Shown here one piece after another: positions 1 through 64,000 of a stretch of 64,000 nucleotides of DNA. This DNA comes from a virus, in IMG/VR virus record IMGVR_UViG_3300034022_000278, positions 24,043-88,042 of that record; one strand, written 5' to 3'. Within the stretch, counting starts at the first letter, position 1. The number at the start of each line of letters is the position of its first letter. The position numbers and the translations under genes are program-made. The notes below the pieces were generated by a model. It ran no database searches and was not told the origin of the DNA. It saw only the letters and a list, made by a program, of their open reading frames with translations.

Positions 1-2
1 CT

Positions 3-48
3 AACTCTTAAAGAGTTGATATGCCATATCCTTTAATAAGGGTATGGC
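3..48 (+). other. Two adjacent hairpins at the left edge
   Basis: Bases 3-17 form a 6-bp hairpin (AACTCT/AGAGTT, loop TAA). Bases 23-48 form a 9-bp hairpin (GCCATATCC pairing with GGGTATGGC, one G-U, 8-base loop). No gene lies here. They open a stretch of structured, mostly non-coding sequence. The second is followed by TTAATTT rather than a clean U-tract, so a terminator role is only possible. Confidence 0.45.
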
Positions 49-54
49 TTAATT

Positions 55-137
55 TAATTAATTGTAGTAGAATAGTAAGTCCATTAAGTTGGTGATACAC
101 CAGCAACATTATGTTGTGTAACTACTACAATTAATTA
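55..137 (+). ncRNA. Structured RNA candidate closed by a 16-bp perfect stem
   Basis: Bases 55-70 and 122-137 are perfect inverted repeats of 16 bp. The 51 bases between hold two further hairpins: 88-104 (7 bp with one G-U, loop ATA) and 105-115 (AACA/TGTT, loop TTA). The result is a two-armed element on a long stem. No open reading frame is present. It could be a processed small RNA, a degenerate tRNA or an RNA-processing signal. The strand is inferred from the flanking plus-strand genes, because the stem itself is symmetric. Confidence 0.5.
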
Positions 138-232
138 CTCTCATCCAAGCAGGAGAAGTTCTTCCACTTAGAGAAGAATATGACAAGCACTTTGAAATAG
201 TAAGTGCCAAGGGTTGCAACCTTGTGAGAGTA
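136..232 (+). ncRNA. tRNA-like structured RNA candidate
   Basis: An 8-bp stem (136-143 with 225-232) closes the element. Inside, 187-207 forms a 6-bp stem (GCACTT/AAGTGC) with a 9-base loop, like an anticodon arm. Bases 208-224 form a 5-bp stem (CAAGG/CCTTG) with a 7-base loop (GTTGCAA), directly abutting the closing stem as a T-arm would. The D-arm position is replaced by about 40 bases with no clear D-stem. The loop lacks TTCRA. It shares its first two bases with the end of the preceding inverted repeat. It is best read as a tRNA-derived or tRNA-mimicking RNA, not a functional tRNA. Confidence 0.45.
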
Positions 233-259
233 CTATTTATTAACATTTAAATTAAAGAA

Positions 260-469
260 ATGTATTCACAGAAAAATATTACGAATCAAAGGTTCACTGT
301 AAGATTTTGTGCTGTTGCAAATTATTTAGGATTTAAAAAGATTGGATCTTTTGAAAAACTCCTTAATCAAATGCAGCCAAACAATAAAATTACATTTGGA
401 CCTAGTCATGTCCGAGTATGTAGATTACTCGCAGAAATAAATGACTTTAAAAAATATGAAGCTGAATAA
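260..469 (+). CDS. Hypothetical protein, 69 aa
   Basis: A small basic protein of 69 residues with no motif I recognise. The ATG follows an A/T-rich leader (ATTAAAGAA) of the kind that precedes most genes in this arm, and the gene ends in TAA. It sits alone between structured RNA elements at 136-232 and 520-603, so it is probably an early accessory gene expressed from the same transcript. No signal peptide or membrane segment is visible. Confidence 0.5.
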   Translation: MYSQKNITNQRFTVRFCAVANYLGFKKIGSFEKLLNQMQPNNKITFGPSHVRVCRLLAEINDFKKYEAE

Positions 470-519
470 TAGTAAGCTTCATATTTGTAATGCACCATTC
501 TCACTTCCCAAAGAATGAG

Positions 520-603
520 CAGTTGTAATCTAAGTAAGACAGATAGCCTAGGAGTGATGCCTAGTGAAACCCTGATAGTTCAAACGTAGAGAGATTACAA
601 CTG
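520..603 (+). ncRNA. Structured RNA candidate closed by a 12-bp perfect stem
   Basis: Bases 520-531 and 592-603 pair over 12 bp without mismatch. Within lies a 5-bp stem with a 7-base loop (548-564, CTAGG/CCTAG, loop AGTGATG), the dimensions of a tRNA anticodon or T arm. A small hairpin (496-500 with 513-517) precedes it. No ORF is present. Its terminal stem resembles those of the elements at 55-137 and 625-761 (TTGTA followed by A/G-rich sequence), suggesting a related family. Confidence 0.5.
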
Positions 604-624
604 AGTGCAGAGGGGTAATACATT

Positions 625-761
625 ACAGTTGTAGTAAACTATGGGTTGAAATGTCCTGGGTAGGTAAGTAGTACATGGCACATTATAGCTGTGTTGCATA
701 TATCCTTTTTATAAGGCTCAGTCCCAAAATGTGCTATATAATACTAGTTTACTGCAACTGT
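625..761 (+). ncRNA. Structured RNA candidate closed by a 17-bp stem
   Basis: Bases 625-641 pair with 745-761 over 17 bp with a single G-U pair. Inside, 675-684 pairs with 728-737 over 10 bp (one G-U), leaving internal loops of about 33 and 7 bases. Together with 520-603 this fills the roughly 320-base gap between two tiny genes. The length and near-perfection of the nested helices suggest an RNA folded as a unit. No open reading frame with a plausible start is seen. Confidence 0.5.
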
Positions 762-798
762 TTTGTATTTATTTAACTTATACTTAAAAATTTAATTT

Positions 799-945
799 AT
801 GATGTTTGAAGATGCACAAGATATGTTTATGTTATACAGCATATCACCTGAATTAACGTGTACTTGTGATGAAGTTCATGAATGTCAACAATGTTGGGAA
901 GAAAGAAAAGCTGACAGAGATGTAGCTGCTATTGAACCAATTTAA
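799..945 (+). CDS. Tiny four-cysteine protein, 48 aa
   Basis: A 48-residue ORF starts at 799 (a second in-frame ATG at 802) and ends in TAA. Cysteines at residues 21, 23, 29 and 32 have the spacing C-x-C-x5-C-x-x-C, compatible with a small zinc-binding knuckle. The rest is acidic and helical in character. It sits between the structured RNAs at 625-761 and 988-1148. The function is unknown; the cysteine spacing is the only handle. Confidence 0.5.
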   Translation: MMFEDAQDMFMLYSISPELTCTCDEVHECQQCWEERKADRDVAAIEPI

Positions 946-987
946 GAAATATATGTCAGTGTGGGTGATTCCTGTAACAGCTGGCTA

Positions 988-1060
988 AATACATGCATCT
1001 GAAATAATGATGTATTGTCGCTATCTACTAGCTATAAAAAAGACTAATCATCTTAGTAGA
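988..1060 (+). ncRNA. Two consecutive stem-loops in a non-coding gap
   Basis: Bases 988-998 pair with 1007-1016 over 10 bp with one bulged G, loop CTGAAATA. Bases 1024-1030 pair with 1054-1060 over 7 bp. They lie in the gap between the genes at 799-945 and 1173-1325. The paired segments are perfect apart from the bulge, which argues for RNA structure rather than decayed coding sequence. Confidence 0.4.
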
Positions 1061-1120
1061 AAAGCATCGCCTTAAACTTAGTAATAAGAGAGGAAAGACT
1101 ACCAACACAGTAAGATGCAC

Positions 1121-1154
1121 GCATAAGCTTTTAATAGTTTGCTTATGTATTTTT
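1121..1154 (+). terminator. Terminator-like hairpin followed by T-run
   Basis: GCATAAGC (1121-1128) pairs with GCTTATGT (1141-1148) through a 12-base loop and is followed by ATTTTT. The stem is weak (7 bp plus one G-U, few G-C pairs), so this may be an inefficient intrinsic terminator or an RNA-processing site ahead of the gene at 1173. Confidence 0.35.
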
Positions 1155-1172
1155 AAACTTAAACTTAAACTT

Positions 1173-1325
1173 ATGAAAAGAAAGAATTTAGCGCATATAT
1201 TTACAGGAATGTTTACTATATGTTTGTTATTAGGAGCAATCCTGATGATTGGTGGTAATCACCTAGGAGATTTAATAGTAATATCTTCAGCTATAGGAGC
1301 AACAGCTACCTTTGCAATATCTTAA
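1173..1325 (+). CDS. Small two-helix membrane protein, 50 aa
   Basis: The 50-residue product has a basic N-terminus (MKRKN) followed by two hydrophobic stretches, about residues 10-27 and 34-49, separated by a short GGNHLGD turn. This predicts a small inner-membrane hairpin protein. The start is preceded by three tandem AAACTT units (1155-1171). The function is unknown; small membrane proteins of this kind in phage early regions can act on host envelope processes, but nothing here shows that. Confidence 0.5.
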   Translation: MKRKNLAHIFTGMFTICLLLGAILMIGGNHLGDLIVISSAIGATATFAIS

Positions 1326-1330
1326 TTAAA

Positions 1331-1420
1331 ATTGAGCAGCAGATAATCTTATACTGTAATGCTCAATAGACTTTATAAGTCAGTAGAATCCTCTTGTTAT
1401 AGCTTAATCAAGAGGATTCT
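1331..1420 (+). ncRNA. Three consecutive perfect hairpins
   Basis: Three stems follow one another without a coding sequence: 1331-1338 with 1360-1367 (8 bp), 1369-1373 with 1377-1381 (5 bp, loop TAT) and 1385-1396 with 1409-1420 (12 bp, perfect). The last is the strongest and is followed by TTTAAAG, a poor U-tract. The middle one is a 14-base sequence that recurs at 2299-2312. Confidence 0.45.
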
Positions 1421-1459
1421 TTAAAGATATCACAATGAAACATCTAATAAATCAAAGTT

Positions 1460-1555
1460 ATGAAACAAATATTAGTAGGCAATTATTGGATAAATGTAAA
1501 TGATTTAACATATAGTTATTCAAAATATCCAAAAAGAATCTTAGTAAAATATTAA
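1460..1555 (+). CDS. Possible mini-protein, 31 aa
   Basis: An ATG at 1460 opens a 31-codon frame ending in TAA, preceded by an A-rich leader like its neighbours. The product is basic and Tyr-rich, with no motif. It is included because it fills the gap between the triple hairpin and the gene at 1617 on the expected strand, but a frame of this length can occur by chance. Confidence 0.3.
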   Translation: MKQILVGNYWINVNDLTYSYSKYPKRILVKY

Positions 1556-1616
1556 ATAAAAGATTAATTTAGTAAATAGAACTTGTAGTTCTGGGTAATA
1601 ATTTAAAAAGCACATT

Positions 1617-1871
1617 ATGGACTTTGAAAACGATTACATATATAGACTTGAGCTTGTCTTCGATGAAGATGATGTATTAGTCTATAATATTATCTCACCT
1701 GATGATGATGAGGTAATTAAAAACATTGAGGATGATCTATATTCTAAGTATTTACACAAAGAATCAGATAGATCTAAGTATAAATTTACCAAGCTTTGGA
1801 CTTTTGAAGCTGGTATAAAGATAGCGGTAATAGCTAATACAGCTATTAACCGAAAGTATGCATTAAACTAA
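1617..1871 (+). CDS. Hypothetical acidic protein, 84 aa
   Basis: An 84-residue protein with a strongly acidic first half (clusters such as DEDD and DDDE), alternating hydrophobic residues suggestive of beta-strands, and a more basic C-terminal third. No family is recognised. The ATG is preceded by AAAAAGCACATT; the gene ends in TAA and is followed at once by structured RNA. It is a likely real early gene of unknown role. Confidence 0.6.
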   Translation: MDFENDYIYRLELVFDEDDVLVYNIISPDDDEVIKNIEDDLYSKYLHKESDRSKYKFTKLWTFEAGIKIAVIANTAINRKYALN

Positions 1872-1880
1872 GGATGCCAC

Positions 1881-2001
1881 AGGACTAAACATTGATAAGC
1901 CTGTTTAAAAATTGGATGTACGTAGAAATACGTAATATATTGTTGCCTTGAGAAAGCAAGACTAAAAACATGTAGAGACATAAACAGTCCTACACAATAT
2001 A
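1881..2001 (+). ncRNA. Structured RNA with GAAA and GAGA tetraloops
   Basis: Bases 1919-1934 form a 6-bp hairpin capped by GAAA (TACGTA/TACGTA). An 8-bp stem (1936-1943 with 1994-2001) closes a second domain. This opens with a hairpin at 1943-1959 capped by GAGA and carrying a bulged C, then holds GACT/AGTC around ATGT-AGAG-ACAT (1971-1980). An alternative outer stem pairs 1881-1886 with 1986-1991. GNRA loops are typical of functional RNA folds. The GAGA hairpin recurs with compensatory changes at 3773-3789. Confidence 0.55.
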
Positions 2002-2072
2002 AATGAGTTCTCAGCAAATAGTTAATGTGTCACAGTCTATATATAATGTATAGAATACCTCTTACTATATGA

Positions 2073-2245
2073 CCCTATTCTTGTATAATACAAGTCAAAG
2101 GGTGCTAAAAGTAATTAGTAATTCATAGGTAAGTTCTTGGTGGAAGAAGCGTGTTCCACTATCTTTTTTTAATTAAATAGAGTGAAATCTATTTATTTAC
2201 TGCGATAAACAGTTCTTTATTTTACCAGTAATGGTTGTTAGCACC
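2073..2245 (+). ncRNA. Structured domain closed by GGTGCTAA/TTAGCACC
   Basis: An 8-bp perfect long-range stem (2101-2108 with 2238-2245) encloses two hairpins: 2140-2145 with 2154-2159 (6 bp, then TATCTTTTTTT, terminator-like) and 2175-2181 with 2188-2194 (7 bp, loop GTGAAA). Upstream, 2073-2102 forms CCCT/AGGG over CTTGT/ACAAG. The two G residues at 2101-2102 are needed by both helices, so the folds compete, as in a conformational switch. The roughly 490-base gap before the gene at 2366 holds this, the preceding element and no ORF. Confidence 0.45.
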
Positions 2246-2298
2246 GTCAAGAAAATACAACCAAATTACATTTTATGTACATGCTCGTGTATGTGAAA

Positions 2299-2312
2299 AG
2301 ACTTTATAAGTC
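2299..2312 (+). repeat. Second copy of a 14-base hairpin
   Basis: AGACTTTATAAGTC is identical to bases 1368-1381. Each copy forms a 5-bp stem with a TAT loop. Here it lies about 54 bases upstream of the ATG at 2366, in the probable leader of that gene. Confidence 0.45.
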
Positions 2313-2365
2313 TGTGTTTTAGAGCAAAATCTATAAATTATTTATCTTTAAAAAACAAAATTATT

Positions 2366-2878
2366 ATGAAAAAAGTAACATTAGTATCAGCAAAAGGAGT
2401 AAAAGGAAACAAAGTGCAATTAACGTTTTCTCAAATTGTAGAAACGGGTAAAGCACCAACAGGTCTATTAGGCATCTTGAATGCAAGTGATGAAAGATTT
2501 AATCAGTCTAAGCCTCGTTTGGCTTGGTTGACTGCACAGCCTGCAGATGTAAAGCTTCAATTTGGTCTAGATGTTTCTGGATTAGCTGAAGGAGAAGAGT
2601 TAGAAATTGATATGGTTGATCCTAAAATTACGGGAGATGATCGTTCTTTGAATCTTCAAATTACAGAAACTACAAAAGGTAGTGACTATGATGTTGCAAA
2701 CTTTGAAACTCGTGCTAAAAGAGCAGGTAAAGATGGTGAATTCATTATGAGCAATGGTATGTATATCTATGTCAACACTACTGTTGTTGTAGGTGAGCCA
2801 AAGCACACTTTGATTGCAGACACAACTCGTCAAGCTGTTACAGGTAGTTCAGCAATTGCTGACGCATTAGGTATTTAA
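2366..2878 (+). CDS. Conserved-looking single-gene unit, 170 aa, unknown
   Basis: A 170-residue soluble protein with a Lys/Val-rich start, many alternating beta-type stretches and no signal peptide. I do not recognise the family. The gene stands apart: it has a long structured leader upstream and a strong intrinsic terminator immediately downstream (2890-2924), so it is probably transcribed as its own unit, perhaps at a high level. Its codon use is less AT-skewed than that of its neighbours, with several CGT arginine codons, consistent with strong expression (inference). A small nucleic-acid-binding beta-protein is one possibility, but nothing catalytic is visible. Confidence 0.7.
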   Translation: MKKVTLVSAKGVKGNKVQLTFSQIVETGKAPTGLLGILNASDERFNQSKPRLAWLTAQPADVKLQFGLDVSGLAEGEELEIDMVDPKITGDDRSLNLQITETTKGSDYDVANFETRAKRAGKDGEFIMSNGMYIYVNTTVVVGEPKHTLIADTTRQAVTGSSAIADALGI

Positions 2879-2889
2879 TATCTGAAGCA

Positions 2890-2924
2890 AAGGGGGAATA
2901 GTAAATCTATTCTCCCTTTTATTT
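2890..2924 (+). terminator. Strong intrinsic terminator
   Basis: AAGGGGGAATAG (2890-2901) pairs with CTATTCTCCCTT (2907-2918) over 12 bp with one G-U, loop TAAAT, followed by TTATTTT. It ends the monocistronic unit of the 170-residue protein. A similar G-rich design is used at 18535-18565. Confidence 0.85.
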
Positions 2925-2946
2925 TAATTACCTAAATAATCCCATC

Positions 2947-3210
2947 ATGCAAGAAACAAAACCAAGAGTAATTATTACTGAATTGGGAGTATACTTACGA
3001 GCAATAGAGCTTGAGTATAAGCCTAAAAATAATGAGCATAGAGCTCAATTAATAACTGATAACTTTCCTGTGCTGTGTCTTGAAGAAGACATTGAAGAAT
3101 ATGAGGAAATGTGCTATTATAGTAGCTTAGCAGAGAGCCAAGACTACGATTTAATAGGTAAAAGAGACAATTATTGTAGACAATTAGGAAGATCAAATCC
3201 TTTTTATTAA
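2947..3210 (+). CDS. Hypothetical protein, 87 aa
   Basis: An 87-residue acidic protein starting MQETKPRVIITELG, with an EEDIEEYEE run and a basic, aromatic C-terminus. No known family. It begins the short two-gene segment after the terminator at 2890 and is separated by 19 bases from the next gene. The minus-strand frame at 3023-3214 is its shadow. Confidence 0.6.
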   Translation: MQETKPRVIITELGVYLRAIELEYKPKNNEHRAQLITDNFPVLCLEEDIEEYEEMCYYSSLAESQDYDLIGKRDNYCRQLGRSNPFY

Positions 3211-3229
3211 ACATTTAAATATTAGGAAT

Positions 3230-3487
3230 ATGACAACACATTTAAGAGTATCAACTTACTATAATGATGAACATCCTCAAAGGATGATGAAAAGATTAGG
3301 TATTACCTATCAGCATTCAACACCACAAAGTATGGGTGACCAATGGTGGTTCTGGAATTGTGAAAATGTACCTGACCCTTTACCTGAGCATACTAGCATT
3401 TTGGAATGCAACGACCCTATGGAAATGATTGGTTGGGGACTATCAAAAGAGGACGCTGAAAAAATACGTGATTACACTTTGTTATAA
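3230..3487 (+). CDS. Hypothetical protein, 85 aa
   Basis: An 85-residue protein with an aromatic-rich centre (QWWFWN) and a C-terminal segment, ECNDPMEMIGWGLSKEDAE, typical of small phage early proteins. No catalytic motif. The TAA stop is followed by the longest gene-poor RNA-rich stretch (3488-4218). Confidence 0.6.
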   Translation: MTTHLRVSTYYNDEHPQRMMKRLGITYQHSTPQSMGDQWWFWNCENVPDPLPEHTSILECNDPMEMIGWGLSKEDAEKIRDYTLL

Positions 3488-3500
3488 TTAAAATTAATGA

Positions 3501-3713
3501 ACTGTGAGTACCGATAATCCGCCAAATACATAATTATTTTATAGTTTTGGCACAGTATAAAATTACCCCGCTAGAAGTAAACAAATAATAAATGCCGCAC
3601 CTCTTGCGAGTGCTTAATGGATGACTTAACATCTACGGTAAATTGTTAGAATCCATATCAAGGTGGAGTTGTTTGTGGAAGGATATAAATAGAAATAATC
3701 CCGTCCTAGACGG
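3501..3713 (+). ncRNA. Series of hairpins in the 3.5-3.7 kb non-coding gap
   Basis: Three local structures: 3501-3506 with 3551-3556 (ACTGTG/CACAGT) stacked on 3521-3526 with 3546-3551 (GCCAAA/TTTGGC); 3617-3622 with 3651-3656 (ATGGAT/ATCCAT); and 3701-3705 with 3709-3713 (CCGTC/GACGG, loop CTA). No plausible ORF covers this interval. GC content is higher than in surrounding genes, as is usual for structured RNA in an AT-rich genome. Confidence 0.4.
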
Positions 3714-3766
3714 TGTAAATACTAAACTACTATATTCAGCAACTTGGGCTGACAGGGTATGTTATT

Positions 3767-3870
3767 GTGTTGTTCCCTTGAGAAAGGAGCACGAGCTATA
3801 ATTCATCAGCTATTGAAGAAGGTACATCGGAATAATGGTGTAGAGATTATATGCTGGTTTGTAACAACAC
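3767..3870 (+). ncRNA. Structured RNA with GAGA tetraloop hairpin, second family member
   Basis: An 8-bp perfect stem (3767-3774 with 3863-3870) closes a 104-base element. It opens with a hairpin at 3773-3789 capped by GAGA, with a bulged C in the same place as in the hairpin at 1943-1959. Further arms: AGCT/AGCT within 3790-3815 and a 6-bp stem TACATC/GGTGTA (one G-U). In the shared hairpin, G45:C57 of the first copy becomes C:G here and an A becomes a wobble-compatible G. The start also resembles a tRNA(Ser) D-arm, so a degenerate class II tRNA is an alternative. Confidence 0.5.
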
Positions 3871-3893
3871 AGAGGAGTTCTTAACCTCAACAT

Positions 3894-3969
3894 AGTGAGG
3901 TGGCGTAATGAGGCGAGGTTGCCGAGTCCTATATGGTTGCTTTACGGTTCGAGTCCGCCCTCACTGCCA
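3894..3969 (+). pseudogene. tRNA-like element with encoded CCA, probably degenerate
   Basis: The element has exactly the canonical 76-base length. AGTGAGG (3894-3900) pairs perfectly with CCTCACT (3959-3965), followed by G and CCA. A canonical T-loop TTCGAGT is present, but its stem has only three pairs (CGG/CCG). The D-stem has two pairs, and the anticodon arm has four pairs with a 9-base loop. I would not assign an amino acid. It looks like a tRNA decayed or remodelled around an intact acceptor stem. Confidence 0.45.
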
Positions 3970-4031
3970 TTAGCCCTCTGCCTAGCGCTGGGTATGGATC
4001 GAAGATAGGGATAGCCTCTTGAACGTTAGTT

Positions 4032-4088
4032 AGAATGTTTCGGCATTCTTTAATCAATGCGCACTACGCCTTCCGAATCGTGTGTCGG
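4032..4088 (+). other. Two hairpins in the non-coding gap
   Basis: AGAATG/CATTCT with loop TTTCGG (4032-4049) and CCGA/TCGG with an 8-base loop (4073-4088). Both lie between the tRNA-like elements at 3894 and 4133. No coding sequence is seen in 3970-4132. Confidence 0.35.
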
Positions 4089-4095
4089 CACAGTT

Positions 4096-4132
4096 TGTAC
4101 GTTCTGGGGATAATACAAAGACGTACATTTTT
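4096..4132 (+). terminator. Terminator-like hairpin with T-run
   Basis: TGTACGT (4096-4102) pairs with ACGTACA (4121-4127) over 7 bp with an 18-base loop, followed directly by TTTTT (4128-4132). The next base starts the tRNA-like element at 4133, so the U-run could also be the junction at which that RNA is cut from the transcript. Confidence 0.4.
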
Positions 4133-4206
4133 AGTCAGGTGGTGTATTTGGTAAACACAACTAGTTTTTAGGAGGATAGCAGGTTCGATTCCTGTCCTGG
4201 CTACTA
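4133..4206 (+). ncRNA. tRNA-like RNA with defective anticodon arm
   Basis: AGTCAGG (4133-4139) pairs with CCTGGCT (4196-4202; one G-U). GTGT/ACAC gives a 4-bp D-stem with a GG-containing 9-base loop. GCAGG/CCTGT with loop TTCGATT is a canonical T-arm. These three arms are convincing. The anticodon arm is not: only CTA/TAG around GTTTT can pair, and the segment is about three bases short. The 3' end is ACTA, so CCA is not encoded. It is a tRNA body without a usable anticodon loop: a pseudogene or a tRNA mimic. Confidence 0.6.
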
Positions 4207-4218
4207 AAATTAAATGTT

Positions 4219-4320
4219 ATGAAAAATGAAAACTGGTGGAATGGTTTCCTAGTGGGAATTATTATCGGAGGTGTGATTGGAATAATTATACTTGATTTAG
4301 TTCAACGAGGAATACTGTAA
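4219..4320 (+). CDS. Single-pass membrane mini-protein, 33 aa
   Basis: A 33-residue protein with a polar N-terminus (MKNENWWNG) and one hydrophobic helix of about 20 residues rich in Ile and Gly (GIIIGGVIGIIIL), then a basic end. The ATG follows ATTAAATGTT in the usual A/T-rich leader. It is sandwiched between two tRNA-like elements that share stems, so it may be a coding insertion between RNA paralogues. Function unknown. Confidence 0.5.
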   Translation: MKNENWWNGFLVGIIIGGVIGIIILDLVQRGIL

Positions 4321-4327
4321 AGAAAAT

Positions 4328-4484
4328 AGTCAGGTGGCGGAAATATGAGAGACGCAAGAGGTAGAGTTTGGTCTGTAACAGGGATAACTGGTGAGGACAC
4401 ATCTAACAATTTCACGGAGGGTCTAAAAAAGTGAAAGCGGAAAACCTAAGTTACGTGCAGGGGCAGTTCCTGTCCTGACTACTA
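4328..4484 (+). ncRNA. Expanded paralogue of the tRNA-like RNA at 4133
   Basis: The acceptor-like stem AGTCAGG (4328-4334) pairs perfectly with CCTGACT (4474-4480), and the T-stem GCAGG/CCTGT (4457-4461, 4469-4473) and the 3' ACTA are the same as in the element at 4133. The D-region is GCG/CGC with a 13-base loop. Between D and T arms about 100 bases replace the anticodon arm, including a 6-bp stem TTTCAC/GTGAAA (4410-4415, 4431-4436). It is too short for a group I intron. A tRNA with an inserted domain or a diverged tRNA mimic is the best description. Confidence 0.5.
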
Positions 4485-4500
4485 ATTAAATTAAATAACA

Positions 4501-4566
4501 ATGGAATATCTTATAATTGCAATTGTAGTATTTGCAGCATTTATTTTAAGTGAAGTAAATCACTAA
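4501..4566 (+). CDS. Membrane micro-protein, 21 aa
   Basis: An ATG directly after an A/T-rich leader opens a 21-codon frame that is almost entirely one hydrophobic helix (LIIAIVVFAAFIL) with a polar tail. It ends 25 bases before the glucosaminidase start. The composition is unlike random sequence here, but the length makes the call tentative. Confidence 0.35.
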   Translation: MEYLIIAIVVFAAFILSEVNH

Positions 4567-4591
4567 TTATTAACCATCTAAAACAAAAGTT

Positions 4592-5140
4592 ATGAATTAT
4601 AAATTTAATGAAGAGAAACTATCCTTTGAGGTATATACAAAGAATTATTTAAATGTAATTCTAATTGTATTATTTACTGCATTAGTATCAGTTAGTGCTA
4701 CATTATTAGTACAAACAAAAAAGTTAGATAGAATTAAATATGTAACTGAAGAAACAAGAATGTTGGTAATTCAACAAGAAAATGCGTTTAGTGAAGAAAA
4801 ATTGAGAGAATATATTATTGGACTTAATGTAAAGTTTCCTCACATAGTATTTGCTCAAGCTAAGTTAGAATCAGGTTATTTTAAGTCAACTATTTTTAGA
4901 GAAAATAATAACTTATTCGGTATGAAGATAGCAACTAGAAGACCTACTACTAACAAAGGTGAAAACAGAGGGCATGCTGCATTTGATTCATGGAAAGAGT
5001 CTGTTGTAGATTATGCATTCTATCAAGCTAGATACTTAGGGGATATTAGGACAGAGGCAGAGTATATACAATATCTTAAAGCTAACTATGCTGAAGATCC
5101 AAAGTATATAGAAAAAGTAATTAAATTAAGTAGAAAATGA
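4592..5140 (+). CDS. Membrane-anchored glucosaminidase-domain protein, 182 aa
   Basis: Residues about 19-40 form one transmembrane helix after a short cytoplasmic tail. A coiled linker follows, then a glucosaminidase domain (FlgJ/Mannosyl-glycoprotein endo-beta-N-acetylglucosaminidase type) from about residue 75 to the end. The signature FPHIVFAQAKLESGYFKS places the catalytic Glu at 93, followed by NNNLFGMK, as in that family. The enzyme should cut glycan strands of peptidoglycan from the outer face of the inner membrane. It overlaps the next gene by four bases (ATGA). It lies in the early arm, away from the lysis cassette at 62-63.6 kb, so wall remodelling or superinfection effects are as plausible as lysis. 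The domain is confident, the role inferred. Confidence 0.85.
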   Translation: MNYKFNEEKLSFEVYTKNYLNVILIVLFTALVSVSATLLVQTKKLDRIKYVTEETRMLVIQQENAFSEEKLREYIIGLNVKFPHIVFAQAKLESGYFKSTIFRENNNLFGMKIATRRPTTNKGENRGHAAFDSWKESVVDYAFYQARYLGDIRTEAEYIQYLKANYAEDPKYIEKVIKLSRK

Positions 5141-5421
5141 GCCATACAAGAGTAAAAACAACTTATAGTATAGAAGGATCATGGGGCAGTACTGAGACTA
5201 AAACTTTGTATTGCCACCATAACCATAGCTGTGATGTAACTACATTTTATGATGAAGATGGTGACGTAACATCTATGTCATTTGCGGACTGGGAGTCAGG
5301 TCATGACTTATGGGACGCTATGCAGAAGTTATGGTTTCCATTTAAGGATGAATGGGGAGAAGAATTAAAAGATGGTGTAGAGCATTACTTTATACCACCT
5401 TGGGAAAATAAAACTAAATAA
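5137..5421 (+). CDS. Hypothetical protein, 94 aa
   Basis: A 94-residue acidic protein starting at the ATGA overlap with the glucosaminidase gene. It has a Cys/His cluster (YCHHNHSC, residues about 25-32) that could bind a metal, and many Trp/Phe residues in the second half. No family recognised. The tight overlap indicates translational coupling with the upstream gene. Confidence 0.65.
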   Translation: MSHTRVKTTYSIEGSWGSTETKTLYCHHNHSCDVTTFYDEDGDVTSMSFADWESGHDLWDAMQKLWFPFKDEWGEELKDGVEHYFIPPWENKTK

Positions 5422-5423
5422 TT

Positions 5424-5702
5424 ATGACAAATAAAAACATTGATAAAGCAATAATGCATTGTTATAGGGAGTTGTTTGCAAATGCAACTCCCGCAGCATC
5501 ATTTGATGAGCTATTAAAGAACTCTACAGTAAATGAAAGAGGGCAAAGAGAAATACCTTTTATGGACTATGAAATAGAAGAGTCTGTCTTTGATGAAATA
5601 GTAGAAGATACTACTAAGCTTTATAAAATCAAACACAAGATTTTTAAGCAATCATTTAAAAATACAATATTATTTGGATGTAGTCCTAAATTTAAAAAAT
5701 AA
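5424..5702 (+). CDS. Conserved-type small phage protein, 92 aa
   Basis: A 92-residue protein, helical, with a motif-like centre (NERGQREIPFMDYEIEE) of a kind I associate with small early proteins of Bacteroidota phages. That recollection is not verified here. It starts two bases after the preceding stop and continues the operon. Function unknown. Confidence 0.65.
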   Translation: MTNKNIDKAIMHCYRELFANATPAASFDELLKNSTVNERGQREIPFMDYEIEESVFDEIVEDTTKLYKIKHKIFKQSFKNTILFGCSPKFKK

Positions 5703-5706
5703 AAAG

Positions 5707-5904
5707 ATGGAAGGAACATTAGTTAAAAAAGGTAAAAAATGGATTGTTAAGTATACTGAAGATGGTAACTTATTAGAAATGGAAGTTGATTCTTATCAAG
5801 CTGATGCTCTTAATGCATCTAAAAACAACCATAAAGTCGTATTTGAACAAATATGGATTAAAGAAAAGAAATGGATAGCATTAATATCATTTAAAACTAT
5901 TTAA
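5707..5904 (+). CDS. Hypothetical protein, 65 aa
   Basis: I choose the ATG at 5707 rather than an upstream in-frame start at 5674, because the latter would overlap the previous gene by 29 bases and 5707 is preceded by AATAAAAAG. The 65-residue product is Lys-rich with short beta-type repeats (KKGKKWIVKYTEDGN), suggesting a compact beta-barrel such as an SH3-like fold. No catalytic motif. Confidence 0.6.
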   Translation: MEGTLVKKGKKWIVKYTEDGNLLEMEVDSYQADALNASKNNHKVVFEQIWIKEKKWIALISFKTI

Positions 5905-5905
5905 C

Positions 5906-6124
5906 ATGAACAGCAAGACAATTACAATAGAGTTAGAAAACGTTCAACTAAATGTTGGATATTACTTTACTGCAGCGTATGAATCTGATGAACAAGAGTT
6001 AGAAAATATGCATTTAGAATTAATTCACACTGTATCTGGAGATGATATAACTGAATTATTACATCATTATGATGAGAAGATTAGAGAAATAATCTATGAG
6101 CAATTAAATCATTTAAATAATTAA
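5906..6124 (+). CDS. Hypothetical protein, 72 aa
   Basis: A 72-residue acidic protein, beta-rich at the N-terminus and helical at the C-terminus (EKIREIIYEQLNHLNN). It starts one base after the preceding stop and ends three bases before the next start, so it is part of the same transcript. Function unknown. Confidence 0.6.
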   Translation: MNSKTITIELENVQLNVGYYFTAAYESDEQELENMHLELIHTVSGDDITELLHHYDEKIREIIYEQLNHLNN

Positions 6125-6127
6125 AAG

Positions 6128-6604
6128 ATGGAAGCAAAATTAATTAAAACAAAAGTTGGATATCATCTTTGGTTAAATCCTGAAACAAAAGAACAACAAC
6201 ATATTGCCTCAGACTGTGAAATAGTAAGTGATAATGGGGCAGATTTAAGAAAGTATAAACTATCCCTCAAAAACTGTCAAGTAATTGAACGTGGTTATGA
6301 TTTGGATGAGTTGGTTAAAGAACAATATCCTATTGATGAACCATCATTTAAAAGAGGGTTTAAATTATCACTTGAGGTAAATTCTGATAAAAGATTTACT
6401 TTAGAAGATATGATTAAATGTTTTAACGCTTCTATAGATGAAGGGTGGGTACGAGCAGATTTTTACATTCAATCACTACAACAAACTGAATGGGATGTTG
6501 AGATAGTTATGGAAGATTCAATTGGAATTGGAGATAAGTACACTCCAAATACTAAACCAAAGTTAGATGCAGATGGTTGCATTATATTAAAACGTAAGAT
6601 ATGA
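6128..6604 (+). CDS. Hypothetical protein, 158 aa
   Basis: A 158-residue acidic protein. The first 55 residues are beta-type. The middle carries a helical segment, RFTLEDMIKCFNAS, and a tail follows, YTPNTKPKLDADGCI. I recognise no enzyme motif. It overlaps the next mini-gene by four bases (ATGA at 6601), which supports coupled translation. Confidence 0.65.
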   Translation: MEAKLIKTKVGYHLWLNPETKEQQHIASDCEIVSDNGADLRKYKLSLKNCQVIERGYDLDELVKEQYPIDEPSFKRGFKLSLEVNSDKRFTLEDMIKCFNASIDEGWVRADFYIQSLQQTEWDVEIVMEDSIGIGDKYTPNTKPKLDADGCIILKRKI

Positions 6605-6726
6605 AACAAAGAATAGCAGACTGGTTATTTAACTTTTGGTATAACAATCATACTCATCATTGGGTTGCATTTGACCCAAATAGTTTAAGAGAAAAATGTA
6701 GATATTGTAAAGTAATTAAAACATAA
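6601..6726 (+). CDS. Mini-protein with CxxC, 41 aa
   Basis: The ATG overlaps the previous stop. The 41-residue product has a Trp/His-rich first half (NFWYNNHTHHW) and a CRYC pair near the end, a possible half zinc-binding site. The next gene starts four bases downstream. The overlap on both sides makes it likely to be real despite its size. Confidence 0.5.
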   Translation: MKQRIADWLFNFWYNNHTHHWVAFDPNSLREKCRYCKVIKT

Positions 6727-6729
6727 GAT

Positions 6730-7038
6730 ATGGAACAAGAACTAAACTTAAATTGTTTTGATTGTAATAAATCATTACAAGATTGTGCTTGTATGGAAGA
6801 TACAATTGATATGAAACAAGAAACACTAGAAGAAGTTGCATTAAGATTATACCCTGAAGAATGGAATTGGAGAGAAAAACGAATATTCAAAGAAGGCGCT
6901 AAATGGCAAGCAGAAAGAATGTATAGTGAGGAAGATATAAAAAATGCATTCCTTGAAGGTTGGGAGTTAAGAGATGGAGAATTAACTTTCCGTAAAGCTA
7001 AGAATAAATGGTTTAAACAATTTAAAAAAAATAGCTAA
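6730..7038 (+). CDS. Small protein with N-terminal cysteine knuckle, 102 aa
   Basis: A 102-residue protein. Cysteines at about 9, 12, 19 and 21 (CFDC...CAC) form a potential zinc knuckle. The C-terminal part is helical, with KEGAKWQAERMYSEEDIKNA, a segment type common in small early proteins of Bacteroidota phages. It may be an adaptor or DNA-associated protein, but no activity can be assigned. Confidence 0.6.
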   Translation: MEQELNLNCFDCNKSLQDCACMEDTIDMKQETLEEVALRLYPEEWNWREKRIFKEGAKWQAERMYSEEDIKNAFLEGWELRDGELTFRKAKNKWFKQFKKNS

Positions 7039-7102
7039 GATATTAACCAAAACCATCATAAATAGTAATAAATAGCTATTATAATGGCTAAAACAAACAA
7101 TT

Positions 7103-7480
7103 ATGATTACAATTTTTAGAAATGGATATGTACTTTTATTAAGTTACAGTCCTTGCGAAGTCTTTACTTATTTTAATGTAAAAGAAATGCATGGCTTATC
7201 TTACATAGAATGTGATGCTTATGCAAATACAAAAGATAGTGCTTATATAGCAGGGTGGAGTAACTTTGTGCCTAAAGAATTTGGTGAATATACAAATGAT
7301 AATCCAAGATATGTATTTATAAACTTGTCGAGGTGTGGTACAGACATTGAAACATTTGGATTGATTATGCATGAGTTAATGCATCAGTCTTTTCACATGC
7401 ATAAAGATGAAGAGGACATAATCACATGGGCTGAGTTAGAGTCCTATGAAGTATTTAAACTTGTAAAAGAAAACTTATGA
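7103..7480 (+). CDS. Small putative zinc metallopeptidase, 125 aa
   Basis: A 125-residue protein containing H90-E91-L-M-H94 followed by a His-rich segment (QSFHMHKDEED) and an acidic helix with E111/E113 that could supply the third zinc ligand. The HExxH motif with a preceding hydrophobic helix (FGLIMHELMHQ) is the hallmark of gluzincin/ImmA-like folds. The size is minimal. ImmA-type peptidases cleave repressors, but here there is no partner regulator, so the substrate is unknown. It overlaps the next gene by four bases. The motif is clear; the activity is inferred. Confidence 0.65.
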   Translation: MITIFRNGYVLLLSYSPCEVFTYFNVKEMHGLSYIECDAYANTKDSAYIAGWSNFVPKEFGEYTNDNPRYVFINLSRCGTDIETFGLIMHELMHQSFHMHKDEEDIITWAELESYEVFKLVKENL

Positions 7481-7644
7481 CAGCAGTAGAATGGTTAGTT
7501 GAGCAAATTAAACAGAATGTACATAATTCATTTGAAGAATTTGAATTGTTAATTGAACAAGCAAAACAAATGGAAAAGCAGCAGATAAAAGAAGCATACC
7601 TAAGAGGCATTAAGAATTATGACCCAACCTTTAAATCAGAATAA
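7477..7644 (+). CDS. MTAVE-type small protein, first of a tandem pair, 55 aa
   Basis: A 55-residue helical protein starting MTAVEWLVEQ and ending TFKSE. The following gene (7646) starts MTAVETLLDWL, has the same EKQQI core and also ends TFKSE. The pair is therefore a local tandem duplication. The ATG overlaps the stop of the peptidase gene. Function unknown. Confidence 0.6.
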   Translation: MTAVEWLVEQIKQNVHNSFEEFELLIEQAKQMEKQQIKEAYLRGIKNYDPTFKSE

Positions 7645-7645
7645 G

Positions 7646-7834
7646 ATGACAGCAGTAGAAACACTATTAGACTGGCTTGGTAAGAATCATTACTATATTG
7701 GAAATGACTTATTAGAAAAAGTTGAAGAACTTAAGGAAGTGGAGAAGCAACAGATAATAGATGCGTATGAAACGAGCCATATATCAATGATGACAAGTGA
7801 GCAATATTATAATGAAACTTTTAAATCAGAATAA
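7646..7834 (+). CDS. MTAVE-type small protein, second of a tandem pair, 62 aa
   Basis: I set the start at 7646, not at the upstream in-frame ATG at 7619 inside the previous gene, because alignment with the tandem paralogue begins at MTAVE. The 62-residue product is helical, with TSEQYYNETFKSE at the end. It starts one base after the preceding stop. Function unknown. Confidence 0.6.
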   Translation: MTAVETLLDWLGKNHYYIGNDLLEKVEELKEVEKQQIIDAYETSHISMMTSEQYYNETFKSE

Positions 7835-7835
7835 T

Positions 7836-7976
7836 ATGGAGTTTGTATTAGGATTTGCAATAGGTGGGTTAAGCATGTTGATTTGGTTTAAGCTAACCTT
7901 AATTCAATGGAGAAAAGAACTTGAAGAGTTGAAAGACTTTGACACTTGGAAAGAATGGAAAAATAAAACAGAATAA
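7836..7976 (+). CDS. Single-pass membrane protein, 46 aa
   Basis: A 46-residue protein: residues 3-22 form a hydrophobic helix with small-residue motifs (GFAIGGLS), followed by a charged amphipathic helix rich in Trp, Glu and Lys. The architecture suits a small inner-membrane protein with a cytoplasmic tail. It starts one base after the previous stop. Confidence 0.5.
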   Translation: MEFVLGFAIGGLSMLIWFKLTLIQWRKELEELKDFDTWKEWKNKTE

Positions 7977-7978
7977 CT

Positions 7979-8218
7979 ATGAAAAAATCAGATGAAAAAA
8001 GATTGCAGGCAGCTATTGAAGATATACTTTGGATGGCAGCAAGGTACGCACATGGAAGACACACTTACGCACCATCTATGGTCCGATATTCAGTAGGAGT
8101 ATTTAAAGATGTATTTCCAAACTTTAATATAAAACAAGACCATGTTATTGAGCCGTCAACGGATATGTATTTTAGAAGTGATTATTTAGACGATATTTTT
8201 AATCATAAAATAGAATAA
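7979..8218 (+). CDS. Small phage protein with WMAARYAHGRHTYAPSMVR motif, 79 aa
   Basis: A 79-residue protein with a strongly patterned central motif containing two His and three Arg. I associate this motif with a family of small phage proteins of unknown function. The basic, aromatic motif suggests nucleic-acid or nucleotide contact (inference). It is in the same operon, two bases after the preceding stop. Confidence 0.6.
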   Translation: MKKSDEKRLQAAIEDILWMAARYAHGRHTYAPSMVRYSVGVFKDVFPNFNIKQDHVIEPSTDMYFRSDYLDDIFNHKIE

Positions 8219-8219
8219 T

Positions 8220-8492
8220 ATGGAACAAGAAAATATTCCCTTAACTGAAGAATTACTCTTGAGTTTTGGATTTGAAAAAATAGTATACAATTCAGATGAA
8301 ACTGGTTTTGGGGTAGACTATAAGTTAAAACATAAGGACTTCTTATTGGTATATTGCGATGACTTCTCAATATGTATTATGGGACATGAAGATGATGTAG
8401 GTATAGCACCTGACATAGAATTATTTAGATATGTACATCAGTTACAGAATCTGTATTTTATACTATCAGGAGAACAATTAAAAACAAAATAA
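8220..8492 (+). CDS. Hypothetical acidic protein, 90 aa
   Basis: A 90-residue acidic protein with beta-type strands ending in a helical VHQLQNLYFIL segment, a pattern seen in small phage proteins of unknown function. It starts one base after the previous stop. No catalytic residues stand out. Confidence 0.55.
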   Translation: MEQENIPLTEELLLSFGFEKIVYNSDETGFGVDYKLKHKDFLLVYCDDFSICIMGHEDDVGIAPDIELFRYVHQLQNLYFILSGEQLKTK

Positions 8493-8522
8493 CACAAAGT
8501 GTGTTACACAAAATGTAGAATT

Positions 8523-8984
8523 ATGAAGAAAACAGAAAAAGTAATGTACATAGGTAACGGCTTTGGATCGTTACTATGGGGAACATGGTATAATCTTATC
8601 AAAGAGTATGACAATGATTATTTAGTATTTGATGAGTATGGCAATGAGGCTGCAATCCCAAAGAAAGACTTTGCGGATAGAGATATTGAATCTAATGTAA
8701 TAGCAGAGCAAGAATTAATAGCAAAACAAAGAGCAAGGAGTTATATGATGTTGAAAGATGGATATAGACTTAAAGAAGAAGCTCAAGATGTTGTTCAAAA
8801 AGATGTTCATTATGATAATAGTAACGGTAGCTTATACTTATTTGCTCAACAACATGAACTTAATGCTTGGGAATTTGATATCATAAAAAGAGTGGTTAGA
8901 TGTAGAGAAAAAGGATACTTTCATGAGGATTTAGCTAAGACCATAAGAGTTATTGAACTTTATTTAAAAGAACATAAATTATGA
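8523..8984 (+). CDS. DUF3310-like C-terminal domain protein, 153 aa
   Basis: I choose the ATG at 8523 over an in-frame non-ATG start at 8499, because it follows GTAGAATT and gives a compact N-terminus. Residues 1-60 look like a small beta-barrel. Residues about 95-153 (AQQHELNAWEFDIIKRVVR, then HEDLAKTIRVIELYLKEH) match the all-helical pattern of DUF3310, a domain common in tailed phages with unproven function. It overlaps the next gene by four bases. Confidence 0.6.
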   Translation: MKKTEKVMYIGNGFGSLLWGTWYNLIKEYDNDYLVFDEYGNEAAIPKKDFADRDIESNVIAEQELIAKQRARSYMMLKDGYRLKEEAQDVVQKDVHYDNSNGSLYLFAQQHELNAWEFDIIKRVVRCREKGYFHEDLAKTIRVIELYLKEHKL

Positions 8985-9163
8985 CACCAAAAGAAAAAGC
9001 ATTTGAGTTAGTAGAAAAGTATACAAATGTAAGATGGGATATTGACCCTGATACTGCAAAACAATGCGCCCGAATTGCAATAGATGAAATATTAGGCTAT
9101 ATGGGTGCGGATAGAGGTACTGAGTTTTGGCAGGAAGTTAAATCCGAAATCGAAAAGTTATGA
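8981..9163 (+). CDS. Small helical protein, first of a paralogous pair, 60 aa
   Basis: A 60-residue protein with the pattern EKAFELVEKY...AKQCARIAIDEIL...EFWQEVKSEIEKL. The next gene has the same arrangement with diverged sequence. The start overlaps the previous stop and the stop overlaps the next start (ATGA at both ends), which shows coupled translation. Function unknown. Confidence 0.6.
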   Translation: MTPKEKAFELVEKYTNVRWDIDPDTAKQCARIAIDEILGYMGADRGTEFWQEVKSEIEKL

Positions 9164-9375
9164 AAGGAATAAAAGAACAGACTATAGCTTTAATAGATGA
9201 GTTTGAAGGTTTACGTAGTCCTAAGATGTCAGATTATTCAAACATAGAATATCCAACAGCAGAATTATGCGCACTTGTTGTAGTTAAGTATATACTAAAA
9301 GCACTAGATCCAGAAGATTATATTGCAAGAGATTATTGGTTAGAAATTGAAAATGAATTAAAAGAAGAAGAATGA
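9160..9375 (+). CDS. Small helical protein, second of a paralogous pair, 71 aa
   Basis: A 71-residue protein patterned like its upstream neighbour (helix, AELCALVVVKYILKAL, DYWLEIENEL end). The low identity suggests an old duplication or recruitment of a family member. It is linked to both neighbours by four-base overlaps. Function unknown. Confidence 0.6.
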   Translation: MKGIKEQTIALIDEFEGLRSPKMSDYSNIEYPTAELCALVVVKYILKALDPEDYIARDYWLEIENELKEEE

Positions 9376-9596
9376 AAAAGTTATTATTATTAGTAGTATT
9401 AGCATTAGTAATGCTATCCTGCAAGAAAGAAGTGTGTAACTGCGGTGTTATACAAAGTGATAGTGTCTATGACTATTCAGTAGTTATAAGAAACAGTTGT
9501 TCTAAGAACAACAAAACATTCTACCTTAGTGAAGGAGATTGGATGAATGCTCATCCTGGAGATAATTATTGTATTACTAATGTAGATTCTTGGTAA
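9372..9596 (+). CDS. Predicted lipoprotein, 74 aa
   Basis: The N-terminus MKKLLLLVVLALVMLSC is a classic lipoprotein signal with the lipidated Cys at 17, followed by KKEV. The mature part (about 58 residues) carries five Cys, including CNC, so disulfides are likely. It would be anchored in the periplasm or outer membrane, a site used by superinfection-exclusion lipoproteins, although no homology shows that here. It overlaps the previous gene by four bases. Confidence 0.65.
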   Translation: MKKLLLLVVLALVMLSCKKEVCNCGVIQSDSVYDYSVVIRNSCSKNNKTFYLSEGDWMNAHPGDNYCITNVDSW

Positions 9597-9598
9597 TT

Positions 9599-9964
9599 AT
9601 GAAAAAGTTATTATTAATAGTGGTTTTACTGTTTAGTATAAACAGTTTTTCTCAAAGTATTATAAAGGCATCTGCTGCACAAATAGGATACTGGAATACA
9701 AATACAGATAAATATGACTGGAAAGCTACTGTAAAAACTACTATCACATTTACAATACAAAATGGATATATGTTTAGTACAGATAAAAACAATTCTGTAT
9801 ATGAGATAGTTTCATTAGAAAGTACTAATGGTACAGAAGGAGTGTGGAATGCAACAGATGATGTTGGAGATGACTGTAGTATTATATTAAAATATAATGC
9901 TGATGAACCAAATATACTTGCAATAGTTTATGATAACTTTTGTGTTAGATATTATTTTGAATAG
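9599..9964 (+). CDS. Secreted protein with Sec signal peptide, 121 aa
   Basis: The start at 9599 is preferred to a TTG at 9590 because it places MKKLLLIVVLLFSINSFSQ as a standard signal peptide; the FSQ cleavage region is typical of flavobacteria. The mature domain is beta-rich (TVKTTITFTIQNGYMFSTD) with two Cys. Periplasmic location is likely. Together with the lipoprotein upstream it forms an exported pair. No known family. Confidence 0.6.
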   Translation: MKKLLLIVVLLFSINSFSQSIIKASAAQIGYWNTNTDKYDWKATVKTTITFTIQNGYMFSTDKNNSVYEIVSLESTNGTEGVWNATDDVGDDCSIILKYNADEPNILAIVYDNFCVRYYFE

Positions 9965-9986
9965 TATAAATTTATTAAAATAAAGT

Positions 9987-10202
9987 ATGAAATTATATGA
10001 TGTACCTAGATATTCTAGAGTAAAGGTTGAAGGTTTAGAAGTATTTGCTAAACCTGTAGGTGAATTTAACTTTTTATATGTAGATGGAATGTATTCTACA
10101 TGTAAAGATGATAATGGAGAATTATTTCATCTAATGGCTGATACAGAAGTAGAGTTAGTGTGTTCCATGAAGGAACATGATTTAAAATCTTTAAATAGTT
10201 AA
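9987..10202 (+). CDS. Hypothetical protein, 71 aa
   Basis: A 71-residue protein, beta-type (YSRVKVEGLEVFA, YSTCKDDNGELFHLM), suggestive of a small barrel. It follows the secreted-protein gene by 22 bases and precedes a membrane mini-gene by two. Function unknown. Confidence 0.55.
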   Translation: MKLYDVPRYSRVKVEGLEVFAKPVGEFNFLYVDGMYSTCKDDNGELFHLMADTEVELVCSMKEHDLKSLNS

Positions 10203-10204
10203 AC

Positions 10205-10309
10205 ATGGCATTAATAGTAATCAGTATACTCTGCATTTTAATTTGTGGAGTTATTTTAATTGGCTTTGCAAAAAGCATCTATGACGATTTAGATAAAAAT
10301 GAATCTTAA
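10205..10309 (+). CDS. Single-pass membrane mini-protein, 34 aa
   Basis: A 34-residue frame whose first 22 residues are a continuous hydrophobic helix (ALIVISILCILICGVILIG) and whose tail is acidic. It starts two bases after the previous stop and ends ten bases before the next start, so it fills the gap exactly. A minus-strand frame here is its shadow. Confidence 0.45.
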   Translation: MALIVISILCILICGVILIGFAKSIYDDLDKNES

Positions 10310-10318
10310 TTAAAAATT

Positions 10319-10519
10319 ATGAAAGCAGAAATAATAAAAAATGGAACTCTTCAGATTGTTTTAACACCTGAAGACGATTTAGACAGAGCAGCATTAGCTA
10401 TGATGTCTAAAAGCGGAGGTATAGAATCTACTATTATAGATTCACAAACTCAAGTATTAAATAAAATAATCCACGAGGGATTAATTATAAGCACAAAGAG
10501 TGTAGTAAATAATCAGTAA
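10319..10519 (+). CDS. Hypothetical protein, 66 aa
   Basis: A 66-residue acidic protein with alternating strand and helix; no motif. It belongs to the small early genes that lead into the DNA polymerase gene. Confidence 0.5.
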   Translation: MKAEIIKNGTLQIVLTPEDDLDRAALAMMSKSGGIESTIIDSQTQVLNKIIHEGLIISTKSVVNNQ

Positions 10520-10534
10520 ACAAAAATCAAAAAC

Positions 10535-10723
10535 ATGAACAAATTATTTAAAATTGTAGAAGTAAACGGTAAATTTATCGTGATGGTTAGTACTAAAAAT
10601 CCTATTTGGAAATTTTGGGCTAAACAAACTTATGAAATAGCTATTCAAAAGAATGGCAGTCGTTGTGTGTATGATCGTTTGCGTTTTGCAAAGACATATA
10701 TTACTTTACAGGGCAAAATTTAA
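10535..10723 (+). CDS. Hypothetical basic protein, 62 aa
   Basis: A 62-residue basic protein (estimated pI well above 9 from its Lys/Arg content) with beta-type segments around IWKFWAKQTYEIA. It lies nine bases before the DNA polymerase start, so it is co-transcribed with replication genes. A basic nucleic-acid-binding role is possible but unsupported by any motif. Confidence 0.5.
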   Translation: MNKLFKIVEVNGKFIVMVSTKNPIWKFWAKQTYEIAIQKNGSRCVYDRLRFAKTYITLQGKI

Positions 10724-10732
10724 TATTCTTTA

Positions 10733-12742
10733 ATGATTTATTTAGTAACTAATCAGCAGTCGTTATTTACGGCTGCTGGTTATTCTATGGCTACTGTTGA
10801 AGAATCCCTAAAGTATCTAGAGACACTAGATGTAATAGGTTTTGATACAGAAACTAGAGGAATGGACCCATTCACAAAAGATTTACTAAGTATGCAATTA
10901 GGCGATGAACAACGTCAATATGTAGTAGATTGTTTAACTGTTAGCCCAGTGCTGTATAAAGACTTGTTAGAACGTAAAGTTTTAATAATGCATAATGCTA
11001 AGTTTGACCTTAGATTCTTGCTGTATTATGGTATTGTATCTACTAAGATATTTGATACTTTCTTAGTAGAAAGAATTCTAACAACAGGTTTAGATACAGT
11101 AAGAAGATCTCTAGATGCAGTAGTATATAGATATTGTAAAATAGAATTAGATAAGACTATACGAGGTAATATTCATAGAGAAGGTTTATCTACAAGAGTT
11201 ATTAAATATGCTGCTGATGATGTTAAGTATTTACATCAAGTTAAAAGAAAGCAAGAAGTAGCTCTTGAGAATAATTTCCTAACAAGAACTGCTTCTTTAG
11301 ATAATGAATTCGTAGTATGCTTGGCATATATCGAGTTTTGTGGTATGTATATGAATCCTACAGATTGGAGAAGTAAATGCGATGATGATTTAAAAGATTT
11401 ATTAGCGGTACAAGAAACTTTGGATAATTTTATTCTAGATAATTCTGCTACTTATTCTAAATTTATTGATAATCAATTATCTCTATTTGCTTCTGGTATT
11501 AAATGTAAACTTAATTGGGCATCGTCTAAGCAAGTTATTCCGTTTATGCAATCTTTGGGTGTAGACACATTGACTAAGGACAAAGAAACAGGCTTGATGA
11601 AAGATTCTATAGACAAGAAAGTTTTAGGCCCGCAAAAGAAAAAGCATCCTATTATTTCTACATATATAGAGTATACTGAATCGCAGAAAGAAGTTAGTAC
11701 TTACGGTGAAAACTGGTTTAATTATATTAATAGTGCAACTGGAAGAGTGCATACTAATTATAATCAAATTATGAACACTGGCAGACTATCTAGTGGTCAA
11801 AAGGGCATGCCTAAGAAAGGAATAGCTCAAATGCCTAACATGCAGAATATACCAAGTGATAATAGAACTAGAGGCTGCTTTCAAGCAGAGAAAGGTAATA
11901 TGTTAGTAGTAAGTGATTATGCAGGTCAAGAGCAAATAGTATTAGCCAACAAGTCCTTAGATAAGGATTTACTTGAGTTTTATGCTAAAGGTCTTGGGGA
12001 CATGCATAGTTTTATAGCATCGAAGATATTTCCAGAATTAGGAGATTTAAGTCTAGATGAAATAAAAGATAATCATAAAGGTAAAAGACAGATTGCTAAG
12101 GGTGCAGGTTTTGCTATTAATTATGGCGGAACAGGAATGACTATTGCGCAGAATCTAAATATATCTATGACTGAAGGTGAGGAAGTTTATAAAGCTTACT
12201 TTAAAGCATTTCCTGGATTAGCTAATTATTTCAAAGTAGAAAAGAAAAGAGCATTAGAATTAGGTTATATTCAATTTAATAATATAAGCGGTAGAAAATG
12301 TTTTATTCCTTTCTTTGAGGAGTTTAAGAAACTTCACGGTGAGATATACGAAACAGATGGATTTTGGGATGATTATAAGTTAGAAAAGAGTAAAAACTCT
12401 CATACTTTCCTTAATTATTTTAAACCTAAAGTACGAGAATACTTTATGAAAAAGGGAGATATCGAAAGAATGTCTTTAAATTATCCTGTGCAAGGTAGTA
12501 GCGCAGACATTACTAAATTAGCTGGTATCTATTTCTTTAGATATTTGGTAGAGAAAGATTTAGTATTTAAAGTAAAACTACCTAATGTAGTTCACGATGA
12601 ATGGTTAGTAGAGTGTCCAGAAGAGATGGCACAAGATATGGCGGATGTCCTACAAGATTGTATGGAAAAAGCAGGTGAAGTATTCTGTAAGACAGTAAAG
12701 TTGAAAGCAGAACCGATGATAACTAAAACTTGGAAACATTAA
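10733..12742 (+). CDS. polA: Family A DNA polymerase with 3'-5' exonuclease
   Basis: A 669-residue replicative DNA polymerase. The N-terminal DEDD exonuclease domain shows DTE at 38-40, HNAKFDLRFL near 87-96 and YAADDVKYL near 158. The polymerase domain shows motif A SDYAGQEQ (catalytic Asp 395), motif B-type KRQIAKGAGFAINYGGTG, VQGSSADITK and motif C VVHDEW (Asp 622). There is no 5'-nuclease domain, as expected for phage PolA. Crassvirales carry either family A or family B polymerases; this lineage uses A. It leads a compact block with the DnaA-like protein one base downstream. Confidence is high for identity. Confidence 0.96.
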   Translation: MIYLVTNQQSLFTAAGYSMATVEESLKYLETLDVIGFDTETRGMDPFTKDLLSMQLGDEQRQYVVDCLTVSPVLYKDLLERKVLIMHNAKFDLRFLLYYGIVSTKIFDTFLVERILTTGLDTVRRSLDAVVYRYCKIELDKTIRGNIHREGLSTRVIKYAADDVKYLHQVKRKQEVALENNFLTRTASLDNEFVVCLAYIEFCGMYMNPTDWRSKCDDDLKDLLAVQETLDNFILDNSATYSKFIDNQLSLFASGIKCKLNWASSKQVIPFMQSLGVDTLTKDKETGLMKDSIDKKVLGPQKKKHPIISTYIEYTESQKEVSTYGENWFNYINSATGRVHTNYNQIMNTGRLSSGQKGMPKKGIAQMPNMQNIPSDNRTRGCFQAEKGNMLVVSDYAGQEQIVLANKSLDKDLLEFYAKGLGDMHSFIASKIFPELGDLSLDEIKDNHKGKRQIAKGAGFAINYGGTGMTIAQNLNISMTEGEEVYKAYFKAFPGLANYFKVEKKRALELGYIQFNNISGRKCFIPFFEEFKKLHGEIYETDGFWDDYKLEKSKNSHTFLNYFKPKVREYFMKKGDIERMSLNYPVQGSSADITKLAGIYFFRYLVEKDLVFKVKLPNVVHDEWLVECPEEMAQDMADVLQDCMEKAGEVFCKTVKLKAEPMITKTWKH

Positions 12743-12743
12743 G

Positions 12744-13217
12744 ATGAAAAAAGGTAGAATTGCTAAAGTACAAAAAATTTCTTTTGAAGATAGATTATTA
12801 AAATTAAAAGAAGAATTAATTCTATTAGATAGTATTGCGCATTTACATAATTATTTTAAACATTGCAAATTGCATAAGAATAGTTATATAGTAGAATTGC
12901 GTAGAATAGTGGCATTAGAATTAATAGTTAAAGGAATTTCTTATTCAGAAATTGGTAGAATATTATCTAGAGATCATAGTAGCATACTTAGTTTACTACA
13001 TTTAGATAGTCATACTAGTGTGCATTTAGAAGTTAAGGCTAATTATCTTGAATGGATAGAAAAAGGTTTATATCCTATTACTTATACAAAGAGAGTACCT
13101 TCTGCAGATCATAAGGACGGTTGGAAGAGTATAGTTATGTATGAATTAAAAGAATTAAAAGATGACGAAAAGGGAAAAAATACAAAAAGAAGCTACTTTA
13201 GAGGCAGTAAAGAATAA
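12744..13217 (+). CDS. DnaA domain IV-like DNA-binding protein, 157 aa
   Basis: Residues about 50-85 carry the pattern of DnaA domain IV: a helix, then GISYSEIGRILSRDHSSIL, where E. coli-type DnaA has LPEIG followed by GRDHTTV. The R-D-H-S-S core (76-80) matches the DnaA-box recognition signature. No AAA+ module is present, so this would be a stand-alone origin or site-recognition protein rather than an initiator ATPase. It lies between the DNA polymerase and an SF2 helicase and overlaps the latter by 56 bases. The motif match is good; the role in origin recognition is inference. Confidence 0.7.
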   Translation: MKKGRIAKVQKISFEDRLLKLKEELILLDSIAHLHNYFKHCKLHKNSYIVELRRIVALELIVKGISYSEIGRILSRDHSSILSLLHLDSHTSVHLEVKANYLEWIEKGLYPITYTKRVPSADHKDGWKSIVMYELKELKDDEKGKNTKRSYFRGSKE

Positions 13218-14250
13218 ATTCAATGGTATTCTTTTTGTTAGTCCCAGGGTAGGTAAATGCAAAATAACGATTGATGCTTTAAATACTGTGGATAAGGCAA
13301 TTAAGGTGTTAATTGTGGCACCTCAATTGTCTATTTTAGAGGATTGGAAGGTAGAAATTGTTAAATGGAATCTTGTAGATAACATTGATGTAGAATATGT
13401 TTGGAGCAATAGTTTGAAGAAAATAAATGCTGGTGCTTATCATCTAATTATTGCTGATGAGTGTCATAGTTATAATCTAAAGGTACTTGCACAATTGCGT
13501 CTACATCAAATAAAAGGTAGTAGAATTTTAGGATTAACTGGAACTTTAACACAACAAGATGAGTTTAATTTAAATAATATTCTTACCTTAGCTCCCTTCT
13601 TCACATATACTTTCGAGCAAGCTATCAAGGACAAAATTATTGCAGATTATGAAATAATTTGTGTCGCTGTAGATTTGGATAATACTGAAAAATATGTATT
13701 AGGAGGGTCAGAGGCCGCGCCTTTTTATCAAACAGAGAAAGATGCTTATAATTATTGGGATACTGCTTATAAAACGGCTGTACACAAGGGTAGGTACAAA
13801 AATCTAAGATTCTTAATGTCTAAAAGAACAGGAATTATTTATAATTCTAAAGCTAAATTAGATGCTACTGTAGGAATAGTAGGTTCGATAAAAGGTAGGT
13901 GCTTGATATTTACAGGTAGGCAAGAAATTGCCAATCAAATAGGCGATGGATGCTTTCACAGTAAAGCTGATAAGTCTTCTTTAGAAGATTTTAAAACTGG
14001 CAAGATTAATAAATTATCTGTTATTTCTATGATTTCTATGGGCATTACTATTCCTAATTTAAAGATAGCAGTGTTCAATCAATTGAAAAGTGTAGAGAGT
14101 CTTTGTATTCAGCAAACAATGCGTGCTATGAATCTTCAAGGTAAATCTAAAGCCAAGATATATATACTATATCTTAAAGGCACTCAAGACGAAGTATGGA
14201 TGAATTCTGCATTACAAGGATTTGAAAAAACTAAAATTAAATGGATATGA
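13162..14250 (+). CDS. SF2 (SNF2-like) DNA helicase/ATPase
   Basis: A 362-residue protein with superfamily 2 motifs: an unusual P-loop SPRVGKCK (27-34), LIVAPQLSILEDW (Ia), Walker B DECH (99-102), LTGT (motif III, about 125-128), and C-terminal motifs including SMGITIPN and QQTMRAM. The length is short for SNF2 proteins, and both RecA-like lobes are compact. SNF2-type helicases are a standard item in crAss-like replication modules. Its start overlaps the upstream gene by 56 bases in another frame, but MTKREKIQKEA leads naturally into the first helix. Confidence 0.85.
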   Translation: MTKREKIQKEATLEAVKNKFNGILFVSPRVGKCKITIDALNTVDKAIKVLIVAPQLSILEDWKVEIVKWNLVDNIDVEYVWSNSLKKINAGAYHLIIADECHSYNLKVLAQLRLHQIKGSRILGLTGTLTQQDEFNLNNILTLAPFFTYTFEQAIKDKIIADYEIICVAVDLDNTEKYVLGGSEAAPFYQTEKDAYNYWDTAYKTAVHKGRYKNLRFLMSKRTGIIYNSKAKLDATVGIVGSIKGRCLIFTGRQEIANQIGDGCFHSKADKSSLEDFKTGKINKLSVISMISMGITIPNLKIAVFNQLKSVESLCIQQTMRAMNLQGKSKAKIYILYLKGTQDEVWMNSALQGFEKTKIKWI

Positions 14251-14561
14251 AATTTGATAGTATTAACGAATGGTCTAGGTCTATAAAAGATAGATTAGAC
14301 ATTGCAGTAGAAGACGATAAACTGTTACAATTAACAGAAATGGTACTTAATAAAAAAATAAAGTATGATTTTATGGGATTTGTAACTTTTGATGAGCCTA
14401 GATTTGATCTTATAACTGCTTTAGAAATAGATATAATAGCAGATGAAATAGAATTAGCAGTATTGCGAGAAGAAATATTTCTATCTAAATTTAATTGCTA
14501 TGATGTTGAAGAATTGTTAGATAAATTAATATATGGGTATGAAGATAGAGCTTACAATTGA
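14241..14561 (+). CDS. Hypothetical protein, 106 aa
   Basis: A 106-residue acidic helical protein. Either ATG at 14241 or ATG at 14247 could be the start; both overlap the helicase stop. No recognised domain. Its position in the replication operon suggests an accessory protein, without direct evidence. Confidence 0.6.
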   Translation: MDMKFDSINEWSRSIKDRLDIAVEDDKLLQLTEMVLNKKIKYDFMGFVTFDEPRFDLITALEIDIIADEIELAVLREEIFLSKFNCYDVEELLDKLIYGYEDRAYN

Positions 14562-15111
14562 GAAAATGGTTGAAAAGCAATTATTACCTAATCAGGTAAT
14601 ATTATTGTTGTTAATGTATAACCAAAAGTTTAATGAGATTAAGAGTTTATTCGGTATAAAGGAAGCAATTATTATTAGAGATAGTTTAGTAGGTACTCCG
14701 TACATATTAAATACTACAGGTAGCAATATAAAATTCATGGAAACTCTTATTAGCAGAGAAAATGTTGCAGATTTATTGGGAATTAAAACGGATGCTAATA
14801 TTAATTTCTGGGAATTTTATAATTGTTATCCTGTAAAAGTTGGCTCTAGAGTATTGCGCGCATCGGGCCCTACTTCACAGTTAGCATTAAAGCATGAGAA
14901 GAAATATCTAATGCGTGTTAAAACTAATGAGAGCCATCTTAAGGCTATAGCAAGTATTAGTGCTTATGTGGCTAAACAGAAGTCTAGTGGTAAGTTAGAA
15001 TTTTTGCAGAATATGGAAACTGTATTAAACAACAGTTCTTGGGAACAATGGGAAGTATTTATTCAAGAAAGCGGAAAGGAGGAAGAGGAGTGGAATAGCA
15101 CAACTATTTAA
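14533..15111 (+). CDS. Hypothetical replication-module protein, 192 aa
   Basis: A 192-residue protein overlapping the preceding gene by 29 bases; ATG at 14539 is an alternative start. The N-terminal half is helical (VEKQLLPNQVILLLLMYNQK), the centre contains NINFWEFYNCYPVKVG, and the C-terminus is acidic. The WEFYNCYPVKV segment resembles sequences I have seen in helicase-associated proteins of Bacteroidota phages. It lies directly upstream of the DnaB-like helicase, so a helicase-loader role is a reasonable but untested guess. Confidence 0.55.
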   Translation: MGMKIELTIEKMVEKQLLPNQVILLLLMYNQKFNEIKSLFGIKEAIIIRDSLVGTPYILNTTGSNIKFMETLISRENVADLLGIKTDANINFWEFYNCYPVKVGSRVLRASGPTSQLALKHEKKYLMRVKTNESHLKAIASISAYVAKQKSSGKLEFLQNMETVLNNSSWEQWEVFIQESGKEEEEWNSTTI

Positions 15112-15130
15112 ATTTAAACAAATAAAAATT

Positions 15131-16204
15131 ATGGCAAAAATAAAATATTGGGATAAACTCAAGGAAGAGATTGCCAGGGGTAAGTTAGGATTAAACACGG
15201 GTATTCCCTTTAGTGGATTTACTACTCTTAGTAAGCATATTAAGAATATTCAACAAGGTAGATATGATCTAATCTTTGCAGGTACTTCTATCGGTAAAAC
15301 TGCATTTGTAAATAGTACCTATGTTTATGGTGCTATAGAATATCTTCAGAATAATCCTGGGTATGTGCACGATTTAGAGATTATCTACTATTCTTTAGAG
15401 ATTCCTCCGCAAGATCAGATTGCTAAGCATATTGCTTCTTTAATCTGGAAGAACCATGGGATACTAACTTCTATTGATGAAATTAAATCTAAGGGTGACA
15501 TGGAAATATCACCTCAAGTAGAGTTGTTAATAGGGGAATATGAGGTAAAAATGAATGAGATTCAGGATAAGTATCTATTTTATAGAAGTAATTTAAATCC
15601 TGATTTCTTATATAAAGACCTAATGGGGTATGCTGAAAAAAGAGGTACAGTAATACGTGATGACAATGATTTTATCATTGATTATGTTCCTAATAATCCT
15701 TCTTTAATTACCTTAATAATTATTGATCATATTGGTTTAGTAGATCTTGGTAAATACTCTAGTTTAAAAGAAGCTATTGACAAAATCTCTAAGACCTTAG
15801 TGTTCTTTAGGAATAAATTTAACTTTAGTCCAGTAGTAATATCTCAAATAAATAGGGGCTCTGAACAAATGGACAGAAGAGATGGAGATAGTTGGATGCC
15901 AATGCTCAGCGATATTAAAAATACAGGCAATGTAGCAGAGGATTCAAATACTATTATAGGTCTAGCAAGTCCTTTTTATTTAGGAGTAGAGAAATGCCTT
16001 GGATATGACATCGGTAAATTTAGGGATAGATATAGGTTAGCTAAGATTCTGAAAAATCGGGATGGACAAGCACAACTAAATATTAGCTTCCTGTTTATTG
16101 GCGAGTATGGGGGATATTATCAATTACCCAAAGCGGACGAATTAAACGGAAAGCCTGAAGAGCTTAAAAAGATTGATGAATATTATAAAAACAAGAACTT
16201 ATGA
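15131..16204 (+). CDS. dnaB: DnaB-type replicative helicase
   Basis: A 357-residue RecA-fold helicase. Walker A is GTSIGKT (51-57). YYSLEIPP corresponds to motif H1a, IIIDHIGLVD to Walker B, and VVISQIN and LSDIKNTGNVAEDSN to motifs H3 and H4 with the arginine-finger region. The N-terminal primase-interaction domain of cellular DnaB is missing, as is common in phages. It unwinds the fork 5'-3' with the primase encoded at 18567. It overlaps the next gene by four bases. Confidence 0.9.
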   Translation: MAKIKYWDKLKEEIARGKLGLNTGIPFSGFTTLSKHIKNIQQGRYDLIFAGTSIGKTAFVNSTYVYGAIEYLQNNPGYVHDLEIIYYSLEIPPQDQIAKHIASLIWKNHGILTSIDEIKSKGDMEISPQVELLIGEYEVKMNEIQDKYLFYRSNLNPDFLYKDLMGYAEKRGTVIRDDNDFIIDYVPNNPSLITLIIIDHIGLVDLGKYSSLKEAIDKISKTLVFFRNKFNFSPVVISQINRGSEQMDRRDGDSWMPMLSDIKNTGNVAEDSNTIIGLASPFYLGVEKCLGYDIGKFRDRYRLAKILKNRDGQAQLNISFLFIGEYGGYYQLPKADELNGKPEELKKIDEYYKNKNL

Positions 16205-16497
16205 TAAAAGACAAGTATATTTGGGTAAAAGCTAAGTTAACTGCTCATCCAGCTTTACGAGATTCTAATGAGAGGTTGTATTATAACTATCTACAAGAGA
16301 TAGGGTACGATATTAATAAGCCAACTAAAGAGTTTCTAAAAGATATGGAGAAAAGAGTTATACCTTATATGGATTCTTTTGGGAGAGCTTCTCGTAAAGT
16401 ACAAGAGGAACATCCTCATCTAAGAGGCGCTACTTGGCAGAAAAGAAAGACAGTAAAAGAGGCAGAAATACGCCAAGAAATTAGGGATTTAACTTAA
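16201..16497 (+). CDS. Hypothetical basic protein, 98 aa
   Basis: A 98-residue, strongly basic, helical protein (RKVQEEHPHLRGATWQKRK). It is coupled to the helicase gene by an ATGA overlap. DNA binding is plausible from charge. No family recognised. Confidence 0.6.
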   Translation: MIKDKYIWVKAKLTAHPALRDSNERLYYNYLQEIGYDINKPTKEFLKDMEKRVIPYMDSFGRASRKVQEEHPHLRGATWQKRKTVKEAEIRQEIRDLT

Positions 16498-16543
16498 AAA
16501 TCCTTATCTTTAATAAAGTAAACAATCTAAAAATCAACAATTT

Positions 16544-17218
16544 ATGGGTCAACTCGTGTTTGTCGTTGGAAAAAGCGGCACAGGAAAATCTACCTCATTA
16601 CGGAACCTAAATCCAGAGGAAACAATTATCATTAATACGGATCAAAAAGCGCTTCCGTTTAAACAATTTAACTTAAAGTACAATGAAGAGAATGACAATT
16701 ATGTCAAGACTTCTGATGTGCAAGTAGTAATTGGTACCTTAAAGCGGGCACATGGTAATAAAAAAATCAAAACTGTTATCATCGACACATGGAGTCGTAT
16801 AATGACAGATGCAGTAATGAATCCTTCTTTTCGAGCAGAAAAAGGTTTTGATAAGTATGGCAAATTTGCCGCTAATCAATATGACTTAATTAATATCATT
16901 AATGATAAATTAAGAGAAGATATCATTGTATATTTATTTGCTCATCCAGAAACTCACTATGATGATGGTGGTTTCTCTACAGAAAGAATCGGTGTACAAG
17001 GTAAAATGCTAGAAAGATTCGTTCCTGAAAGCTTTAGTTCTATTGTGTTTTATGCAGAAATTGTAAAGACACCTGGGGCACCAAATCGTCACGTATTTAG
17101 AACCTTAAATTCTGGTACAGATACGTGCAAAACTCCTATTGAAATGTTTGAAGAAGCTCTAGTAGATAATGATCTAGTAGAGGTAAACGCAGTCATAAGA
17201 GAATATTATTCAATTTAA
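16544..17218 (+). CDS. P-loop ATPase, Sak4-like recombinase candidate
   Basis: A 224-residue protein. Walker A is GKSGTGKS (9-16); a Walker B-like strand VIIDTWSRI lies near residue 80; DDGGFSTERIGVQGKMLERF matches the sensor and loop region of the phage AAA_24/Sak4 family. Sak4 proteins are small RecA-superfamily single-strand annealing proteins that work with a cognate SSB. The two genes downstream are SSB candidates, which supports the assignment. Another AAA_24 nucleotide-binding function cannot be excluded. It lacks the DNA-binding loops of full RecA. Confidence 0.75.
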   Translation: MGQLVFVVGKSGTGKSTSLRNLNPEETIIINTDQKALPFKQFNLKYNEENDNYVKTSDVQVVIGTLKRAHGNKKIKTVIIDTWSRIMTDAVMNPSFRAEKGFDKYGKFAANQYDLINIINDKLREDIIVYLFAHPETHYDDGGFSTERIGVQGKMLERFVPESFSSIVFYAEIVKTPGAPNRHVFRTLNSGTDTCKTPIEMFEEALVDNDLVEVNAVIREYYSI

Positions 17219-17243
17219 TAAATAACCAATAAAAAGTAAAACA

Positions 17244-17867
17244 ATGCAAGATTTAATTTGGGACGCAGTTCCGACACAGAGAAAGAAGAAAGAAGAGTCT
17301 TTCTCATTACCAACAATGACAATGTCTGCAATCGCTAAAGTAGGAGCAGGTAGAAAGTTTAGTTTTAATAAAGCAGCGCAAGGTTCTTTAGGAATCGAAG
17401 GGGGAGAAAGAGTTTCTTTCGGTTTTACAGCTGATGGTGCACAAATCTTTATTCGTAAAGTATTTGGAGAAATCGAAGGATTCGGTTTAACTCAATCATG
17501 TACTATTAGTGATAAGAAAACTTACGAGTTTATTGCTAAAAGATTAGGATTAAATACTGAAGTAGAGAATCATTTTGATGTTCTTCCTTTAGCAGGATAT
17601 TCTGAATTAGTTCTTAGAACAGCAGTTGCTGAAGAAGTGATGGAGTTTAATACTGTAGATTTAGGTGAAGTATCTGACGAAGAAGACATGGATGCTGATC
17701 TATCTACTATTCCTGGAACACCTGAAGGAGGAGCTCTTTACGAAATGGCAGACCACACTATGGAAGTAGAAGATGCTTTAGTAGAAGAGACTATCGAAGA
17801 TGAAGTCGATGAAATGCTTGAACTTGAAGAAGACGAAGAAGAGAACGACGAAGAAGGAGTTTGGTAA
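17244..17867 (+). CDS. Acid-tailed protein, SSB-partner candidate, 207 aa
   Basis: A 207-residue protein. The N-terminal 120 residues are a basic/neutral beta-rich domain (KFSFNKAAQGSLGIEGGERV). The C-terminal 60 residues are extremely acidic, ending EEENDEEGVW. An acidic tail with a terminal aromatic is the hallmark of phage single-stranded-DNA-binding proteins (T7 gp2.5, T4 gp32), although the core fold is not recognised. The codon use favours efficient translation. It lies between the Sak4-like gene and another SSB candidate. Confidence 0.55.
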   Translation: MQDLIWDAVPTQRKKKEESFSLPTMTMSAIAKVGAGRKFSFNKAAQGSLGIEGGERVSFGFTADGAQIFIRKVFGEIEGFGLTQSCTISDKKTYEFIAKRLGLNTEVENHFDVLPLAGYSELVLRTAVAEEVMEFNTVDLGEVSDEEDMDADLSTIPGTPEGGALYEMADHTMEVEDALVEETIEDEVDEMLELEEDEEENDEEGVW

Positions 17868-17915
17868 GAAGTAATTAAGTAAGTAAATAATTAACAATTT
17901 TAAATAATAAACAAT

Positions 17916-18512
17916 ATGATCAATTTAAATGACGCATCATTTGATGCAGCAGAAGGTAAAGCAATTTTCAATGGCGGAAATGCAGGTGTAGCAGAAAATG
18001 TTATGATGACAGTAGAGAAGAAAAAGGCTGATGATAAGCCTAATTCTCCTGATTACAAGTTATCATTTACCGATGCAAATGGTGGAACTTGTAACACAAG
18101 TTTTTGGTATGTAGAAAAAGCTACAGATTACTCTACAGTTGCTGAGCTAATCCAAAAGCAAGGTAAAGTTCTTAAGCATGTTATCCATGCAATTTATGGA
18201 GATGCTTACCAATTTCCTACAGGATTTAACAGCGCTAAAGAATTGTTAGACGGTTGTATGCAACTTATCCGTACTGGATTAGGTACAGGTCTTAAATTCC
18301 GAGTATTTGCTAATTACGGTTCTACTCAAGGAATTAAGGATTATATTCAGCCAAGAAGTTGGGTGCCTTTCTTGGAGCCAATGTCTGTTGCTATCGCTGA
18401 TACTCGCCTAAAAGCAGGTAATATCGATGCAATGGCACGTATTCAAAAAGATTCATTTGTTGCTAGCGGAACTGCTAATGCAAATGATATTGTCGCTGGA
18501 GACGAGTGGTGA
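17916..18512 (+). CDS. Single-stranded DNA-binding protein candidate, 198 aa
   Basis: A 198-residue protein with an N-terminal beta-domain (EKKKADDKPNSPDYKLSFTD), a helical middle and a short acidic end (VAGDEW). Conserved proteins of this layout sit next to recombinases in Bacteroidota phages and are often labelled SSB; I rely on context and the acidic C-terminus, not on a recognised OB-fold motif. A strong terminator follows. Confidence 0.5.
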   Translation: MINLNDASFDAAEGKAIFNGGNAGVAENVMMTVEKKKADDKPNSPDYKLSFTDANGGTCNTSFWYVEKATDYSTVAELIQKQGKVLKHVIHAIYGDAYQFPTGFNSAKELLDGCMQLIRTGLGTGLKFRVFANYGSTQGIKDYIQPRSWVPFLEPMSVAIADTRLKAGNIDAMARIQKDSFVASGTANANDIVAGDEW

Positions 18513-18534
18513 GAAAAAAATAATTAATTTTACT

Positions 18535-18565
18535 GAGGGGGACACTAATGTCCTCCTCATTTTTT
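18535..18565 (+). terminator. Strong intrinsic terminator before primase
   Basis: GAGGGGGACA (18535-18544) pairs with TGTCCTCCTC (18549-18558) over 10 bp with one G-U, loop CTAA, followed by ATTTTTTT. The primase ATG at 18567 comes one base after it, so the primase is made either by read-through or from a promoter within or just upstream of the hairpin. Confidence 0.85.
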
Positions 18566-18566
18566 T

Positions 18567-19571
18567 ATGAAAGAAATCAATCTAAATTCAATAGTATTTA
18601 ATAGTCAGATTACGAGAGAGGACATTCTTAAGCATGTTACGCAAGAAGAAATCTATTCGTTCTATTTGGGAGAAGATATTACACATTTAGGAATATTTCA
18701 CAGTCCTTTACGGGAAGATAATATTCCATCGTTTGCTTTGTATTTTCACAAGGTAAATAGAAACATTCTAATGTTTTATGACTTTGCCACAAAAGATTGT
18801 GGTGACTTTGTAGTATTAGTTATGAGAATGTTTAATGTTGATTATCCTGAAGCTTTAAAGAAAATTACTTTTGATTTAGGACTATCCAATTTTAGTGTAG
18901 ATCTTACTAAGCAAGTGATATCTTATACAAGAATTATTCATAAGGATAAAATTAAATTGGGAATTAAAACAAGACCCTGGAATTATAGAGATAAAGAATT
19001 TTGGAATTCTTTTGGTATTTGTAAAGCTACATTATTAAAATTTAATGTACATCCTATTAGTTATGTGTTTTATAACGACACTGCCGTTAAGGCCCACGAA
19101 CAAGCCTATGCTTATGTGGAAATAAAAGATAATAGAGTAAGTTATAAAATCTATCAACCAACAGAGATTAAAATTAAAAAATGGATTAATAATGCAGATT
19201 ATTCTGTACACCAAGGTTATACACAATTGCCTAAATCTGGTGATATGTTAATTATTACTAAGTCTTTAAAAGATGTTATGAGTATTCACGATTGTTTAGA
19301 TATACCTGCTATAGGCCTACAATCTGAGAGTGTAATGATGAAAGATTCAGTAATGGATGAATATAAATCTAGATTTAAAAAAGTAATTTGTCTATTTGAC
19401 AATGATGAAGCAGGTAAGAAATTATCTAAGAGCTTCACAGAAAAGTATGATATTCCATATTTCTTTGTGCCTGAAATGCCTAAAGTTACAGACTTCAGTG
19501 ATTTAGTTAGAGTAGTAGGTAAGCAAGGAGCTGTGGATATTGTAAAATTAAAAATTAAGAAGTATGAATAG
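18567..19571 (+). CDS. dnaG: DnaG-type DNA primase
   Basis: A 334-residue primase. The N-terminal region (HSPLREDNIPSFALYFH, residues about 50-66, then FYDFATKDCGDFVVLV) matches the zinc-domain-like start of phage DnaG proteins, though a full CHC2 cysteine set is not visible. The C-terminal Toprim fold shows LIITKSLKDVMSIHD (Toprim Glu position replaced by Lys/Ser in this reading) and the acidic pair KKVICLFDNDEAGKK. It makes RNA primers for the PolA at 10733. Its stop overlaps the ATG (19564) of the disrupted VWA gene start. Confidence 0.85.
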   Translation: MKEINLNSIVFNSQITREDILKHVTQEEIYSFYLGEDITHLGIFHSPLREDNIPSFALYFHKVNRNILMFYDFATKDCGDFVVLVMRMFNVDYPEALKKITFDLGLSNFSVDLTKQVISYTRIIHKDKIKLGIKTRPWNYRDKEFWNSFGICKATLLKFNVHPISYVFYNDTAVKAHEQAYAYVEIKDNRVSYKIYQPTEIKIKKWINNADYSVHQGYTQLPKSGDMLIITKSLKDVMSIHDCLDIPAIGLQSESVMMKDSVMDEYKSRFKKVICLFDNDEAGKKLSKSFTEKYDIPYFFVPEMPKVTDFSDLVRVVGKQGAVDIVKLKIKKYE

Positions 19572-19650
19572 AGCGGACACATTAAGTAAAACTAGTAAAG
19601 ATTTAATGATGAAAGAGCAACGATTTAAATTTGTCGTACTTTCTATCTAA
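19564..19650 (+). pseudogene. Orphaned 5' end of the VWA metallopeptidase gene
   Basis: An ATG overlapping the primase stop opens MNRADTLSKTSKDLMMKE (19564-19617), followed by 10 out-of-context codons and TAA. The 18 residues align with the start of the active gene at 20450 (MNIQTKADSLAQTSKHLMLSE): ADxLxxTSKxLMxxE is shared. So this is the ancestral gene start, cut off by insertion of the minus-strand LAGLIDADG gene, whose last codons overlap it (from 19603). Confidence 0.7.
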
Positions 19651-20427
19651 ATAATAATTAGCATCATTGTAAAGGTAATCAGATATTTTAATTAAATTTT
19701 GTTTACCTTGATATGTTAAAACATGTAATTGAGTAATCTTACAATTTTTAGGATTATATAATTTAGTTTTATTAAGGTAAAGTTCTTTTATTAAAATACT
19801 TTGCACTTTACTTAAAAAATCAAAAGGACCTAACATACTAAAAAGATAATCTTTGTTTATATTATTAGTATAAATACAACCGTCTCCATCAAAATACCCT
19901 CTTATAAAATGATGGTATAAATTTTCGGAAATAGTTGTAGGAAAAGTTAGCGTAGTGCCTTTATTGGGGTAAAGTCCATGAGGCAAAAGATCTTGTATAA
20001 GGTTAGGAGCAGTAATAGAAAGTTTCCACTGTTGCTGTCGATTTCCTAATTTTTTAACAGAAAGAATAGGTCCTGTATAATTTAACACATCTTTAAATTT
20101 TACAAGAATTGGTTTATCTTTTTCTTGTAAACTTATAGATAATACTTTTTTAGTTACATTACCATCTGCATATAACAGCCCTAAAAAATAAGCTTTTTCC
20201 TCAGTATTAATTATACTAAAAAAATCTTGATTGTGGGAATACTTAGTAGAAGATTGGGATAATGTTCTTATTTGAGTATTAGATTTTTTAATAATTGAAT
20301 AAATAGTTTGAGGAGTACAATTACATAATTTTGCTATTACATAACAAGATTTGCCCGAAATATAGGAATCTATAATTTCTAATTTTGTCATAGGTAATTT
20401 GTACCCTTTATTCTGTTTTATAACCAT
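19603..20427 (-). CDS. Free-standing LAGLIDADG homing endonuclease, 274 aa
   Basis: A 274-residue protein with an N-terminal helix-turn-helix (residues about 15-45, CYVIAKLCNCTPQTIYSII) and two LAGLIDADG motifs: KAYFLGLLYADGN near residue 80 and HHFIRGYFDGDGC near 165. The Asp of each motif is the catalytic metal ligand, so it should be a monomeric homing nuclease. It is the only minus-strand gene in the early arm. A TATATTTG box (20439-20432), the -7 type of Bacteroidota promoters, lies four bases before its ATG. No group I core surrounds it. It lies between an orphaned and a replacement 5' end of the VWA gene. Confidence 0.88.
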   Translation of the reverse strand: MVIKQNKGYKLPMTKLEIIDSYISGKSCYVIAKLCNCTPQTIYSIIKKSNTQIRTLSQSSTKYSHNQDFFSIINTEEKAYFLGLLYADGNVTKKVLSISLQEKDKPILVKFKDVLNYTGPILSVKKLGNRQQQWKLSITAPNLIQDLLPHGLYPNKGTTLTFPTTISENLYHHFIRGYFDGDGCIYTNNINKDYLFSMLGPFDFLSKVQSILIKELYLNKTKLYNPKNCKITQLHVLTYQGKQNLIKISDYLYNDANYYLDRKYDKFKSLLFHH

Positions 20428-20431
20428 AGTA

Positions 20432-20439
20432 CAAATATA
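20432..20439 (-). promoter_or_regulatory. Candidate TAnnTTTG promoter box for the minus-strand endonuclease
   Basis: On the minus strand TATATTTG matches the Bacteroidota -7 consensus TAnnTTTG and is followed after four bases by the ATG, which would give a nearly leaderless transcript. No convincing -33 TTG is seen. The same octamer occurs at 61746-61739, next to another ATG. Confidence 0.4.
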
Positions 20440-20449
20440 ATATTATAAT

Positions 20450-20676
20450 ATGAATATACAAACCAAAGCTGATAGTTTAGCACAAACTTCCAAGCATCTT
20501 ATGCTTTCCGAGCCCTATTACGGGTTCTTTCTCATTTTATTAAATAAATTATGGTACACAAAAGTACCCACGGCTGGCGTTGGTAAACAAGGAATAAATT
20601 ATCAGCTAGTCATTAATCCTACTTTTTGGGAAGAGTTATCGGAAGACCATAGATTAGGCCTTCTAAAACATGAGCT
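20450..20676 (+). CDS. VWA/zincin metallopeptidase-like protein, exon 1
   Basis: Codes for residues 1-75 and two bases of codon 76. The frame ends GLLKHEL at the intron border; ligating T20676 to T21787 yields H74-E-L-L-H78-IAFGH, the HExxH zinc site of the DUF2201 N-terminal metallopeptidase domain. Exon 1 starts with a replacement N-terminus (see 19564-19650), and its codons (CCC, GGG, CTC, TCC) are less AT-rich than those of neighbouring genes, consistent with import. The unspliced frame would stop two codons into the intron. Confidence 0.85.
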
Positions 20677-20863
20677 CAATTAGGGCTCCTTATACAGTAA
20701 TGTATATGTAAAATGTCTTAAATTGACGGGGACCCCCTAAAGTTTTATCTACTAAGCATGCACCGTGAGGTAGTATGTGGCTGACTTAATTACTCAGGTA
20801 TAGTAAAAAAGATAAAAATGTCCGAATGGGAAATCCGCAGCCAAATTTCTTGGTTATATGATT

Positions 20864-20871
20864 TATTTTTG
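20864..20871 (+). promoter_or_regulatory. Candidate TAnnTTTG promoter box for the intron endonuclease
   Basis: TATTTTTG fits the Bacteroidota -7 consensus and lies 28 bases before the ATG at 20900. It may allow the intron-encoded endonuclease to be made independently of the long early transcript. No good -33 TTG at the ideal spacing is visible, so this is tentative. Confidence 0.35.
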
Positions 20872-20899
20872 GTATATTGCAGTATAAATACTTACATAT

Positions 20900-21733
20900 A
20901 TGAAAACAGAAATAGAACAAAAAGTAATTGATTATTATATTACTGATAAGTTATCAGGTAAAAAGATTGCGAGTTTATTACAAATAAATGTAAAAACAGT
21001 TTTTGCAATTTTAAAAAGAAATAATGTAAAATCAAGGACTTTGTCTGAATCAACAATGAAATACACTTGTCAAGATGATTTTTTTAATGTTATAAACACA
21101 GAAAAGAAAGCATATTGGCTAGGAGTACTATTTGCTGATGGTAATATTACAAAAAAAGCAAGTAAATCGGGACAAATTATTTTTTCATCAAAAGATAAAG
21201 AATGGGTAGAACTATTTTTATTAGATGTTGGCTCAAATAATTCCCCCAATTGTGAATATCATAAATTATTTAAAAAATATATATGGAAAGCTCAGATAAC
21301 TTCTGCGCAAATGTATGATGATTTAAATAACTTAGGATGTACACCAGCTAAAACTAAAACAATTAGAGTGCCTATATTAAATGATGCATTAATGCACCAC
21401 TTTATTAGAGGATATTTTGATGGTGATGGTACAGTTGGTGTTTATAAAAATCTAAAAAATAATGATTGGAAAATTATAAAGTCAGGTTTTTGTTCGGGCT
21501 CACAAGAATTTATTATTGACGTATTAAGTATATTACCAGTAAAAAATAAAACTATTAAACATAGTAAAGAATGTTATATTACACAACATTCCTTGCAAGA
21601 CACTTTTAATCTATTTGGTTACATGTATAAAGATTGTACTACATGTTTAGAAAGAAAGAGACAAGTTTTTATTAATTACTTAGACACATATAAACCAAGA
21701 AAGAGGTTCAACGACTACAATAGACCATCCTAA
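20900..21733 (+). CDS. Intron-encoded LAGLIDADG homing endonuclease, 277 aa
   Basis: A 277-residue protein with an N-terminal helix-turn-helix (KKIASLLQINVKTVFAILK) and two LAGLIDADG motifs: KAYWLGVLFADGN near residue 70 and HHFIRGYFDGDGT near 165. It resembles the minus-strand endonuclease at 19603 throughout (NTEKKAYWLG versus NTEEKAYFLG; both HHFIRGYFDGDG), so the two are paralogues. Its last codons run through the P7 and P8 5' strands, and its TAA lies in the P8 loop. It should cleave intronless alleles of the metallopeptidase gene at the HExxH codons to drive intron homing. Confidence 0.92.
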   Translation: MKTEIEQKVIDYYITDKLSGKKIASLLQINVKTVFAILKRNNVKSRTLSESTMKYTCQDDFFNVINTEKKAYWLGVLFADGNITKKASKSGQIIFSSKDKEWVELFLLDVGSNNSPNCEYHKLFKKYIWKAQITSAQMYDDLNNLGCTPAKTKTIRVPILNDALMHHFIRGYFDGDGTVGVYKNLKNNDWKIIKSGFCSGSQEFIIDVLSILPVKNKTIKHSKECYITQHSLQDTFNLFGYMYKDCTTCLERKRQVFINYLDTYKPRKRFNDYNRPS

Positions 21734-21786
21734 TAAGGATGAAGGTATAGTCTGATCTCATGTGAAAGCATGAGTTAACAAAAATG

Positions 21787-22750
21787 TTTGCATATTGCTT
21801 TTGGTCACTTAAGTGCTGTATTTAAATTTAGTGATAGAAAATTAGCTAATATAGCTATGGATATGGAGATTAATCAATATATTATTCCTGAATGGTTACC
21901 TAAAGGAGGCATTGATATTGACAAATATCCAGAATTAAATTTAGACAGAAAAGCAGGTTGTAGATATTACTATGACAAGCTTAAGCAAGCTAAGGATAAA
22001 AAAGATCAAACTGGTACTAGTGGCAGCGATGCATTTGATAGACTGTGCGATCAAATGGACGGTGACGGTGAAGGCCTACCTGACCATAGCACATGGGACG
22101 AGTTCGAAGATTTATCTGAGGCAGAACAAAAGCTAATAGAAAAGCAAACGCAAAGACTCTTAGGCACTGCTAAAGAACAGACTTTAAAGAAGCAAGGTAA
22201 TGTTCCTAATGAGATGAATGATCTAATTCAATTAGATGTAATATTACCCCCAAAATTTGATTGGAAGGGATATATTAGAAGGTTTACTGGAATTAGCACA
22301 AAGGTGTTTACTAAGAAGATACGCAGAAAAGAGAATAAAAGATACGAAGGTAATCCTGGTCTTAAAATTAAAATGAGACAAAAGATGCTATTAGCTATCG
22401 ATACCTCTGGATCTGTTAGTACTCAAGAGCTTGGAGAATTTATGAATGAAATATATCATATTTACAAAGCAGGTGTAGAAATTACTATTGTTCAATGTGA
22501 TACTGAAATTCACAGTATTGAAGATTACAAAGGCAAGTTTGAATTAAAAATATCTGGTAGAGGTGGGACAGAATTTGACCCCGTATTAGATTATTTTGAA
22601 AAAAATACACAATTTACTAGTTTAATATATTTCACTGATGGTGAATGTTATACTAATAAAAAGCCTTCAAAGAAAGTATTATGGGTATTGTCTGAACAAT
22701 CAACTATGAATGAAGCCCTTCCTGGGAAAGTAATAAAATTAGAACTTTAA
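21787..22750 (+). CDS. VWA/zincin metallopeptidase-like protein, exon 2
   Basis: Completes a 396-residue protein. Residues about 60-180 form the DUF2201 N-terminal zinc peptidase-like domain (HELLHIAFGH at 74-83). The C-terminal VWA-like domain carries a MIDAS: AIDTSGSVS (DxSxS), the Thr of GRGGTEFDP and YFTDGE (Asp). Such proteins pair with MoxR AAA+ ATPases, and one is encoded 10 bases downstream. The linker has acidic and Gly/Ser-rich stretches (DQTGTSGSDAFD). It is probably a chaperone-like assembly or remodelling pair; the phage role is unknown. Independent translation from the TTG at 21788 is unlikely. Confidence 0.87.
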
Positions 22751-22760
22751 AAAATTAAAT

Positions 22761-23930
22761 ATGAGTCAAGTAAAATTAAATGTAGATGAGTTAAAATCAT
22801 TTATCAAGCATATTGTGCATAATAATCAGGTTATCCAAACTCAAGGTAAAGTGCCTGTTACTATTAACGTAGTGGGTGATGCTGGTCTAGGAAAAACTTC
22901 TGCAATATTGCAGTCGGGTTCTGAATTAGGCCTAGAAGTAGTTAAATTAAATCTATCACAATTAGAAGAATTAGGTGATTTAATTGGTTTTCCAGTTAAA
23001 GAATATAAAGTTAAGAATGCAGAAGGTAAAACTTTATGGATTACTGAGCAAGAGATTGCTACTGCAGGTGAGAAAGGCTATAGAGTTGTAGATAAAAGAA
23101 TGACACATGCCGCACCAGAATGGATTCAGGGTAAAGGTGAGGGTGGATTCTTATTATTAGATGATTTCTCAAGAGCTGACCATAGATTTCAGCAAGCTGT
23201 AATGGAAATATGTGACCGTCAAGAGTATATTTCTTGGAAATTGCCTAAGAACTGGCACGTTATCCTTTCTTCTAATCCTGACAATGGTGATTACAATGTA
23301 ACTTCATTGGATGTTGCGCAGCAAACTAGATTTATTTCTGTTGAGCTAAAGTATGATGTTAATGTATGGGCTAAATGGGCAGAAAATGTAGGAATAGATG
23401 GTAGATGTATCAACTTTATGTTGATGAATCCTGAATTAGTAACTCAAAGAGTTAATCCAAGATCTGTAACTACATTCTTTAACTCTATTAGTTCTATCCA
23501 AAAGTTTGATGATGAGTTACCAATGATTCAAATGATTGGTGAAGGTTCCGTTGGAACAGACTTTAGTTCTATGTTTACTATGTTTATCAATAATAAGTTA
23601 GATAAAATTATAAGCCCTGAAGATATCTTAACAAAAGATGCAGGTTATGTATTTGGCTCTTTAAAAGATATGATTGGTGAAGGTGATGAGTTTAGAGCAG
23701 ATATCTCAAGTGTAGTAGCTACTAGAATTATTAATTATTCTATAACTAAAGCTGCAACCAGCAGCATTGCCGACCCTATAATTCAAAGATTAGTGGCTAT
23801 AACTACCGATTGTGAGTCTTTCACAGACGATTTGAAGTATTATATCATTAAGGAGCTGTTAAACGGTAATAAGCCTAAATTTAGTAAAATAATGTTAAAC
23901 GCAAAGGTCGCTAATATGGCCATAAAATAA
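22761..23930 (+). CDS. MoxR-type AAA+ ATPase, 389 aa
   Basis: Walker A is GDAGLGKT (39-46) and Walker B is FLLLDDFSRA (D134, D135). Sensor 1 follows as HVILSSNPD, and an arginine-rich VAQQTRFISVEL segment matches MoxR/dynein-like AAA_5 proteins. The C-terminal 150 residues are helical. MoxR ATPases form hexamers and act on targets bound by a VWA partner, here the product of 20450-22750 directly upstream. It is one of the largest genes in the early arm and presumably acts in host takeover or particle maturation (inference). Confidence 0.88.
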   Translation: MSQVKLNVDELKSFIKHIVHNNQVIQTQGKVPVTINVVGDAGLGKTSAILQSGSELGLEVVKLNLSQLEELGDLIGFPVKEYKVKNAEGKTLWITEQEIATAGEKGYRVVDKRMTHAAPEWIQGKGEGGFLLLDDFSRADHRFQQAVMEICDRQEYISWKLPKNWHVILSSNPDNGDYNVTSLDVAQQTRFISVELKYDVNVWAKWAENVGIDGRCINFMLMNPELVTQRVNPRSVTTFFNSISSIQKFDDELPMIQMIGEGSVGTDFSSMFTMFINNKLDKIISPEDILTKDAGYVFGSLKDMIGEGDEFRADISSVVATRIINYSITKAATSSIADPIIQRLVAITTDCESFTDDLKYYIIKELLNGNKPKFSKIMLNAKVANMAIK

Positions 23931-23935
23931 AGATT

Positions 23936-25108
23936 ATGAAAAATATTTTAGTATTTAGTACAGAAGGTTCAGAAATAAATCCTGACAACAGCATTAAAAG
24001 ATTGTATTTAGATGTAGAGACAATTATTGTTGTAGATAACGAGGAGCAAGAAAACTTTGGAAATCATTCTGGTGCAGATTATACTCCTAAAATAGGCGAT
24101 AAATTATATTTTATGCCTAATGTAAATATTCCTAGAGTTAAGTTAAAAAATCTTATTTTAGATTATAATATCAAAGTAGTTAAGAATATAGAAGATGCTA
24201 CAGCAATATTTGCTAATAGACATTCTTTAAGTAAGATGGTAAATTCTAGAGGATTTTACACTTTACCTGTTGAAAACTTTAAAAATTGTTATGAGATTCT
24301 TAAAGTTGCTTTAGATTTGAGAGAAAAAACTGCAATCGAAACAGCTTTAGAATTTTATACTGAAGATATTGTATTTTTAAATTGGGAGTCTTTAAGTATA
24401 ATTACTAATGGAGATTTGCAAATTTATAAAAATAGTATAATTAACGAAGGCACTTTAGCGTATTCAAAGAGAAGTTCTGTTCATATACAAACTATTTCTC
24501 CTGGTGATGCTAGGATTCTTAAGGATATAGAAGGCAAATCTATTTACAGCGATGGTAGTTTAGTTTCTAACTTAAATGGAGACGACGCTGTGTTGATAGA
24601 TGCAGTAGTTTATGAGCAGTTAGCACAAATGTTTAAAAGTAGCGATTTAGATAACACCGTAATTGCAATGGAGATTATGGCAAATAGTAAGTATAAGGAA
24701 AGTTTACTTTATATTCACTTGCTATTTAAAGAACATTATAATGCAATTGCAGAAAGTCATACTAAAAATCACGTTAATTTCAAAGCATTATTGTCTTATT
24801 TAGGCAAAGATAATTACTCATTAGAAAGTAAATTAGATACTATTGTAGATAGTTTAATTCTTAAAGGAGTATTAACTGAAGATATGTTAAATATTCTAAT
24901 GACTAAGTATTCTCAACAAATAGTAAATCACGGAAGTTCTAGATATTTCAGAGTTAAAAGTGTTACTGCAATTGATCAAGTTTTACAGATTGTCAATAGC
25001 AATTACAATTACACTACAATGCCTGATTTTATTCCAATAGTAATAGCGGAAGAAACAGTAATAGAGGATATTCCTGCTATTAGCGAATCGGACCTTCAAT
25101 GGTTATAA
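23936..25108 (+). CDS. Hypothetical protein, 390 aa
   Basis: A 390-residue soluble protein, five bases after the MoxR gene. The first third is beta-rich (KIGDKLYFMPNVNIPRVKLK), and the rest is mixed with helical repeats. No catalytic motif or known family. Because it follows the MoxR/VWA pair closely, it could be a third component or a substrate adaptor of that system; this is inference from position only. Confidence 0.6.
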   Translation: MKNILVFSTEGSEINPDNSIKRLYLDVETIIVVDNEEQENFGNHSGADYTPKIGDKLYFMPNVNIPRVKLKNLILDYNIKVVKNIEDATAIFANRHSLSKMVNSRGFYTLPVENFKNCYEILKVALDLREKTAIETALEFYTEDIVFLNWESLSIITNGDLQIYKNSIINEGTLAYSKRSSVHIQTISPGDARILKDIEGKSIYSDGSLVSNLNGDDAVLIDAVVYEQLAQMFKSSDLDNTVIAMEIMANSKYKESLLYIHLLFKEHYNAIAESHTKNHVNFKALLSYLGKDNYSLESKLDTIVDSLILKGVLTEDMLNILMTKYSQQIVNHGSSRYFRVKSVTAIDQVLQIVNSNYNYTTMPDFIPIVIAEETVIEDIPAISESDLQWL

Positions 25109-25118
25109 AAACACAAAT

Positions 25119-25649
25119 ATGGTTAGTGAACTTAAATTAGAGTTCCCAGAATTTATTACGCATATACCACAAAATAAGAAAGTATGGGTTAAAATTGGTT
25201 ATAATAAAATCCATGCATCCGTGCATTTTTCAACAAGAGCCGCCTTAGTTGCGGCTATGCACGGTTATATAGAAAAACATATTCCAGAAAATTTAACAAT
25301 ACAAGGCCCAGTAGAAACTCGTCTTACGGTGTATGCTCCAATAAATTTTGGGGGAATGAAAATGATCATCGACAAGGTCACGGGAAAAAGAAAAGTAAGT
25401 TGGAAACCTGCTGCAGCGGACTATGAACCAAATTGGGATATAGGAAACTTAGCATTAATTTGGCTTAAGTGCTTAGATGATGTATTAATCAAGAAAGGAA
25501 TTATTCCTGAAGATAATATTAAACATTTAAGAAAAACTAGTTACGAATTCATCCCTGTATTAAATTTTAAAGATAGAAAGTTAGTGTATGAAATTAAGAC
25601 ACTAGAATTAACTCTTGAAGATTTAGTACGAGGATTAATAAAAAAATAA
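25119..25649 (+). CDS. RusA-like Holliday junction resolvase candidate, 176 aa
   Basis: A 176-residue protein whose second half reads PNWDIGNLALIWLKCLDDVL, then KGIIPEDN. This follows the RusA-type layout: an Asp-containing D-x-x-N helix start, a long amphipathic helix with paired Asp, then a loop with D/N before a strand. The second Asp of the classical D-x-D-N motif is Gly here, so the active site is not fully conserved. Its position next to a PD-(D/E)XK nuclease and UDG fits DNA processing. Moderate confidence. Confidence 0.5.
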   Translation: MVSELKLEFPEFITHIPQNKKVWVKIGYNKIHASVHFSTRAALVAAMHGYIEKHIPENLTIQGPVETRLTVYAPINFGGMKMIIDKVTGKRKVSWKPAAADYEPNWDIGNLALIWLKCLDDVLIKKGIIPEDNIKHLRKTSYEFIPVLNFKDRKLVYEIKTLELTLEDLVRGLIKK

Positions 25650-25651
25650 AT

Positions 25652-26665
25652 ATGGAGTATAGAGATATTAAAAAGTTGAATCAAAGTATCCTTAAAAAGA
25701 TACTTACAAGTCCTAAAGAATATCTAAAAGCAAAAGAAAAACAAGAAAATGGGGAGCAGTCTATCGCTCCTCATTTTGTGTTTGGCAGTGTTGTAGATAT
25801 AATGTTGGTAGGATCTAAGGATGAGTTTGAGGAGAAGTTTGTTAAAATACCTGATGAATCTAAGTGCAGTGAAGCGGTAAAGGCTATCGTAGATGGAGTT
25901 TTTGCAGAGATGGCAGCATTAGGAGGAACTGTAAGTGTAGATAGAAATGTAATTCTTAAACATTGCAACAATGTAGGTTATTATAATAATTGGAAAGATG
26001 ATACTAGAATAGATAAAATTCTAGTAGACGGTAAAGATTATTTTGAGCTGTTAAAGACTACTCAAGGCAAGACTACTATTACAGAAACTGAGTATGCTAA
26101 AGCGCTTAGTTGCGTAATGGCTCTTAAATCTGATGAATTTACTAGACCTTACGTAGACAAAAAACACGACAAAAATGTAGAATTCTGGGATAAATTTATT
26201 ATAGAATTTAGCTACAAAGGTTTTGAACTAAAGGGTGAATTAGATAGAGTTTGTATAAATCACACTAAAAAAACTATAACTCCAATTGACTTTAAAACTA
26301 CAGGAAAACCTATTACAGGATTTGAATATGAGTTTTTTAATTATCGTTACGATTTCCAAGCTGCAGTATATTATTGGGGATTAACACAAGATTCTAAAAT
26401 TAAAGAATTAATGGAACAAGGTTATACTGTAACAGATTTCTTATATATTGTTGTTGAGACTAATCTGACAAACGATCCGATGATATTTAGTGTTGATACA
26501 GATGCACTAGGAATAGGATTCTACGGAGGAACTTTAAGTAGCGGTAAAAAAATGGAAGGATTTAAAGATGCTTTGGAAAGACTACAGTATTGTTTAGATA
26601 ACAATGCTTGGAAGTTCCCAATGGAGTATTATAAAAATGGAGGCAAACTAAATATTAAGATATGA
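25652..26665 (+). CDS. PD-(D/E)XK exonuclease (RecB/ExoVIII-like), 337 aa
   Basis: Residues 195-198 GELD and 211-215 PIDFK form the catalytic D...D-x-K core of the PD-(D/E)XK fold, followed by a Gln-containing helix FQAAVYYWG (about 236-244) typical of the RecB/Cas4/lambda-exo-like branch. An N-terminal HFVFGSVVD (41-49) matches the conserved H of this group. It probably resects DNA ends, feeding the Sak4-like annealing protein at 16544. It overlaps the next gene by four bases. Crass-like phages regularly encode such nucleases. Confidence 0.85.
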   Translation: MEYRDIKKLNQSILKKILTSPKEYLKAKEKQENGEQSIAPHFVFGSVVDIMLVGSKDEFEEKFVKIPDESKCSEAVKAIVDGVFAEMAALGGTVSVDRNVILKHCNNVGYYNNWKDDTRIDKILVDGKDYFELLKTTQGKTTITETEYAKALSCVMALKSDEFTRPYVDKKHDKNVEFWDKFIIEFSYKGFELKGELDRVCINHTKKTITPIDFKTTGKPITGFEYEFFNYRYDFQAAVYYWGLTQDSKIKELMEQGYTVTDFLYIVVETNLTNDPMIFSVDTDALGIGFYGGTLSSGKKMEGFKDALERLQYCLDNNAWKFPMEYYKNGGKLNIKI

Positions 26666-27279
26666 GTTTAGTTAAATATACTAAGACTTCTACCTTTTTG
26701 TTTCCATTATTAGAAATTCCTAAAGCACTATTTACTTGCAATGTTAAAACTATTTTAGGTAAACAAATGTTTACTCTAAGATTTATAAACTCTTATTTAT
26801 TTGATGAGAACGTTGCTTTGTATAGAGAAAATTGTATATTTTTATTGATTAAGAATTACCGAGATGTAGATTTTGAAACATTTTACACCACAATGCGAGC
26901 ATTTCCTAATTATAGGGATTCCTATGAGAAGAATAATTATCTTATTATGGTGTATGCAGTGTCCGAAGAGATGTTACCTGATTATACTTTAATATTAAAT
27001 GGCAAATATTCAGAGATAAGTGCTGCTGCTAAGAAATTAATTCTTAGTAATCACTTCTTTTCTGGTAAAGCATTTACGCTACCGTTGATATTAAATAAAT
27101 CTGAGTCTCTAAAAGATAGTTGGGAAGATAGATTATCTTCTCCTACAGCTCCTGCGTATTTATATGACCAAGAAGTTTGGCCAATTATAGATAGAGATGT
27201 GGAAAAATTAGACAATAATATGCTTAAAGAATTTGCTTATACTGATAGCAAACTAGAGCCAAGTGGGGAATTTAATTAA
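26662..27279 (+). CDS. Hypothetical protein, 205 aa
   Basis: A 205-residue mixed alpha/beta protein coupled to the nuclease gene by ATGA overlap. No recognised motif. A hairpin spans its last codons and stop (27260-27293). A processivity or regulatory partner of the nuclease is conceivable from coupling alone. Confidence 0.6.
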   Translation: MSLVKYTKTSTFLFPLLEIPKALFTCNVKTILGKQMFTLRFINSYLFDENVALYRENCIFLLIKNYRDVDFETFYTTMRAFPNYRDSYEKNNYLIMVYAVSEEMLPDYTLILNGKYSEISAAAKKLILSNHFFSGKAFTLPLILNKSESLKDSWEDRLSSPTAPAYLYDQEVWPIIDRDVEKLDNNMLKEFAYTDSKLEPSGEFN

Positions 27280-27293
27280 GAGTTCCCCTCTTG
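27260..27293 (+). terminator. Weak hairpin across a stop codon
   Basis: CAAG-T-GGGGAA pairs with TTCCCC-T-CTTG around a 12-base loop (one T-T mismatch). No U-run follows, so this is a doubtful terminator; it may instead stabilise mRNA 3' ends or separate expression of the UDG gene. Confidence 0.35.
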
Positions 27294-27315
27294 ATTAATC
27301 ACTAAAACAATTAAC

Positions 27316-27999
27316 ATGTTAGGCAAACAATATTGGATAGAACAATTGGGAGAAAAATGGGCACTAAATCTTAAGGGTGTACTAAATACTCCTTATATGG
27401 AAAAGTTAATAAATTATATCAACATTGAGTATGCCCTAAAAACAATATACCCTTCCAACCTTACTACTATTTTTAATACTTTTAAGGAGTGTTCTTGGGA
27501 TGATGTAAAAGTAGTAATCATAGGAAAGGAGCCTGGTTTTAATGTAGGTATTTTCCCTGAGTTACATTCGGATAGTTATATAGATAGTATCCACAATGGG
27601 TCTCTGTATAATATAGCAAGATGTGTAGAGCGAGAATATTATAATGGGTTAAATCTAGATTTTGATCTTTCTTTGTCCTCATGGAATAAGCAAGGTGTGC
27701 TGTTTTTAAACAAGGCCTTGACAGTGCGGAGTGGTGAATCAGGGTCCCATTTAGCGCCTTGGAAAAAGTTTCACGATGCAGTAATAGCATCTATAGTAGA
27801 ATATAAACCAGGAACTATTTTCTTTTTATGGGGAGAAGAGGCACAAGAGCATGCAGATAAATTAAACAATCAACATGTCTTTAGTTGGGAATGCCCACAC
27901 GTTGCTTCTATAGAAAGGAGAGATTGGAAATGTCCTAATTTTAAACAAGCAGATAAATTAATGATAAGCTTATATGGAGAAAATCAAATTCAATGGTAG
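27316..27999 (+). CDS. ung: Uracil-DNA glycosylase-like protein with altered active site, 227 aa
   Basis: A 227-residue family 1-like UDG: VKVVIIGKEPGF (catalytic loop, 65-75), GSLYNI, SSWNKQGVLFLNKALTVRSGESGSH (in pieces 121-145), FFLWGEEAQ, and CPHVASIERR at the end. The classical GQDPYH is GKEPGF here: the general-base Asp is Glu 72 and the Tyr/His pair is Gly/Phe. The Leu loop HPSPLS is reduced to PHVASI, keeping His 195. UDG is a standard crAss-like gene. The changes may lower or shift activity, or make it an inhibitor-resistant or non-catalytic uracil reader. It overlaps the next gene by 26 bases. Confidence 0.85.
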   Translation: MLGKQYWIEQLGEKWALNLKGVLNTPYMEKLINYINIEYALKTIYPSNLTTIFNTFKECSWDDVKVVIIGKEPGFNVGIFPELHSDSYIDSIHNGSLYNIARCVEREYYNGLNLDFDLSLSSWNKQGVLFLNKALTVRSGESGSHLAPWKKFHDAVIASIVEYKPGTIFFLWGEEAQEHADKLNNQHVFSWECPHVASIERRDWKCPNFKQADKLMISLYGENQIQW

Positions 28000-28348
28000 C
28001 TATGCTAGGCACTATGCGGGCAAAGTTAAATTAGAATTTACAATAGACCAATTGTTTAAAATAGTTAATGCTGCTATTAACGGCACTACTATTATGCAAT
28101 TATCTCTGCAATATAAAACTTCTCGTAGAGTAATATTAGACATTCAGCGATTGTACTACAGCACTAGGGGCACTTTTAAGAGTGTATCTTATAAGATACA
28201 TCGATTAGGTAACAAAGACGTAGAGTATTACTCAGAAGAAGAATTAATAGCAGGAATTCCTAATTATAAATGGGAAGATTTAGGGGTAGAAGAACAACAA
28301 TTTTATTTAGAATACGGTAGGAAAGAAAAGAAAAATAAAAAAAACTAA
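27974..28348 (+). CDS. Basic HTH-like protein, 124 aa
   Basis: A 124-residue basic protein. Residues about 27-62 (FKIVNAAINGTTIMQLSLQY, then KTSRRVILDIQRLYY) look like a helix-turn-helix of the resolvase/homeodomain-like kind used by small phage DNA-binding proteins. The C-terminus is Lys-rich. It starts inside the UDG gene in another frame. Transcription control at the end of the early arm is a possible role. Confidence 0.55.
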   Translation: MEKIKFNGSYARHYAGKVKLEFTIDQLFKIVNAAINGTTIMQLSLQYKTSRRVILDIQRLYYSTRGTFKSVSYKIHRLGNKDVEYYSEEELIAGIPNYKWEDLGVEEQQFYLEYGRKEKKNKKN

Positions 28349-28354
28349 TCAAAA

Positions 28355-28687
28355 ATGTTTGAAGTAGGTACAAAAGTAGTATGTATAGATGATTCTATTA
28401 AGCCTGGACAAGAAAGTTTTGTAGCAAAAGCTTACAAGAATTGGGTCAAAGTTGATACTGTTTATACAATTAGAGGAATCTTTAATAATAAAGATATTGT
28501 TACAGGAATTTTATTAAAAGAAGTAGTTAACGGGCCCATTTACATACATCTTATTGATGACTGGTCCGAGCCTATGTTTGCTACTACTCGTTTTCGAGAA
28601 CTAGGTTATGATGAGTTAGAAGAAACGGAAGAAGATGCAGAAACAATATTAGAAAGTATCGATATTGGAGAGTTAATGTTAAACTAG
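28355..28687 (+). CDS. Hypothetical SH3-like phage protein, 110 aa
   Basis: A 110-residue acidic protein opening FEVGTKVVCIDDS, then WVKVDTVYTIRGIF and a WSEPMFATTRFREL segment. This beta-barrel-like pattern recurs in small phage proteins annotated only as hypothetical. It ends with an acidic helix and a TAG stop. Function unknown. Confidence 0.6.
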   Translation: MFEVGTKVVCIDDSIKPGQESFVAKAYKNWVKVDTVYTIRGIFNNKDIVTGILLKEVVNGPIYIHLIDDWSEPMFATTRFRELGYDELEETEEDAETILESIDIGELMLN

Positions 28688-28701
28688 ATTAAATTAAAAA
28701 C

Positions 28702-29043
28702 ATGATGGAAGGAATGACTGACGAAGTCAAAACTTATGTAATAATGCTTTCAGCATTTCAAGTAGTACTAGATTGCCAATTGGAGCTAAAAGGTACTATT
28801 TATGAGCAAGACAAGAAAATTACTCAAAAAGTCAGAGAAGCAGTAAATGTATTAAATCTTAGCAATGCCAAGAATAGAAATAGAATTTGGGCCGCAGATG
28901 AAATACAAGCTATGACAATGACTAGGTCTATTTCTAGAATAGCTGAATTAATAGCTAAATCTGATGGAGTAGGGTTATCCGTGATAGATAATTTACTACA
29001 AGAGGGTATGGATTTTTCTAAGTATAAATTAGTAGAATTATAA
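28702..29043 (+). CDS. Last early gene, hypothetical helical protein, 113 aa
   Basis: A 113-residue helical protein (VVLDCQLELKGTIYEQDKK). Two ATG codons in tandem begin it. Its stop codon touches the bidirectional terminator at 29046, so it is the final gene of the plus-strand arm. No family recognised. Confidence 0.6.
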   Translation: MMEGMTDEVKTYVIMLSAFQVVLDCQLELKGTIYEQDKKITQKVREAVNVLNLSNAKNRNRIWAADEIQAMTMTRSISRIAELIAKSDGVGLSVIDNLLQEGMDFSKYKLVEL

Positions 29044-29045
29044 AA

Positions 29046-29075
29046 AAAAGCAGTGATTTAATTATCACTGCTTTT
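29046..29075. terminator. Bidirectional terminator between the convergent arms
   Basis: AAAAGCAGTGAT pairs with ATCACTGCTTTT over 12 bp around TTAATT, flanked by A-tracts on the left and T-tracts on the right, so both strands read as stem plus U-run. It lies in the 35 bases between the stops of the converging early and late transcripts. The perfect symmetry and location make the call secure. Confidence 0.92.
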
Positions 29076-29078
29076 CTA

Positions 29079-32000
29079 TTATTCTATAGTTCTTTGTCCT
29101 GTTCGATATAATCTTATTGCTTGAGCTCCTATAGGAAGCGCTTCGCCTAAGTGTACTAAGAACTTACTGTTACCTTTAAAAGGACCTCCTTCAAAGATAT
29201 CATCGTCATCTTTATCATTTAAATAACCTCCTACATCACCTACTAAACTGTTAACATCTTCTACTAATGCCGCCATTGGCACAGCAGTTTTAGTTAACTT
29301 TTCAAACTCCAAAGGATTAGTATAAAAGCCAATATCTGTACGGAGTCTTATAGTTTGATTAAGTAGGAAATTAGTTATAATTTGATCTTCTTCATCGTCA
29401 TCGCCTGCCATTGCTTTAAGAAACAATGCTATACCCATAAGAGTCATCATTATGTATAACTCAGTCATATTTTTACGAATATTAGCTGCATCCGTATCAT
29501 CAAATCTTTCACCAAATTGGGTTTTCTTAAACATTAACTTTCTTGCTAATTGTTTAAGAGTAAATAAAGTATCAGACACTGCGTTCTCGTTAGTCTGCAT
29601 ACCAAAAAATTTACCCCCCAGATAGCCAATACCTGCGCCTAAAGCAGTACCTACTCCTGGCAAAAACATAGTACCAACTGCAGCACCTGTAGTTAATAGT
29701 TGTCCTTTAGTATAACTTTTATATCGACCTTTACGTATATAAGGTTCATCTAATCCATAAGATAATGCGTAATCTACTTTTTCTGATTCAAATCTATTAG
29801 CAAATCCTTCAAACATCCAAGTTCTAAATTGAGAAAGAGCTCTACCGCCTATAGTAGATTTTACTTGAAGGGCATTATTGTAATCCCCATGGTTCATCTC
29901 GATTACTCTTTTGATTTTCTGAACCATTTTGGTCTCATCGATATCTGTAGTAAAACCAGGTTTTAATGTTCCACTTTCAATATCATAAGCATCCCACATA
30001 GTAACAACTTCACCGTCGGGACCTGTAGCAGGAAACTGTGGAGAATTATCAGGTTTCTTAGACATCATTACTGCAATCATTACTGGAGCATAATTTAAAT
30101 ACTCGGAACGTTCCTGCAAACTAAAAGGCCCAAATCTTTTTAACTTAGACATTGAAGATTTTTGAGACATGTCAAACATTTCTTTATTAGAAGTTTGAAG
30201 TAAATCCCATTTATCCATTAATGTTCTAATTTTAACACCATTACTATTTACACCTTCCCAAGCATTAAAAGATAAGTTCTTTCCTATTGAGTTAGTAGTA
30301 AGTAAATAAGCTTTTCTTAAATCTGTTGCTGAGTATTCTCTACCATCAGCTCCTTGTACCATATTAGAAATTACCCCAAAACCAATATTAGAACTGGCAG
30401 AGAAAAAGTTCCACCCTAAGCCTTTTAAAGTCATATACTTTAACACAGTATCACCTACTCCAGATAAAGTTCTAAAACCACCCAAAGAATCAATTTGACC
30501 TTGTAGGAAGTCTTTGGAATCTTGATCAGTTTCGGTTGCTAATAAAGCTTCTAATTCTTTTTTTCTAGTTTCTTCTGCTTTAGTATATAATTTAGTTTTA
30601 GAAACTCCTTCAACTTTTCTACCGCCTATTCCATAAAAAGTAGAATCCATGAAAAAATCCCACGCAGATTTTAAATTATCTAAACCCTCTTTAGTAAGAG
30701 GTTTACCATTTTCATCAAATTGAGATTGCCCTGCTTTATTTGTTACTAATTCTTTACGACTTTTAAAAGCTTGCTCAAGTAGTTTAATTTGGGGCTCTAT
30801 AATAGATTTATGCTTGTAAGCTAAAATATTAAGAGAATATGCCTTAAGTATTTTAGTTACATCCCAAGATTTTTCTTTAGATATAGCATCTTTAGCTTCT
30901 CTATTAAATCTTAGATTATCTTCATTTGTAGCAGCTTTACCAGTTTCCTGTTTATGCTGTATTTGCATCTGCTTTACTAACTCTCTAACTTTTACAGCAG
31001 TATCTTCAATAAATTGTATTTGAATATTTTTTTCTATATTACCTGTTAAAGGATCTACATCGGAATATACAGTAGTAGCTAAATCGGTAGTAGTTTGCAG
31101 TTGCTTCATTTTATCCCAAAAAGGAATAATACCCATCATTATACCTTTCTCCTGGAAAGTATCCATTAAACTTTTTTGAATAGTAGGCAATACACCTACG
31201 CCCATTAAAGCTTTCTTTTGTTCAGGGAGAGTATATCTTAAAGTATTTAAAGTTTCCATCATATAATTATGGTAATTATATAATGCATCGTCTGCTTCTA
31301 TTTTAGCATAGTTTTTATCGTACCATTTAGTAGGACCATTTACAGTTTCTTTACGAGGAACTTGTACAATATATTCCCTAATTCCTTTAGGAGAATAAAA
31401 AGAATCCGCTCCTTTTTTTCTAGAAACAGGGTTTTCAGCCATATCCATGCCCCAATAAGGTGAATATTCTTTTAACCAATTTTCAAATAAAGTATCTTTT
31501 TCATCTTGAGATAAATTAGGCTCCATTTGCATGCTTTCGTAAATAGCTTTTCTACGAATCTTAAACTGCTCTATTTTATTTTCTACTCTTTTAATATAAT
31601 ACTCGTAACCTTTTTCTCCTAATTGAGATTTTAATTCTGCGATATGTTTTTGTTTAGAACCTTCATTATAAGAAACTCTTTTATAGATAAATTCTGCGGG
31701 AGTACTTTCATCTTCTTGTAAACTATCCTCAAATAGAATACGAGGGTCAAAAGAAATAGTATTTTTATTAGTCCAATCAAAATATGCTTTAATGCCATTA
31801 GCATTTTTAGTTAATTTTTTTGTTTTAGGATCTCTTGACCAAAAAGCTTTTTTCATTAACTCATTACGTACTTCAAAAAATTCAGATGAAAATCTATTTA
31901 CAGTTCTACCTGTTTCTTTACCATCCTCTGTTAATTGTTTTAATATATCAAAATTACCGCCTGATTTTTTTAGAAATTCCTTAGTTAAATTGTCTAATTT

Positions 32001-33113
32001 TTTCCACATTTCTGAAGCCTCTTGCTGTGCTCGCATGTTTGCAGCTTCTACTGCAGAAAATCCTGCTTGTAATATTGCATCATCGTGGCGACTTAAGTTA
32101 AGAGTATTAGTCGCAATCTTATTTACATCTCTAATATTTTGAAAAATCTGTTCTTGCGTTAATTTACCGTCTGTATATTGACGTACAAATTCTGTAACAT
32201 GATTATTCTTAATAGTTGTTAAATCACTTTGCAAGTCTTGTGCTTGGGCTGCTAATGCTCTAAATTTAGAACGTATTTCTGGAGTATTAAATTCATCTGA
32301 ATCTAAAAAAATATGTTGATTAGCTTCCGTAGAAAAATCTCCAGCTCTTAACCAAAGATCAATAATACGTTGAGCATAATAAGTATCATCAGCGCTTACT
32401 GCTGGATTTCTTAATAATTCTTCTACTTCTTTTAATTCACTTTTACCAAAATTTTCTATATCTTCAAAAGCTTTAATATTATTAGCTAATAATACTCTTT
32501 CTTCTGATTGTTCTAAACTCTGAATTAGTTTCTCTAATTTTTGTAAAGTAGTTCTTAACTCTGCAGGATCTTTTATATTAGCAAGATTTTGACGCTGTTT
32601 AATAATTTCTGTATTAATCTTATCTTTTCTTAATCTTTCTACAGAAATAACTTGATTTTCTGCATTAGCAATTAATTCGTCTGTAGAGGATAATCCATTA
32701 CGTTCTGATGTAATAGTTCCTGGATACATATAATTAAATGCAGAGCTATCAAAATCATTAACAACAAATACAGGATCTCCTTTAGCAGCATTTCTTTGTC
32801 TTTGCTTTTCAACATTAACTGGAAGATAATTATACTTCATAGTTAATTCAAAAGTATTTCCCCATAAATTTTTATAAGTAAAATAGTGGGAAGTACCATT
32901 TTGTTGGTTGTACTTCCTAATTCTAGCAGCAACTCCTGCAAAATTTTCTACTTTAGATTCAAATTTAATTGCTTTTTTTATCTCAGTAATACTTTTTACA
33001 TCAGGCATTTTGTAACCATTTGCTGCAAATGCCATATTTGCTAATGTGTCTCCTGTTTGCTTAACAAGGTCTTTCCATTCTTTAGTATTCTTATTCGGAC
33101 ACGCTAACGCCAT
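29079..33113 (-). CDS. Virion RNA polymerase-block protein 3, 1344 aa
   Basis: A 1344-residue protein, last gene of the late arm. The N-terminal ALACPNKNTKEWKDL is a start typical of one of the giant crAss-like proteins. The N-terminal 500 residues are coiled-coil-rich. Near the C-terminus is a glycine-zipper segment (GTALGAGIGYLGGKFFG) and a hydrophobic helix (MMTLMGIALFLKAM), compatible with membrane insertion during ejection. In related phages the large proteins at this place are packaged with, or form part of, the virion RNA polymerase complex. I see no catalytic motif in this one. It starts six bases after the RNAP-helicase gene. Confidence 0.75.
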   Translation of the reverse strand: MALACPNKNTKEWKDLVKQTGDTLANMAFAANGYKMPDVKSITEIKKAIKFESKVENFAGVAARIRKYNQQNGTSHYFTYKNLWGNTFELTMKYNYLPVNVEKQRQRNAAKGDPVFVVNDFDSSAFNYMYPGTITSERNGLSSTDELIANAENQVISVERLRKDKINTEIIKQRQNLANIKDPAELRTTLQKLEKLIQSLEQSEERVLLANNIKAFEDIENFGKSELKEVEELLRNPAVSADDTYYAQRIIDLWLRAGDFSTEANQHIFLDSDEFNTPEIRSKFRALAAQAQDLQSDLTTIKNNHVTEFVRQYTDGKLTQEQIFQNIRDVNKIATNTLNLSRHDDAILQAGFSAVEAANMRAQQEASEMWKKLDNLTKEFLKKSGGNFDILKQLTEDGKETGRTVNRFSSEFFEVRNELMKKAFWSRDPKTKKLTKNANGIKAYFDWTNKNTISFDPRILFEDSLQEDESTPAEFIYKRVSYNEGSKQKHIAELKSQLGEKGYEYYIKRVENKIEQFKIRRKAIYESMQMEPNLSQDEKDTLFENWLKEYSPYWGMDMAENPVSRKKGADSFYSPKGIREYIVQVPRKETVNGPTKWYDKNYAKIEADDALYNYHNYMMETLNTLRYTLPEQKKALMGVGVLPTIQKSLMDTFQEKGIMMGIIPFWDKMKQLQTTTDLATTVYSDVDPLTGNIEKNIQIQFIEDTAVKVRELVKQMQIQHKQETGKAATNEDNLRFNREAKDAISKEKSWDVTKILKAYSLNILAYKHKSIIEPQIKLLEQAFKSRKELVTNKAGQSQFDENGKPLTKEGLDNLKSAWDFFMDSTFYGIGGRKVEGVSKTKLYTKAEETRKKELEALLATETDQDSKDFLQGQIDSLGGFRTLSGVGDTVLKYMTLKGLGWNFFSASSNIGFGVISNMVQGADGREYSATDLRKAYLLTTNSIGKNLSFNAWEGVNSNGVKIRTLMDKWDLLQTSNKEMFDMSQKSSMSKLKRFGPFSLQERSEYLNYAPVMIAVMMSKKPDNSPQFPATGPDGEVVTMWDAYDIESGTLKPGFTTDIDETKMVQKIKRVIEMNHGDYNNALQVKSTIGGRALSQFRTWMFEGFANRFESEKVDYALSYGLDEPYIRKGRYKSYTKGQLLTTGAAVGTMFLPGVGTALGAGIGYLGGKFFGMQTNENAVSDTLFTLKQLARKLMFKKTQFGERFDDTDAANIRKNMTELYIMMTLMGIALFLKAMAGDDDEEDQIITNFLLNQTIRLRTDIGFYTNPLEFEKLTKTAVPMAALVEDVNSLVGDVGGYLNDKDDDDIFEGGPFKGNSKFLVHLGEALPIGAQAIRLYRTGQRTIE

Positions 33114-33119
33114 AATGTT

Positions 33120-36100
33120 TTATTTACCACAAATTAACAAATAATTTTTGAATTCTTCACTGTCAAAAGTAAAGTCGCCAAGTAACTCATTTTCACCCAT
33201 CATTTTTTGATAAGCATCCCAGTCATCGTCACTTGGTCTATTTTCATTTCTATTGCCTTCATCCTCACCGTAAGAAGAAGTTGGTATAGTGCTGTAATCT
33301 ATTCCTAAATTTCCTAAGACAGATAAGTTAAGACCTGTAGGCGCTTCTACTTTTCCTGTGTTTTTATTAGAAACCATTACTAGTTTAGTAGTAGGTCTAG
33401 AAACTGCTACGTATAAAGATTGATTCTTAGCTTTATTACTTCCTGCATTAGAAGATCCCATAATATTATCCTCCATTACATATACATTAGTATAAGTAGA
33501 TCCTTGAGCTTTATGGGAAGTTAATGCATAGCCGTATTCTAAATTTCCAAATTTAGCTTGTAAAGCGTAAGCCAATTGTCTGTCAGTATTCCACAATTGT
33601 TTTAAAGTTGCAGCATATTCTTCTTTGCTAGATTCTGCTATTATAGGAATTTTAACAGGATTACCATTTTGAGAAACAATTTTTCCTGCATCATCCTTAA
33701 GAGTAAGCAAATCTACATCAAATTTATAATTTTTATTTCTAGTACCTTTTGCTCCAGAATAAACATTAACATTTACTAAGTACTCTGGACTAAATTCTGA
33801 AGATACTACTACCATATCTTCACTATTAAAGAATACTATATCTACCTCTTCTTTTCCTTGATTAGGATTGTAAGAATCATAAGCTGTTAATATTTCTCCT
33901 GGAATAAATTTCTCAGTAGTTGCTCTATCTCCAAATAATTTAGTTCTTACTTTTCTATTAAGATTTTTAACACTTTGGCCACTACTATGATTTTGATTGT
34001 TAAATGTTACTATTTTAGCAAAATTAACATCTCCTTTAGCTTGCTGTACATCTTCAACAAATTGAGTTAAAGCTGTATCTTCACTTTTTTCCCAAGTTAT
34101 AGAAGAACCACTTACTGCGTCGTACATATCTACTCTATCTACAGAAGTAATTGGATTAGCTACCCTAGAAGTATTGTTTTCAGCATTAGCTGCTATCTTA
34201 GTTCCTATACCAATAATAGGAGAAGTAGCTGCTTGACGCATTTTTTCTGTTAAAGTATAACTATTTTTTAATCCAAAAACATCACTATCTTTTTCTTGAC
34301 CAACTGGAGGCAATTGAGCTCTATCGCCCATAAAAATAACTTTAGCTCCTTGAGATACCCATTTCTTAATTTCACTTAGTAATTCATCGGATACCATAGA
34401 ACTTTCATCTATAACGATAATTTGTCCATTTTTAATAGGAACTCTTCCTTTATCTCTAGCAAAAGTATCTGGTTCAAATTTACCCGTACTTTCGTCAAGT
34501 TTAATAGCTAAAGCAGAAGCAAGAGTTCTGATATCAGCATTTATGCCTTTTAAAGATTTTGCTAATACTTTTTTAGCTTTATGAGAAGGAGCAATTGCTA
34601 AAATTCTTTTATCTCCTACTTGAGATAGTATCTGCTTAATAATAGTAGTCTTACCTGTTCCTCCTTTACCTTCTAATAAAAATGCTTTTTCATCCGAATT
34701 TAAGAATTCTTTAAGTTTATTAATAGCAATAGTTTGTCCTGCATTAGCAAATACTCCTGGGAATATTTCGTACTTAGTATTTACTGGAGCTTGTTGTTGA
34801 GTAGATAATTGAGTACTTCTTAATTGTTCTACTACTTCAGCTAATGCTGTAGGATGCATTCCTTGACCTCTAGCAGCAGACTTACCTGCATATAACAAAA
34901 TAGCACTGTCTAGTTTACCTTGGTTAATTTGATCAAGTATCCATTTACGTTGTTCTTGATTTCCTGCAAAATCTTCTGCTTCACCGCTTTCATCTAACCA
35001 AGTAGCGTATCCTGTAAGTAGCCAATCTTTATAAGCTTGTACAGCTGTTTGTATAGTAGGTACTTTTCTAGTATTGCCGTAACCAGCTTCACTAAAAGGA
35101 TTGCCAAAATGTTCATTCTTGTTAGCTACTTCTGTACGCATGGTATTAACTCCTTCTGGAGTATAGATAGGTCTAGTTTTTAAATCTCCTGACCATTCTC
35201 TTGATGTATCTATTGTAGGTTTAACACTAGTTGGTTTTGTAGCTACAAATTCTTTAAATCCTTTTATATCTTTAGCCGATCCTAATGCAAGAGTTTGTTC
35301 TGCACTTCTAACTAGTATTTGATCTTCTATTCCTCCTAATGGATCTGTAATATTAGTACCTATAATACCGTCACCTTCTTTATTAGTTTCTGTTTCAGTA
35401 TAATTAACTCCATCTAAAACTGTAGGATTTTCTAAGTTAACTATAGCAGCTATACTTTGTAATTTAGTTGCAGCACCTGGTTCATATTGTTCTCTATTAA
35501 ATTGATCCCAACTTGCATATCTAGATGCAGTAGTTAAATCACTAAAATAAATTCTATCATTTTGTGGAGTCAATTGCTCGATAACATTAGGAGCAGCTGT
35601 ACCGTGATATAGAATATTTTTTACTTTACTGTTAGGAAATACTCCATCAAGATATTGAGAATATTCTTCCTGAGTTCCTATTTTAGCTAGTTCAGGATTA
35701 GCTTTAAATAATTCTGCTACTCCTTCTTTAATATTAATAGATGGTTGAGTAGTATTTTTAAATATATTACTATACATATCAGCTTCTGATATTCCGTCTT
35801 TAGCTAGTTTTCCTGATATTACTGCATATAATAAATTAGGTATTTGTTCTTTAAAAGTTGTTCCTACAAAAACATCTTTTCCTCTTAATCCTTCTTTTAT
35901 AAGAGTCTTAGCTTCTTCCCCAAAAGAAATCCTATCTTTTATACTACTTTCTTCCTGTACTAATAATTGAATAGTTTTAAACTCACTTACTAATTGTAAT
36001 TCATTATTTTTATCGTTAATCCAATTAGGTATAACAGAGTTTACAAAGTTTTTAATATTTTCTGATAAAGTATTTATAGTAGATGGTTGTATAGTAGGCA

Positions 36101-39100
36101 CTCCTTGTGTATTAGGTTTATTTTTTAATGCATCATATTTCTTTTGACCAGTTTTAGCATTCATTGCTTTTAAAATACCATTTCCTTGAGCATATTCTGC
36201 TTTAAGTACTTTGCCATTACCGTCTACTTGGAACTTATAACTATTGCCGAATTCAAAGAATTCTTTAGTGTCTATATTGTTTTCCTTAAGAGTTTCTTGA
36301 TTAGCTTGAATTAAATCCATTGTACTTTTAACAGTACTAGCTAATGCAGAACCTGGTTTAATATCTAGCCCTAAAGCATTAAGTAAATCTGCTAATAATT
36401 CTTTTAATTGTTCCCAAATAGATATTCCTGCTTCATCAGTAATACTATTTAAATGTTCTTGAAAACCTATATCTGTAAGAGCCATTGTGACAAACTCTTC
36501 TAATTTAATAGCACCGTAGTATTTACTTAGATACTCAGGTAGATTTTTTGTATCAGGACTAAATACTGTAGATCTGCCTTCTTTAAAATTTGTATATAAT
36601 CGTTGAAATTCTTTTAATCCTTCATCACCTTCTTTAGCTATTAATTGATTAATATATAATTTTTGAAGAGACTCTAATTTTTGTATAGCATCAATTGTTT
36701 TAGCAGAAAGCCCATCAATATTACCCGATTGGTATGCTTTAATACTAGCAGCAGTGAAAGTATGAATTAACTCATGCGCAGCTACTACAGCTAAACCATT
36801 AGCATCTTGATTTCTTGGATGATTTAAGTTTATATTTAAAGTTCCTGTAGATGCGCTGTAAGATCCTCTACTAGTAGTTTTATTATAAGTAACATTAAAG
36901 TTTTCAGGTAATTGCAATCCTCTAATTATTTGTAATAATTGACGATTAAGAGTAGATACTCCTTCAGCTGTTTCTATATTATTTAATAAATCATCAAGAG
37001 CTTCTGCAGTACCTGCTAAGTTTCTAGATATTCCTAAATCTGCAATAGTATCCTTTTTAGCAGTATTATTTACTACGTTAATTTTAAATTCTTTTGACGG
37101 AGTAACTGGTACACCAGATATTGTATAACCAGGAGCTCCTTGTTGAGGTAGTGGAGAAGTGACTACATTTTTAATTTCAGCAGGCATTGCATTTCTAGCC
37201 TGAGAATTATAACCTACAAATCCGTAACTACCCGATAAAACAGGAATTCTACGATAAACTCTATCTACACTATCAAATTCGTATAAAGCATATTTAGAAG
37301 GTAACTTAGTATCATAAATGCTTAAGAAATGCGTTTGTGTTAATGTAGGCTCTCCTGTATTAGGGTCAGTAACTTCTACAAAGTTATCTTTTAATGCTTC
37401 TTCATTTAACGTAAAGCTTCCTTCAGGAGATGCTACTATATTTCCTTTTAAATTACTTAAACTAACTGTTTTAGTTTTATCAGGATTATTTTGTAAATAT
37501 TGTCTAGTAAATGCAGAAGGTTGTGAATAAATAGGACCATCCTCTGCTACGTTTCCGTAGAAAGTATTTACAAAGTCAAACGGTACTCCTTGTAAGTATT
37601 CACCAAATCCTAATGATTTTAAATATGCAGTAGGAACAAATTTCAAATATTGCTTAGAACCTTGTTTACCTCCTTCAAGGAAAGCTGCTGCTACAAGTTC
37701 TTGTGCCAACATACGACTAGTATAGTCAATGCCGTTAAACCTTCCTACAGAGAAGTTTTTGCTTAGTAAGTAATTAAATCCATCGTAGATATTTCTTTCG
37801 TCGAAATTCTCTCCTGCAGCTGCTTCAAAGTTAATTCTAGAAATAGTACCGTTTTTGTTAATATCAAAAGAAAGTTTGTTAAGGAATCCATTCTTTTGAA
37901 ACCAAGGGTTGGTAGATAACCCATTTAAAATAGTAGCCAAACTATCATTTTTAGGCTTAGTAGCAGTTTTCTTAGAATCAATAAATAATCTTCTTCTTTC
38001 TACGTCTGGGTTTTCTCCAAATAGATTAGTATTAGTATTGGCATATAAATAAGAACGCATTTCATTAAATACTTCTCCTTGAGTTTCTACTAATTTAGAC
38101 ATACTCATAGAAGCCCCTTTAGGCAAATGTGTTCTTACTTCAGATATAATTGTTTTAAATCCTACATTTTTATATGGAAAATACTCATTAAAAATTTGAT
38201 CGGCAAACATCGTACCGTAGTAAGAAGCATATCCGTTAATAGTAGTAGGATCAGCAAGTTTACCTTCTGAATATTCCCCCAGTAATTTTTGCGCATTAAA
38301 TATTTGTAAATAAGGTAATCTTTGTATTTGTTCTACTTTACTTTCAGTCTCTAGTAAAGATTTAGGAATACCACTAGACTCAGTATTAATAGTAGACTGT
38401 AGTACCTTAATATTTTTACCAATTTCTGTTAAATTTTGGAATTTCTCTAATAATGCTAATTGCTCTAAATTAAAATCAGGCGTATTATCCTTCGGATCAA
38501 TAGTTAAACTCTTATTTTTAATATTATTTATTAAATCCTCACCAGATTTAGAAGACATTTGTTCTAATATACTAGGATTTAATTCTTGATAAGTTCCTTT
38601 AGGGTCGTATTTTGCAGCTAATGCTGTAAAAATATCTTTCTCTGCATTTGGATTATAAGAAGTTAGAGAAGATCGTGCATCTCTTAATTTATCCACATAT
38701 TCCCAGATAATCTCTTGAGTTATTAATCCTACTATTTCTTTTTCTTCAAACCCTAATAATGTTAGGGCCCGAATTACATCAAAAGTTTCATCATTAATAT
38801 TTAATTTATCTAATATCTGTGCTTTTTCGTTATCCACAGCTGTAGATTGTAGAGCTCTAATAATAGTAGACTTAAATTTCAAAGATTCTTTCTCTTTATC
38901 CGTTAATTCTCTTTTCTCTGCTTTAGCTTTATTTATAAGATTCTGAGATTTTAATGTGTATTTACCTGATATATCTCCTTTAGATTCTACTTCACCAAAT
39001 GTAGCTAATGGTAAATTATTTTCTAGTAACTCTGCAGTTGTAGGAACTCTAGGGTCTAAGAATGTTCCAAATAAAGCTTCTCTAGTTTCTTCTGTTAGAT

Positions 39101-40556
39101 TTTCAAGAGTAATTTCCTTACCCTGTGCGGTAGCATTAAAAGTAGAATCTAGTGAAAAAGACCCTACTCCATTTTTACCAGCAGTAGCATTGATAAATTT
39201 AGTACGTTGGTAGCTATCGGATAGGATAATAGGTAAGGCTTTATCAGCATTTCTACTGTTATTAATTTCTGAGGCCAAACCTTCAAATTCTCCAAAGGAG
39301 TCTAATGCCATTATAGAATTGATAATTTCAGGATTAGAACTTTTCATTATTCTAAGGTGAATATCTATAATATTATTTTGTCTAGAAGCTTTGTATGATC
39401 TTTTAAGTATTGAAATAGTTTCAAAAGTATTATTTAAAGCATCAGCAAGATCTTTGTTAGATTCTTTAGATAATATCTCTGCAATAACTTCTGAAGCTTT
39501 TTTAGCATTCTCACTAACTATTTCTTCACCTGCTTCATTAAGATTAATTTTTTCCTCAATATAAGCATCTATTGCTTTTCTATCTTCTTTGTTTAAATTT
39601 AATTGCTCTTTTAGGTCTTCTAAATGCTGCGTTTGAATTTTTAAAGATGCAGCAATTTTCTTTTTATCCGACATAAAACCTGTTTGGATTTTACCGTCTT
39701 TATAAAAATGGTTGTACATATAGGTGTACAATTTATCGACATCAAAATCCGATCCCATCTGCTTAGTGAAATCCCTCGGTGCTAGCATTAAATCTCCCGA
39801 AGCTTCTGGTAAGAAGCCTACTATTTCTACAGCTGCCATAGAGTTACGCTCCTGTGTAGGAATACGGAAACCAAATAATTGTAATAGTTTTTCTGGAAGT
39901 TTAGTTGTATCTAGCAACATTCTTCCATCTTCTCCTTTTATAGTAAATTCTTTTAATGATAAAATAGCACCATTTTCATCTCTAAATTTAAATGGTATCA
40001 TTATTTGTGCAGGAAGTATTTTTTTATTCTCAAAATCCCAACGCATTGGTTGTAATCCTTTAATTGGATCAAAAGAACTAGTAAACACTACATTAGATTT
40101 TTTTAATTCTCCTGCAGTATCGTCACCTTCTTTAACTTGAAAACCTTCTTGTGACCCAAGTACATAGGAGTTACCAGGGAATTTTTGCTTTACTACTTTA
40201 TTACTAACGAGAGACGTAAGTAAACTCTCAAATTTATCTTTATAAGGAGATGCCCATAAAGGAATTTTAAAATCTGTACCGTCGGCATTAAGCTCTAAGG
40301 AAGACAGCATATTTTGCGGATATCCTTGACGTGTTTTTACTTCATTAGCTAGTATTTTAGCTAATTTAGAAGCAGGTATGGCTTCATGTTTTTTAGTAAA
40401 AGTTTCTGTTTTTATTACTTTAGCAGAATCTAACTTAAACCCTTTTATATCAATTGTTCCATCAGAGATTAAAGTATCTAACAGTCCTGCATTTAAAAGT
40501 TCTTTTAATTGATTTTCTGTTACCCAATCTCCGTTAACAAAATATTCACAAGCCAT
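33120..40556 (-). CDS. Virion RNA polymerase polyprotein: DFDVD, zincin, ART-like, DUF4326-like, SF1 helicase
   Basis: A 2478-residue protein. Residues 270-274 are DFDVD in GSDFDVDKLYTYMYNHF, the Mg-binding motif of crAss-like virion RNA polymerases (phi14:2 gp66 type), near a PRDFTKQM stretch. Residues 1261-1265 are HELIH in VVAAHELIHTF, a zincin-type zinc motif. Residues about 1640-1770 (LYHGT with H1651, IYFSD with Y1670, QILV near the end) resemble an ADP-ribosyltransferase fold. Residues about 1790-1900 (HFGNPFSEAGYG, G1818; AYKDWLL) resemble DUF4326. Residues about 1945-2430 are an SF1 helicase of the RecD2/Dda type: GKGGTGKT (K1969), VIDESS (D2050), GDRAQLPPV, TSHKAQGS (2347-2354), VAVSRP. 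It should transcribe early genes after ejection; processing into parts is likely. Confidence 0.88.
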   Translation of the reverse strand: MACEYFVNGDWVTENQLKELLNAGLLDTLISDGTIDIKGFKLDSAKVIKTETFTKKHEAIPASKLAKILANEVKTRQGYPQNMLSSLELNADGTDFKIPLWASPYKDKFESLLTSLVSNKVVKQKFPGNSYVLGSQEGFQVKEGDDTAGELKKSNVVFTSSFDPIKGLQPMRWDFENKKILPAQIMIPFKFRDENGAILSLKEFTIKGEDGRMLLDTTKLPEKLLQLFGFRIPTQERNSMAAVEIVGFLPEASGDLMLAPRDFTKQMGSDFDVDKLYTYMYNHFYKDGKIQTGFMSDKKKIAASLKIQTQHLEDLKEQLNLNKEDRKAIDAYIEEKINLNEAGEEIVSENAKKASEVIAEILSKESNKDLADALNNTFETISILKRSYKASRQNNIIDIHLRIMKSSNPEIINSIMALDSFGEFEGLASEINNSRNADKALPIILSDSYQRTKFINATAGKNGVGSFSLDSTFNATAQGKEITLENLTEETREALFGTFLDPRVPTTAELLENNLPLATFGEVESKGDISGKYTLKSQNLINKAKAEKRELTDKEKESLKFKSTIIRALQSTAVDNEKAQILDKLNINDETFDVIRALTLLGFEEKEIVGLITQEIIWEYVDKLRDARSSLTSYNPNAEKDIFTALAAKYDPKGTYQELNPSILEQMSSKSGEDLINNIKNKSLTIDPKDNTPDFNLEQLALLEKFQNLTEIGKNIKVLQSTINTESSGIPKSLLETESKVEQIQRLPYLQIFNAQKLLGEYSEGKLADPTTINGYASYYGTMFADQIFNEYFPYKNVGFKTIISEVRTHLPKGASMSMSKLVETQGEVFNEMRSYLYANTNTNLFGENPDVERRRLFIDSKKTATKPKNDSLATILNGLSTNPWFQKNGFLNKLSFDINKNGTISRINFEAAAGENFDERNIYDGFNYLLSKNFSVGRFNGIDYTSRMLAQELVAAAFLEGGKQGSKQYLKFVPTAYLKSLGFGEYLQGVPFDFVNTFYGNVAEDGPIYSQPSAFTRQYLQNNPDKTKTVSLSNLKGNIVASPEGSFTLNEEALKDNFVEVTDPNTGEPTLTQTHFLSIYDTKLPSKYALYEFDSVDRVYRRIPVLSGSYGFVGYNSQARNAMPAEIKNVVTSPLPQQGAPGYTISGVPVTPSKEFKINVVNNTAKKDTIADLGISRNLAGTAEALDDLLNNIETAEGVSTLNRQLLQIIRGLQLPENFNVTYNKTTSRGSYSASTGTLNINLNHPRNQDANGLAVVAAHELIHTFTAASIKAYQSGNIDGLSAKTIDAIQKLESLQKLYINQLIAKEGDEGLKEFQRLYTNFKEGRSTVFSPDTKNLPEYLSKYYGAIKLEEFVTMALTDIGFQEHLNSITDEAGISIWEQLKELLADLLNALGLDIKPGSALASTVKSTMDLIQANQETLKENNIDTKEFFEFGNSYKFQVDGNGKVLKAEYAQGNGILKAMNAKTGQKKYDALKNKPNTQGVPTIQPSTINTLSENIKNFVNSVIPNWINDKNNELQLVSEFKTIQLLVQEESSIKDRISFGEEAKTLIKEGLRGKDVFVGTTFKEQIPNLLYAVISGKLAKDGISEADMYSNIFKNTTQPSINIKEGVAELFKANPELAKIGTQEEYSQYLDGVFPNSKVKNILYHGTAAPNVIEQLTPQNDRIYFSDLTTASRYASWDQFNREQYEPGAATKLQSIAAIVNLENPTVLDGVNYTETETNKEGDGIIGTNITDPLGGIEDQILVRSAEQTLALGSAKDIKGFKEFVATKPTSVKPTIDTSREWSGDLKTRPIYTPEGVNTMRTEVANKNEHFGNPFSEAGYGNTRKVPTIQTAVQAYKDWLLTGYATWLDESGEAEDFAGNQEQRKWILDQINQGKLDSAILLYAGKSAARGQGMHPTALAEVVEQLRSTQLSTQQQAPVNTKYEIFPGVFANAGQTIAINKLKEFLNSDEKAFLLEGKGGTGKTTIIKQILSQVGDKRILAIAPSHKAKKVLAKSLKGINADIRTLASALAIKLDESTGKFEPDTFARDKGRVPIKNGQIIVIDESSMVSDELLSEIKKWVSQGAKVIFMGDRAQLPPVGQEKDSDVFGLKNSYTLTEKMRQAATSPIIGIGTKIAANAENNTSRVANPITSVDRVDMYDAVSGSSITWEKSEDTALTQFVEDVQQAKGDVNFAKIVTFNNQNHSSGQSVKNLNRKVRTKLFGDRATTEKFIPGEILTAYDSYNPNQGKEEVDIVFFNSEDMVVVSSEFSPEYLVNVNVYSGAKGTRNKNYKFDVDLLTLKDDAGKIVSQNGNPVKIPIIAESSKEEYAATLKQLWNTDRQLAYALQAKFGNLEYGYALTSHKAQGSTYTNVYVMEDNIMGSSNAGSNKAKNQSLYVAVSRPTTKLVMVSNKNTGKVEAPTGLNLSVLGNLGIDYSTIPTSSYGEDEGNRNENRPSDDDWDAYQKMMGENELLGDFTFDSEEFKNYLLICGK

Positions 40557-40567
40557 ACTAATATTTA

Positions 40568-41050
40568 TTAATTGCCTAATTCTTGATCAAATAGTAACAT
40601 GTTATCTGTGAGAGCTAATCTTGCTAATAAATCTAAATATTCCCCAACAGCCCCTACTTGGTGCGTAGTAAAATCTTGTAATAAAAGCGCTACTTTTAAA
40701 GATAAGTCAGATTTTACTGCGGCACTTTCGTAAGCAAATAGTAAATCTCTTTCCATTTCAAAGGCATGCTCTAGTGCACCTTTAATATCAGATATACTAC
40801 TGGTAACAGCTTCTAAGGCCCCTACAGAAAGCTCACTATTTAAATCATTAGCAAATTTTTCTATCTTTTGATAGTGTTCTCTTTCACTGTTAGACTCAGA
40901 AAGAAAAAACTTTTCTGCTCCAAAATATCCTAAAGTCTTCATTCTATTACTTAGATGTAAGTAATTTTGAGACGCTGTTAATTCTAAAGTACCAAACTTG
41001 TTTAATTCTTTTTGTTCTATTTCACTAAGTAATTTTTCCATTATTAACAT
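40568..41050 (-). CDS. Ferritin-like protein with complete ferroxidase site, 160 aa
   Basis: A 160-residue four-helix protein. Ligands align with bacterial ferritin FtnA: E23 (ELTASQNYLHLS, FtnA E17), E56 and H59 (SEREHYQK, FtnA E50/H53), E100 (EMERDLL, FtnA E94) and Q131 (TTHQV, FtnA Q127). Spacings are 33, 44 and 31 residues against 33, 44 and 33. The tail LLFDQELG resembles the fifth-helix start of ferritins (LYFIDKEL). It should oxidise Fe(II) and may form a cage. M4 (41041) is an alternative start, two bases past the upstream stop; M1 overlaps that stop by seven bases. It lies between the two genes carrying the RNA polymerase core halves, in the late operon. Confidence 0.87.
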   Translation of the reverse strand: MLIMEKLLSEIEQKELNKFGTLELTASQNYLHLSNRMKTLGYFGAEKFFLSESNSEREHYQKIEKFANDLNSELSVGALEAVTSSISDIKGALEHAFEMERDLLFAYESAAVKSDLSLKVALLLQDFTTHQVGAVGEYLDLLARLALTDNMLLFDQELGN

Positions 41051-44000
41051 TTTTTAAATTCTTTATTCTCGTCAAAGAAGACATTCATATTAGCCGCAAC
41101 TAGAGATTCAATAATACTATTGAAATTTTTGTTTATAAAGTTAACTCTTTCTAATGTATTATCGCCTATTTCTTCTGCAAAATCTTGTTGTAATTGCACT
41201 TTAGTCACTGGACTAGCGCCTTTTAGTTTTTCTACTAATACCTCATTTTGATCAAATATAGTAGAATTTGGCACAGTTAATAAAGAAGTTATGTCTGCTT
41301 TAGAACTCACTTCTTCTACTAATCCTAATTTATTAGACAATTCTTCGTAAGCATATTCGTATAATTCTAAATAATTTTTATTATACAATGCCATTAAATC
41401 GTCACCTTTAACACCTGGTTCAATTTCTAAGTCTAAAGTATTTACAAATAATAGCTTACGTTCTTGAGTACCAATATTTACAGAATCTTTTTCTCTTTTA
41501 TAAGGAACATCTTGCTGTATTCTAAAGTTTTGTCTAGACAATAGTAAAGCATTATCTTCAGATATTACTAAATTATCTACTACATTACCGTCTTTATTGA
41601 ATACTTTAACAGCATTTTTAATTGCTCCTACTTTATTGGCAGTTCCAAAAGAAGCTCTTACAAAAGCAGGTGTTCCATCGGCAGTTACTTTGCTTCCTAT
41701 TTCAGTTTCAAAAGTTTCTAATCCTTTACGAATTTTATCTATTTGCATCCCTACCGTAAGTTCAGGTAATAAGGGAAAACTAGAAGACTTAATATAAATA
41801 CGTTTATCAGCATTATCCTCAGCAGAAGCAGTATTACCTACATATACAGGTTTCATTGGCTGCATAATAATACCCATGTCCTCGTAAGAAAGCTTATTAG
41901 ACTCTCTAAAATCTCCTCTAGATTGTGCTTCTAATTTCTTGTAGAAATCTTTATACTGTACAGAAGTCAATCTACCTAATTGCTTCATTACGTATAAATG
42001 CTCTTTCCAAGTAGTATATTCCTGAGCATCGGAGCCTTCTATTCCTGAGTAATTATTTGCAAAGTCTTTAATAATTTTAGAGAAAAATTCTTTTTGTGCA
42101 GAATCTTTAACATTATTACTTTCCATTTTCTCATCCTCAAAGAATACTTGGTAATATTTATTATTAGCACTATTAGCTAACTCCATTCCTGGAGCAATAT
42201 CTCCTGCAAGACGTTTACCAATGTTTATAAAAGTTTCTGATAGATTCTCTGTTAAACTTTTCTTAGAATTAAACTTAGCATATAAAGCAGGATCTCCTGC
42301 AAATAATTTATGTGCTTCAGCATTAGCAATTAAATAGTTAAATATATAATCAGCTGCTGCATACTTTGTTTTAGAAGCGCCTGTACCTTTTGCTACTCGA
42401 GTCATATATTCTTTATCTAAGAAAGAATAGTTGTCTGTAACTCGGCCTTTATCATCAGTAATAACTTTACCTATACCTAACTTGTCCCAGTCTGCTAACT
42501 TATTTGTTAATAAATTATCAAATATTCCTTTAATTTCAGCTAATACAGCTGCTTTAACTTCTGTAGAATATACGGTATCATCTTTATCTTTTACGATATC
42601 TAAGAATGCTCTATCTTTTCCCCCTGCATCACTGCTTATTTTTAAAGTATTTAAACTGTGTAGGAAATAGAAGTAATTAGGCTCGTATCCTTTAATATTA
42701 GTAGATTGCTTATCTCGGATTCTATTTATTTCTGGTACTACTAACGCATTATAAAGCAATTCAAGATTTTCTAGAGAAATTTCTCCATCCTCTAACTTTA
42801 ATTCTCTAGCCAAACTAGTTACAGTTAGCATAGTAGTTTTATCGGACATTGTAGGATAAAAGAAATCTACTATTCTACGATCTTCTCCGTTAATATTATC
42901 TCCAGATACATTTTGGAAAAAGGCAATTTTAGCTACTTCGTGTTCTGCTGTAGTTAAGTTATTTAATTTTCTATTATCTTGTGATTTTGTAAATGCTTTT
43001 TTAAGCGCTTCAAGAGACAAATAATTTAATTTAAAATTATTTCTCATTGCTATTCCTGCATCCTCTTTATTAATTAAGTCTGCTAGCCAAGAGCTATTTT
43101 TAGTAAAAGAAATATTTTGTAAATTTTTAATTAAGTCTGGATTTACAAATGTACCATCCTCAGAATTATAAGCGGTTAAATCTCTCATTCTATTAATAAG
43201 GAAATTATTATTTCCATAAGAATAAATAGTTTTACCACCTGCTTGAAAAGAATTACTAAAAGTATTTAGGTTATTAGTTGCTTCTAATTTAGCTAATGCT
43301 TTTACTACGGAGTCATTAAGTAATTCTGAATCTTCAAAATTAACTTTCCCTTTTACTTTTTTATCTAAAGCAGTTGATAGTGCTTTTACTAAACCTGCTC
43401 CATTAGTAAATAAGGCATTCCAAGGTTTTCTTCCGTTATTATTAAACTTACCTTTTCTTAAATCTTCATAAGTCTTATCTGTGAGCACTATTCCAAAATT
43501 ACCTAACCATATAGCTAACTCGTCGTTAGTTACTTCAGCAGGGTTCTTAGCCCACTCAGCAGCTTGATCTTTTAATCCCTTTGCTACTACTTCATTGAAG
43601 ACATATTCGTCGTCTTCATTTACAGTTATTAAATTACTTTGAGTAGCTACCCCTTTTAAATTAGAATTCCAAATAGTTTTTAATCTTTGTTCAATAGAAG
43701 ATGAATTACTAGACCATTTTTGTAGAGAATAATTTCCTTTGTAATCTTTACTCCACATAATAAATTGCATATTAATGTGGTGCTTAGTCATTGCGGAAAC
43801 AAATTCATTTTGAATTTTTTCTGGAGCAGCTTCTAATTGCGCTATTGCAGATTTAATCCAAGGGAATTTCTCTTGGTGTAATTCTAAAATGTCTAACATC
43901 GTAGAATAATCTGCAGGAATATTTGTTAATAATTCTTGTAAAGTATTAAACACAACATCGTAAGAAAGTATCTCAGGTAATCCTAATAGATTCACCATAG

Positions 44001-47000
44001 GCCCTTCTTCGTCTTGTGCTTGCACAATACTAAAGAACTTCTTAAGGTCTGCAGATGATGTAGACTTTGCACTAACAGTAAATGCCCAGTCATCTGTGTA
44101 AGCAGTACGAACTAAACCTGAAACTCCTTCATTGTCATCTAATTCTACATCTTCGGAAACATCCCCAGTAGAGAATTTACTCATATTTTGATTAACTAAT
44201 CTACGTACTTTATCAAATTGAGCAATTACTGAATCCAATCTTGCAGCTTTATTAGGTAATCCTTGTTCTTTATAAAACTTAGATAATTGTTTAAAAGATT
44301 CTAAATGTTTATCTAAAATAGGTTTTACTTGTACTTGTTTTTTACCTGCAACTTCTTTAGCTTTTAAACCTTCATTTACAATGTCAGAAGACAAATAAGC
44401 AATTAAAGATGATTGAGTAGCAGTATCTAAACCTCTAACAATCATTTCGTCAATTTCTTCTCGTTGAGCATTTAATTGCTCAGGAGTCATTTCTGAAACT
44501 AGTTCGTCTGTTTCATCTTCTTCTAAAGGATTGCTGTCTACATCATTTTTGTTTGCTTTAATTACTAAACCATTTGGTAAAGTAATAGTTTCAGTTTTTT
44601 TAGAGTTAGCAATAAATATTTCTTTAGCTTTTGCATAAGAAGCTTGAGCCTGTTCTAGTGAAGTAAAGTTTGCTTGCAGTACAAGTTCTTCCGATATTGC
44701 GCCTAAATCAAAGCTTTCTAAAATACCGTTTAATTCTGTTAGATTAGTGCCATTAGCAATAATACTCTTAGCACAACTTTCTATTAGAGCTTCTTCAGTT
44801 AACGTTTCTACTTCTTCTTCAGCTGTTACTTCTTCTTGTTGTTTTAAAGCAGCAAGTTCTGCATCATATTCTTCAAAAGTTTTACTTGTAAGTTCTTTAT
44901 ATCCTCTATTGATTAAATCATATAATTGTCCATCAAATTTATCTTTGAAATATAGTAAATGTTCTGGTTGAACTTTTTCACCGTACATTTCATAATTGAC
45001 TTGTTCTAAAAATTCTTTTCCTGTTTGTTTTGTATTTACAAATAGTTTTCCTCCTGCATAGGCTTGTCCTATTTTTTTTATTTTAATTACAAAATTATTA
45101 TTTTCTATATCAGCTGTAGTAGTTTGTTCTAAAGCATTTAGTTCTGCATCATATTTAGCATTGATTTTATCTCTTTTTTCTTGAACTATTTTATTAAATT
45201 CATCAATTTCTTTTTGTTTTTTTAATAATGCTTCTGTTGGGTTTTGTCCAAGATTTACATTTGCAAACAATTTGTTTTCAGTAAGAAATAATTCTTTTTG
45301 TCTTCTTGCTTCTATATCAGCTTCCGCAGCTGCTTGATTTGTAGGGGCAACGGTTGGGACTGTTTTTTTTGCAGTTACAGGCGCAGTTGTTACTCCTTTA
45401 GCTATTGCTGTTTTAGCTTTAGGCCTAGCAGCACGTTTTTGTTTTCCTTTACCTAATTTTGCAAAAGCAGTATCAAATAAAATAGTAGGCTGAATAGTAT
45501 AAGCCCATACAGGGTTTTCTGCAGAACCTACATTTACAGACAGTATATTAGTTTTATGAGAGTCTTTTACTACTTGTGAATATTTAACAGTTTTAGTAGC
45601 ACCTGCATTATCCAATAAAATTATTGAATCTTTATTAGCCGCTAAATCTTTTCTGCTAGCATTAGAAAGTGGTGTAAATTGTTCTAAAGTAGCTCTAAGT
45701 TTTGATAGTCCCGCTTTATTAGTTGCTTCACCGACTTTAGATTTAAAGTTTTGAGATAGTACTATAGAAGCTTTAACGACTTTTACCCCATTCTTAGAAT
45801 GAGACCCCATATTAACTCCAGGACGACCAAATTCTATACCCGTAGCAGTAACACTAATTAAAGGCATGTTAGACTTTAATTCTGTTTCTGATCCACCTCT
45901 AATTAAATAACTTTCTAAAGAAGCAGCTTTATCTGTAGGGAATAAATAAATAAATTGATTTAAATATTTTGATAACCCTGGGAGAGTAGTAATGTCTAAG
46001 CCAAGGGAGGATTCTGCTATGGCCTTAACTACAGCGTTTTCAGTATCCCCTGTTAAATGCGCTTCAATCGCGAACATTACAGTGTCAATTATTTCTTGAG
46101 AAATAGGTTGTCTTTCTAGTGGAATAGGTAAATATTCTTTAGGACCAACTTTAACGATAGCATAAACTCTACCATCAGTTGCTGTACTTTTTAATATAGT
46201 ACCACCTTTTAGTACAATACTTGCATCTCCAGGTAATTGGAAAGTACCGTTACGTCCTACTGCAAAAATAAGATTAGGATCAGGCATTGCCTCTGACACT
46301 GCTATAGCTTTACCATCAAAACTTTTAAACAGTTTACCAAAACTTTTATAAGATACCTTAGTCTTTACTGGTACTCCTTTTGAAACTATTGCTTTTCTAA
46401 TTTTAAAATTCTTTTCTCTATCCTCAGCAATTTCTTCTGCAGTAGCACTTAGATTTTCTTCTTTATACCAAGAATTATCGTGTACATAAAAAACAGTATC
46501 TCCTTCATCAGTAGTTACTTTAATAGGAACTTCTTCAATGTATTCATCTAACTCTGTTAGGGGAATACCTTTAGATTCTGCTAACTTTTGTAATTCTATT
46601 TTTCTTAATACCCAAGGAGTTTTTTGTCTAGTATCGGAATTAGGATCGTATTTGTCTCCAGCATATTCTGTATCTACAGCCATGTTAAGAGCAGTGCCCT
46701 CTGTTAAGAAATCTGGATTTAATAATTCTATATTATCCAAACTATTTCCTAACTCTTCCCTGTCTACTTTCCCTGTGGCTTCAGTCTGATTAAATTCTCT
46801 TGATAAATAAGCAGCTCTATTATGGCCCTCAGCACTTCTCGCATAGCCATAAATTAAATTACCTTGTTCATCTTGGCCAATAATCATAGTCTTATCCTCA
46901 GAAGCAAGTTTTTGAGCAGCATTAGCTACTTCATCTTCTACTGTTTCTTTTTCAGAATTTGGATTAGGAAAATCTTTAGGAATATTAGTACCAAAGCTTT

Positions 47001-49461
47001 TATTTTCAGCTTCTACTTCAGCCTCTAACTCTTCAGGAGTTTTTGAATTAAAATTAGCAAGAGGGTCTTCCTCTTCTTCTTCTACGTCTTCTTCTACTAC
47101 AGGTTCTCCATTTAGTTTACCTATTTGAGCATTTAATGCATTATTTAAGTTAGTCTTATGATCTTGAGATATCTCTGCCTTAGATATTTCATCGGAAATT
47201 TCCTCTATATTTTCTAAAGTAGCATTCTTTATTTTATTATTTAATTTATCTACTACTACAGTAGTCTGTTTATTCTTAGCAGCAATATTATTATCTTCTA
47301 CTAAGGAAGCAATCTTTTTATTAGCAGCTTCTTTAAAATCTTTATCGTCAATAGAATCTCTTAGCTTTTCTATTTCAGAAATATTATTAATTTTAGGTAA
47401 AGCAGCATGTGCTTCTTTTACTCTTACAGCATTCTCTTTACGCTGTTCAGCTTTTTTCTGATATTCTGGACTAGTAATTTCTTCAAATTCTTTAGAATTA
47501 TTTAGAACTTCATTTTCTAATTTATCTAAATTTTCTTCAATATTAGTAGCAGCTTTAAAAGATGGCAATGCTTTTACTTCTGCTAAGAATTTATTATAAA
47601 TAGCTTGCTCTTCTTCTGTACGACCTTGATTATTTTCTAAATCAGATGCAGAATAACTTAAAGGTACTTTATCTACTACTTTTTCTGTGCCTGTAACTTT
47701 ACCATCTTTTTTTAGAAGAATTTCTCTTTCTCTATCGTAAGTATATTTAGCAGCAATAGTATGTAAATCTTTACTTAATTGGAAGTCTGCTTGTTTTTTT
47801 AAATTTTCTGTATTTTTAGCAATAGCATCTAGTCTAATTTTATTAGACCTATTAAAGAATATCTCATCAACATTTGCATAATCCTCAAAATTGTTGTATA
47901 CAGCTTCTAATTCTTTTAGTTTTACTATAGCATTTTTAGCATTATCTATATACTCTTGTCCAACTTCTTCAGGATTTTTTGCAGCCTCTGCTTTATATAA
48001 TTCTTCTAAAGTTTCTGTAGTCCCACTTTCAAAAGATCTTATAGCTTGGTTTTCAAATATCTGTTCTTTTAGTTTCTCTACTTCTTCGGTATTGCCTGCT
48101 TCCGATGCTGCAGTAAATTTTGCTTGTAATACTAAATTATCTCTAAAGTTTTTTAATATGTCTGTACTATTGACACCTTTTTCCTTTAAATCATTTAAAA
48201 TCTCTTGTTGCTTAGCATATTGCTCTCTTTCATAAGTAGCCTTACTAATCTTATTTCCATTAGCATCTAAAGTATTTCCTGGGCCATACTTAGAGTACTC
48301 TAATGCTTTAGTTCCTCCTGTTTGTGCTATACCTCCAATAGCTCCTAAGAAAGCTGCTTCAAAGCCTTCCATAGTACCCATATCTTCTATTGCATTCTGA
48401 AAAGTATAATCTTTACCTTTTCCTTTTGCTGTACCTGCTTTTTCTGCTACAAGATTTATAAGTTCTTCTGTTCCTTCTTGAACGCCTTCTGCGACTAGTT
48501 TACCCGCAACAGCAGTCTTTGATGCTTGCTTTAATAACTGTCTAGTACTTTTTAGTGGAGTAATAAACGCAGAAGCTGATGATAAATTTAATAAAATATT
48601 AATTCTATTTAAATTCATAGTAGTAGAAGCAGCTTGAGCAGCCATTGCTTTTGCTTTATCTATACTATAACCTTTAGTTAAATTATCTTGGTAGGTATCA
48701 TTAAATACTTGTGTAGCAGAAATAACTGCTTCAGATTGATTAAGTGCTACAGCATTTGCTAATCCTGTTGTTCCTTGTAATAATTGTTTAGATTTTTGGG
48801 CACCCATTATCATTCGGGCTAAATCTTTACCTTTTGATAAAGATGCTACACCTTTTAATCCCACAGAAAGTACTTTACCCATTCCCGCACCTTGTGCAAG
48901 AAAACTACCCACTGATTCTACTAATCCTGAACCTCTTGACATCCACCAAGCAGGATCGCTAATATTCATAGACTGAGGAGATTCCTCATAGATAGGGAAC
49001 CAATCTTCATCTACTTCTTTCTTTAAATCTTGTGCCCAATTTACTATGCTATTTTGTGCAGCATGCTCACTATCCCAGTATCCAGGAAGATCGACCATTG
49101 AACTAAATCCACTTACAATTTGCGGTACTACGTTTACAGCAACTCTTGCTACAGCATTACCTGCTTGATCCCAATTAGATTGGTTAGTAGCTCTAATTTT
49201 ATTTAATTCTTCTACAGAAAATTGACCCCCACGTAGAGTATTTCTATTAATATGATTTTCGTAAGGGTCAAAAAAGTGTTCATCTTTTTGACCGTAAGTA
49301 GCTTGCAAACCTGTAAATTCTGCTTCAGGTCCCGCCCCTATCCTATCTACTACTTCTTTATCGTATCCTAAAGTTTTATCTGCCTTACTTGCAAGAATCT
49401 TACCTTGTTCTCTTGGAGAAAGAACAGTTTTGCTCTTGTCTGAACTATTTTTTTTATCCAT
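41044..49461 (-). CDS. Giant virion protein with RNA polymerase first half at the C-terminus, 2805 aa
   Basis: The largest protein of the window. Residues 1-400 hold hydrophobic, Gly-rich stretches (LVESVGSFLAQGAGMGKVLS, then AAFLGAIGGIAQTGG) that could insert into membranes. Residues 400-1000 are coiled-coil and very acidic (EEDVEEEEEDPLANF). The centre is Ala/Lys/Glu-rich. Near the C-terminus, DVPYKREKDSVNIGTQERK (GTQ at 2664-2666) with paired Lys looks like the first double-psi beta-barrel region of crAss-like RNA polymerases; the second, with DFDVD, is in the next large gene. A candidate TAnnTTTG box lies 17 bases before the ATG. It is probably cleaved or threaded on ejection. Family placement is good; the internal boundaries are inference. 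Confidence 0.8.
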   Translation of the reverse strand: MDKKNSSDKSKTVLSPREQGKILASKADKTLGYDKEVVDRIGAGPEAEFTGLQATYGQKDEHFFDPYENHINRNTLRGGQFSVEELNKIRATNQSNWDQAGNAVARVAVNVVPQIVSGFSSMVDLPGYWDSEHAAQNSIVNWAQDLKKEVDEDWFPIYEESPQSMNISDPAWWMSRGSGLVESVGSFLAQGAGMGKVLSVGLKGVASLSKGKDLARMIMGAQKSKQLLQGTTGLANAVALNQSEAVISATQVFNDTYQDNLTKGYSIDKAKAMAAQAASTTMNLNRINILLNLSSASAFITPLKSTRQLLKQASKTAVAGKLVAEGVQEGTEELINLVAEKAGTAKGKGKDYTFQNAIEDMGTMEGFEAAFLGAIGGIAQTGGTKALEYSKYGPGNTLDANGNKISKATYEREQYAKQQEILNDLKEKGVNSTDILKNFRDNLVLQAKFTAASEAGNTEEVEKLKEQIFENQAIRSFESGTTETLEELYKAEAAKNPEEVGQEYIDNAKNAIVKLKELEAVYNNFEDYANVDEIFFNRSNKIRLDAIAKNTENLKKQADFQLSKDLHTIAAKYTYDREREILLKKDGKVTGTEKVVDKVPLSYSASDLENNQGRTEEEQAIYNKFLAEVKALPSFKAATNIEENLDKLENEVLNNSKEFEEITSPEYQKKAEQRKENAVRVKEAHAALPKINNISEIEKLRDSIDDKDFKEAANKKIASLVEDNNIAAKNKQTTVVVDKLNNKIKNATLENIEEISDEISKAEISQDHKTNLNNALNAQIGKLNGEPVVEEDVEEEEEDPLANFNSKTPEELEAEVEAENKSFGTNIPKDFPNPNSEKETVEDEVANAAQKLASEDKTMIIGQDEQGNLIYGYARSAEGHNRAAYLSREFNQTEATGKVDREELGNSLDNIELLNPDFLTEGTALNMAVDTEYAGDKYDPNSDTRQKTPWVLRKIELQKLAESKGIPLTELDEYIEEVPIKVTTDEGDTVFYVHDNSWYKEENLSATAEEIAEDREKNFKIRKAIVSKGVPVKTKVSYKSFGKLFKSFDGKAIAVSEAMPDPNLIFAVGRNGTFQLPGDASIVLKGGTILKSTATDGRVYAIVKVGPKEYLPIPLERQPISQEIIDTVMFAIEAHLTGDTENAVVKAIAESSLGLDITTLPGLSKYLNQFIYLFPTDKAASLESYLIRGGSETELKSNMPLISVTATGIEFGRPGVNMGSHSKNGVKVVKASIVLSQNFKSKVGEATNKAGLSKLRATLEQFTPLSNASRKDLAANKDSIILLDNAGATKTVKYSQVVKDSHKTNILSVNVGSAENPVWAYTIQPTILFDTAFAKLGKGKQKRAARPKAKTAIAKGVTTAPVTAKKTVPTVAPTNQAAAEADIEARRQKELFLTENKLFANVNLGQNPTEALLKKQKEIDEFNKIVQEKRDKINAKYDAELNALEQTTTADIENNNFVIKIKKIGQAYAGGKLFVNTKQTGKEFLEQVNYEMYGEKVQPEHLLYFKDKFDGQLYDLINRGYKELTSKTFEEYDAELAALKQQEEVTAEEEVETLTEEALIESCAKSIIANGTNLTELNGILESFDLGAISEELVLQANFTSLEQAQASYAKAKEIFIANSKKTETITLPNGLVIKANKNDVDSNPLEEDETDELVSEMTPEQLNAQREEIDEMIVRGLDTATQSSLIAYLSSDIVNEGLKAKEVAGKKQVQVKPILDKHLESFKQLSKFYKEQGLPNKAARLDSVIAQFDKVRRLVNQNMSKFSTGDVSEDVELDDNEGVSGLVRTAYTDDWAFTVSAKSTSSADLKKFFSIVQAQDEEGPMVNLLGLPEILSYDVVFNTLQELLTNIPADYSTMLDILELHQEKFPWIKSAIAQLEAAPEKIQNEFVSAMTKHHINMQFIMWSKDYKGNYSLQKWSSNSSSIEQRLKTIWNSNLKGVATQSNLITVNEDDEYVFNEVVAKGLKDQAAEWAKNPAEVTNDELAIWLGNFGIVLTDKTYEDLRKGKFNNNGRKPWNALFTNGAGLVKALSTALDKKVKGKVNFEDSELLNDSVVKALAKLEATNNLNTFSNSFQAGGKTIYSYGNNNFLINRMRDLTAYNSEDGTFVNPDLIKNLQNISFTKNSSWLADLINKEDAGIAMRNNFKLNYLSLEALKKAFTKSQDNRKLNNLTTAEHEVAKIAFFQNVSGDNINGEDRRIVDFFYPTMSDKTTMLTVTSLARELKLEDGEISLENLELLYNALVVPEINRIRDKQSTNIKGYEPNYFYFLHSLNTLKISSDAGGKDRAFLDIVKDKDDTVYSTEVKAAVLAEIKGIFDNLLTNKLADWDKLGIGKVITDDKGRVTDNYSFLDKEYMTRVAKGTGASKTKYAAADYIFNYLIANAEAHKLFAGDPALYAKFNSKKSLTENLSETFINIGKRLAGDIAPGMELANSANNKYYQVFFEDEKMESNNVKDSAQKEFFSKIIKDFANNYSGIEGSDAQEYTTWKEHLYVMKQLGRLTSVQYKDFYKKLEAQSRGDFRESNKLSYEDMGIIMQPMKPVYVGNTASAEDNADKRIYIKSSSFPLLPELTVGMQIDKIRKGLETFETEIGSKVTADGTPAFVRASFGTANKVGAIKNAVKVFNKDGNVVDNLVISEDNALLLSRQNFRIQQDVPYKREKDSVNIGTQERKLLFVNTLDLEIEPGVKGDDLMALYNKNYLELYEYAYEELSNKLGLVEEVSSKADITSLLTVPNSTIFDQNEVLVEKLKGASPVTKVQLQQDFAEEIGDNTLERVNFINKNFNSIIESLVAANMNVFFDENKEFKKC

Positions 49462-49478
49462 AATAAATATTATTGTAA

Positions 49479-49486
49479 CAAAAATA
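49479..49486 (-). promoter_or_regulatory. Candidate TAnnTTTG promoter box upstream of the RNA polymerase block
   Basis: The minus strand reads TATTTTTG 17 bases before the ATG of the 2805-residue gene, in the only sizeable gap (36 bases) of the large-gene cluster. It matches the Bacteroidota -7 element; no clear -33 TTG is present. It could give extra expression of the RNA polymerase block. Confidence 0.35.
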
Positions 49487-49497
49487 CGTAATTTGCG

Positions 49498-52143
49498 TTA
49501 ATCTTCTAGGATTTCCATCATAAATCCTTTAGCAGCGTCTGATGCTCCGTTGCTTTCTGCATTTTTATACCAATCTTTTCCTGTATTTGGATCTGTTACA
49601 AACCCTGTTATTTTACCAGTATTTTTATCTACAATAGCTACTTTTAATATAGGATCAGTACCAGATTCATTTTGTATTTTTCGTACTTCTATCACACTAT
49701 TATTATCATAAGGAACTTTATATAAAGAAACTGAAGTCTTTTCTTTAGGACTAACACTTTTAACTAATTGTGTAGAAAGATTATTATCTTTAAATTTATT
49801 ATTAAATAATGCTACTTTAAGCATAGAATTAACTTGCTTATCATGCGGATCTTCAGTACGTGTAGCTATTTCTAAAGGTTTTAATAATTTAGTATTAAAT
49901 ACACTCATACCTGCTTTAGGCTCAACAGTTACTGTAGAAGTTCCGCCTCCTTTAGTTATTATAGGAATTTCAAATAATAATCTATTTCCATGCATAGCTA
50001 ATTTAGGACTTTTATTAGGATTAAGTTTAGTGCCTTCAGCTAAATTACCTTCTTCGTCAAATCCAGGTTGGTCATTCCAATTTTCAGCATAAGCAGGATT
50101 AAAGTTTAATAAATCTGTGGCGGCTAAAAAAGTTCCGCCTAATACTTTATCTACTTCTTTACTACCTGTTATTCTATAAGCCATTTCTTGCTTAGTTAGT
50201 CCTTTTTGGTATACATCATTAATAGTATTTTTTATAATATTATCAACTTTAACGCCACTTGAACCTAAAAATCCTTCTTTAGTAGTAGCTCCTTTAAAAT
50301 TAAATCCTTTTTTACTTGCATCTTCAAAGTTTTTATAACCGTGCAATTTAGCTACTTGATTAAAAGTAAGATCTTGGTTTAATCCTGAAGGAGTTATTCC
50401 TGCTTTTTTAAGACGTTCTTTAGAATAACTTAAACCACTAAATAATTTTGCTCTTTCCTGATAAGTTTTATAATCTTCTCCTGGTTGCAGTTTAATATTA
50501 AGTTTTTCTGATTGCCCTACGTCATTCATTACTTTTTTATATTCATCAGTTTCTTCAGCACTTTTCTTTATATTTTCTAATAAATTTTCCGCATTATTAT
50601 ATTTTACAAAAGCACCGTCAGATTTTTGTATTAAATCTTCAAATGTTGTTATACTTAGATTACCTTGTTTAGTCAAATTTGTCCACAAAGTTTTAGCTTC
50701 ATTATCAGACATTTTAATTCCCCTAGAATTGGCTTCATTTTTAAAGTTTTGCCAATTTCCATTACTATTTTTAGTAGTAGTAATAGCTCCTAATAGTTGT
50801 TTTTGTTTTGCTACAATTTGACCAGGATTTTTAATTAATTTTTTATAATCACTACTATTTTTATCGCCCATAATAACAGACCTAACAACACCTCCACTAA
50901 GATTATTTATACTTTTAGCCGCTGTATATAAATCTTTACTAGTTGATGTTTTTTCTTTACTTATAGAATTTATACTATATTTTTCTTCTGTAGTTGGAGT
51001 AATAACAACTCCAGCATTTGCTTCTGCAGCTTTCTGAGCAGCTTCCCACTCATAATTTTTACGTACACTTCCTGTTACTTTAGTATTTTTATAAGCTAAT
51101 ATATTTGCAATATCTTCAGAACCGTATAATTTATCTAAATGTTGTTGAGTATATAAAGACTGAATCATATTAGAATCATATTCCCCTGTTTCACTCATTT
51201 TAGTTAAATCCTCTTTTATATCCATTAAAGATTTATAATCTTCAGTTTTTTTAAAATCTTTTTTATTCTTAATGCCTGAAGCAACACCTGCAGCAATTTC
51301 TGCATCAATAGATGCTAAAGTAGATTTTACTATTGGCTCTCCAACATCTTTTAAGTTTTCACCGTATTGACTTTTTTCTCCAAAATTATATTTAGCTACT
51401 TCAGTTCCCCAAGCTTTAAACTTAGGTATTTGACGTAGATACTTTTCAGTTTCTCGTGCAATTTCTCCCGCATCCTTAGAATCAACAGTAGTCTGAAAAG
51501 ATACTTTTTCTTCAGGACTCATTGAAACACCATTTTGAGTAAAGTAACTAATAGATTTTTCAGGATTCATTTTTGCAATTTCTATTTGCAAATCTCTAAA
51601 TTCTTTATCTAAATCGGCTAATCTACCTGTGGAACCTGTAATTATATTATAAGTACCTTTTTTGTCAGCAGCAGTTGCTTCAAACTTAGCCCCTTCTCCT
51701 TTTTTGTACCTATTAATTTCATCATTTTTCCATTGAATATATTGGTCCCTTGTTATTCCTCCAGGCTTATCAATACGTTCTCTTTCTTCTTTATCTCTTT
51801 GTGCCCACAGTTTAGCATTAGATTGTAATGCATTTAATTCTGGATCTTTTTGCCAAAGAGTATTTAGTTCTCTTAATTTGCTAGTAGCTTGCTTATAGTT
51901 TTTAGTTTCAGATAAATTTTTAGCAAGTTCATCTTTTTTATCTTTAACAATTTTTACTAATTCTTTTGCTCTTTCTGGATCTGTTCCGTAAGGAAGATTT
52001 TCTATAGCAAAATCTGTAGCGTCTACTAGTTCTGTTGCAATATCAAACTTCTGCTGCATCTCACTAAGAGGCGCAGCAAAAGCGGATAAATTTAGAGGCT
52101 TATATTCGTATTGTATCGGAGTACTATAAGGACTAATTGGCAT
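49498..52143 (-). CDS. Cargo/ejection protein candidate, 881 aa
   Basis: An 881-residue, Lys/Glu-rich, mostly helical protein with coiled-coil segments (QMQQKFDIATELVDATDF, residues about 28-46) and a beta-rich C-terminal third (IPIITKGGGTSTVTVEP). No enzyme motif. It starts two bases before the 952-residue gene ends. In crAss-like phages the genes between the muzzle and the RNA polymerase encode proteins packed in the capsid or tail and ejected; this one fits by size, position and composition. Confidence 0.65.
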   Translation of the reverse strand: MPISPYSTPIQYEYKPLNLSAFAAPLSEMQQKFDIATELVDATDFAIENLPYGTDPERAKELVKIVKDKKDELAKNLSETKNYKQATSKLRELNTLWQKDPELNALQSNAKLWAQRDKEERERIDKPGGITRDQYIQWKNDEINRYKKGEGAKFEATAADKKGTYNIITGSTGRLADLDKEFRDLQIEIAKMNPEKSISYFTQNGVSMSPEEKVSFQTTVDSKDAGEIARETEKYLRQIPKFKAWGTEVAKYNFGEKSQYGENLKDVGEPIVKSTLASIDAEIAAGVASGIKNKKDFKKTEDYKSLMDIKEDLTKMSETGEYDSNMIQSLYTQQHLDKLYGSEDIANILAYKNTKVTGSVRKNYEWEAAQKAAEANAGVVITPTTEEKYSINSISKEKTSTSKDLYTAAKSINNLSGGVVRSVIMGDKNSSDYKKLIKNPGQIVAKQKQLLGAITTTKNSNGNWQNFKNEANSRGIKMSDNEAKTLWTNLTKQGNLSITTFEDLIQKSDGAFVKYNNAENLLENIKKSAEETDEYKKVMNDVGQSEKLNIKLQPGEDYKTYQERAKLFSGLSYSKERLKKAGITPSGLNQDLTFNQVAKLHGYKNFEDASKKGFNFKGATTKEGFLGSSGVKVDNIIKNTINDVYQKGLTKQEMAYRITGSKEVDKVLGGTFLAATDLLNFNPAYAENWNDQPGFDEEGNLAEGTKLNPNKSPKLAMHGNRLLFEIPIITKGGGTSTVTVEPKAGMSVFNTKLLKPLEIATRTEDPHDKQVNSMLKVALFNNKFKDNNLSTQLVKSVSPKEKTSVSLYKVPYDNNSVIEVRKIQNESGTDPILKVAIVDKNTGKITGFVTDPNTGKDWYKNAESNGASDAAKGFMMEILED

Positions 52144-52145
52144 AA

Positions 52146-55004
52146 TTAAACAATTTTATTATTAGCATTTGTTTTAGCTTCTTTTCTTTTAGCTGCTAAT
52201 TGATCAAAGATAGTGTTATAATTAAAAGTTCCTGCATAGTCAGGTGCTAATAATTTCATGTATGCTGCTTGTGCATCCATCTCTGAAGCTCCTTTAGCTA
52301 TGTCTGCACCTTGTTTCAATCCTGCAGCTAACATTTGACGTTTAGCCTCTTTAGCCTTAATGTTGTAATCAGTTACATTTGATAACACACCTTTATTAGC
52401 CGCTTCAATAGCTTTATTTCTAACTTTAGCATCTAATGCATTAGCTGCATCTATATTTTGCTTTTCAGCATATAATTTAGCGTAAGCATCATTTCTCATT
52501 AAACCTGCTTGTTGCATGTTAGATAAATAAGCTCCTGCACCTGGAGCAGCATTTCTAGCTGCAGCTTGGGCTTGTGCAAAAGTTATATTAGCTTGAGCTT
52601 TTTGTGGATCAATATTATACTCATAAGGAGTAAAGTCTGCTTTTTGATAGTAATCTTCAGGATTTAATTTACCTACTTTACCAAATAAGCCTTGGCTTAT
52701 ATTGTAAGCAGCAGGTAAAGCTAAACCAGCAGCTTGTCCTAAAGTTTGATTCATATTTAAGTCAGGATTCTTATCTTTTAAAGTTTCATCTGCAGCTTGT
52801 AAATCCGATAAATACTTTGCTAATTCTTCTTTAGTCATTGTATTCTCACCAAATTTAGCATCTTTAGGAATTAATCCTTCTGCTCTTCTTGCATCTATTG
52901 CTTCTTTGTTAAAAGGATTTGCTAGTTCAGAATTATATTGAGTATAGTCAATATTAGAAGGTCTAATACTTCCAAACATATCTCTATCTTGTACATTAAA
53001 AGTTCCTCCTCCTTCAAATGAACGAGTTGCCATATCACTTTCTTCTTGCTCTAATCTAGCAATCATATCATCTTCTGTAGGAGAATCTAAATCTCCTCCA
53101 TATTGATTACCGCCTTCTTCGTACAAGTTAGTTAATGGTTGTCCCATTGGGCCAGCATTGTTCATATAAGTTGGATAATTAGTAGGGTATAAATGTCCGC
53201 CATTAGCAAAACCTGGTCCGCCTCCTGCATTAAGATTGCTTTGTCCGTTAGGCATCATAAAATTAGGGTCCCGCATTCTTTGCAATTGCATTTCTGGAGT
53301 TTGTTGTTTAGCAGCATTAGAAGCTTCTTGTTCATTTAATTGTTCTGCTTTATCTTGCTTATGTCCTTTTAAAAATCCAGAAACACCTCCTACAACACCT
53401 CCAATAGCTGCTCCAAGAGGAGCTCCAATAAATGCTAAAGGCCCTGTAGCAGCTCCTAACATTGCCCCAGTACCAGCCCCTGATAGAGCACCAGTACCAG
53501 CACTAGCTAAACCTGCAGAATTGTCATCTACAAATCCACCAAAGTTGTACATATTACCACCACACTTATAAGACATTGGTCCTCCGTAAGCCATTTGTCC
53601 TTCTTGTTGCGCCATCATTTGTTGCATCATTGCAGGGTCCATTTGTTCTTGTGGTTGACCTTGTGCCATCATCATCTCTTCTTCAGATGGTTGCCCTTGA
53701 GGCATTTCTTCCATACCTTGAGGAGCACCTTCTTGTTGAGGCATTCCCTGTGGTTGGTAAGATTGTGCTACTTGTGCTAATGCATTAGGGTCAAGAGATT
53801 GAATTTCTTCTATTTTCTTTTGAACTTCTTTTGCTTTAAATGCTTCTTGAGCATTCATTAAATTATCTAAATCTCTTTTAATAGCTACTTGTTCTATAGT
53901 ATCATTCTCTCTTCGAGAATTTGGTCTATTTGCTTTTTTAGAAACTTCAGCAAATGTTTTTCCTACATCAGTTTTAGGAATAGCAAATGTTGCCATAGTA
54001 TCTCTATCTATTTTCAAAGTATCTGAGAAGACATAATTTTCTGAATTTAATTTAGTTTCTCCTTCTTCAACTAAGTTTACTTTACCGTCAGGTGCAGTAC
54101 CTTGAGGAATTCCTCCTAAAGGACTTTCTTCATGAGTTCCTCCTTCATTAAACTCGGTTAACTGGCCCATAGAACCACCATCAGCAAATGAATTAGACTT
54201 AATCTTATTCTGCACATTAGTAGGCAGTGATCTAAAACCTTTGTTGTTAAAAGAACCTCCGTTAGCGTACATGTTACCTCCCATTGCGTGATTCCAACTT
54301 GCAGCATTTTTAGCAAAATTAGCTTGTTGTCTTGTGCTAGGGTCGTATTGACCTTCAGGTGCACTTAATACTTTAGAAGCAAATTCTTGTACTCCCATAC
54401 CTGCAGAGTTAGCTTTAGCTGTAAAATCCCCTTTGTGTGCAGGATTAATGTGGATTGATCCACCTGGCTTATAATTCATCATATTATTTGTATTATAGTA
54501 TTGTTGTGTAGAATTATCTACTATTTGTTTATTTAGATTACCGCCATTATTATAAGCATAAGAATCTTCAGGATAAGTTAAATCTTTTCCTTCTCCTGAC
54601 ATTTCTGGAGTATTAGACATTGACAATATACTACCACCATTACGAGTAATATGGTCAAGAGGCATGTACATTTGTTGTCTAGTAGCTAAATTGTTTTTTA
54701 AAGTGCCACCAAAGTTATATATTCCTGGGTATTGTTGTGGAGAAGATGCATAAATACTATCATGTAGATTCTTACCACCTTGTCTAAAACTATCTTCAGG
54801 TAGAGAATATTTACCTTGAAATTGTCCTCCGTCTTTATAATAATTACCTAATGCAGAAGCATAAACACTATTTAATATCTTACCGTGATTAGTTTTGTCA
54901 TTTAGAGGACCTCCGTCTGCAAAAGGCAAAGCAGTAGTGTCTCTAAAGATAGGCGTACCTGGAAACTTATAAGGGCTTGGTATATTTTTAGGTTTCTTTT
55001 TCAT
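52146..55004 (-). CDS. Glycine-zipper, GG-repeat virion protein (cargo candidate), 952 aa
   Basis: A 952-residue protein with three features. The first 330 residues and part of the centre contain about 15 degenerate aromatic-x-x-GG units (FADGG, YKDGG, NFGG, YNNGG, YANGG, FANGG). A Gln/Met-rich low-complexity stretch follows (MMMAQGQPQEQMDPAMMQQ). A long glycine zipper near residues 500-545 (GTGAMLGAATGPLAFIGAPL, then GAAIGGVVGGVSGF) is typical of membrane-spanning channel segments. The C-terminal 250 residues are Ala-rich helices. The start overlaps the muzzle stop by one base. It probably forms part of the ejected conduit (inference). Confidence 0.7.
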   Translation of the reverse strand: MKKKPKNIPSPYKFPGTPIFRDTTALPFADGGPLNDKTNHGKILNSVYASALGNYYKDGGQFQGKYSLPEDSFRQGGKNLHDSIYASSPQQYPGIYNFGGTLKNNLATRQQMYMPLDHITRNGGSILSMSNTPEMSGEGKDLTYPEDSYAYNNGGNLNKQIVDNSTQQYYNTNNMMNYKPGGSIHINPAHKGDFTAKANSAGMGVQEFASKVLSAPEGQYDPSTRQQANFAKNAASWNHAMGGNMYANGGSFNNKGFRSLPTNVQNKIKSNSFADGGSMGQLTEFNEGGTHEESPLGGIPQGTAPDGKVNLVEEGETKLNSENYVFSDTLKIDRDTMATFAIPKTDVGKTFAEVSKKANRPNSRRENDTIEQVAIKRDLDNLMNAQEAFKAKEVQKKIEEIQSLDPNALAQVAQSYQPQGMPQQEGAPQGMEEMPQGQPSEEEMMMAQGQPQEQMDPAMMQQMMAQQEGQMAYGGPMSYKCGGNMYNFGGFVDDNSAGLASAGTGALSGAGTGAMLGAATGPLAFIGAPLGAAIGGVVGGVSGFLKGHKQDKAEQLNEQEASNAAKQQTPEMQLQRMRDPNFMMPNGQSNLNAGGGPGFANGGHLYPTNYPTYMNNAGPMGQPLTNLYEEGGNQYGGDLDSPTEDDMIARLEQEESDMATRSFEGGGTFNVQDRDMFGSIRPSNIDYTQYNSELANPFNKEAIDARRAEGLIPKDAKFGENTMTKEELAKYLSDLQAADETLKDKNPDLNMNQTLGQAAGLALPAAYNISQGLFGKVGKLNPEDYYQKADFTPYEYNIDPQKAQANITFAQAQAAARNAAPGAGAYLSNMQQAGLMRNDAYAKLYAEKQNIDAANALDAKVRNKAIEAANKGVLSNVTDYNIKAKEAKRQMLAAGLKQGADIAKGASEMDAQAAYMKLLAPDYAGTFNYNTIFDQLAAKRKEAKTNANNKIV

Positions 55005-58000
55005 TAGAATATTTGGTAATCAAAGTAAGACAATAGACGATTCATTATAAGTTGCTTATTAACAGTATTATCAAAGTATAAAGTTACAATAAAATGTGTA
55101 CTTCTCAAACGTCCATGTTGATTAGTTGTATTTATATCTCTAGGAATTTTAACTCTCCACTTATCAAACTTACGTTTAATTCTATTTGCAGAGAATAATA
55201 CCTTGCCTGTATCCTGTGTTTGTGTCTTTATTCTAAATGCTGTAATAGTAACATCTCTATCTATTACTTTAGCATCATCTCTAACAATAGAATTAAATTC
55301 TAATGTTCTTAATATCTTGTTGATATCTGCTTGAGGATTAATTACTAATGTAATAGAAGCTTCTTCTACATTACCATAAAATTCTCCGTAGTTTCCTATA
55401 TTGTGAGTATACACAACATTGTTAGCATCTGGACTAGGACTTAATAAAATATCACTATTATCTATCCATATTTTAGGTGTAGCAGAGTACATAGAAGAAA
55501 ACTTCTGTGCTATCTCATCATACACTATAGATACATTCTTAGGAGTATATGTAACAGAGTTTGCTAAAGCAATTCCTATATTTGTAAGCTTATTAGAACC
55601 TGTAGTAAATTGAGTAGTTACTTGTACGTATCCATAAGCTATTCCTAAATAAACAATATCTCCTATATAATAAGTAGTATTAGTTAATAGGGATAAATAA
55701 AGTCCGCTCTCTAAAAAAGTAAATATAACTTCATCATTGATAGGGTCTTTTCCGATAGTAATCCCTTTGCCTAATATAGGATTATCTCCTTCGTCTTCTT
55801 TACGTAAAAATATTGTATCAGGCAATTGTTGAAATAGGGAGTGTAAACCTGTTGCTTCGGATAACATTGTTAATTGTCCACCACCAACACCTACTAATAG
55901 TTTTCTTCGGATAGCATCAAATATGTAAATACCTAAATTAGTAGTTTTAATTCCCCATTGGTGGATAGAACCATTTTCTTTAGAAAAATATTGATGTTTA
56001 CCAAAACCTAATCCTGTACCCAATTGAGTAGGTACTCCATCATTTGTAGTAGTTATAGCAGCCCTATTAATAGCGTAGATTCCTATTCCTCTATCTTGTA
56101 TAAAGTGTACGGTATCTTTCCAGTTAATTATTTTATTAATAGGACCATAGTCATCTATGTCATAATAATTATTAGCACCAAACTTTGTCCAAGAATCTAC
56201 TACTTCTCCATTTATTTTAACATTAGATAAATAAGCTCTAACATCATTTACTTTTACGTTGCAGTTATTTCCTCCAATAGGTTCCACAAAGAAAGTTACA
56301 TCATAATTGTCTCTAGAATATACTCCATTATAAGCATACATAAATAAATTAGTTTTGCCGTAAGTAGTATAACTGTTATTAGTTTCTTGTCTAAAATAAG
56401 TTTCTTGTAAACCTGCTTGAGTATATTTAACTTCTGTTCTTAAAGTGGATCCTGCGGCTAATTCTAAATTTAATTGAGTCTCTACTGGATATGCTTCTGT
56501 GTGAGTATTATTTTGATGATATTTACTGTCCTTATAAAAATTAGTATTAAATTCCATTGTTTTTATTTGCACTGTGAACATACTTACAAAAATATCTCCA
56601 CCAAAAACTTTTGGATTAAGATTTGTTTTAGCTATTACAGGAGAAGCGCCTATAAAGATATTAGTTTCTAATGCTGTTTGACTAAATCCTCCGTATACTT
56701 CACTTTTAGGTAAAAGATAATCTACTATAGGTTTAAATGTTGCTGAACTTCCTATTAAAGAAGAACTTGTTATAAGGTCTTTAACATATAAATAATTTAT
56801 ATATGGAGATTTAAAATAATCGTAAGCAGATGAAGTAACTAGGGGAGTACCCCCTAAAGGATCTTGAGTTATTTTAGCAATTCTGCCTATAATACTTGTA
56901 CCTGCCCTATTAAATTCAGGTGTGTCTGTATTAGTAGCTCCTTGTGGTTTATTTAAATTAGTAGACGGTTTGTCATACTCATCGATTGCGTAGTAATTAC
57001 GCATGGCATATCCTCCGTATGCAGAAGTAACTCTGTCCTCATAACTGGAAGTATCAGGCATTTGCATATAAGTTAAATCTGCAAATCTTTTAATATTTTC
57101 TATGCTATTATAACTAACAGGATACGATCCTTTATGAGTAGTTCTTTTATCGTAACATATTTGTCCTAAATTTTGAGCACTAAAATCTTTTGGTGAATTT
57201 GTAGCTTGTGAAGTATTACCAAAAGCGTATGCCCCAGTAATTAACATACAAGGAGAATTACTTAAACTTGCCATTGCAATACTAGCATTCCCAGTTTTAA
57301 AAGATAATTCGGGGGAATAAAATCCTAAATGTTGTCCTTTAATTAAATAATCATCAAATTTTGGTATGTATGGAGATGGATCGTTTTCTTGATCCTCTAA
57401 TGTAGCAAAAGTCGCATTATCTACAATAGTAGCAGGTCCTGCAGGTGTTGGGTAGTAAGGATATAAATGCAAAGCATTACTGCTGCCATTTATTTGTAGA
57501 TTAAAATCTACAGCATCACTTCCTAAAACATTAGCAAAGTAAAATCCTTTTACTAAACCTTGAGAATATCTGCGTTTGTCTGCATCCTCTCTTTGTACTC
57601 TTACTATTTGATAACTTTCAATTTGAGATTCTAATAGAGGACAACTAGAAAAATCTATATTAAATTCTATTCCTAAAGAATATCCTATAGTTGTTATAGG
57701 GACAGTAATATTTGCTATAGTACAAGTAGGCCAATACTTAATACCTGTTCCAGGAATAGTTTCTGTACCATTTTCTTCTGAAATATCTGGAAACTTGATA
57801 TCGCCAATGAAATTTACAAAAGTAGCTTCACCTTTTTTAGTATATAATACTAAACCAAAACGATATGTTTCTCCTCGTTTATATCCACGCATTAATCCTG
57901 ATAAAAACGGAGAGGCAAAATTAGAATAAGTAGTATTCTCGTAAGTGCCGTAACCATCATTAAAATTATGAGTTAGGACATAGTCAGGATTATTAGAAAC

Positions 58001-59392
58001 AGTAGGTATTCCATCACTTACTCCTGAATCTAAAGTAAAAGGTTCTAAATGAAAGTTATAGGAAATATTTGGGCCTACTCCACCTAGAGTAGTTCCATCT
58101 GCTTGATATTTAAATTGTTTAGCAGTTTGCCATTCTGTATCCCAATGTGCATCCGAGTTAAATCCTATTAAAGGTTTAGTGCTATATGCAGGAGCAACCG
58201 TAGTATTAAAAGCATTTTTAGTTTTAGCTTCATCTATTTGTGCGGGACTTCCTGTTAATGGATGCGGCAAAGTTACTCCATTACTTAAAAATCTATTAGT
58301 TCTAGAATCAAAGCTTTCATTTGGGCCTAATAAACTTGCTATAGATATAGTTGAGCTCTTAATGTTTGCAATTACTAAAGAACTATCTTTAGGAGTAATT
58401 GTTTTAGGAGTTTTAAATGGATTATTCTTTGCTGTAAATGTTAATAATTCTATAGGCACAATAGTACCCTCGTTGCCTGTGTATACAAATGTAATAGAAG
58501 ACTGGCCATTAATACTTATTTTTTCTACACTATTTACTACAGGAGTAGATACACTTGAAGAATGGTATACAACAATAAATTCTATTTCATTAAATTGAGA
58601 ATAATTACTTGTATCAACATTAAAAGATAATGCTTTTCCTGTGTCTATACTGCCAGATAAATCTCCATTATACTCTGCAGATTGTGTAGTCTCAGAATCT
58701 GAAACAACGTGCACTAAATTACTTGGAGGAGAAACTAAAGTCTCTTTGCCGTCTACGGTAATTAATCTATAAGCAACTTGATATTCTCCTGCATAAACTC
58801 CTATGCCTCCACCTGCAATTACTTTTAGTAACGGTTGTGTATAAGTAATATCTGGAAATATATCTAATTGGCTCGCTGAAAAAGTATTTAGTGACGGTTC
58901 CTCTATATTAATACTTCTAAAATAATTATTGTAATCTGTCCAATATACTTTTTGAATACATTGAGATTCGTATAAACCCAATGCTTCAATAGGCCATTTC
59001 TTACTAAAATTTAAAATAGGACTATAATATTTTAATAGGGGAAATCCAGGAAGCATTTCTCTAGTTGCGGTATTATAATCTACAACATAAATCCATCCGT
59101 TGGCTTCACTATCATCTGCTACAAATATTACTATTCTATTTCTTATAATAGTATATCCAATTATTTCTGGGATACCTATAGCTACCCAAGGGCCAAAAGG
59201 TTGTCCCGCTGTATACGCAGAAGGAATAGTAAAAGATTCTACATTCCCTTTGATATTCGTAAATGCTCCCATTGATTCACCATTAGTAGTAGTGATTCTA
59301 ATATCTTGCGCATCTATATATAAAGTTGCATCTATGCTATCATAGGCAATATCTTTATTTAATCCTTGGTATGTATTTAAATGTCTTTCCAT
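55004..59392 (-). CDS. Tail muzzle/stabilization protein, 1462 aa
   Basis: A 1462-residue beta-rich protein starting MERHLNTYQGLNKDIAYDS, then DAQDIRITTTNGESMGAF, the N-terminal pattern of the crAss-like stabilization protein, which is related in layout to P22-type tail stabilization proteins and forms the muzzle at the tail tip. The body is made of repeated beta-sheet modules with many Ser/Thr/Asn residues, such as NPQADINKILRTLEFNSIV near the end. The size (about 1450 aa) and position directly after the tail-ring genes agree with the known order. Its start abuts the stop of the 274-residue gene. Confidence 0.82.
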   Translation of the reverse strand: MERHLNTYQGLNKDIAYDSIDATLYIDAQDIRITTTNGESMGAFTNIKGNVESFTIPSAYTAGQPFGPWVAIGIPEIIGYTIIRNRIVIFVADDSEANGWIYVVDYNTATREMLPGFPLLKYYSPILNFSKKWPIEALGLYESQCIQKVYWTDYNNYFRSINIEEPSLNTFSASQLDIFPDITYTQPLLKVIAGGGIGVYAGEYQVAYRLITVDGKETLVSPPSNLVHVVSDSETTQSAEYNGDLSGSIDTGKALSFNVDTSNYSQFNEIEFIVVYHSSSVSTPVVNSVEKISINGQSSITFVYTGNEGTIVPIELLTFTAKNNPFKTPKTITPKDSSLVIANIKSSTISIASLLGPNESFDSRTNRFLSNGVTLPHPLTGSPAQIDEAKTKNAFNTTVAPAYSTKPLIGFNSDAHWDTEWQTAKQFKYQADGTTLGGVGPNISYNFHLEPFTLDSGVSDGIPTVSNNPDYVLTHNFNDGYGTYENTTYSNFASPFLSGLMRGYKRGETYRFGLVLYTKKGEATFVNFIGDIKFPDISEENGTETIPGTGIKYWPTCTIANITVPITTIGYSLGIEFNIDFSSCPLLESQIESYQIVRVQREDADKRRYSQGLVKGFYFANVLGSDAVDFNLQINGSSNALHLYPYYPTPAGPATIVDNATFATLEDQENDPSPYIPKFDDYLIKGQHLGFYSPELSFKTGNASIAMASLSNSPCMLITGAYAFGNTSQATNSPKDFSAQNLGQICYDKRTTHKGSYPVSYNSIENIKRFADLTYMQMPDTSSYEDRVTSAYGGYAMRNYYAIDEYDKPSTNLNKPQGATNTDTPEFNRAGTSIIGRIAKITQDPLGGTPLVTSSAYDYFKSPYINYLYVKDLITSSSLIGSSATFKPIVDYLLPKSEVYGGFSQTALETNIFIGASPVIAKTNLNPKVFGGDIFVSMFTVQIKTMEFNTNFYKDSKYHQNNTHTEAYPVETQLNLELAAGSTLRTEVKYTQAGLQETYFRQETNNSYTTYGKTNLFMYAYNGVYSRDNYDVTFFVEPIGGNNCNVKVNDVRAYLSNVKINGEVVDSWTKFGANNYYDIDDYGPINKIINWKDTVHFIQDRGIGIYAINRAAITTTNDGVPTQLGTGLGFGKHQYFSKENGSIHQWGIKTTNLGIYIFDAIRRKLLVGVGGGQLTMLSEATGLHSLFQQLPDTIFLRKEDEGDNPILGKGITIGKDPINDEVIFTFLESGLYLSLLTNTTYYIGDIVYLGIAYGYVQVTTQFTTGSNKLTNIGIALANSVTYTPKNVSIVYDEIAQKFSSMYSATPKIWIDNSDILLSPSPDANNVVYTHNIGNYGEFYGNVEEASITLVINPQADINKILRTLEFNSIVRDDAKVIDRDVTITAFRIKTQTQDTGKVLFSANRIKRKFDKWRVKIPRDINTTNQHGRLRSTHFIVTLYFDNTVNKQLIMNRLLSYFDYQIF

Positions 59393-60216
59393 TATGTAGT
59401 AGCAGGATTAGATCCTTGTGCATTTTGGGTTAATACATTAATAGTTGATACTAAACCTGTACCAGCTTTCGGTCTGAATTTTCTTTGTTCTGGCAATTGC
59501 ATATTAGCAAAGAAAGAAGCATGTGCCTGTAAATCAGGTATAGTTCTGATTACACTGTTCTTAACGCTTTCTGCCTCATCTACACCGTTCCATTGTTTAG
59601 CATGATTTACTGCTTGGGCAAAATACCATTCTTTATCTCGCTCGATAATCTGAAACTTATCTCCAGATAATTCGTTGCGTAACCAAAGTTTTCTTGCTAT
59701 TTTATGAGCAATATAATGTGCTCCTGCTTCCATCCATTGTTGTTCTGCAGGAATAGTAGGATAGCCGCAATCGTCTGTAGGTATAGCCGAATAGCTCATC
59801 GCCATAATACCTTTATCAAAAGATGGGAAAATGTATCCTTGACCTACAGTGTAAGTTTCTCTACCTTCGGTAGTATAATCTCTGGTATCTTTGTGATATC
59901 TTTTGTGGAAGTAATCTGTTTTCCAACGCATTGGGTACATTCTACCGTGCCCGCATTCAGCTTCTTCTATTGTTGTTATTCCTTCCATGTGAGCTACTTG
60001 GCCTATTTTATATAAGTCAAATGGCAAGTCTGCTCTACCATCACAAGATTCAACATAAGCAATCTTTTCCTCCATAGTCACGCCCACGTTAGTGTGTGCC
60101 ATAAATTCTGCTAACCATTCTACTCCTTCTTCTTCGTGGATATCATAGTTAAAGCCGAAATCCCTGATGCATTTATCAAGGATTGCTTTATAAGAAACTG
60201 TTTTTCCTGCGTACAT
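59392..60216 (-). CDS. Tail-ring/connector protein, 274 aa
   Basis: A 274-residue protein, opening GKTVSYKAILDKCIRDFGFN and EWLAEFMAHTNVGV, then a Tyr/Asp/Pro-rich middle (YIFPSFDKGIMAMSYSA). The N-terminal sequence and its place directly before the muzzle gene match the crAss-like tail-ring (connector) family. It should sit in the short tail between portal and muzzle. I do not assign a ring number. It overlaps both neighbours by one base. Confidence 0.7.
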   Translation of the reverse strand: MYAGKTVSYKAILDKCIRDFGFNYDIHEEEGVEWLAEFMAHTNVGVTMEEKIAYVESCDGRADLPFDLYKIGQVAHMEGITTIEEAECGHGRMYPMRWKTDYFHKRYHKDTRDYTTEGRETYTVGQGYIFPSFDKGIMAMSYSAIPTDDCGYPTIPAEQQWMEAGAHYIAHKIARKLWLRNELSGDKFQIIERDKEWYFAQAVNHAKQWNGVDEAESVKNSVIRTIPDLQAHASFFANMQLPEQRKFRPKAGTGLVSTINVLTQNAQGSNPATT

Positions 60217-60491
60217 TATACTATACCTTTAAGTATGCTTTCTAGTCTACTTGCGATTCCTTCAGATGAAGTATCTTTAGTAGGATCTTCTACGCTTACT
60301 GATTTTTCATCTTTATATTCCCACTCTCCGTTTACTTTTTTACGAGTACAAACGGTTGTAATAAATCCACCTTCAACTTCTTCAACGCGTGTTTCTTCGT
60401 AACTTCCGTCTTCAAATTCTTTTCTAGTAGTCTTTACTACAGTCTCCACACTTTTAGAGGAGCCTTCGTTTTCCATTGTTTCGTTATCCAT
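60216..60491 (-). CDS. Hypothetical acidic protein, 91 aa
   Basis: A 91-residue, very acidic, beta-hairpin-like protein (TTRKEFEDGSYEETRVEEVE). It lies between the IHF-like and ring genes with 8- and 1-base overlaps. It may be a small structural or assembly factor. No family recognised. Confidence 0.55.
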   Translation of the reverse strand: MDNETMENEGSSKSVETVVKTTRKEFEDGSYEETRVEEVEGGFITTVCTRKKVNGEWEYKDEKSVSVEDPTKDTSSEGIASRLESILKGIV

Positions 60492-61026
60492 AATAAAATA
60501 CTTTACGATTTGGTTCTTTAACTATTTTAGCAATTAATCTAGAATATTGTCTTGATGCTTTAAATACATAAAAACTTTTATACTTTAAATTAATTGTTGC
60601 TTTATCCCAGTAATGCTCATAAAACTCTTGGTTAGAATGCTCATTCTCGTGATAAATAACTTTCTTATCTTTTATTTCTACAATTTCGTCTCTTGTTAAT
60701 CCTGGGTATTTACTTTGCCAGAATTCCCAAGTAGCTTTCCAATTAGGTTTTAGGCTTTTGGATTTCTCCCCATTAGCTTTAAAAAAATTCAAATGACTAC
60801 TCTTTATTCTTAACTTTCCTACTTTAGTAATCTTTAACTCTAGATTGTTATCAACTATAGCTGTACTAAAGGTATTTAGTAAATCCTTAATAAACGCATT
60901 ATATTTATCTTTAGGCAATAGGGATTCTCTAGCATTGCTTTTATAATAAGAAAAGAAATCATCCTTCTTAATATTGCCAGCAATTTTCCCTTTGCCTCTT
61001 TTTAAATATATGTTGGCCATTTCCAT
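60484..61026 (-). CDS. IHF/HU-like tail protein candidate, 180 aa
   Basis: A 180-residue basic protein. Residues about 40-75 (YNAFIKDLLNTFSTAIVDNN, then LELKITKVGKLRIKS) follow the HU/IHF pattern of a helix pair leading into a beta-strand with a Gly turn (FIxxLLxxxxxAL...GxLxI). IHF-like subunits are a known component of crAss-like tail rings next to the muzzle gene. It could line or bind the DNA channel. It overlaps its upstream neighbour by one base. Confidence 0.6.
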   Translation of the reverse strand: MEMANIYLKRGKGKIAGNIKKDDFFSYYKSNARESLLPKDKYNAFIKDLLNTFSTAIVDNNLELKITKVGKLRIKSSHLNFFKANGEKSKSLKPNWKATWEFWQSKYPGLTRDEIVEIKDKKVIYHENEHSNQEFYEHYWDKATINLKYKSFYVFKASRQYSRLIAKIVKEPNRKVFYYG

Positions 61027-61733
61027 TACTTAGCAGGTTGAGGAGAAACATCTATTCTTGCATCTTGCGCATTGTTAGCATCATCGTATGGTGCTGCACC
61101 CTTCTGTAATAATTGTTGTAATATCTGTGGCTTAATATATGCCCACATCCACTGATTAATTGGATAAGGGTCTGCTGGAGTCCAGCAAGTTTGCTTAGTA
61201 GAGCAATTGATAAATTCTCCTAAAGAAGTAGGGTCTTCAAATATTCCTCTAATGGTAATATATTTCATCATTAGATGGCTACTACTCTTAGACGTAATGT
61301 ACATGTACCCTCCGTATAAGAAAGCATAAACAGCATTTTGATTAGTTCTACCGCTGCCTACGTAAGGCACTCTAGAATAATCTACTAATAAAGCTCTCGG
61401 CTTCATTATGTCGGGAGAACCTACAGAAACAATTCCTTTAGTAAAGAAAAACTCTATTGTATTTGGAATCTTTAATTTAGTTCTTAAAACTTTGCAACCT
61501 GTAGGCACTGCAACGCAGCATTGTATAGGGTCTACTAATTCTAGTTCGATGCAATTTAGATCCTGTATTACATATGGATCAATGCTTCTGTTTTTATTGT
61601 ACTCATTGCGTAACCACAATGACCTTTGCTCATTAATTAAATCTGTATAAAATTCATACGAAAAGGATGACTCTACGGAGTTAATCGCAAGTGATTCATC
61701 TATCTGAGCCTGTAAATCTTGTAATGATAACAT
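61026..61733 (-). CDS. Tail-ring/adaptor structural protein, 235 aa
   Basis: A 235-residue protein: a short helical start (LSLQDLQAQIDESLAINSVE), then a Tyr/Arg-rich beta domain with NEQRSLWLRNEYNKNRSID, and Cys-rich strands (DPIQCCVAVPTGC). The C-terminal 40 residues are disordered and Pro/Ala/Asp-rich. This layout fits a connector protein of crAss-like tails. A TATATTTG box (61746-61739) lies five bases before the ATG and could start a late sub-transcript. Confidence 0.65.
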   Translation of the reverse strand: MLSLQDLQAQIDESLAINSVESSFSYEFYTDLINEQRSLWLRNEYNKNRSIDPYVIQDLNCIELELVDPIQCCVAVPTGCKVLRTKLKIPNTIEFFFTKGIVSVGSPDIMKPRALLVDYSRVPYVGSGRTNQNAVYAFLYGGYMYITSKSSSHLMMKYITIRGIFEDPTSLGEFINCSTKQTCWTPADPYPINQWMWAYIKPQILQQLLQKGAAPYDDANNAQDARIDVSPQPAK

Positions 61734-61738
61734 AATAG

Positions 61739-61746
61739 CAAATATA
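61739..61746 (-). promoter_or_regulatory. Candidate TAnnTTTG promoter box before the tail-ring genes
   Basis: On the minus strand TATATTTG precedes the ATG at 61733 by five bases, as at 20439-20432. This would give a nearly leaderless message for the tail-ring to RNA polymerase gene series. No good -33 TTG is seen. Confidence 0.4.
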
Positions 61747-61762
61747 CGATTAATTTTTTAAA

Positions 61763-61903
61763 TTATCTTCCTTGGCCTACGTTAGCTTTTTTGTAGTTAC
61801 GTGAGCTCTTTAATTTAGAACTTTTAGATTTAGCATGTACACCTGGTCTGTAAACTTTAGTAGTAGTTTCTCTACCTGTAGCACTGTCTTTAATCTTAGC
61901 CAT
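61763..61903 (-). CDS. Small highly basic protein, 46 aa
   Basis: A 46-residue Lys/Arg/Ser-rich protein (MAKIKDSATGRETTTKVYR, then KSKSSKLKSSRNYKKANVG). It is continuous on the coding strand, has no stop, and is too basic to be chance. It may bind DNA in the capsid or tail. It lies two bases after the 52-residue gene. No named family. Confidence 0.6.
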   Translation of the reverse strand: MAKIKDSATGRETTTKVYRPGVHAKSKSSKLKSSRNYKKANVGQGR

Positions 61904-61905
61904 AA

Positions 61906-62064
61906 TTATCTATTTTTAATAGTTATGTTTAATATTGTCAACATATAGAATTCTCTTGAGACATCTATCTCTACAGTAAATATATCAAAATATCCTATTC
62001 GTAATCTTAAAGACAATTTGTCCCATTGTCTTCTGCTGCTTTTCCAATTGTTTCTAATCTTCAT
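61906..62064 (-). CDS. Small basic protein, 52 aa
   Basis: A 52-residue protein starting at the ATGA overlap with the endolysin stop (62061-62064). The first half is basic and Trp-containing (NNWKSSRRQWDKL); the second is beta-type and hydrophobic (REFYMLTILNITI). Function unknown. The overlap supports real translation. Confidence 0.55.
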   Translation of the reverse strand: MKIRNNWKSSRRQWDKLSLRLRIGYFDIFTVEIDVSREFYMLTILNITIKNR

Positions 62065-62630
62065 GGTCTAAATGTTTTTCTATAGTCCTCTAATCTATTC
62101 AACCATCCTTTAAGAAATTTAGAATTCTTAGTTCCAGGTCTTCCTATATATTTAAAGAATCTCTCTCTCTCTGCAAGTAATGCATCGAATAATACTTGTG
62201 CATTTATAAGATTAGCTGCTGCTATAGTTTTGTTTCCTAACGCTCCGTCTTTATCAATATCAACTCCACAGTTAATAATCGCTTGTTGTAAGGATGTTAC
62301 AGCTTGTTTCTTGCCTGATCCCCATGCCATTCCTGTCGTAAATATAGCAACATTTTGCGACAAAAATTCATCTGCTCTTACTGAGTTCCAGTATAAAGTT
62401 TTGAATACATTGAACCAATCTTCGTTAGACATGTTAAAGAATCTAGCATCTTTATCTTTACCGTAGAATTCTTTCCAGACAGCATAAGTTATTCCAATGT
62501 TAGTATGGTATCCGCTAATGCCTTTGAAAGGCGTAGGACAAGGAAACTTAGACGCTGAGTCAGCTTTATCTCTAGAGAGTCCACCTTCCCATTTCTTAGT
62601 AAACGTAATATACTTATCTATCAATTCCAT
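62061..62630 (-). CDS. GH108-type endolysin (muramidase), 189 aa
   Basis: A 189-residue enzyme. The KWEGGLSRDKADSAS start places the catalytic Glu at 15 in the EGG motif of glycosyl hydrolase family 108. NIGITYAVWKEFYG, with the helical AIFTTGMAWGSGKKQAV, forms the rest of the domain. The second half (LQQAIINCGVDIDKDGALGN) matches the PG_binding_3 region. It cuts the MurNAc-GlcNAc bond and ends infection with the holin and spanin encoded next to it. No signal peptide, so it needs the holin. Confidence 0.9.
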   Translation of the reverse strand: MELIDKYITFTKKWEGGLSRDKADSASKFPCPTPFKGISGYHTNIGITYAVWKEFYGKDKDARFFNMSNEDWFNVFKTLYWNSVRADEFLSQNVAIFTTGMAWGSGKKQAVTSLQQAIINCGVDIDKDGALGNKTIAAANLINAQVLFDALLAERERFFKYIGRPGTKNSKFLKGWLNRLEDYRKTFRP

Positions 62631-62633
62631 GTC

Positions 62634-63131
62634 TTAGTTTTTAATGTTTTTCCAAGTATCGGATACTTTAGTTATTGTTGTTCTAATCTTTCTAACAATA
62701 CTAAATGTACTTTTTAAAATGTTATTACCACTAATATCGAACCAATTTTCATTGATACTAGACAATTCCATTAAAGCAAATATACACAATAACATATTAG
62801 TAAACAAAGCTGGTGTAGGTATTACAAAAGAATAACCCAATGCGCTTAGTAGACTAGAACTAAATGGAGTTAATGCATAGAAGTCTAATGGAAATAAAGC
62901 TCCTGCAAGGATGTAGTATCCTGCTGCTTTAAATATATATCCTCGTCTAAGCATTTTAGATTTAAATACATCCCTGAATTTTTTATCTTCTACACACGCT
63001 ATCTTTTTTAAAGCTACTAACTTTACTATTGTATCTAGGAATATAATACTCATTAAAATAATTGTACAAAGCTCTATCGGAGCAAAAAATGAGAAGATTG
63101 ACAAGATTACTAAAGTTAAATTCGTTTTCAT
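62634..63131 (-). CDS. Holin candidate, 165 aa
   Basis: A 165-residue membrane protein with at least three hydrophobic segments: about 5-30, 68-82 and 100-125 by eye. The charged cytoplasmic loop is KKIACVEDKKFRDVFKSK, and the C-terminus is basic. Larger than most holins, it resembles the Holin_4/toxin-secretion holin type found in Bacteroidota phages. It lies three bases before the endolysin gene and starts at the spanin stop. Confidence 0.72.
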   Translation of the reverse strand: MKTNLTLVILSIFSFFAPIELCTIILMSIIFLDTIVKLVALKKIACVEDKKFRDVFKSKMLRRGYIFKAAGYYILAGALFPLDFYALTPFSSSLLSALGYSFVIPTPALFTNMLLCIFALMELSSINENWFDISGNNILKSTFSIVRKIRTTITKVSDTWKNIKN

Positions 63132-63646
63132 TATATAAAAGATTTTGTCTTGATATATTTAATCAAGATTTTAGTTAGGATAATTATAATAAATATAACT
63201 CCCATTACTGATAAAAATGTTATCCACCACGGCAGTTGTTTATTTTCTTGCTTTGATATTACTTCTTCTTCTTTAGAATCTATTTTGTTATTCTTTATAG
63301 CAGCTTTTAGGGAATCAGAATACATCCTTGAGACTATCTTTAAAGAATCTTTGAATCTTCTATTATCAAACCTTGTCATCCATCTTGTTTCTACAGTAGC
63401 TTTAGGACAATTACAAGGTACATTTTTGACAACATATATAAGGGAGTCTTTTCCGTCAACTCCCTTAGTATGTATAGTGTCTATTTTTGGTACATAGATT
63501 GTATCACACGTAATAACTCCACCTTTAGTATAGAACTTATCTAAATGATATTTGGCATCGTAACAGCCAGATAACATGTATAGCATTACTATGCTAATTA
63601 AAGTAGCAAAGAATAAAGTTATTATATGTCTTACATCTATGTTCAT
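63131..63646 (-). CDS. u-spanin-like lysis protein, 171 aa
   Basis: A 171-residue protein with both ends membrane-linked. The N-terminal signal ends in a lipobox, MLSGC (Cys 28), and a C-terminal transmembrane helix spans about 140-163 (WITFLSVMGVIFIIIILTK). The periplasmic middle (about 110 residues) has a coiled-coil-like DSLKIVSRMYSDSLKAAI segment. An outer-membrane lipid anchor and an inner-membrane helix in one chain is the architecture of unimolecular spanins such as T1 gp11. It neighbours holin and endolysin genes. The assignment is by topology, not homology. Confidence 0.7.
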   Translation of the reverse strand: MNIDVRHIITLFFATLISIVMLYMLSGCYDAKYHLDKFYTKGGVITCDTIYVPKIDTIHTKGVDGKDSLIYVVKNVPCNCPKATVETRWMTRFDNRRFKDSLKIVSRMYSDSLKAAIKNNKIDSKEEEVISKQENKQLPWWITFLSVMGVIFIIIILTKILIKYIKTKSFI

Positions 63647-63903
63647 TAGTTAAAAGGCATTGGGTTCACAACTGGAACAAATAAGATCATCTCTAAGTCC
63701 TGCAACCAATTAAACTCTGGATAAATATTTTGCTCTATCTCCTCAATTGAGATGATCCAGTTCTGCGGCTCGTTACCATCCAAGATAGGATTAAAATAAC
63801 TATCCTCGTCAAACAATTGACCTACCAATAAGTCTTTTTGTTCTACTGTTAAAAGACCTACATAGATAGCCTTTTCTTCTTGTGTTAAATCTGCTATTTT
63901 CAT
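63646..63903 (-). CDS. Hypothetical acidic protein, 85 aa
   Basis: An 85-residue acidic protein between the tail-fibre gene end and the spanin. LTQEEKAIYVGLLTVEQKDLL is helical; the second half (WIISIEEIEQNIYPEFNWLQ) carries hydrophobic and aromatic residues. It overlaps the spanin gene by one base. A late accessory function, perhaps fibre-related or lysis-related, cannot be resolved. Confidence 0.55.
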   Translation of the reverse strand: MKIADLTQEEKAIYVGLLTVEQKDLLVGQLFDEDSYFNPILDGNEPQNWIISIEEIEQNIYPEFNWLQDLEMILFVPVVNPMPFN

Positions 63904-63905
63904 AA

Positions 63906-64000
63906 TTATACGTTTCTTGAAAGTGTTGTTTGGAAAGTTTGTACTGCGGTGTAATAGTTAGCTGCTTCTGTGTCTGTAAGTCCGTCTCCAATAGATGAGA
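63906..64000 (-). CDS. C-terminal end of a probable tail-fibre/appendage gene (partial)
   Basis: The minus strand reads an open frame from the window edge to TAA at 63908-63906: SSIGDGLTDTEAANYYTAVQ, then TFQTTLSRNV. The EAxxYYTAVQTFQTTLxR ending is one I associate with C-termini of tail fibre or collagen-like proteins of Bacteroidota phages. Only 31 codons are visible, so the family is a guess. The overlapping frame at 63809-63991 is a shadow. Confidence 0.5.
   Translation of the reverse strand, partial: SSIGDGLTDTEAANYYTAVQTFQTTLSRNV

Follow-up and report, generated by a model that had tools for sequence, protein, structure and literature searches.

A ferritin gene between the two parts of a crAss-like virion RNA polymerase and its possible link to injected giant proteins

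Ferritin gene, broken polymerase and cargo neighbours

The window, that is, the whole stretch of 64,000 nucleotides analysed here, carries a phage ferritin gene at 40568..41050 on the minus strand, an assignment based on a PF00210 match, AlphaFold and Foldseek, 85 relatives with invariant ligands, and dN/dS. Read from 41050 to 40568, the gene encodes the 160 residues originally predicted, or 157 from an in-frame ATG at 41041, which is equivalent to the start (MEKLL) of many ferritin relatives. All main genes from 63903 to 29079 lie on the same strand. The ferritin gene overlaps the end of the giant ORF upstream by 7 bases, and 11 bases separate its own end from the giant ORF downstream. A promoter scan around the gene revealed no excess with respect to shuffled sequence.

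The upstream giant ORF (41044..49461, minus strand, 2805 aa) corresponds to the N-terminal part of a virion RNA polymerase (phrog_16227, E=9.6e-72) and holds a GTQ motif at 41464-41472, on the same strand. The downstream one (33120..40556, minus strand, 2478 aa) corresponds to the catalytic half, with the DFDVD motif at 39735-39749 on the minus strand (phrog_16227, E=4.2e-70; phrog_325, E=9e-70); it matches gp50 of crAss001 and holds a RecD/Dda-like helicase at its C-terminus (AAA_30, E=1.7e-23). Both ORFs match one single 4401-aa protein of Flavobacterium phage Fpv1 (gp33, phrog_16227), in the regions 1981-2680 and 3006-4015, the match of the upstream ORF being also given as gp33 1982-2990. 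The barrel assignment of the two halves derives from these motifs and from the homology to Fpv1 and crAss001, and a PDB sequence search with both halves gave no match. The virion RNA polymerase of crAss-like phages has been described as a two-barrel single chain (PMC7886860). In the window, the barrel halves are encoded by separate ORFs and the ferritin gene lies between them, precisely where the original prediction had placed it, after the gene that ends in the GTQ half and before the gene that begins with the DFDVD half. As read from the predicted ORFs, the single-chain virion RNA polymerase is split by a ferritin gene into two chains.

Among relatives, the polymerase-half ORF with its helicase ranges from ~1480 to 2513 aa, and the helicase part (window 33354-34745, residues ~1938-2400 of the downstream ORF) has apparently been gained or lost often. 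Residues 1602-1781 of the same ORF form a domain without a Pfam name, common to giant proteins of other phages (L034, L038, L078).

The break was surveyed in 79 loci anchored on the catalytic half of the polymerase, independently of ferritin. In 14 of them the start of the catalytic ORF lies immediately ahead of the second barrel, and a ferritin gene stands directly before this ORF in all 14, so that the search for ferritin at the same place in other crAss-like loci, suggested with the original prediction, was positive for every polymerase broken there. In the other loci, the polymerase is unbroken at this point. Alignment with intact relatives (L074, L075, L078 and L080) indicates that the insert consists of a C-terminal tail of ~89 aa on the upstream ORF (41047..41313, minus strand), the ferritin, and a leader of ~53 aa at the front of the catalytic half (40398..40556, minus strand); tail and leader are both absent from unbroken polymerases. 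No clear loss of polymerase sequence is seen at the break when compared with the nearest unbroken relatives (L074, with 46-58% identity in the catalytic half). A search for ferritin elsewhere in 11 records with an unbroken polymerase, in Fpv1 and in crAss001, with a positive control that worked, found none. A -1 frameshift fusion of polymerase and ferritin, suggested by the stop/start overlap at TTTAAAAAATG, was discarded as a general mechanism because the spacing varies considerably among relatives, from -14 to +23 nt.

Further upstream are homologues of crAss001 gp45, the cargo protein C1 (52146..55004, minus strand; phmmer E=1e-23), and of gp44, the muzzle protein (55004..59392, minus strand; phmmer E=2.2e-39; phrog_28748). 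The muzzle, C1 and RNA polymerase of crAss001 have been located in virions by cryo-EM and mass spectrometry (PMC10172136). The next gene of the cargo block (29079..33113, minus strand, 1344 aa) is of the gp49 type by position only, the order being the same in clade-1 loci; its product has no sequence match with crAss001 gp49. The phage is Crassvirales-like, as TerL (best named match, Cellulophaga phi14:2), portal (phrog_6547), muzzle, C1 and RNA polymerase are all homologous and stand in crAss order. The ferritin is encoded among known cargo genes (the gp44, gp45 and gp50 homologues) on the same strand, which bears out the proposed position in the late virion block.

Fold and di-iron centre of the ferritin

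Ferritins are iron stores of the cell. The product of the gene at 40568..41050 matches the Pfam Ferritin family (PF00210) with E=2.9e-12 and 47.2 bits, against a cut-off of 24.5, and PDB ferritins by sequence with E=2.4e-6. Its AlphaFold (AF2) monomer model (pLDDT 93.5, pTM 0.87) shows five helices (residues 10-40, 43-69, 89-111, 118-148 and 151-159), which represent a four-helix bundle and a short fifth helix, helix E. In Foldseek, the comparison called for by the original prediction, the model matches bacterial and archaeal ferritins, with TM ~0.9 against those of V. cholerae, E. coli and archaea. The homology being far beyond chance, the product is, according to sequence and predicted structure, a genuine non-haem ferritin, as first proposed. 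The phage ferritin is under purifying selection, with dN/dS of 0.04-0.14 among close relatives of the window protein and of 0.01-0.14 across phage ferritins.

The five main di-iron ligands had been correctly located: E23 (40982..40984; E17 in E. coli FtnA and E27 in human H-ferritin), E56 (40883..40885; E50 and E62), H59 (40874..40876; H53 and H65), E100 (40751..40753; E94 and E107) and Q131 (40658..40660; Q127 and Q141), all of them on the minus strand. They are invariant in 85/85 members of the clade of the window ferritin and in 6/6 members of a second phage lineage. This invariance supports a predicted ferroxidase chemistry.

The likeness to FtnA put forward originally holds for the fold and the ligands, but not for the details of the centre, which is closer to that of human H-ferritin. 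The window protein exhibits A134 and E137, as in the two-site centre of human H-ferritin (Ala or Ser at 134, Glu at 137), and the assignment to this type relies on the fact that the third-site residues of FtnA, E49 and E130, are replaced here by S55 and A134, which also led to rejection of the E. coli FtnA subtype. Bacterioferritin was discarded, given Q131 and A134 instead of Glu and His at the fifth and sixth ligand positions, and so was Dps, given the predicted helix E and the complete intrasubunit ligand set.

A viral ferritin family and its movement between lineages

A scan of IMG/VR with the window ferritin yielded 20 close relatives, and profile scans raised the number of matching stretches to 54 and then to at least 109, all of them metagenomic contigs in which kin sequences do not count as independent events. 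When 84,980 genomes of bacteria and archaea were scanned with patterns built from phage members, to which typical cellular ferritins are invisible, three matches were obtained. Two of these are short contigs in beta-proteobacterial MAGs, viral in look, with phage-like genes and with an upstream ORF ending in the same C-terminal tag described below; the third is a distant actinobacterial ferritin. Among 399 Pseudomonadota genomes, the phage ferritin model reached at most 73 bits, in comparison with at least 188 bits for members of the phage family in six phage records. This is, in essence, a viral family. Among the named phages of GenBank, none matches the window ferritin, and divergent relatives used as queries retrieved one weak unannotated record only, MT838721.

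These data also bear on the suspicion that a host ferritin was joined to a phage contig by an assembly or annotation error. No point in support of such an artefact was found, more than 100 viral contigs share this kind of arrangement, and the phage model gives host ferritins much lower scores (73 bits at most versus at least 188 in the six phage records); this explanation can be regarded as refuted.

A maximum-likelihood tree groups 84 phage ferritins in a single clade (100/95), distinct from FtnA-type proteins, and places a second, smaller phage lineage (L081-L084, L109 and L138) separately from it, although deep placements are unsure owing to long branches. The second-lineage ferritins hold an FtnA-like Glu at position 134 and are encoded directly after an intact crAss polymerase in L081-L084 and L138, and at a greater distance downstream in L109. 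A third arrangement, seen in L001-L007, L015, L018 and L022, has the ferritin before an unbroken polymerase of a distant lineage. In other phage groups, the ferritin is flanked on both sides by giant proteins that contain polyvalent domains (ART-PolyVal, LPD38, MuF_C, Zeta toxin), a type of protein predicted to be injected (PMC5512222). It adjoins the portal gene in L042-L053 and a minor head gene in L035 and L041, and two relatives (L183 and L184) have no cargo neighbour. In L042-L053, a crAss-type portal (phrog_6547) is followed by the ferritin and then by two unnamed genes of ~380 and 451 aa.

Identities between loci point to exchange. L015 and L016 share 88% of the ferritin and 27% of the polymerase core; the window and L001, 83% and 31% (polymerase), respectively; and the window and L016, 65% and 77%. 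By these comparisons, the ferritin gene passes from lineage to lineage without following the polymerase, and the leader appears to be left behind in such exchanges (44% identity, versus 83% for the ferritin). This decoupling, as in L015 and L016, would suit a freely exchanged passenger cassette of ferritin and tags with little role in the virion. Such a cassette is improbable: the dN/dS values of 0.01-0.14 and the conservation of the C-tag at the protein level point to a maintained function, the leader does not co-move in recent exchanges, and the site holds no mobility gene.

Terminal tags, proposed role and known systems

The giant proteins on both sides of the ferritin carry characteristic ends. 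The upstream one usually ends in NFxxIIxxL...(K/I)(K/N)C and MxCxY... opens the downstream one. In the window, the last 40 aa of the upstream ORF (41047..41166, minus strand) form a C-tag with the motif NFxxIIxxL...KKC, defined by HMM, collection scan and conservation, while the ~53-aa leader of the catalytic half represents an N-tag, MACxY..GxWxSExxxKxxLxxGLLD. A C-tag HMM matched 97 ORFs in 188 loci, all 97 directly upstream of a ferritin. A model built from the non-crAss cluster only recovered 13 crAss members at E<0.01, and every match at E<1 is adjacent to ferritin. When the viral collection was scanned by the C-tag alone, a ferritin start was present directly downstream, within 25 nt, in 56/56 loci, about a dozen of them on new contigs. 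The C-tag recurs on non-homologous proteins and is 60-96% identical, most pairs having a dN much lower than dS, whereas identity over the 60 codons that precede it is mostly 23-53%. As for the N-tag, 98 of 99 HMM matches are adjacent to ferritin, and leader-like starts are also present on some crAss proteins without ferritin. Neither tag is required everywhere, because they are missing where the ferritin is encoded next to the portal or the minor head gene, or after the polymerase.

Cysteine is frequent at these ends. It occurs in the last 6 residues of 80/100 ORFs upstream of ferritin, versus 77/476 other ORFs, and in the first 10 residues of 85/101 downstream ORFs, versus 101/476. The crAss001 cargo proteins gp47, gp49 and gp50 (L058) also show a near-terminal Cys, without ferritin.

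Judged from its distribution, the C-tag is best explained as a partner of ferritin, most simply as a docking peptide, because it is kept only beside ferritin and on otherwise non-homologous proteins. A need of the ferritin ribosome start was rejected as the cause, since it would conserve bases, whereas it is the residues that are conserved. A general occurrence of the tags on crAss cargo proteins was dismissed for the C-tag, which has no matches elsewhere, and holds in part for the N-leader. An AlphaFold model of a read-through of C-tag and ferritin was of low confidence (pLDDT 58).

The specificity of the tags, and their presence on both polymerase halves exactly at the break, would also fit a ferritin that acts mainly as a structural hub, a scaffold collecting giant cargo in which iron serves folding or assembly and not metabolism. 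This is unlikely, as the five ligands are invariant in very divergent members (85/85 and 6/6), beyond what a pure scaffold needs. A somewhat stronger case, though still one we hold to be rather doubtful, can be made for a metabolic gene whose product is not packaged. The ferroxidase site is intact, a few relatives (L183, L184) have no cargo neighbour, and virus-encoded proteins have been read in this way elsewhere, as with the ferritins of giant viruses (PMC7136201) and the Dps and Mn-catalase of gut phages (PMC8008677). This reading leaves unexplained both the fixed place between injected giant proteins and the C-tag found only with ferritin; a metabolic gene could occupy any late-gene site, with no need to break a polymerase.

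The reading preferred here, to which we give about an even chance, is that of a catalytically intact ferritin, expressed late from a gene amid the virion-cargo operon, which probably binds the flanking giant proteins and is packaged together with them. The C-tag and, less certainly, the N-leader would each dock its giant protein on the ferritin, and the halves of the split polymerase would be kept near each other in this way. The ferritin would then enter the virion and be delivered into the host, probably as subunits or small oligomers, since the whole ferritin cage, of ~12 nm, is too large for a phage portal. In crAss001, cargo has been proposed to be partly unfolded on leaving (PMC10172136). 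In the first minutes of infection, the ferroxidase might remove Fe(II) and peroxide, or store iron, around the incoming polymerase and DNA. The virion part of this function is supported by the location in virion-cargo modules of several lineages, while the fact that crAss001 and Fpv1 manage without ferritin, and that no named phage carries it, counts against a packaged dock. A more complete version is offered tentatively, as possible but less than probable: the ferritin would be a cargo dock that gathers end-tagged giant injected proteins for packaging, delivers an iron-oxidising centre together with the polymerase and, in the crAss-like clade, holds the cut polymerase together.

The literature search for phage ferritins found no description of this ferritin family, and the novelty claimed for crAss-like phages is supported in the literature searched and by the lack of a named carrier in GenBank. 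Such genes have been annotated automatically before, as in the BFVD entry "putative bacterial non-heme ferritin" from an uncultured marine phage; what appears to be new is the ferritin family, together with its place and the tags. Phage Dps (PMC8008677) and giant-virus ferritins (PMC7136201), already known, belong to another family and context. The more than 100 other viral contigs in which relatives lie by giant injected proteins or head genes suggest that phages package a ferritin, and a strongly selected viral clade in such a place points to unstudied iron chemistry at the start of infection and offers a way to test, at the protein level, the link that has been proposed between phages and iron. 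The recruitment of giant proteins into phage heads is poorly understood, and the end tag specific to ferritin provides a definite candidate for a signal by which cargo docks. The split would, in addition, turn a single-chain virion RNA polymerase into a two-chain enzyme.

Several known systems share part of these features. Domains of the polyvalent injected proteins (Iyer et al. 2017, PMC5512222) occur in the ferritin neighbours of other lineages, and that paper contains zero mentions of ferritin. The polymerases of phi14:2, crAss001 (gp50) and Fpv1 (gp33) are the same protein, with the same gene order and DFDVD motif; however, they are single chains, in contrast to the two chains and intervening ferritin gene of the window. 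Dps proteins are likewise phage-encoded members of the ferritin superfamily (in Gratiaviridae, PMC8008677, and, in BFVD, in the uncultured phages cr106_1 and cr108_1), but they lack helix E and hold their site between subunits, and the two BFVD entries show a weak structural match to the window ferritin (TM 0.44-0.60). Giant-virus ferritins (PMC7136201) are also encoded by viruses, but by eukaryotic ones, where they have been read as metabolic and have no virion-cargo context. The closest counterparts are the non-haem ferritins, such as the human H-chain and bacterial FtnA, with which the phage protein shares the four-helix bundle with helix E, the E/E/H/E/Q ligands, a length of ~160 aa, TM ~0.9 and a conserved Tyr near the site. 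Contrary to them, the phage ferritin is only ~20% identical and forms a separate clade (100/95), exhibits the phage-invariant residues Y107, D140 and E137, lacks the third iron site of FtnA, and is encoded in virion-cargo or head modules.
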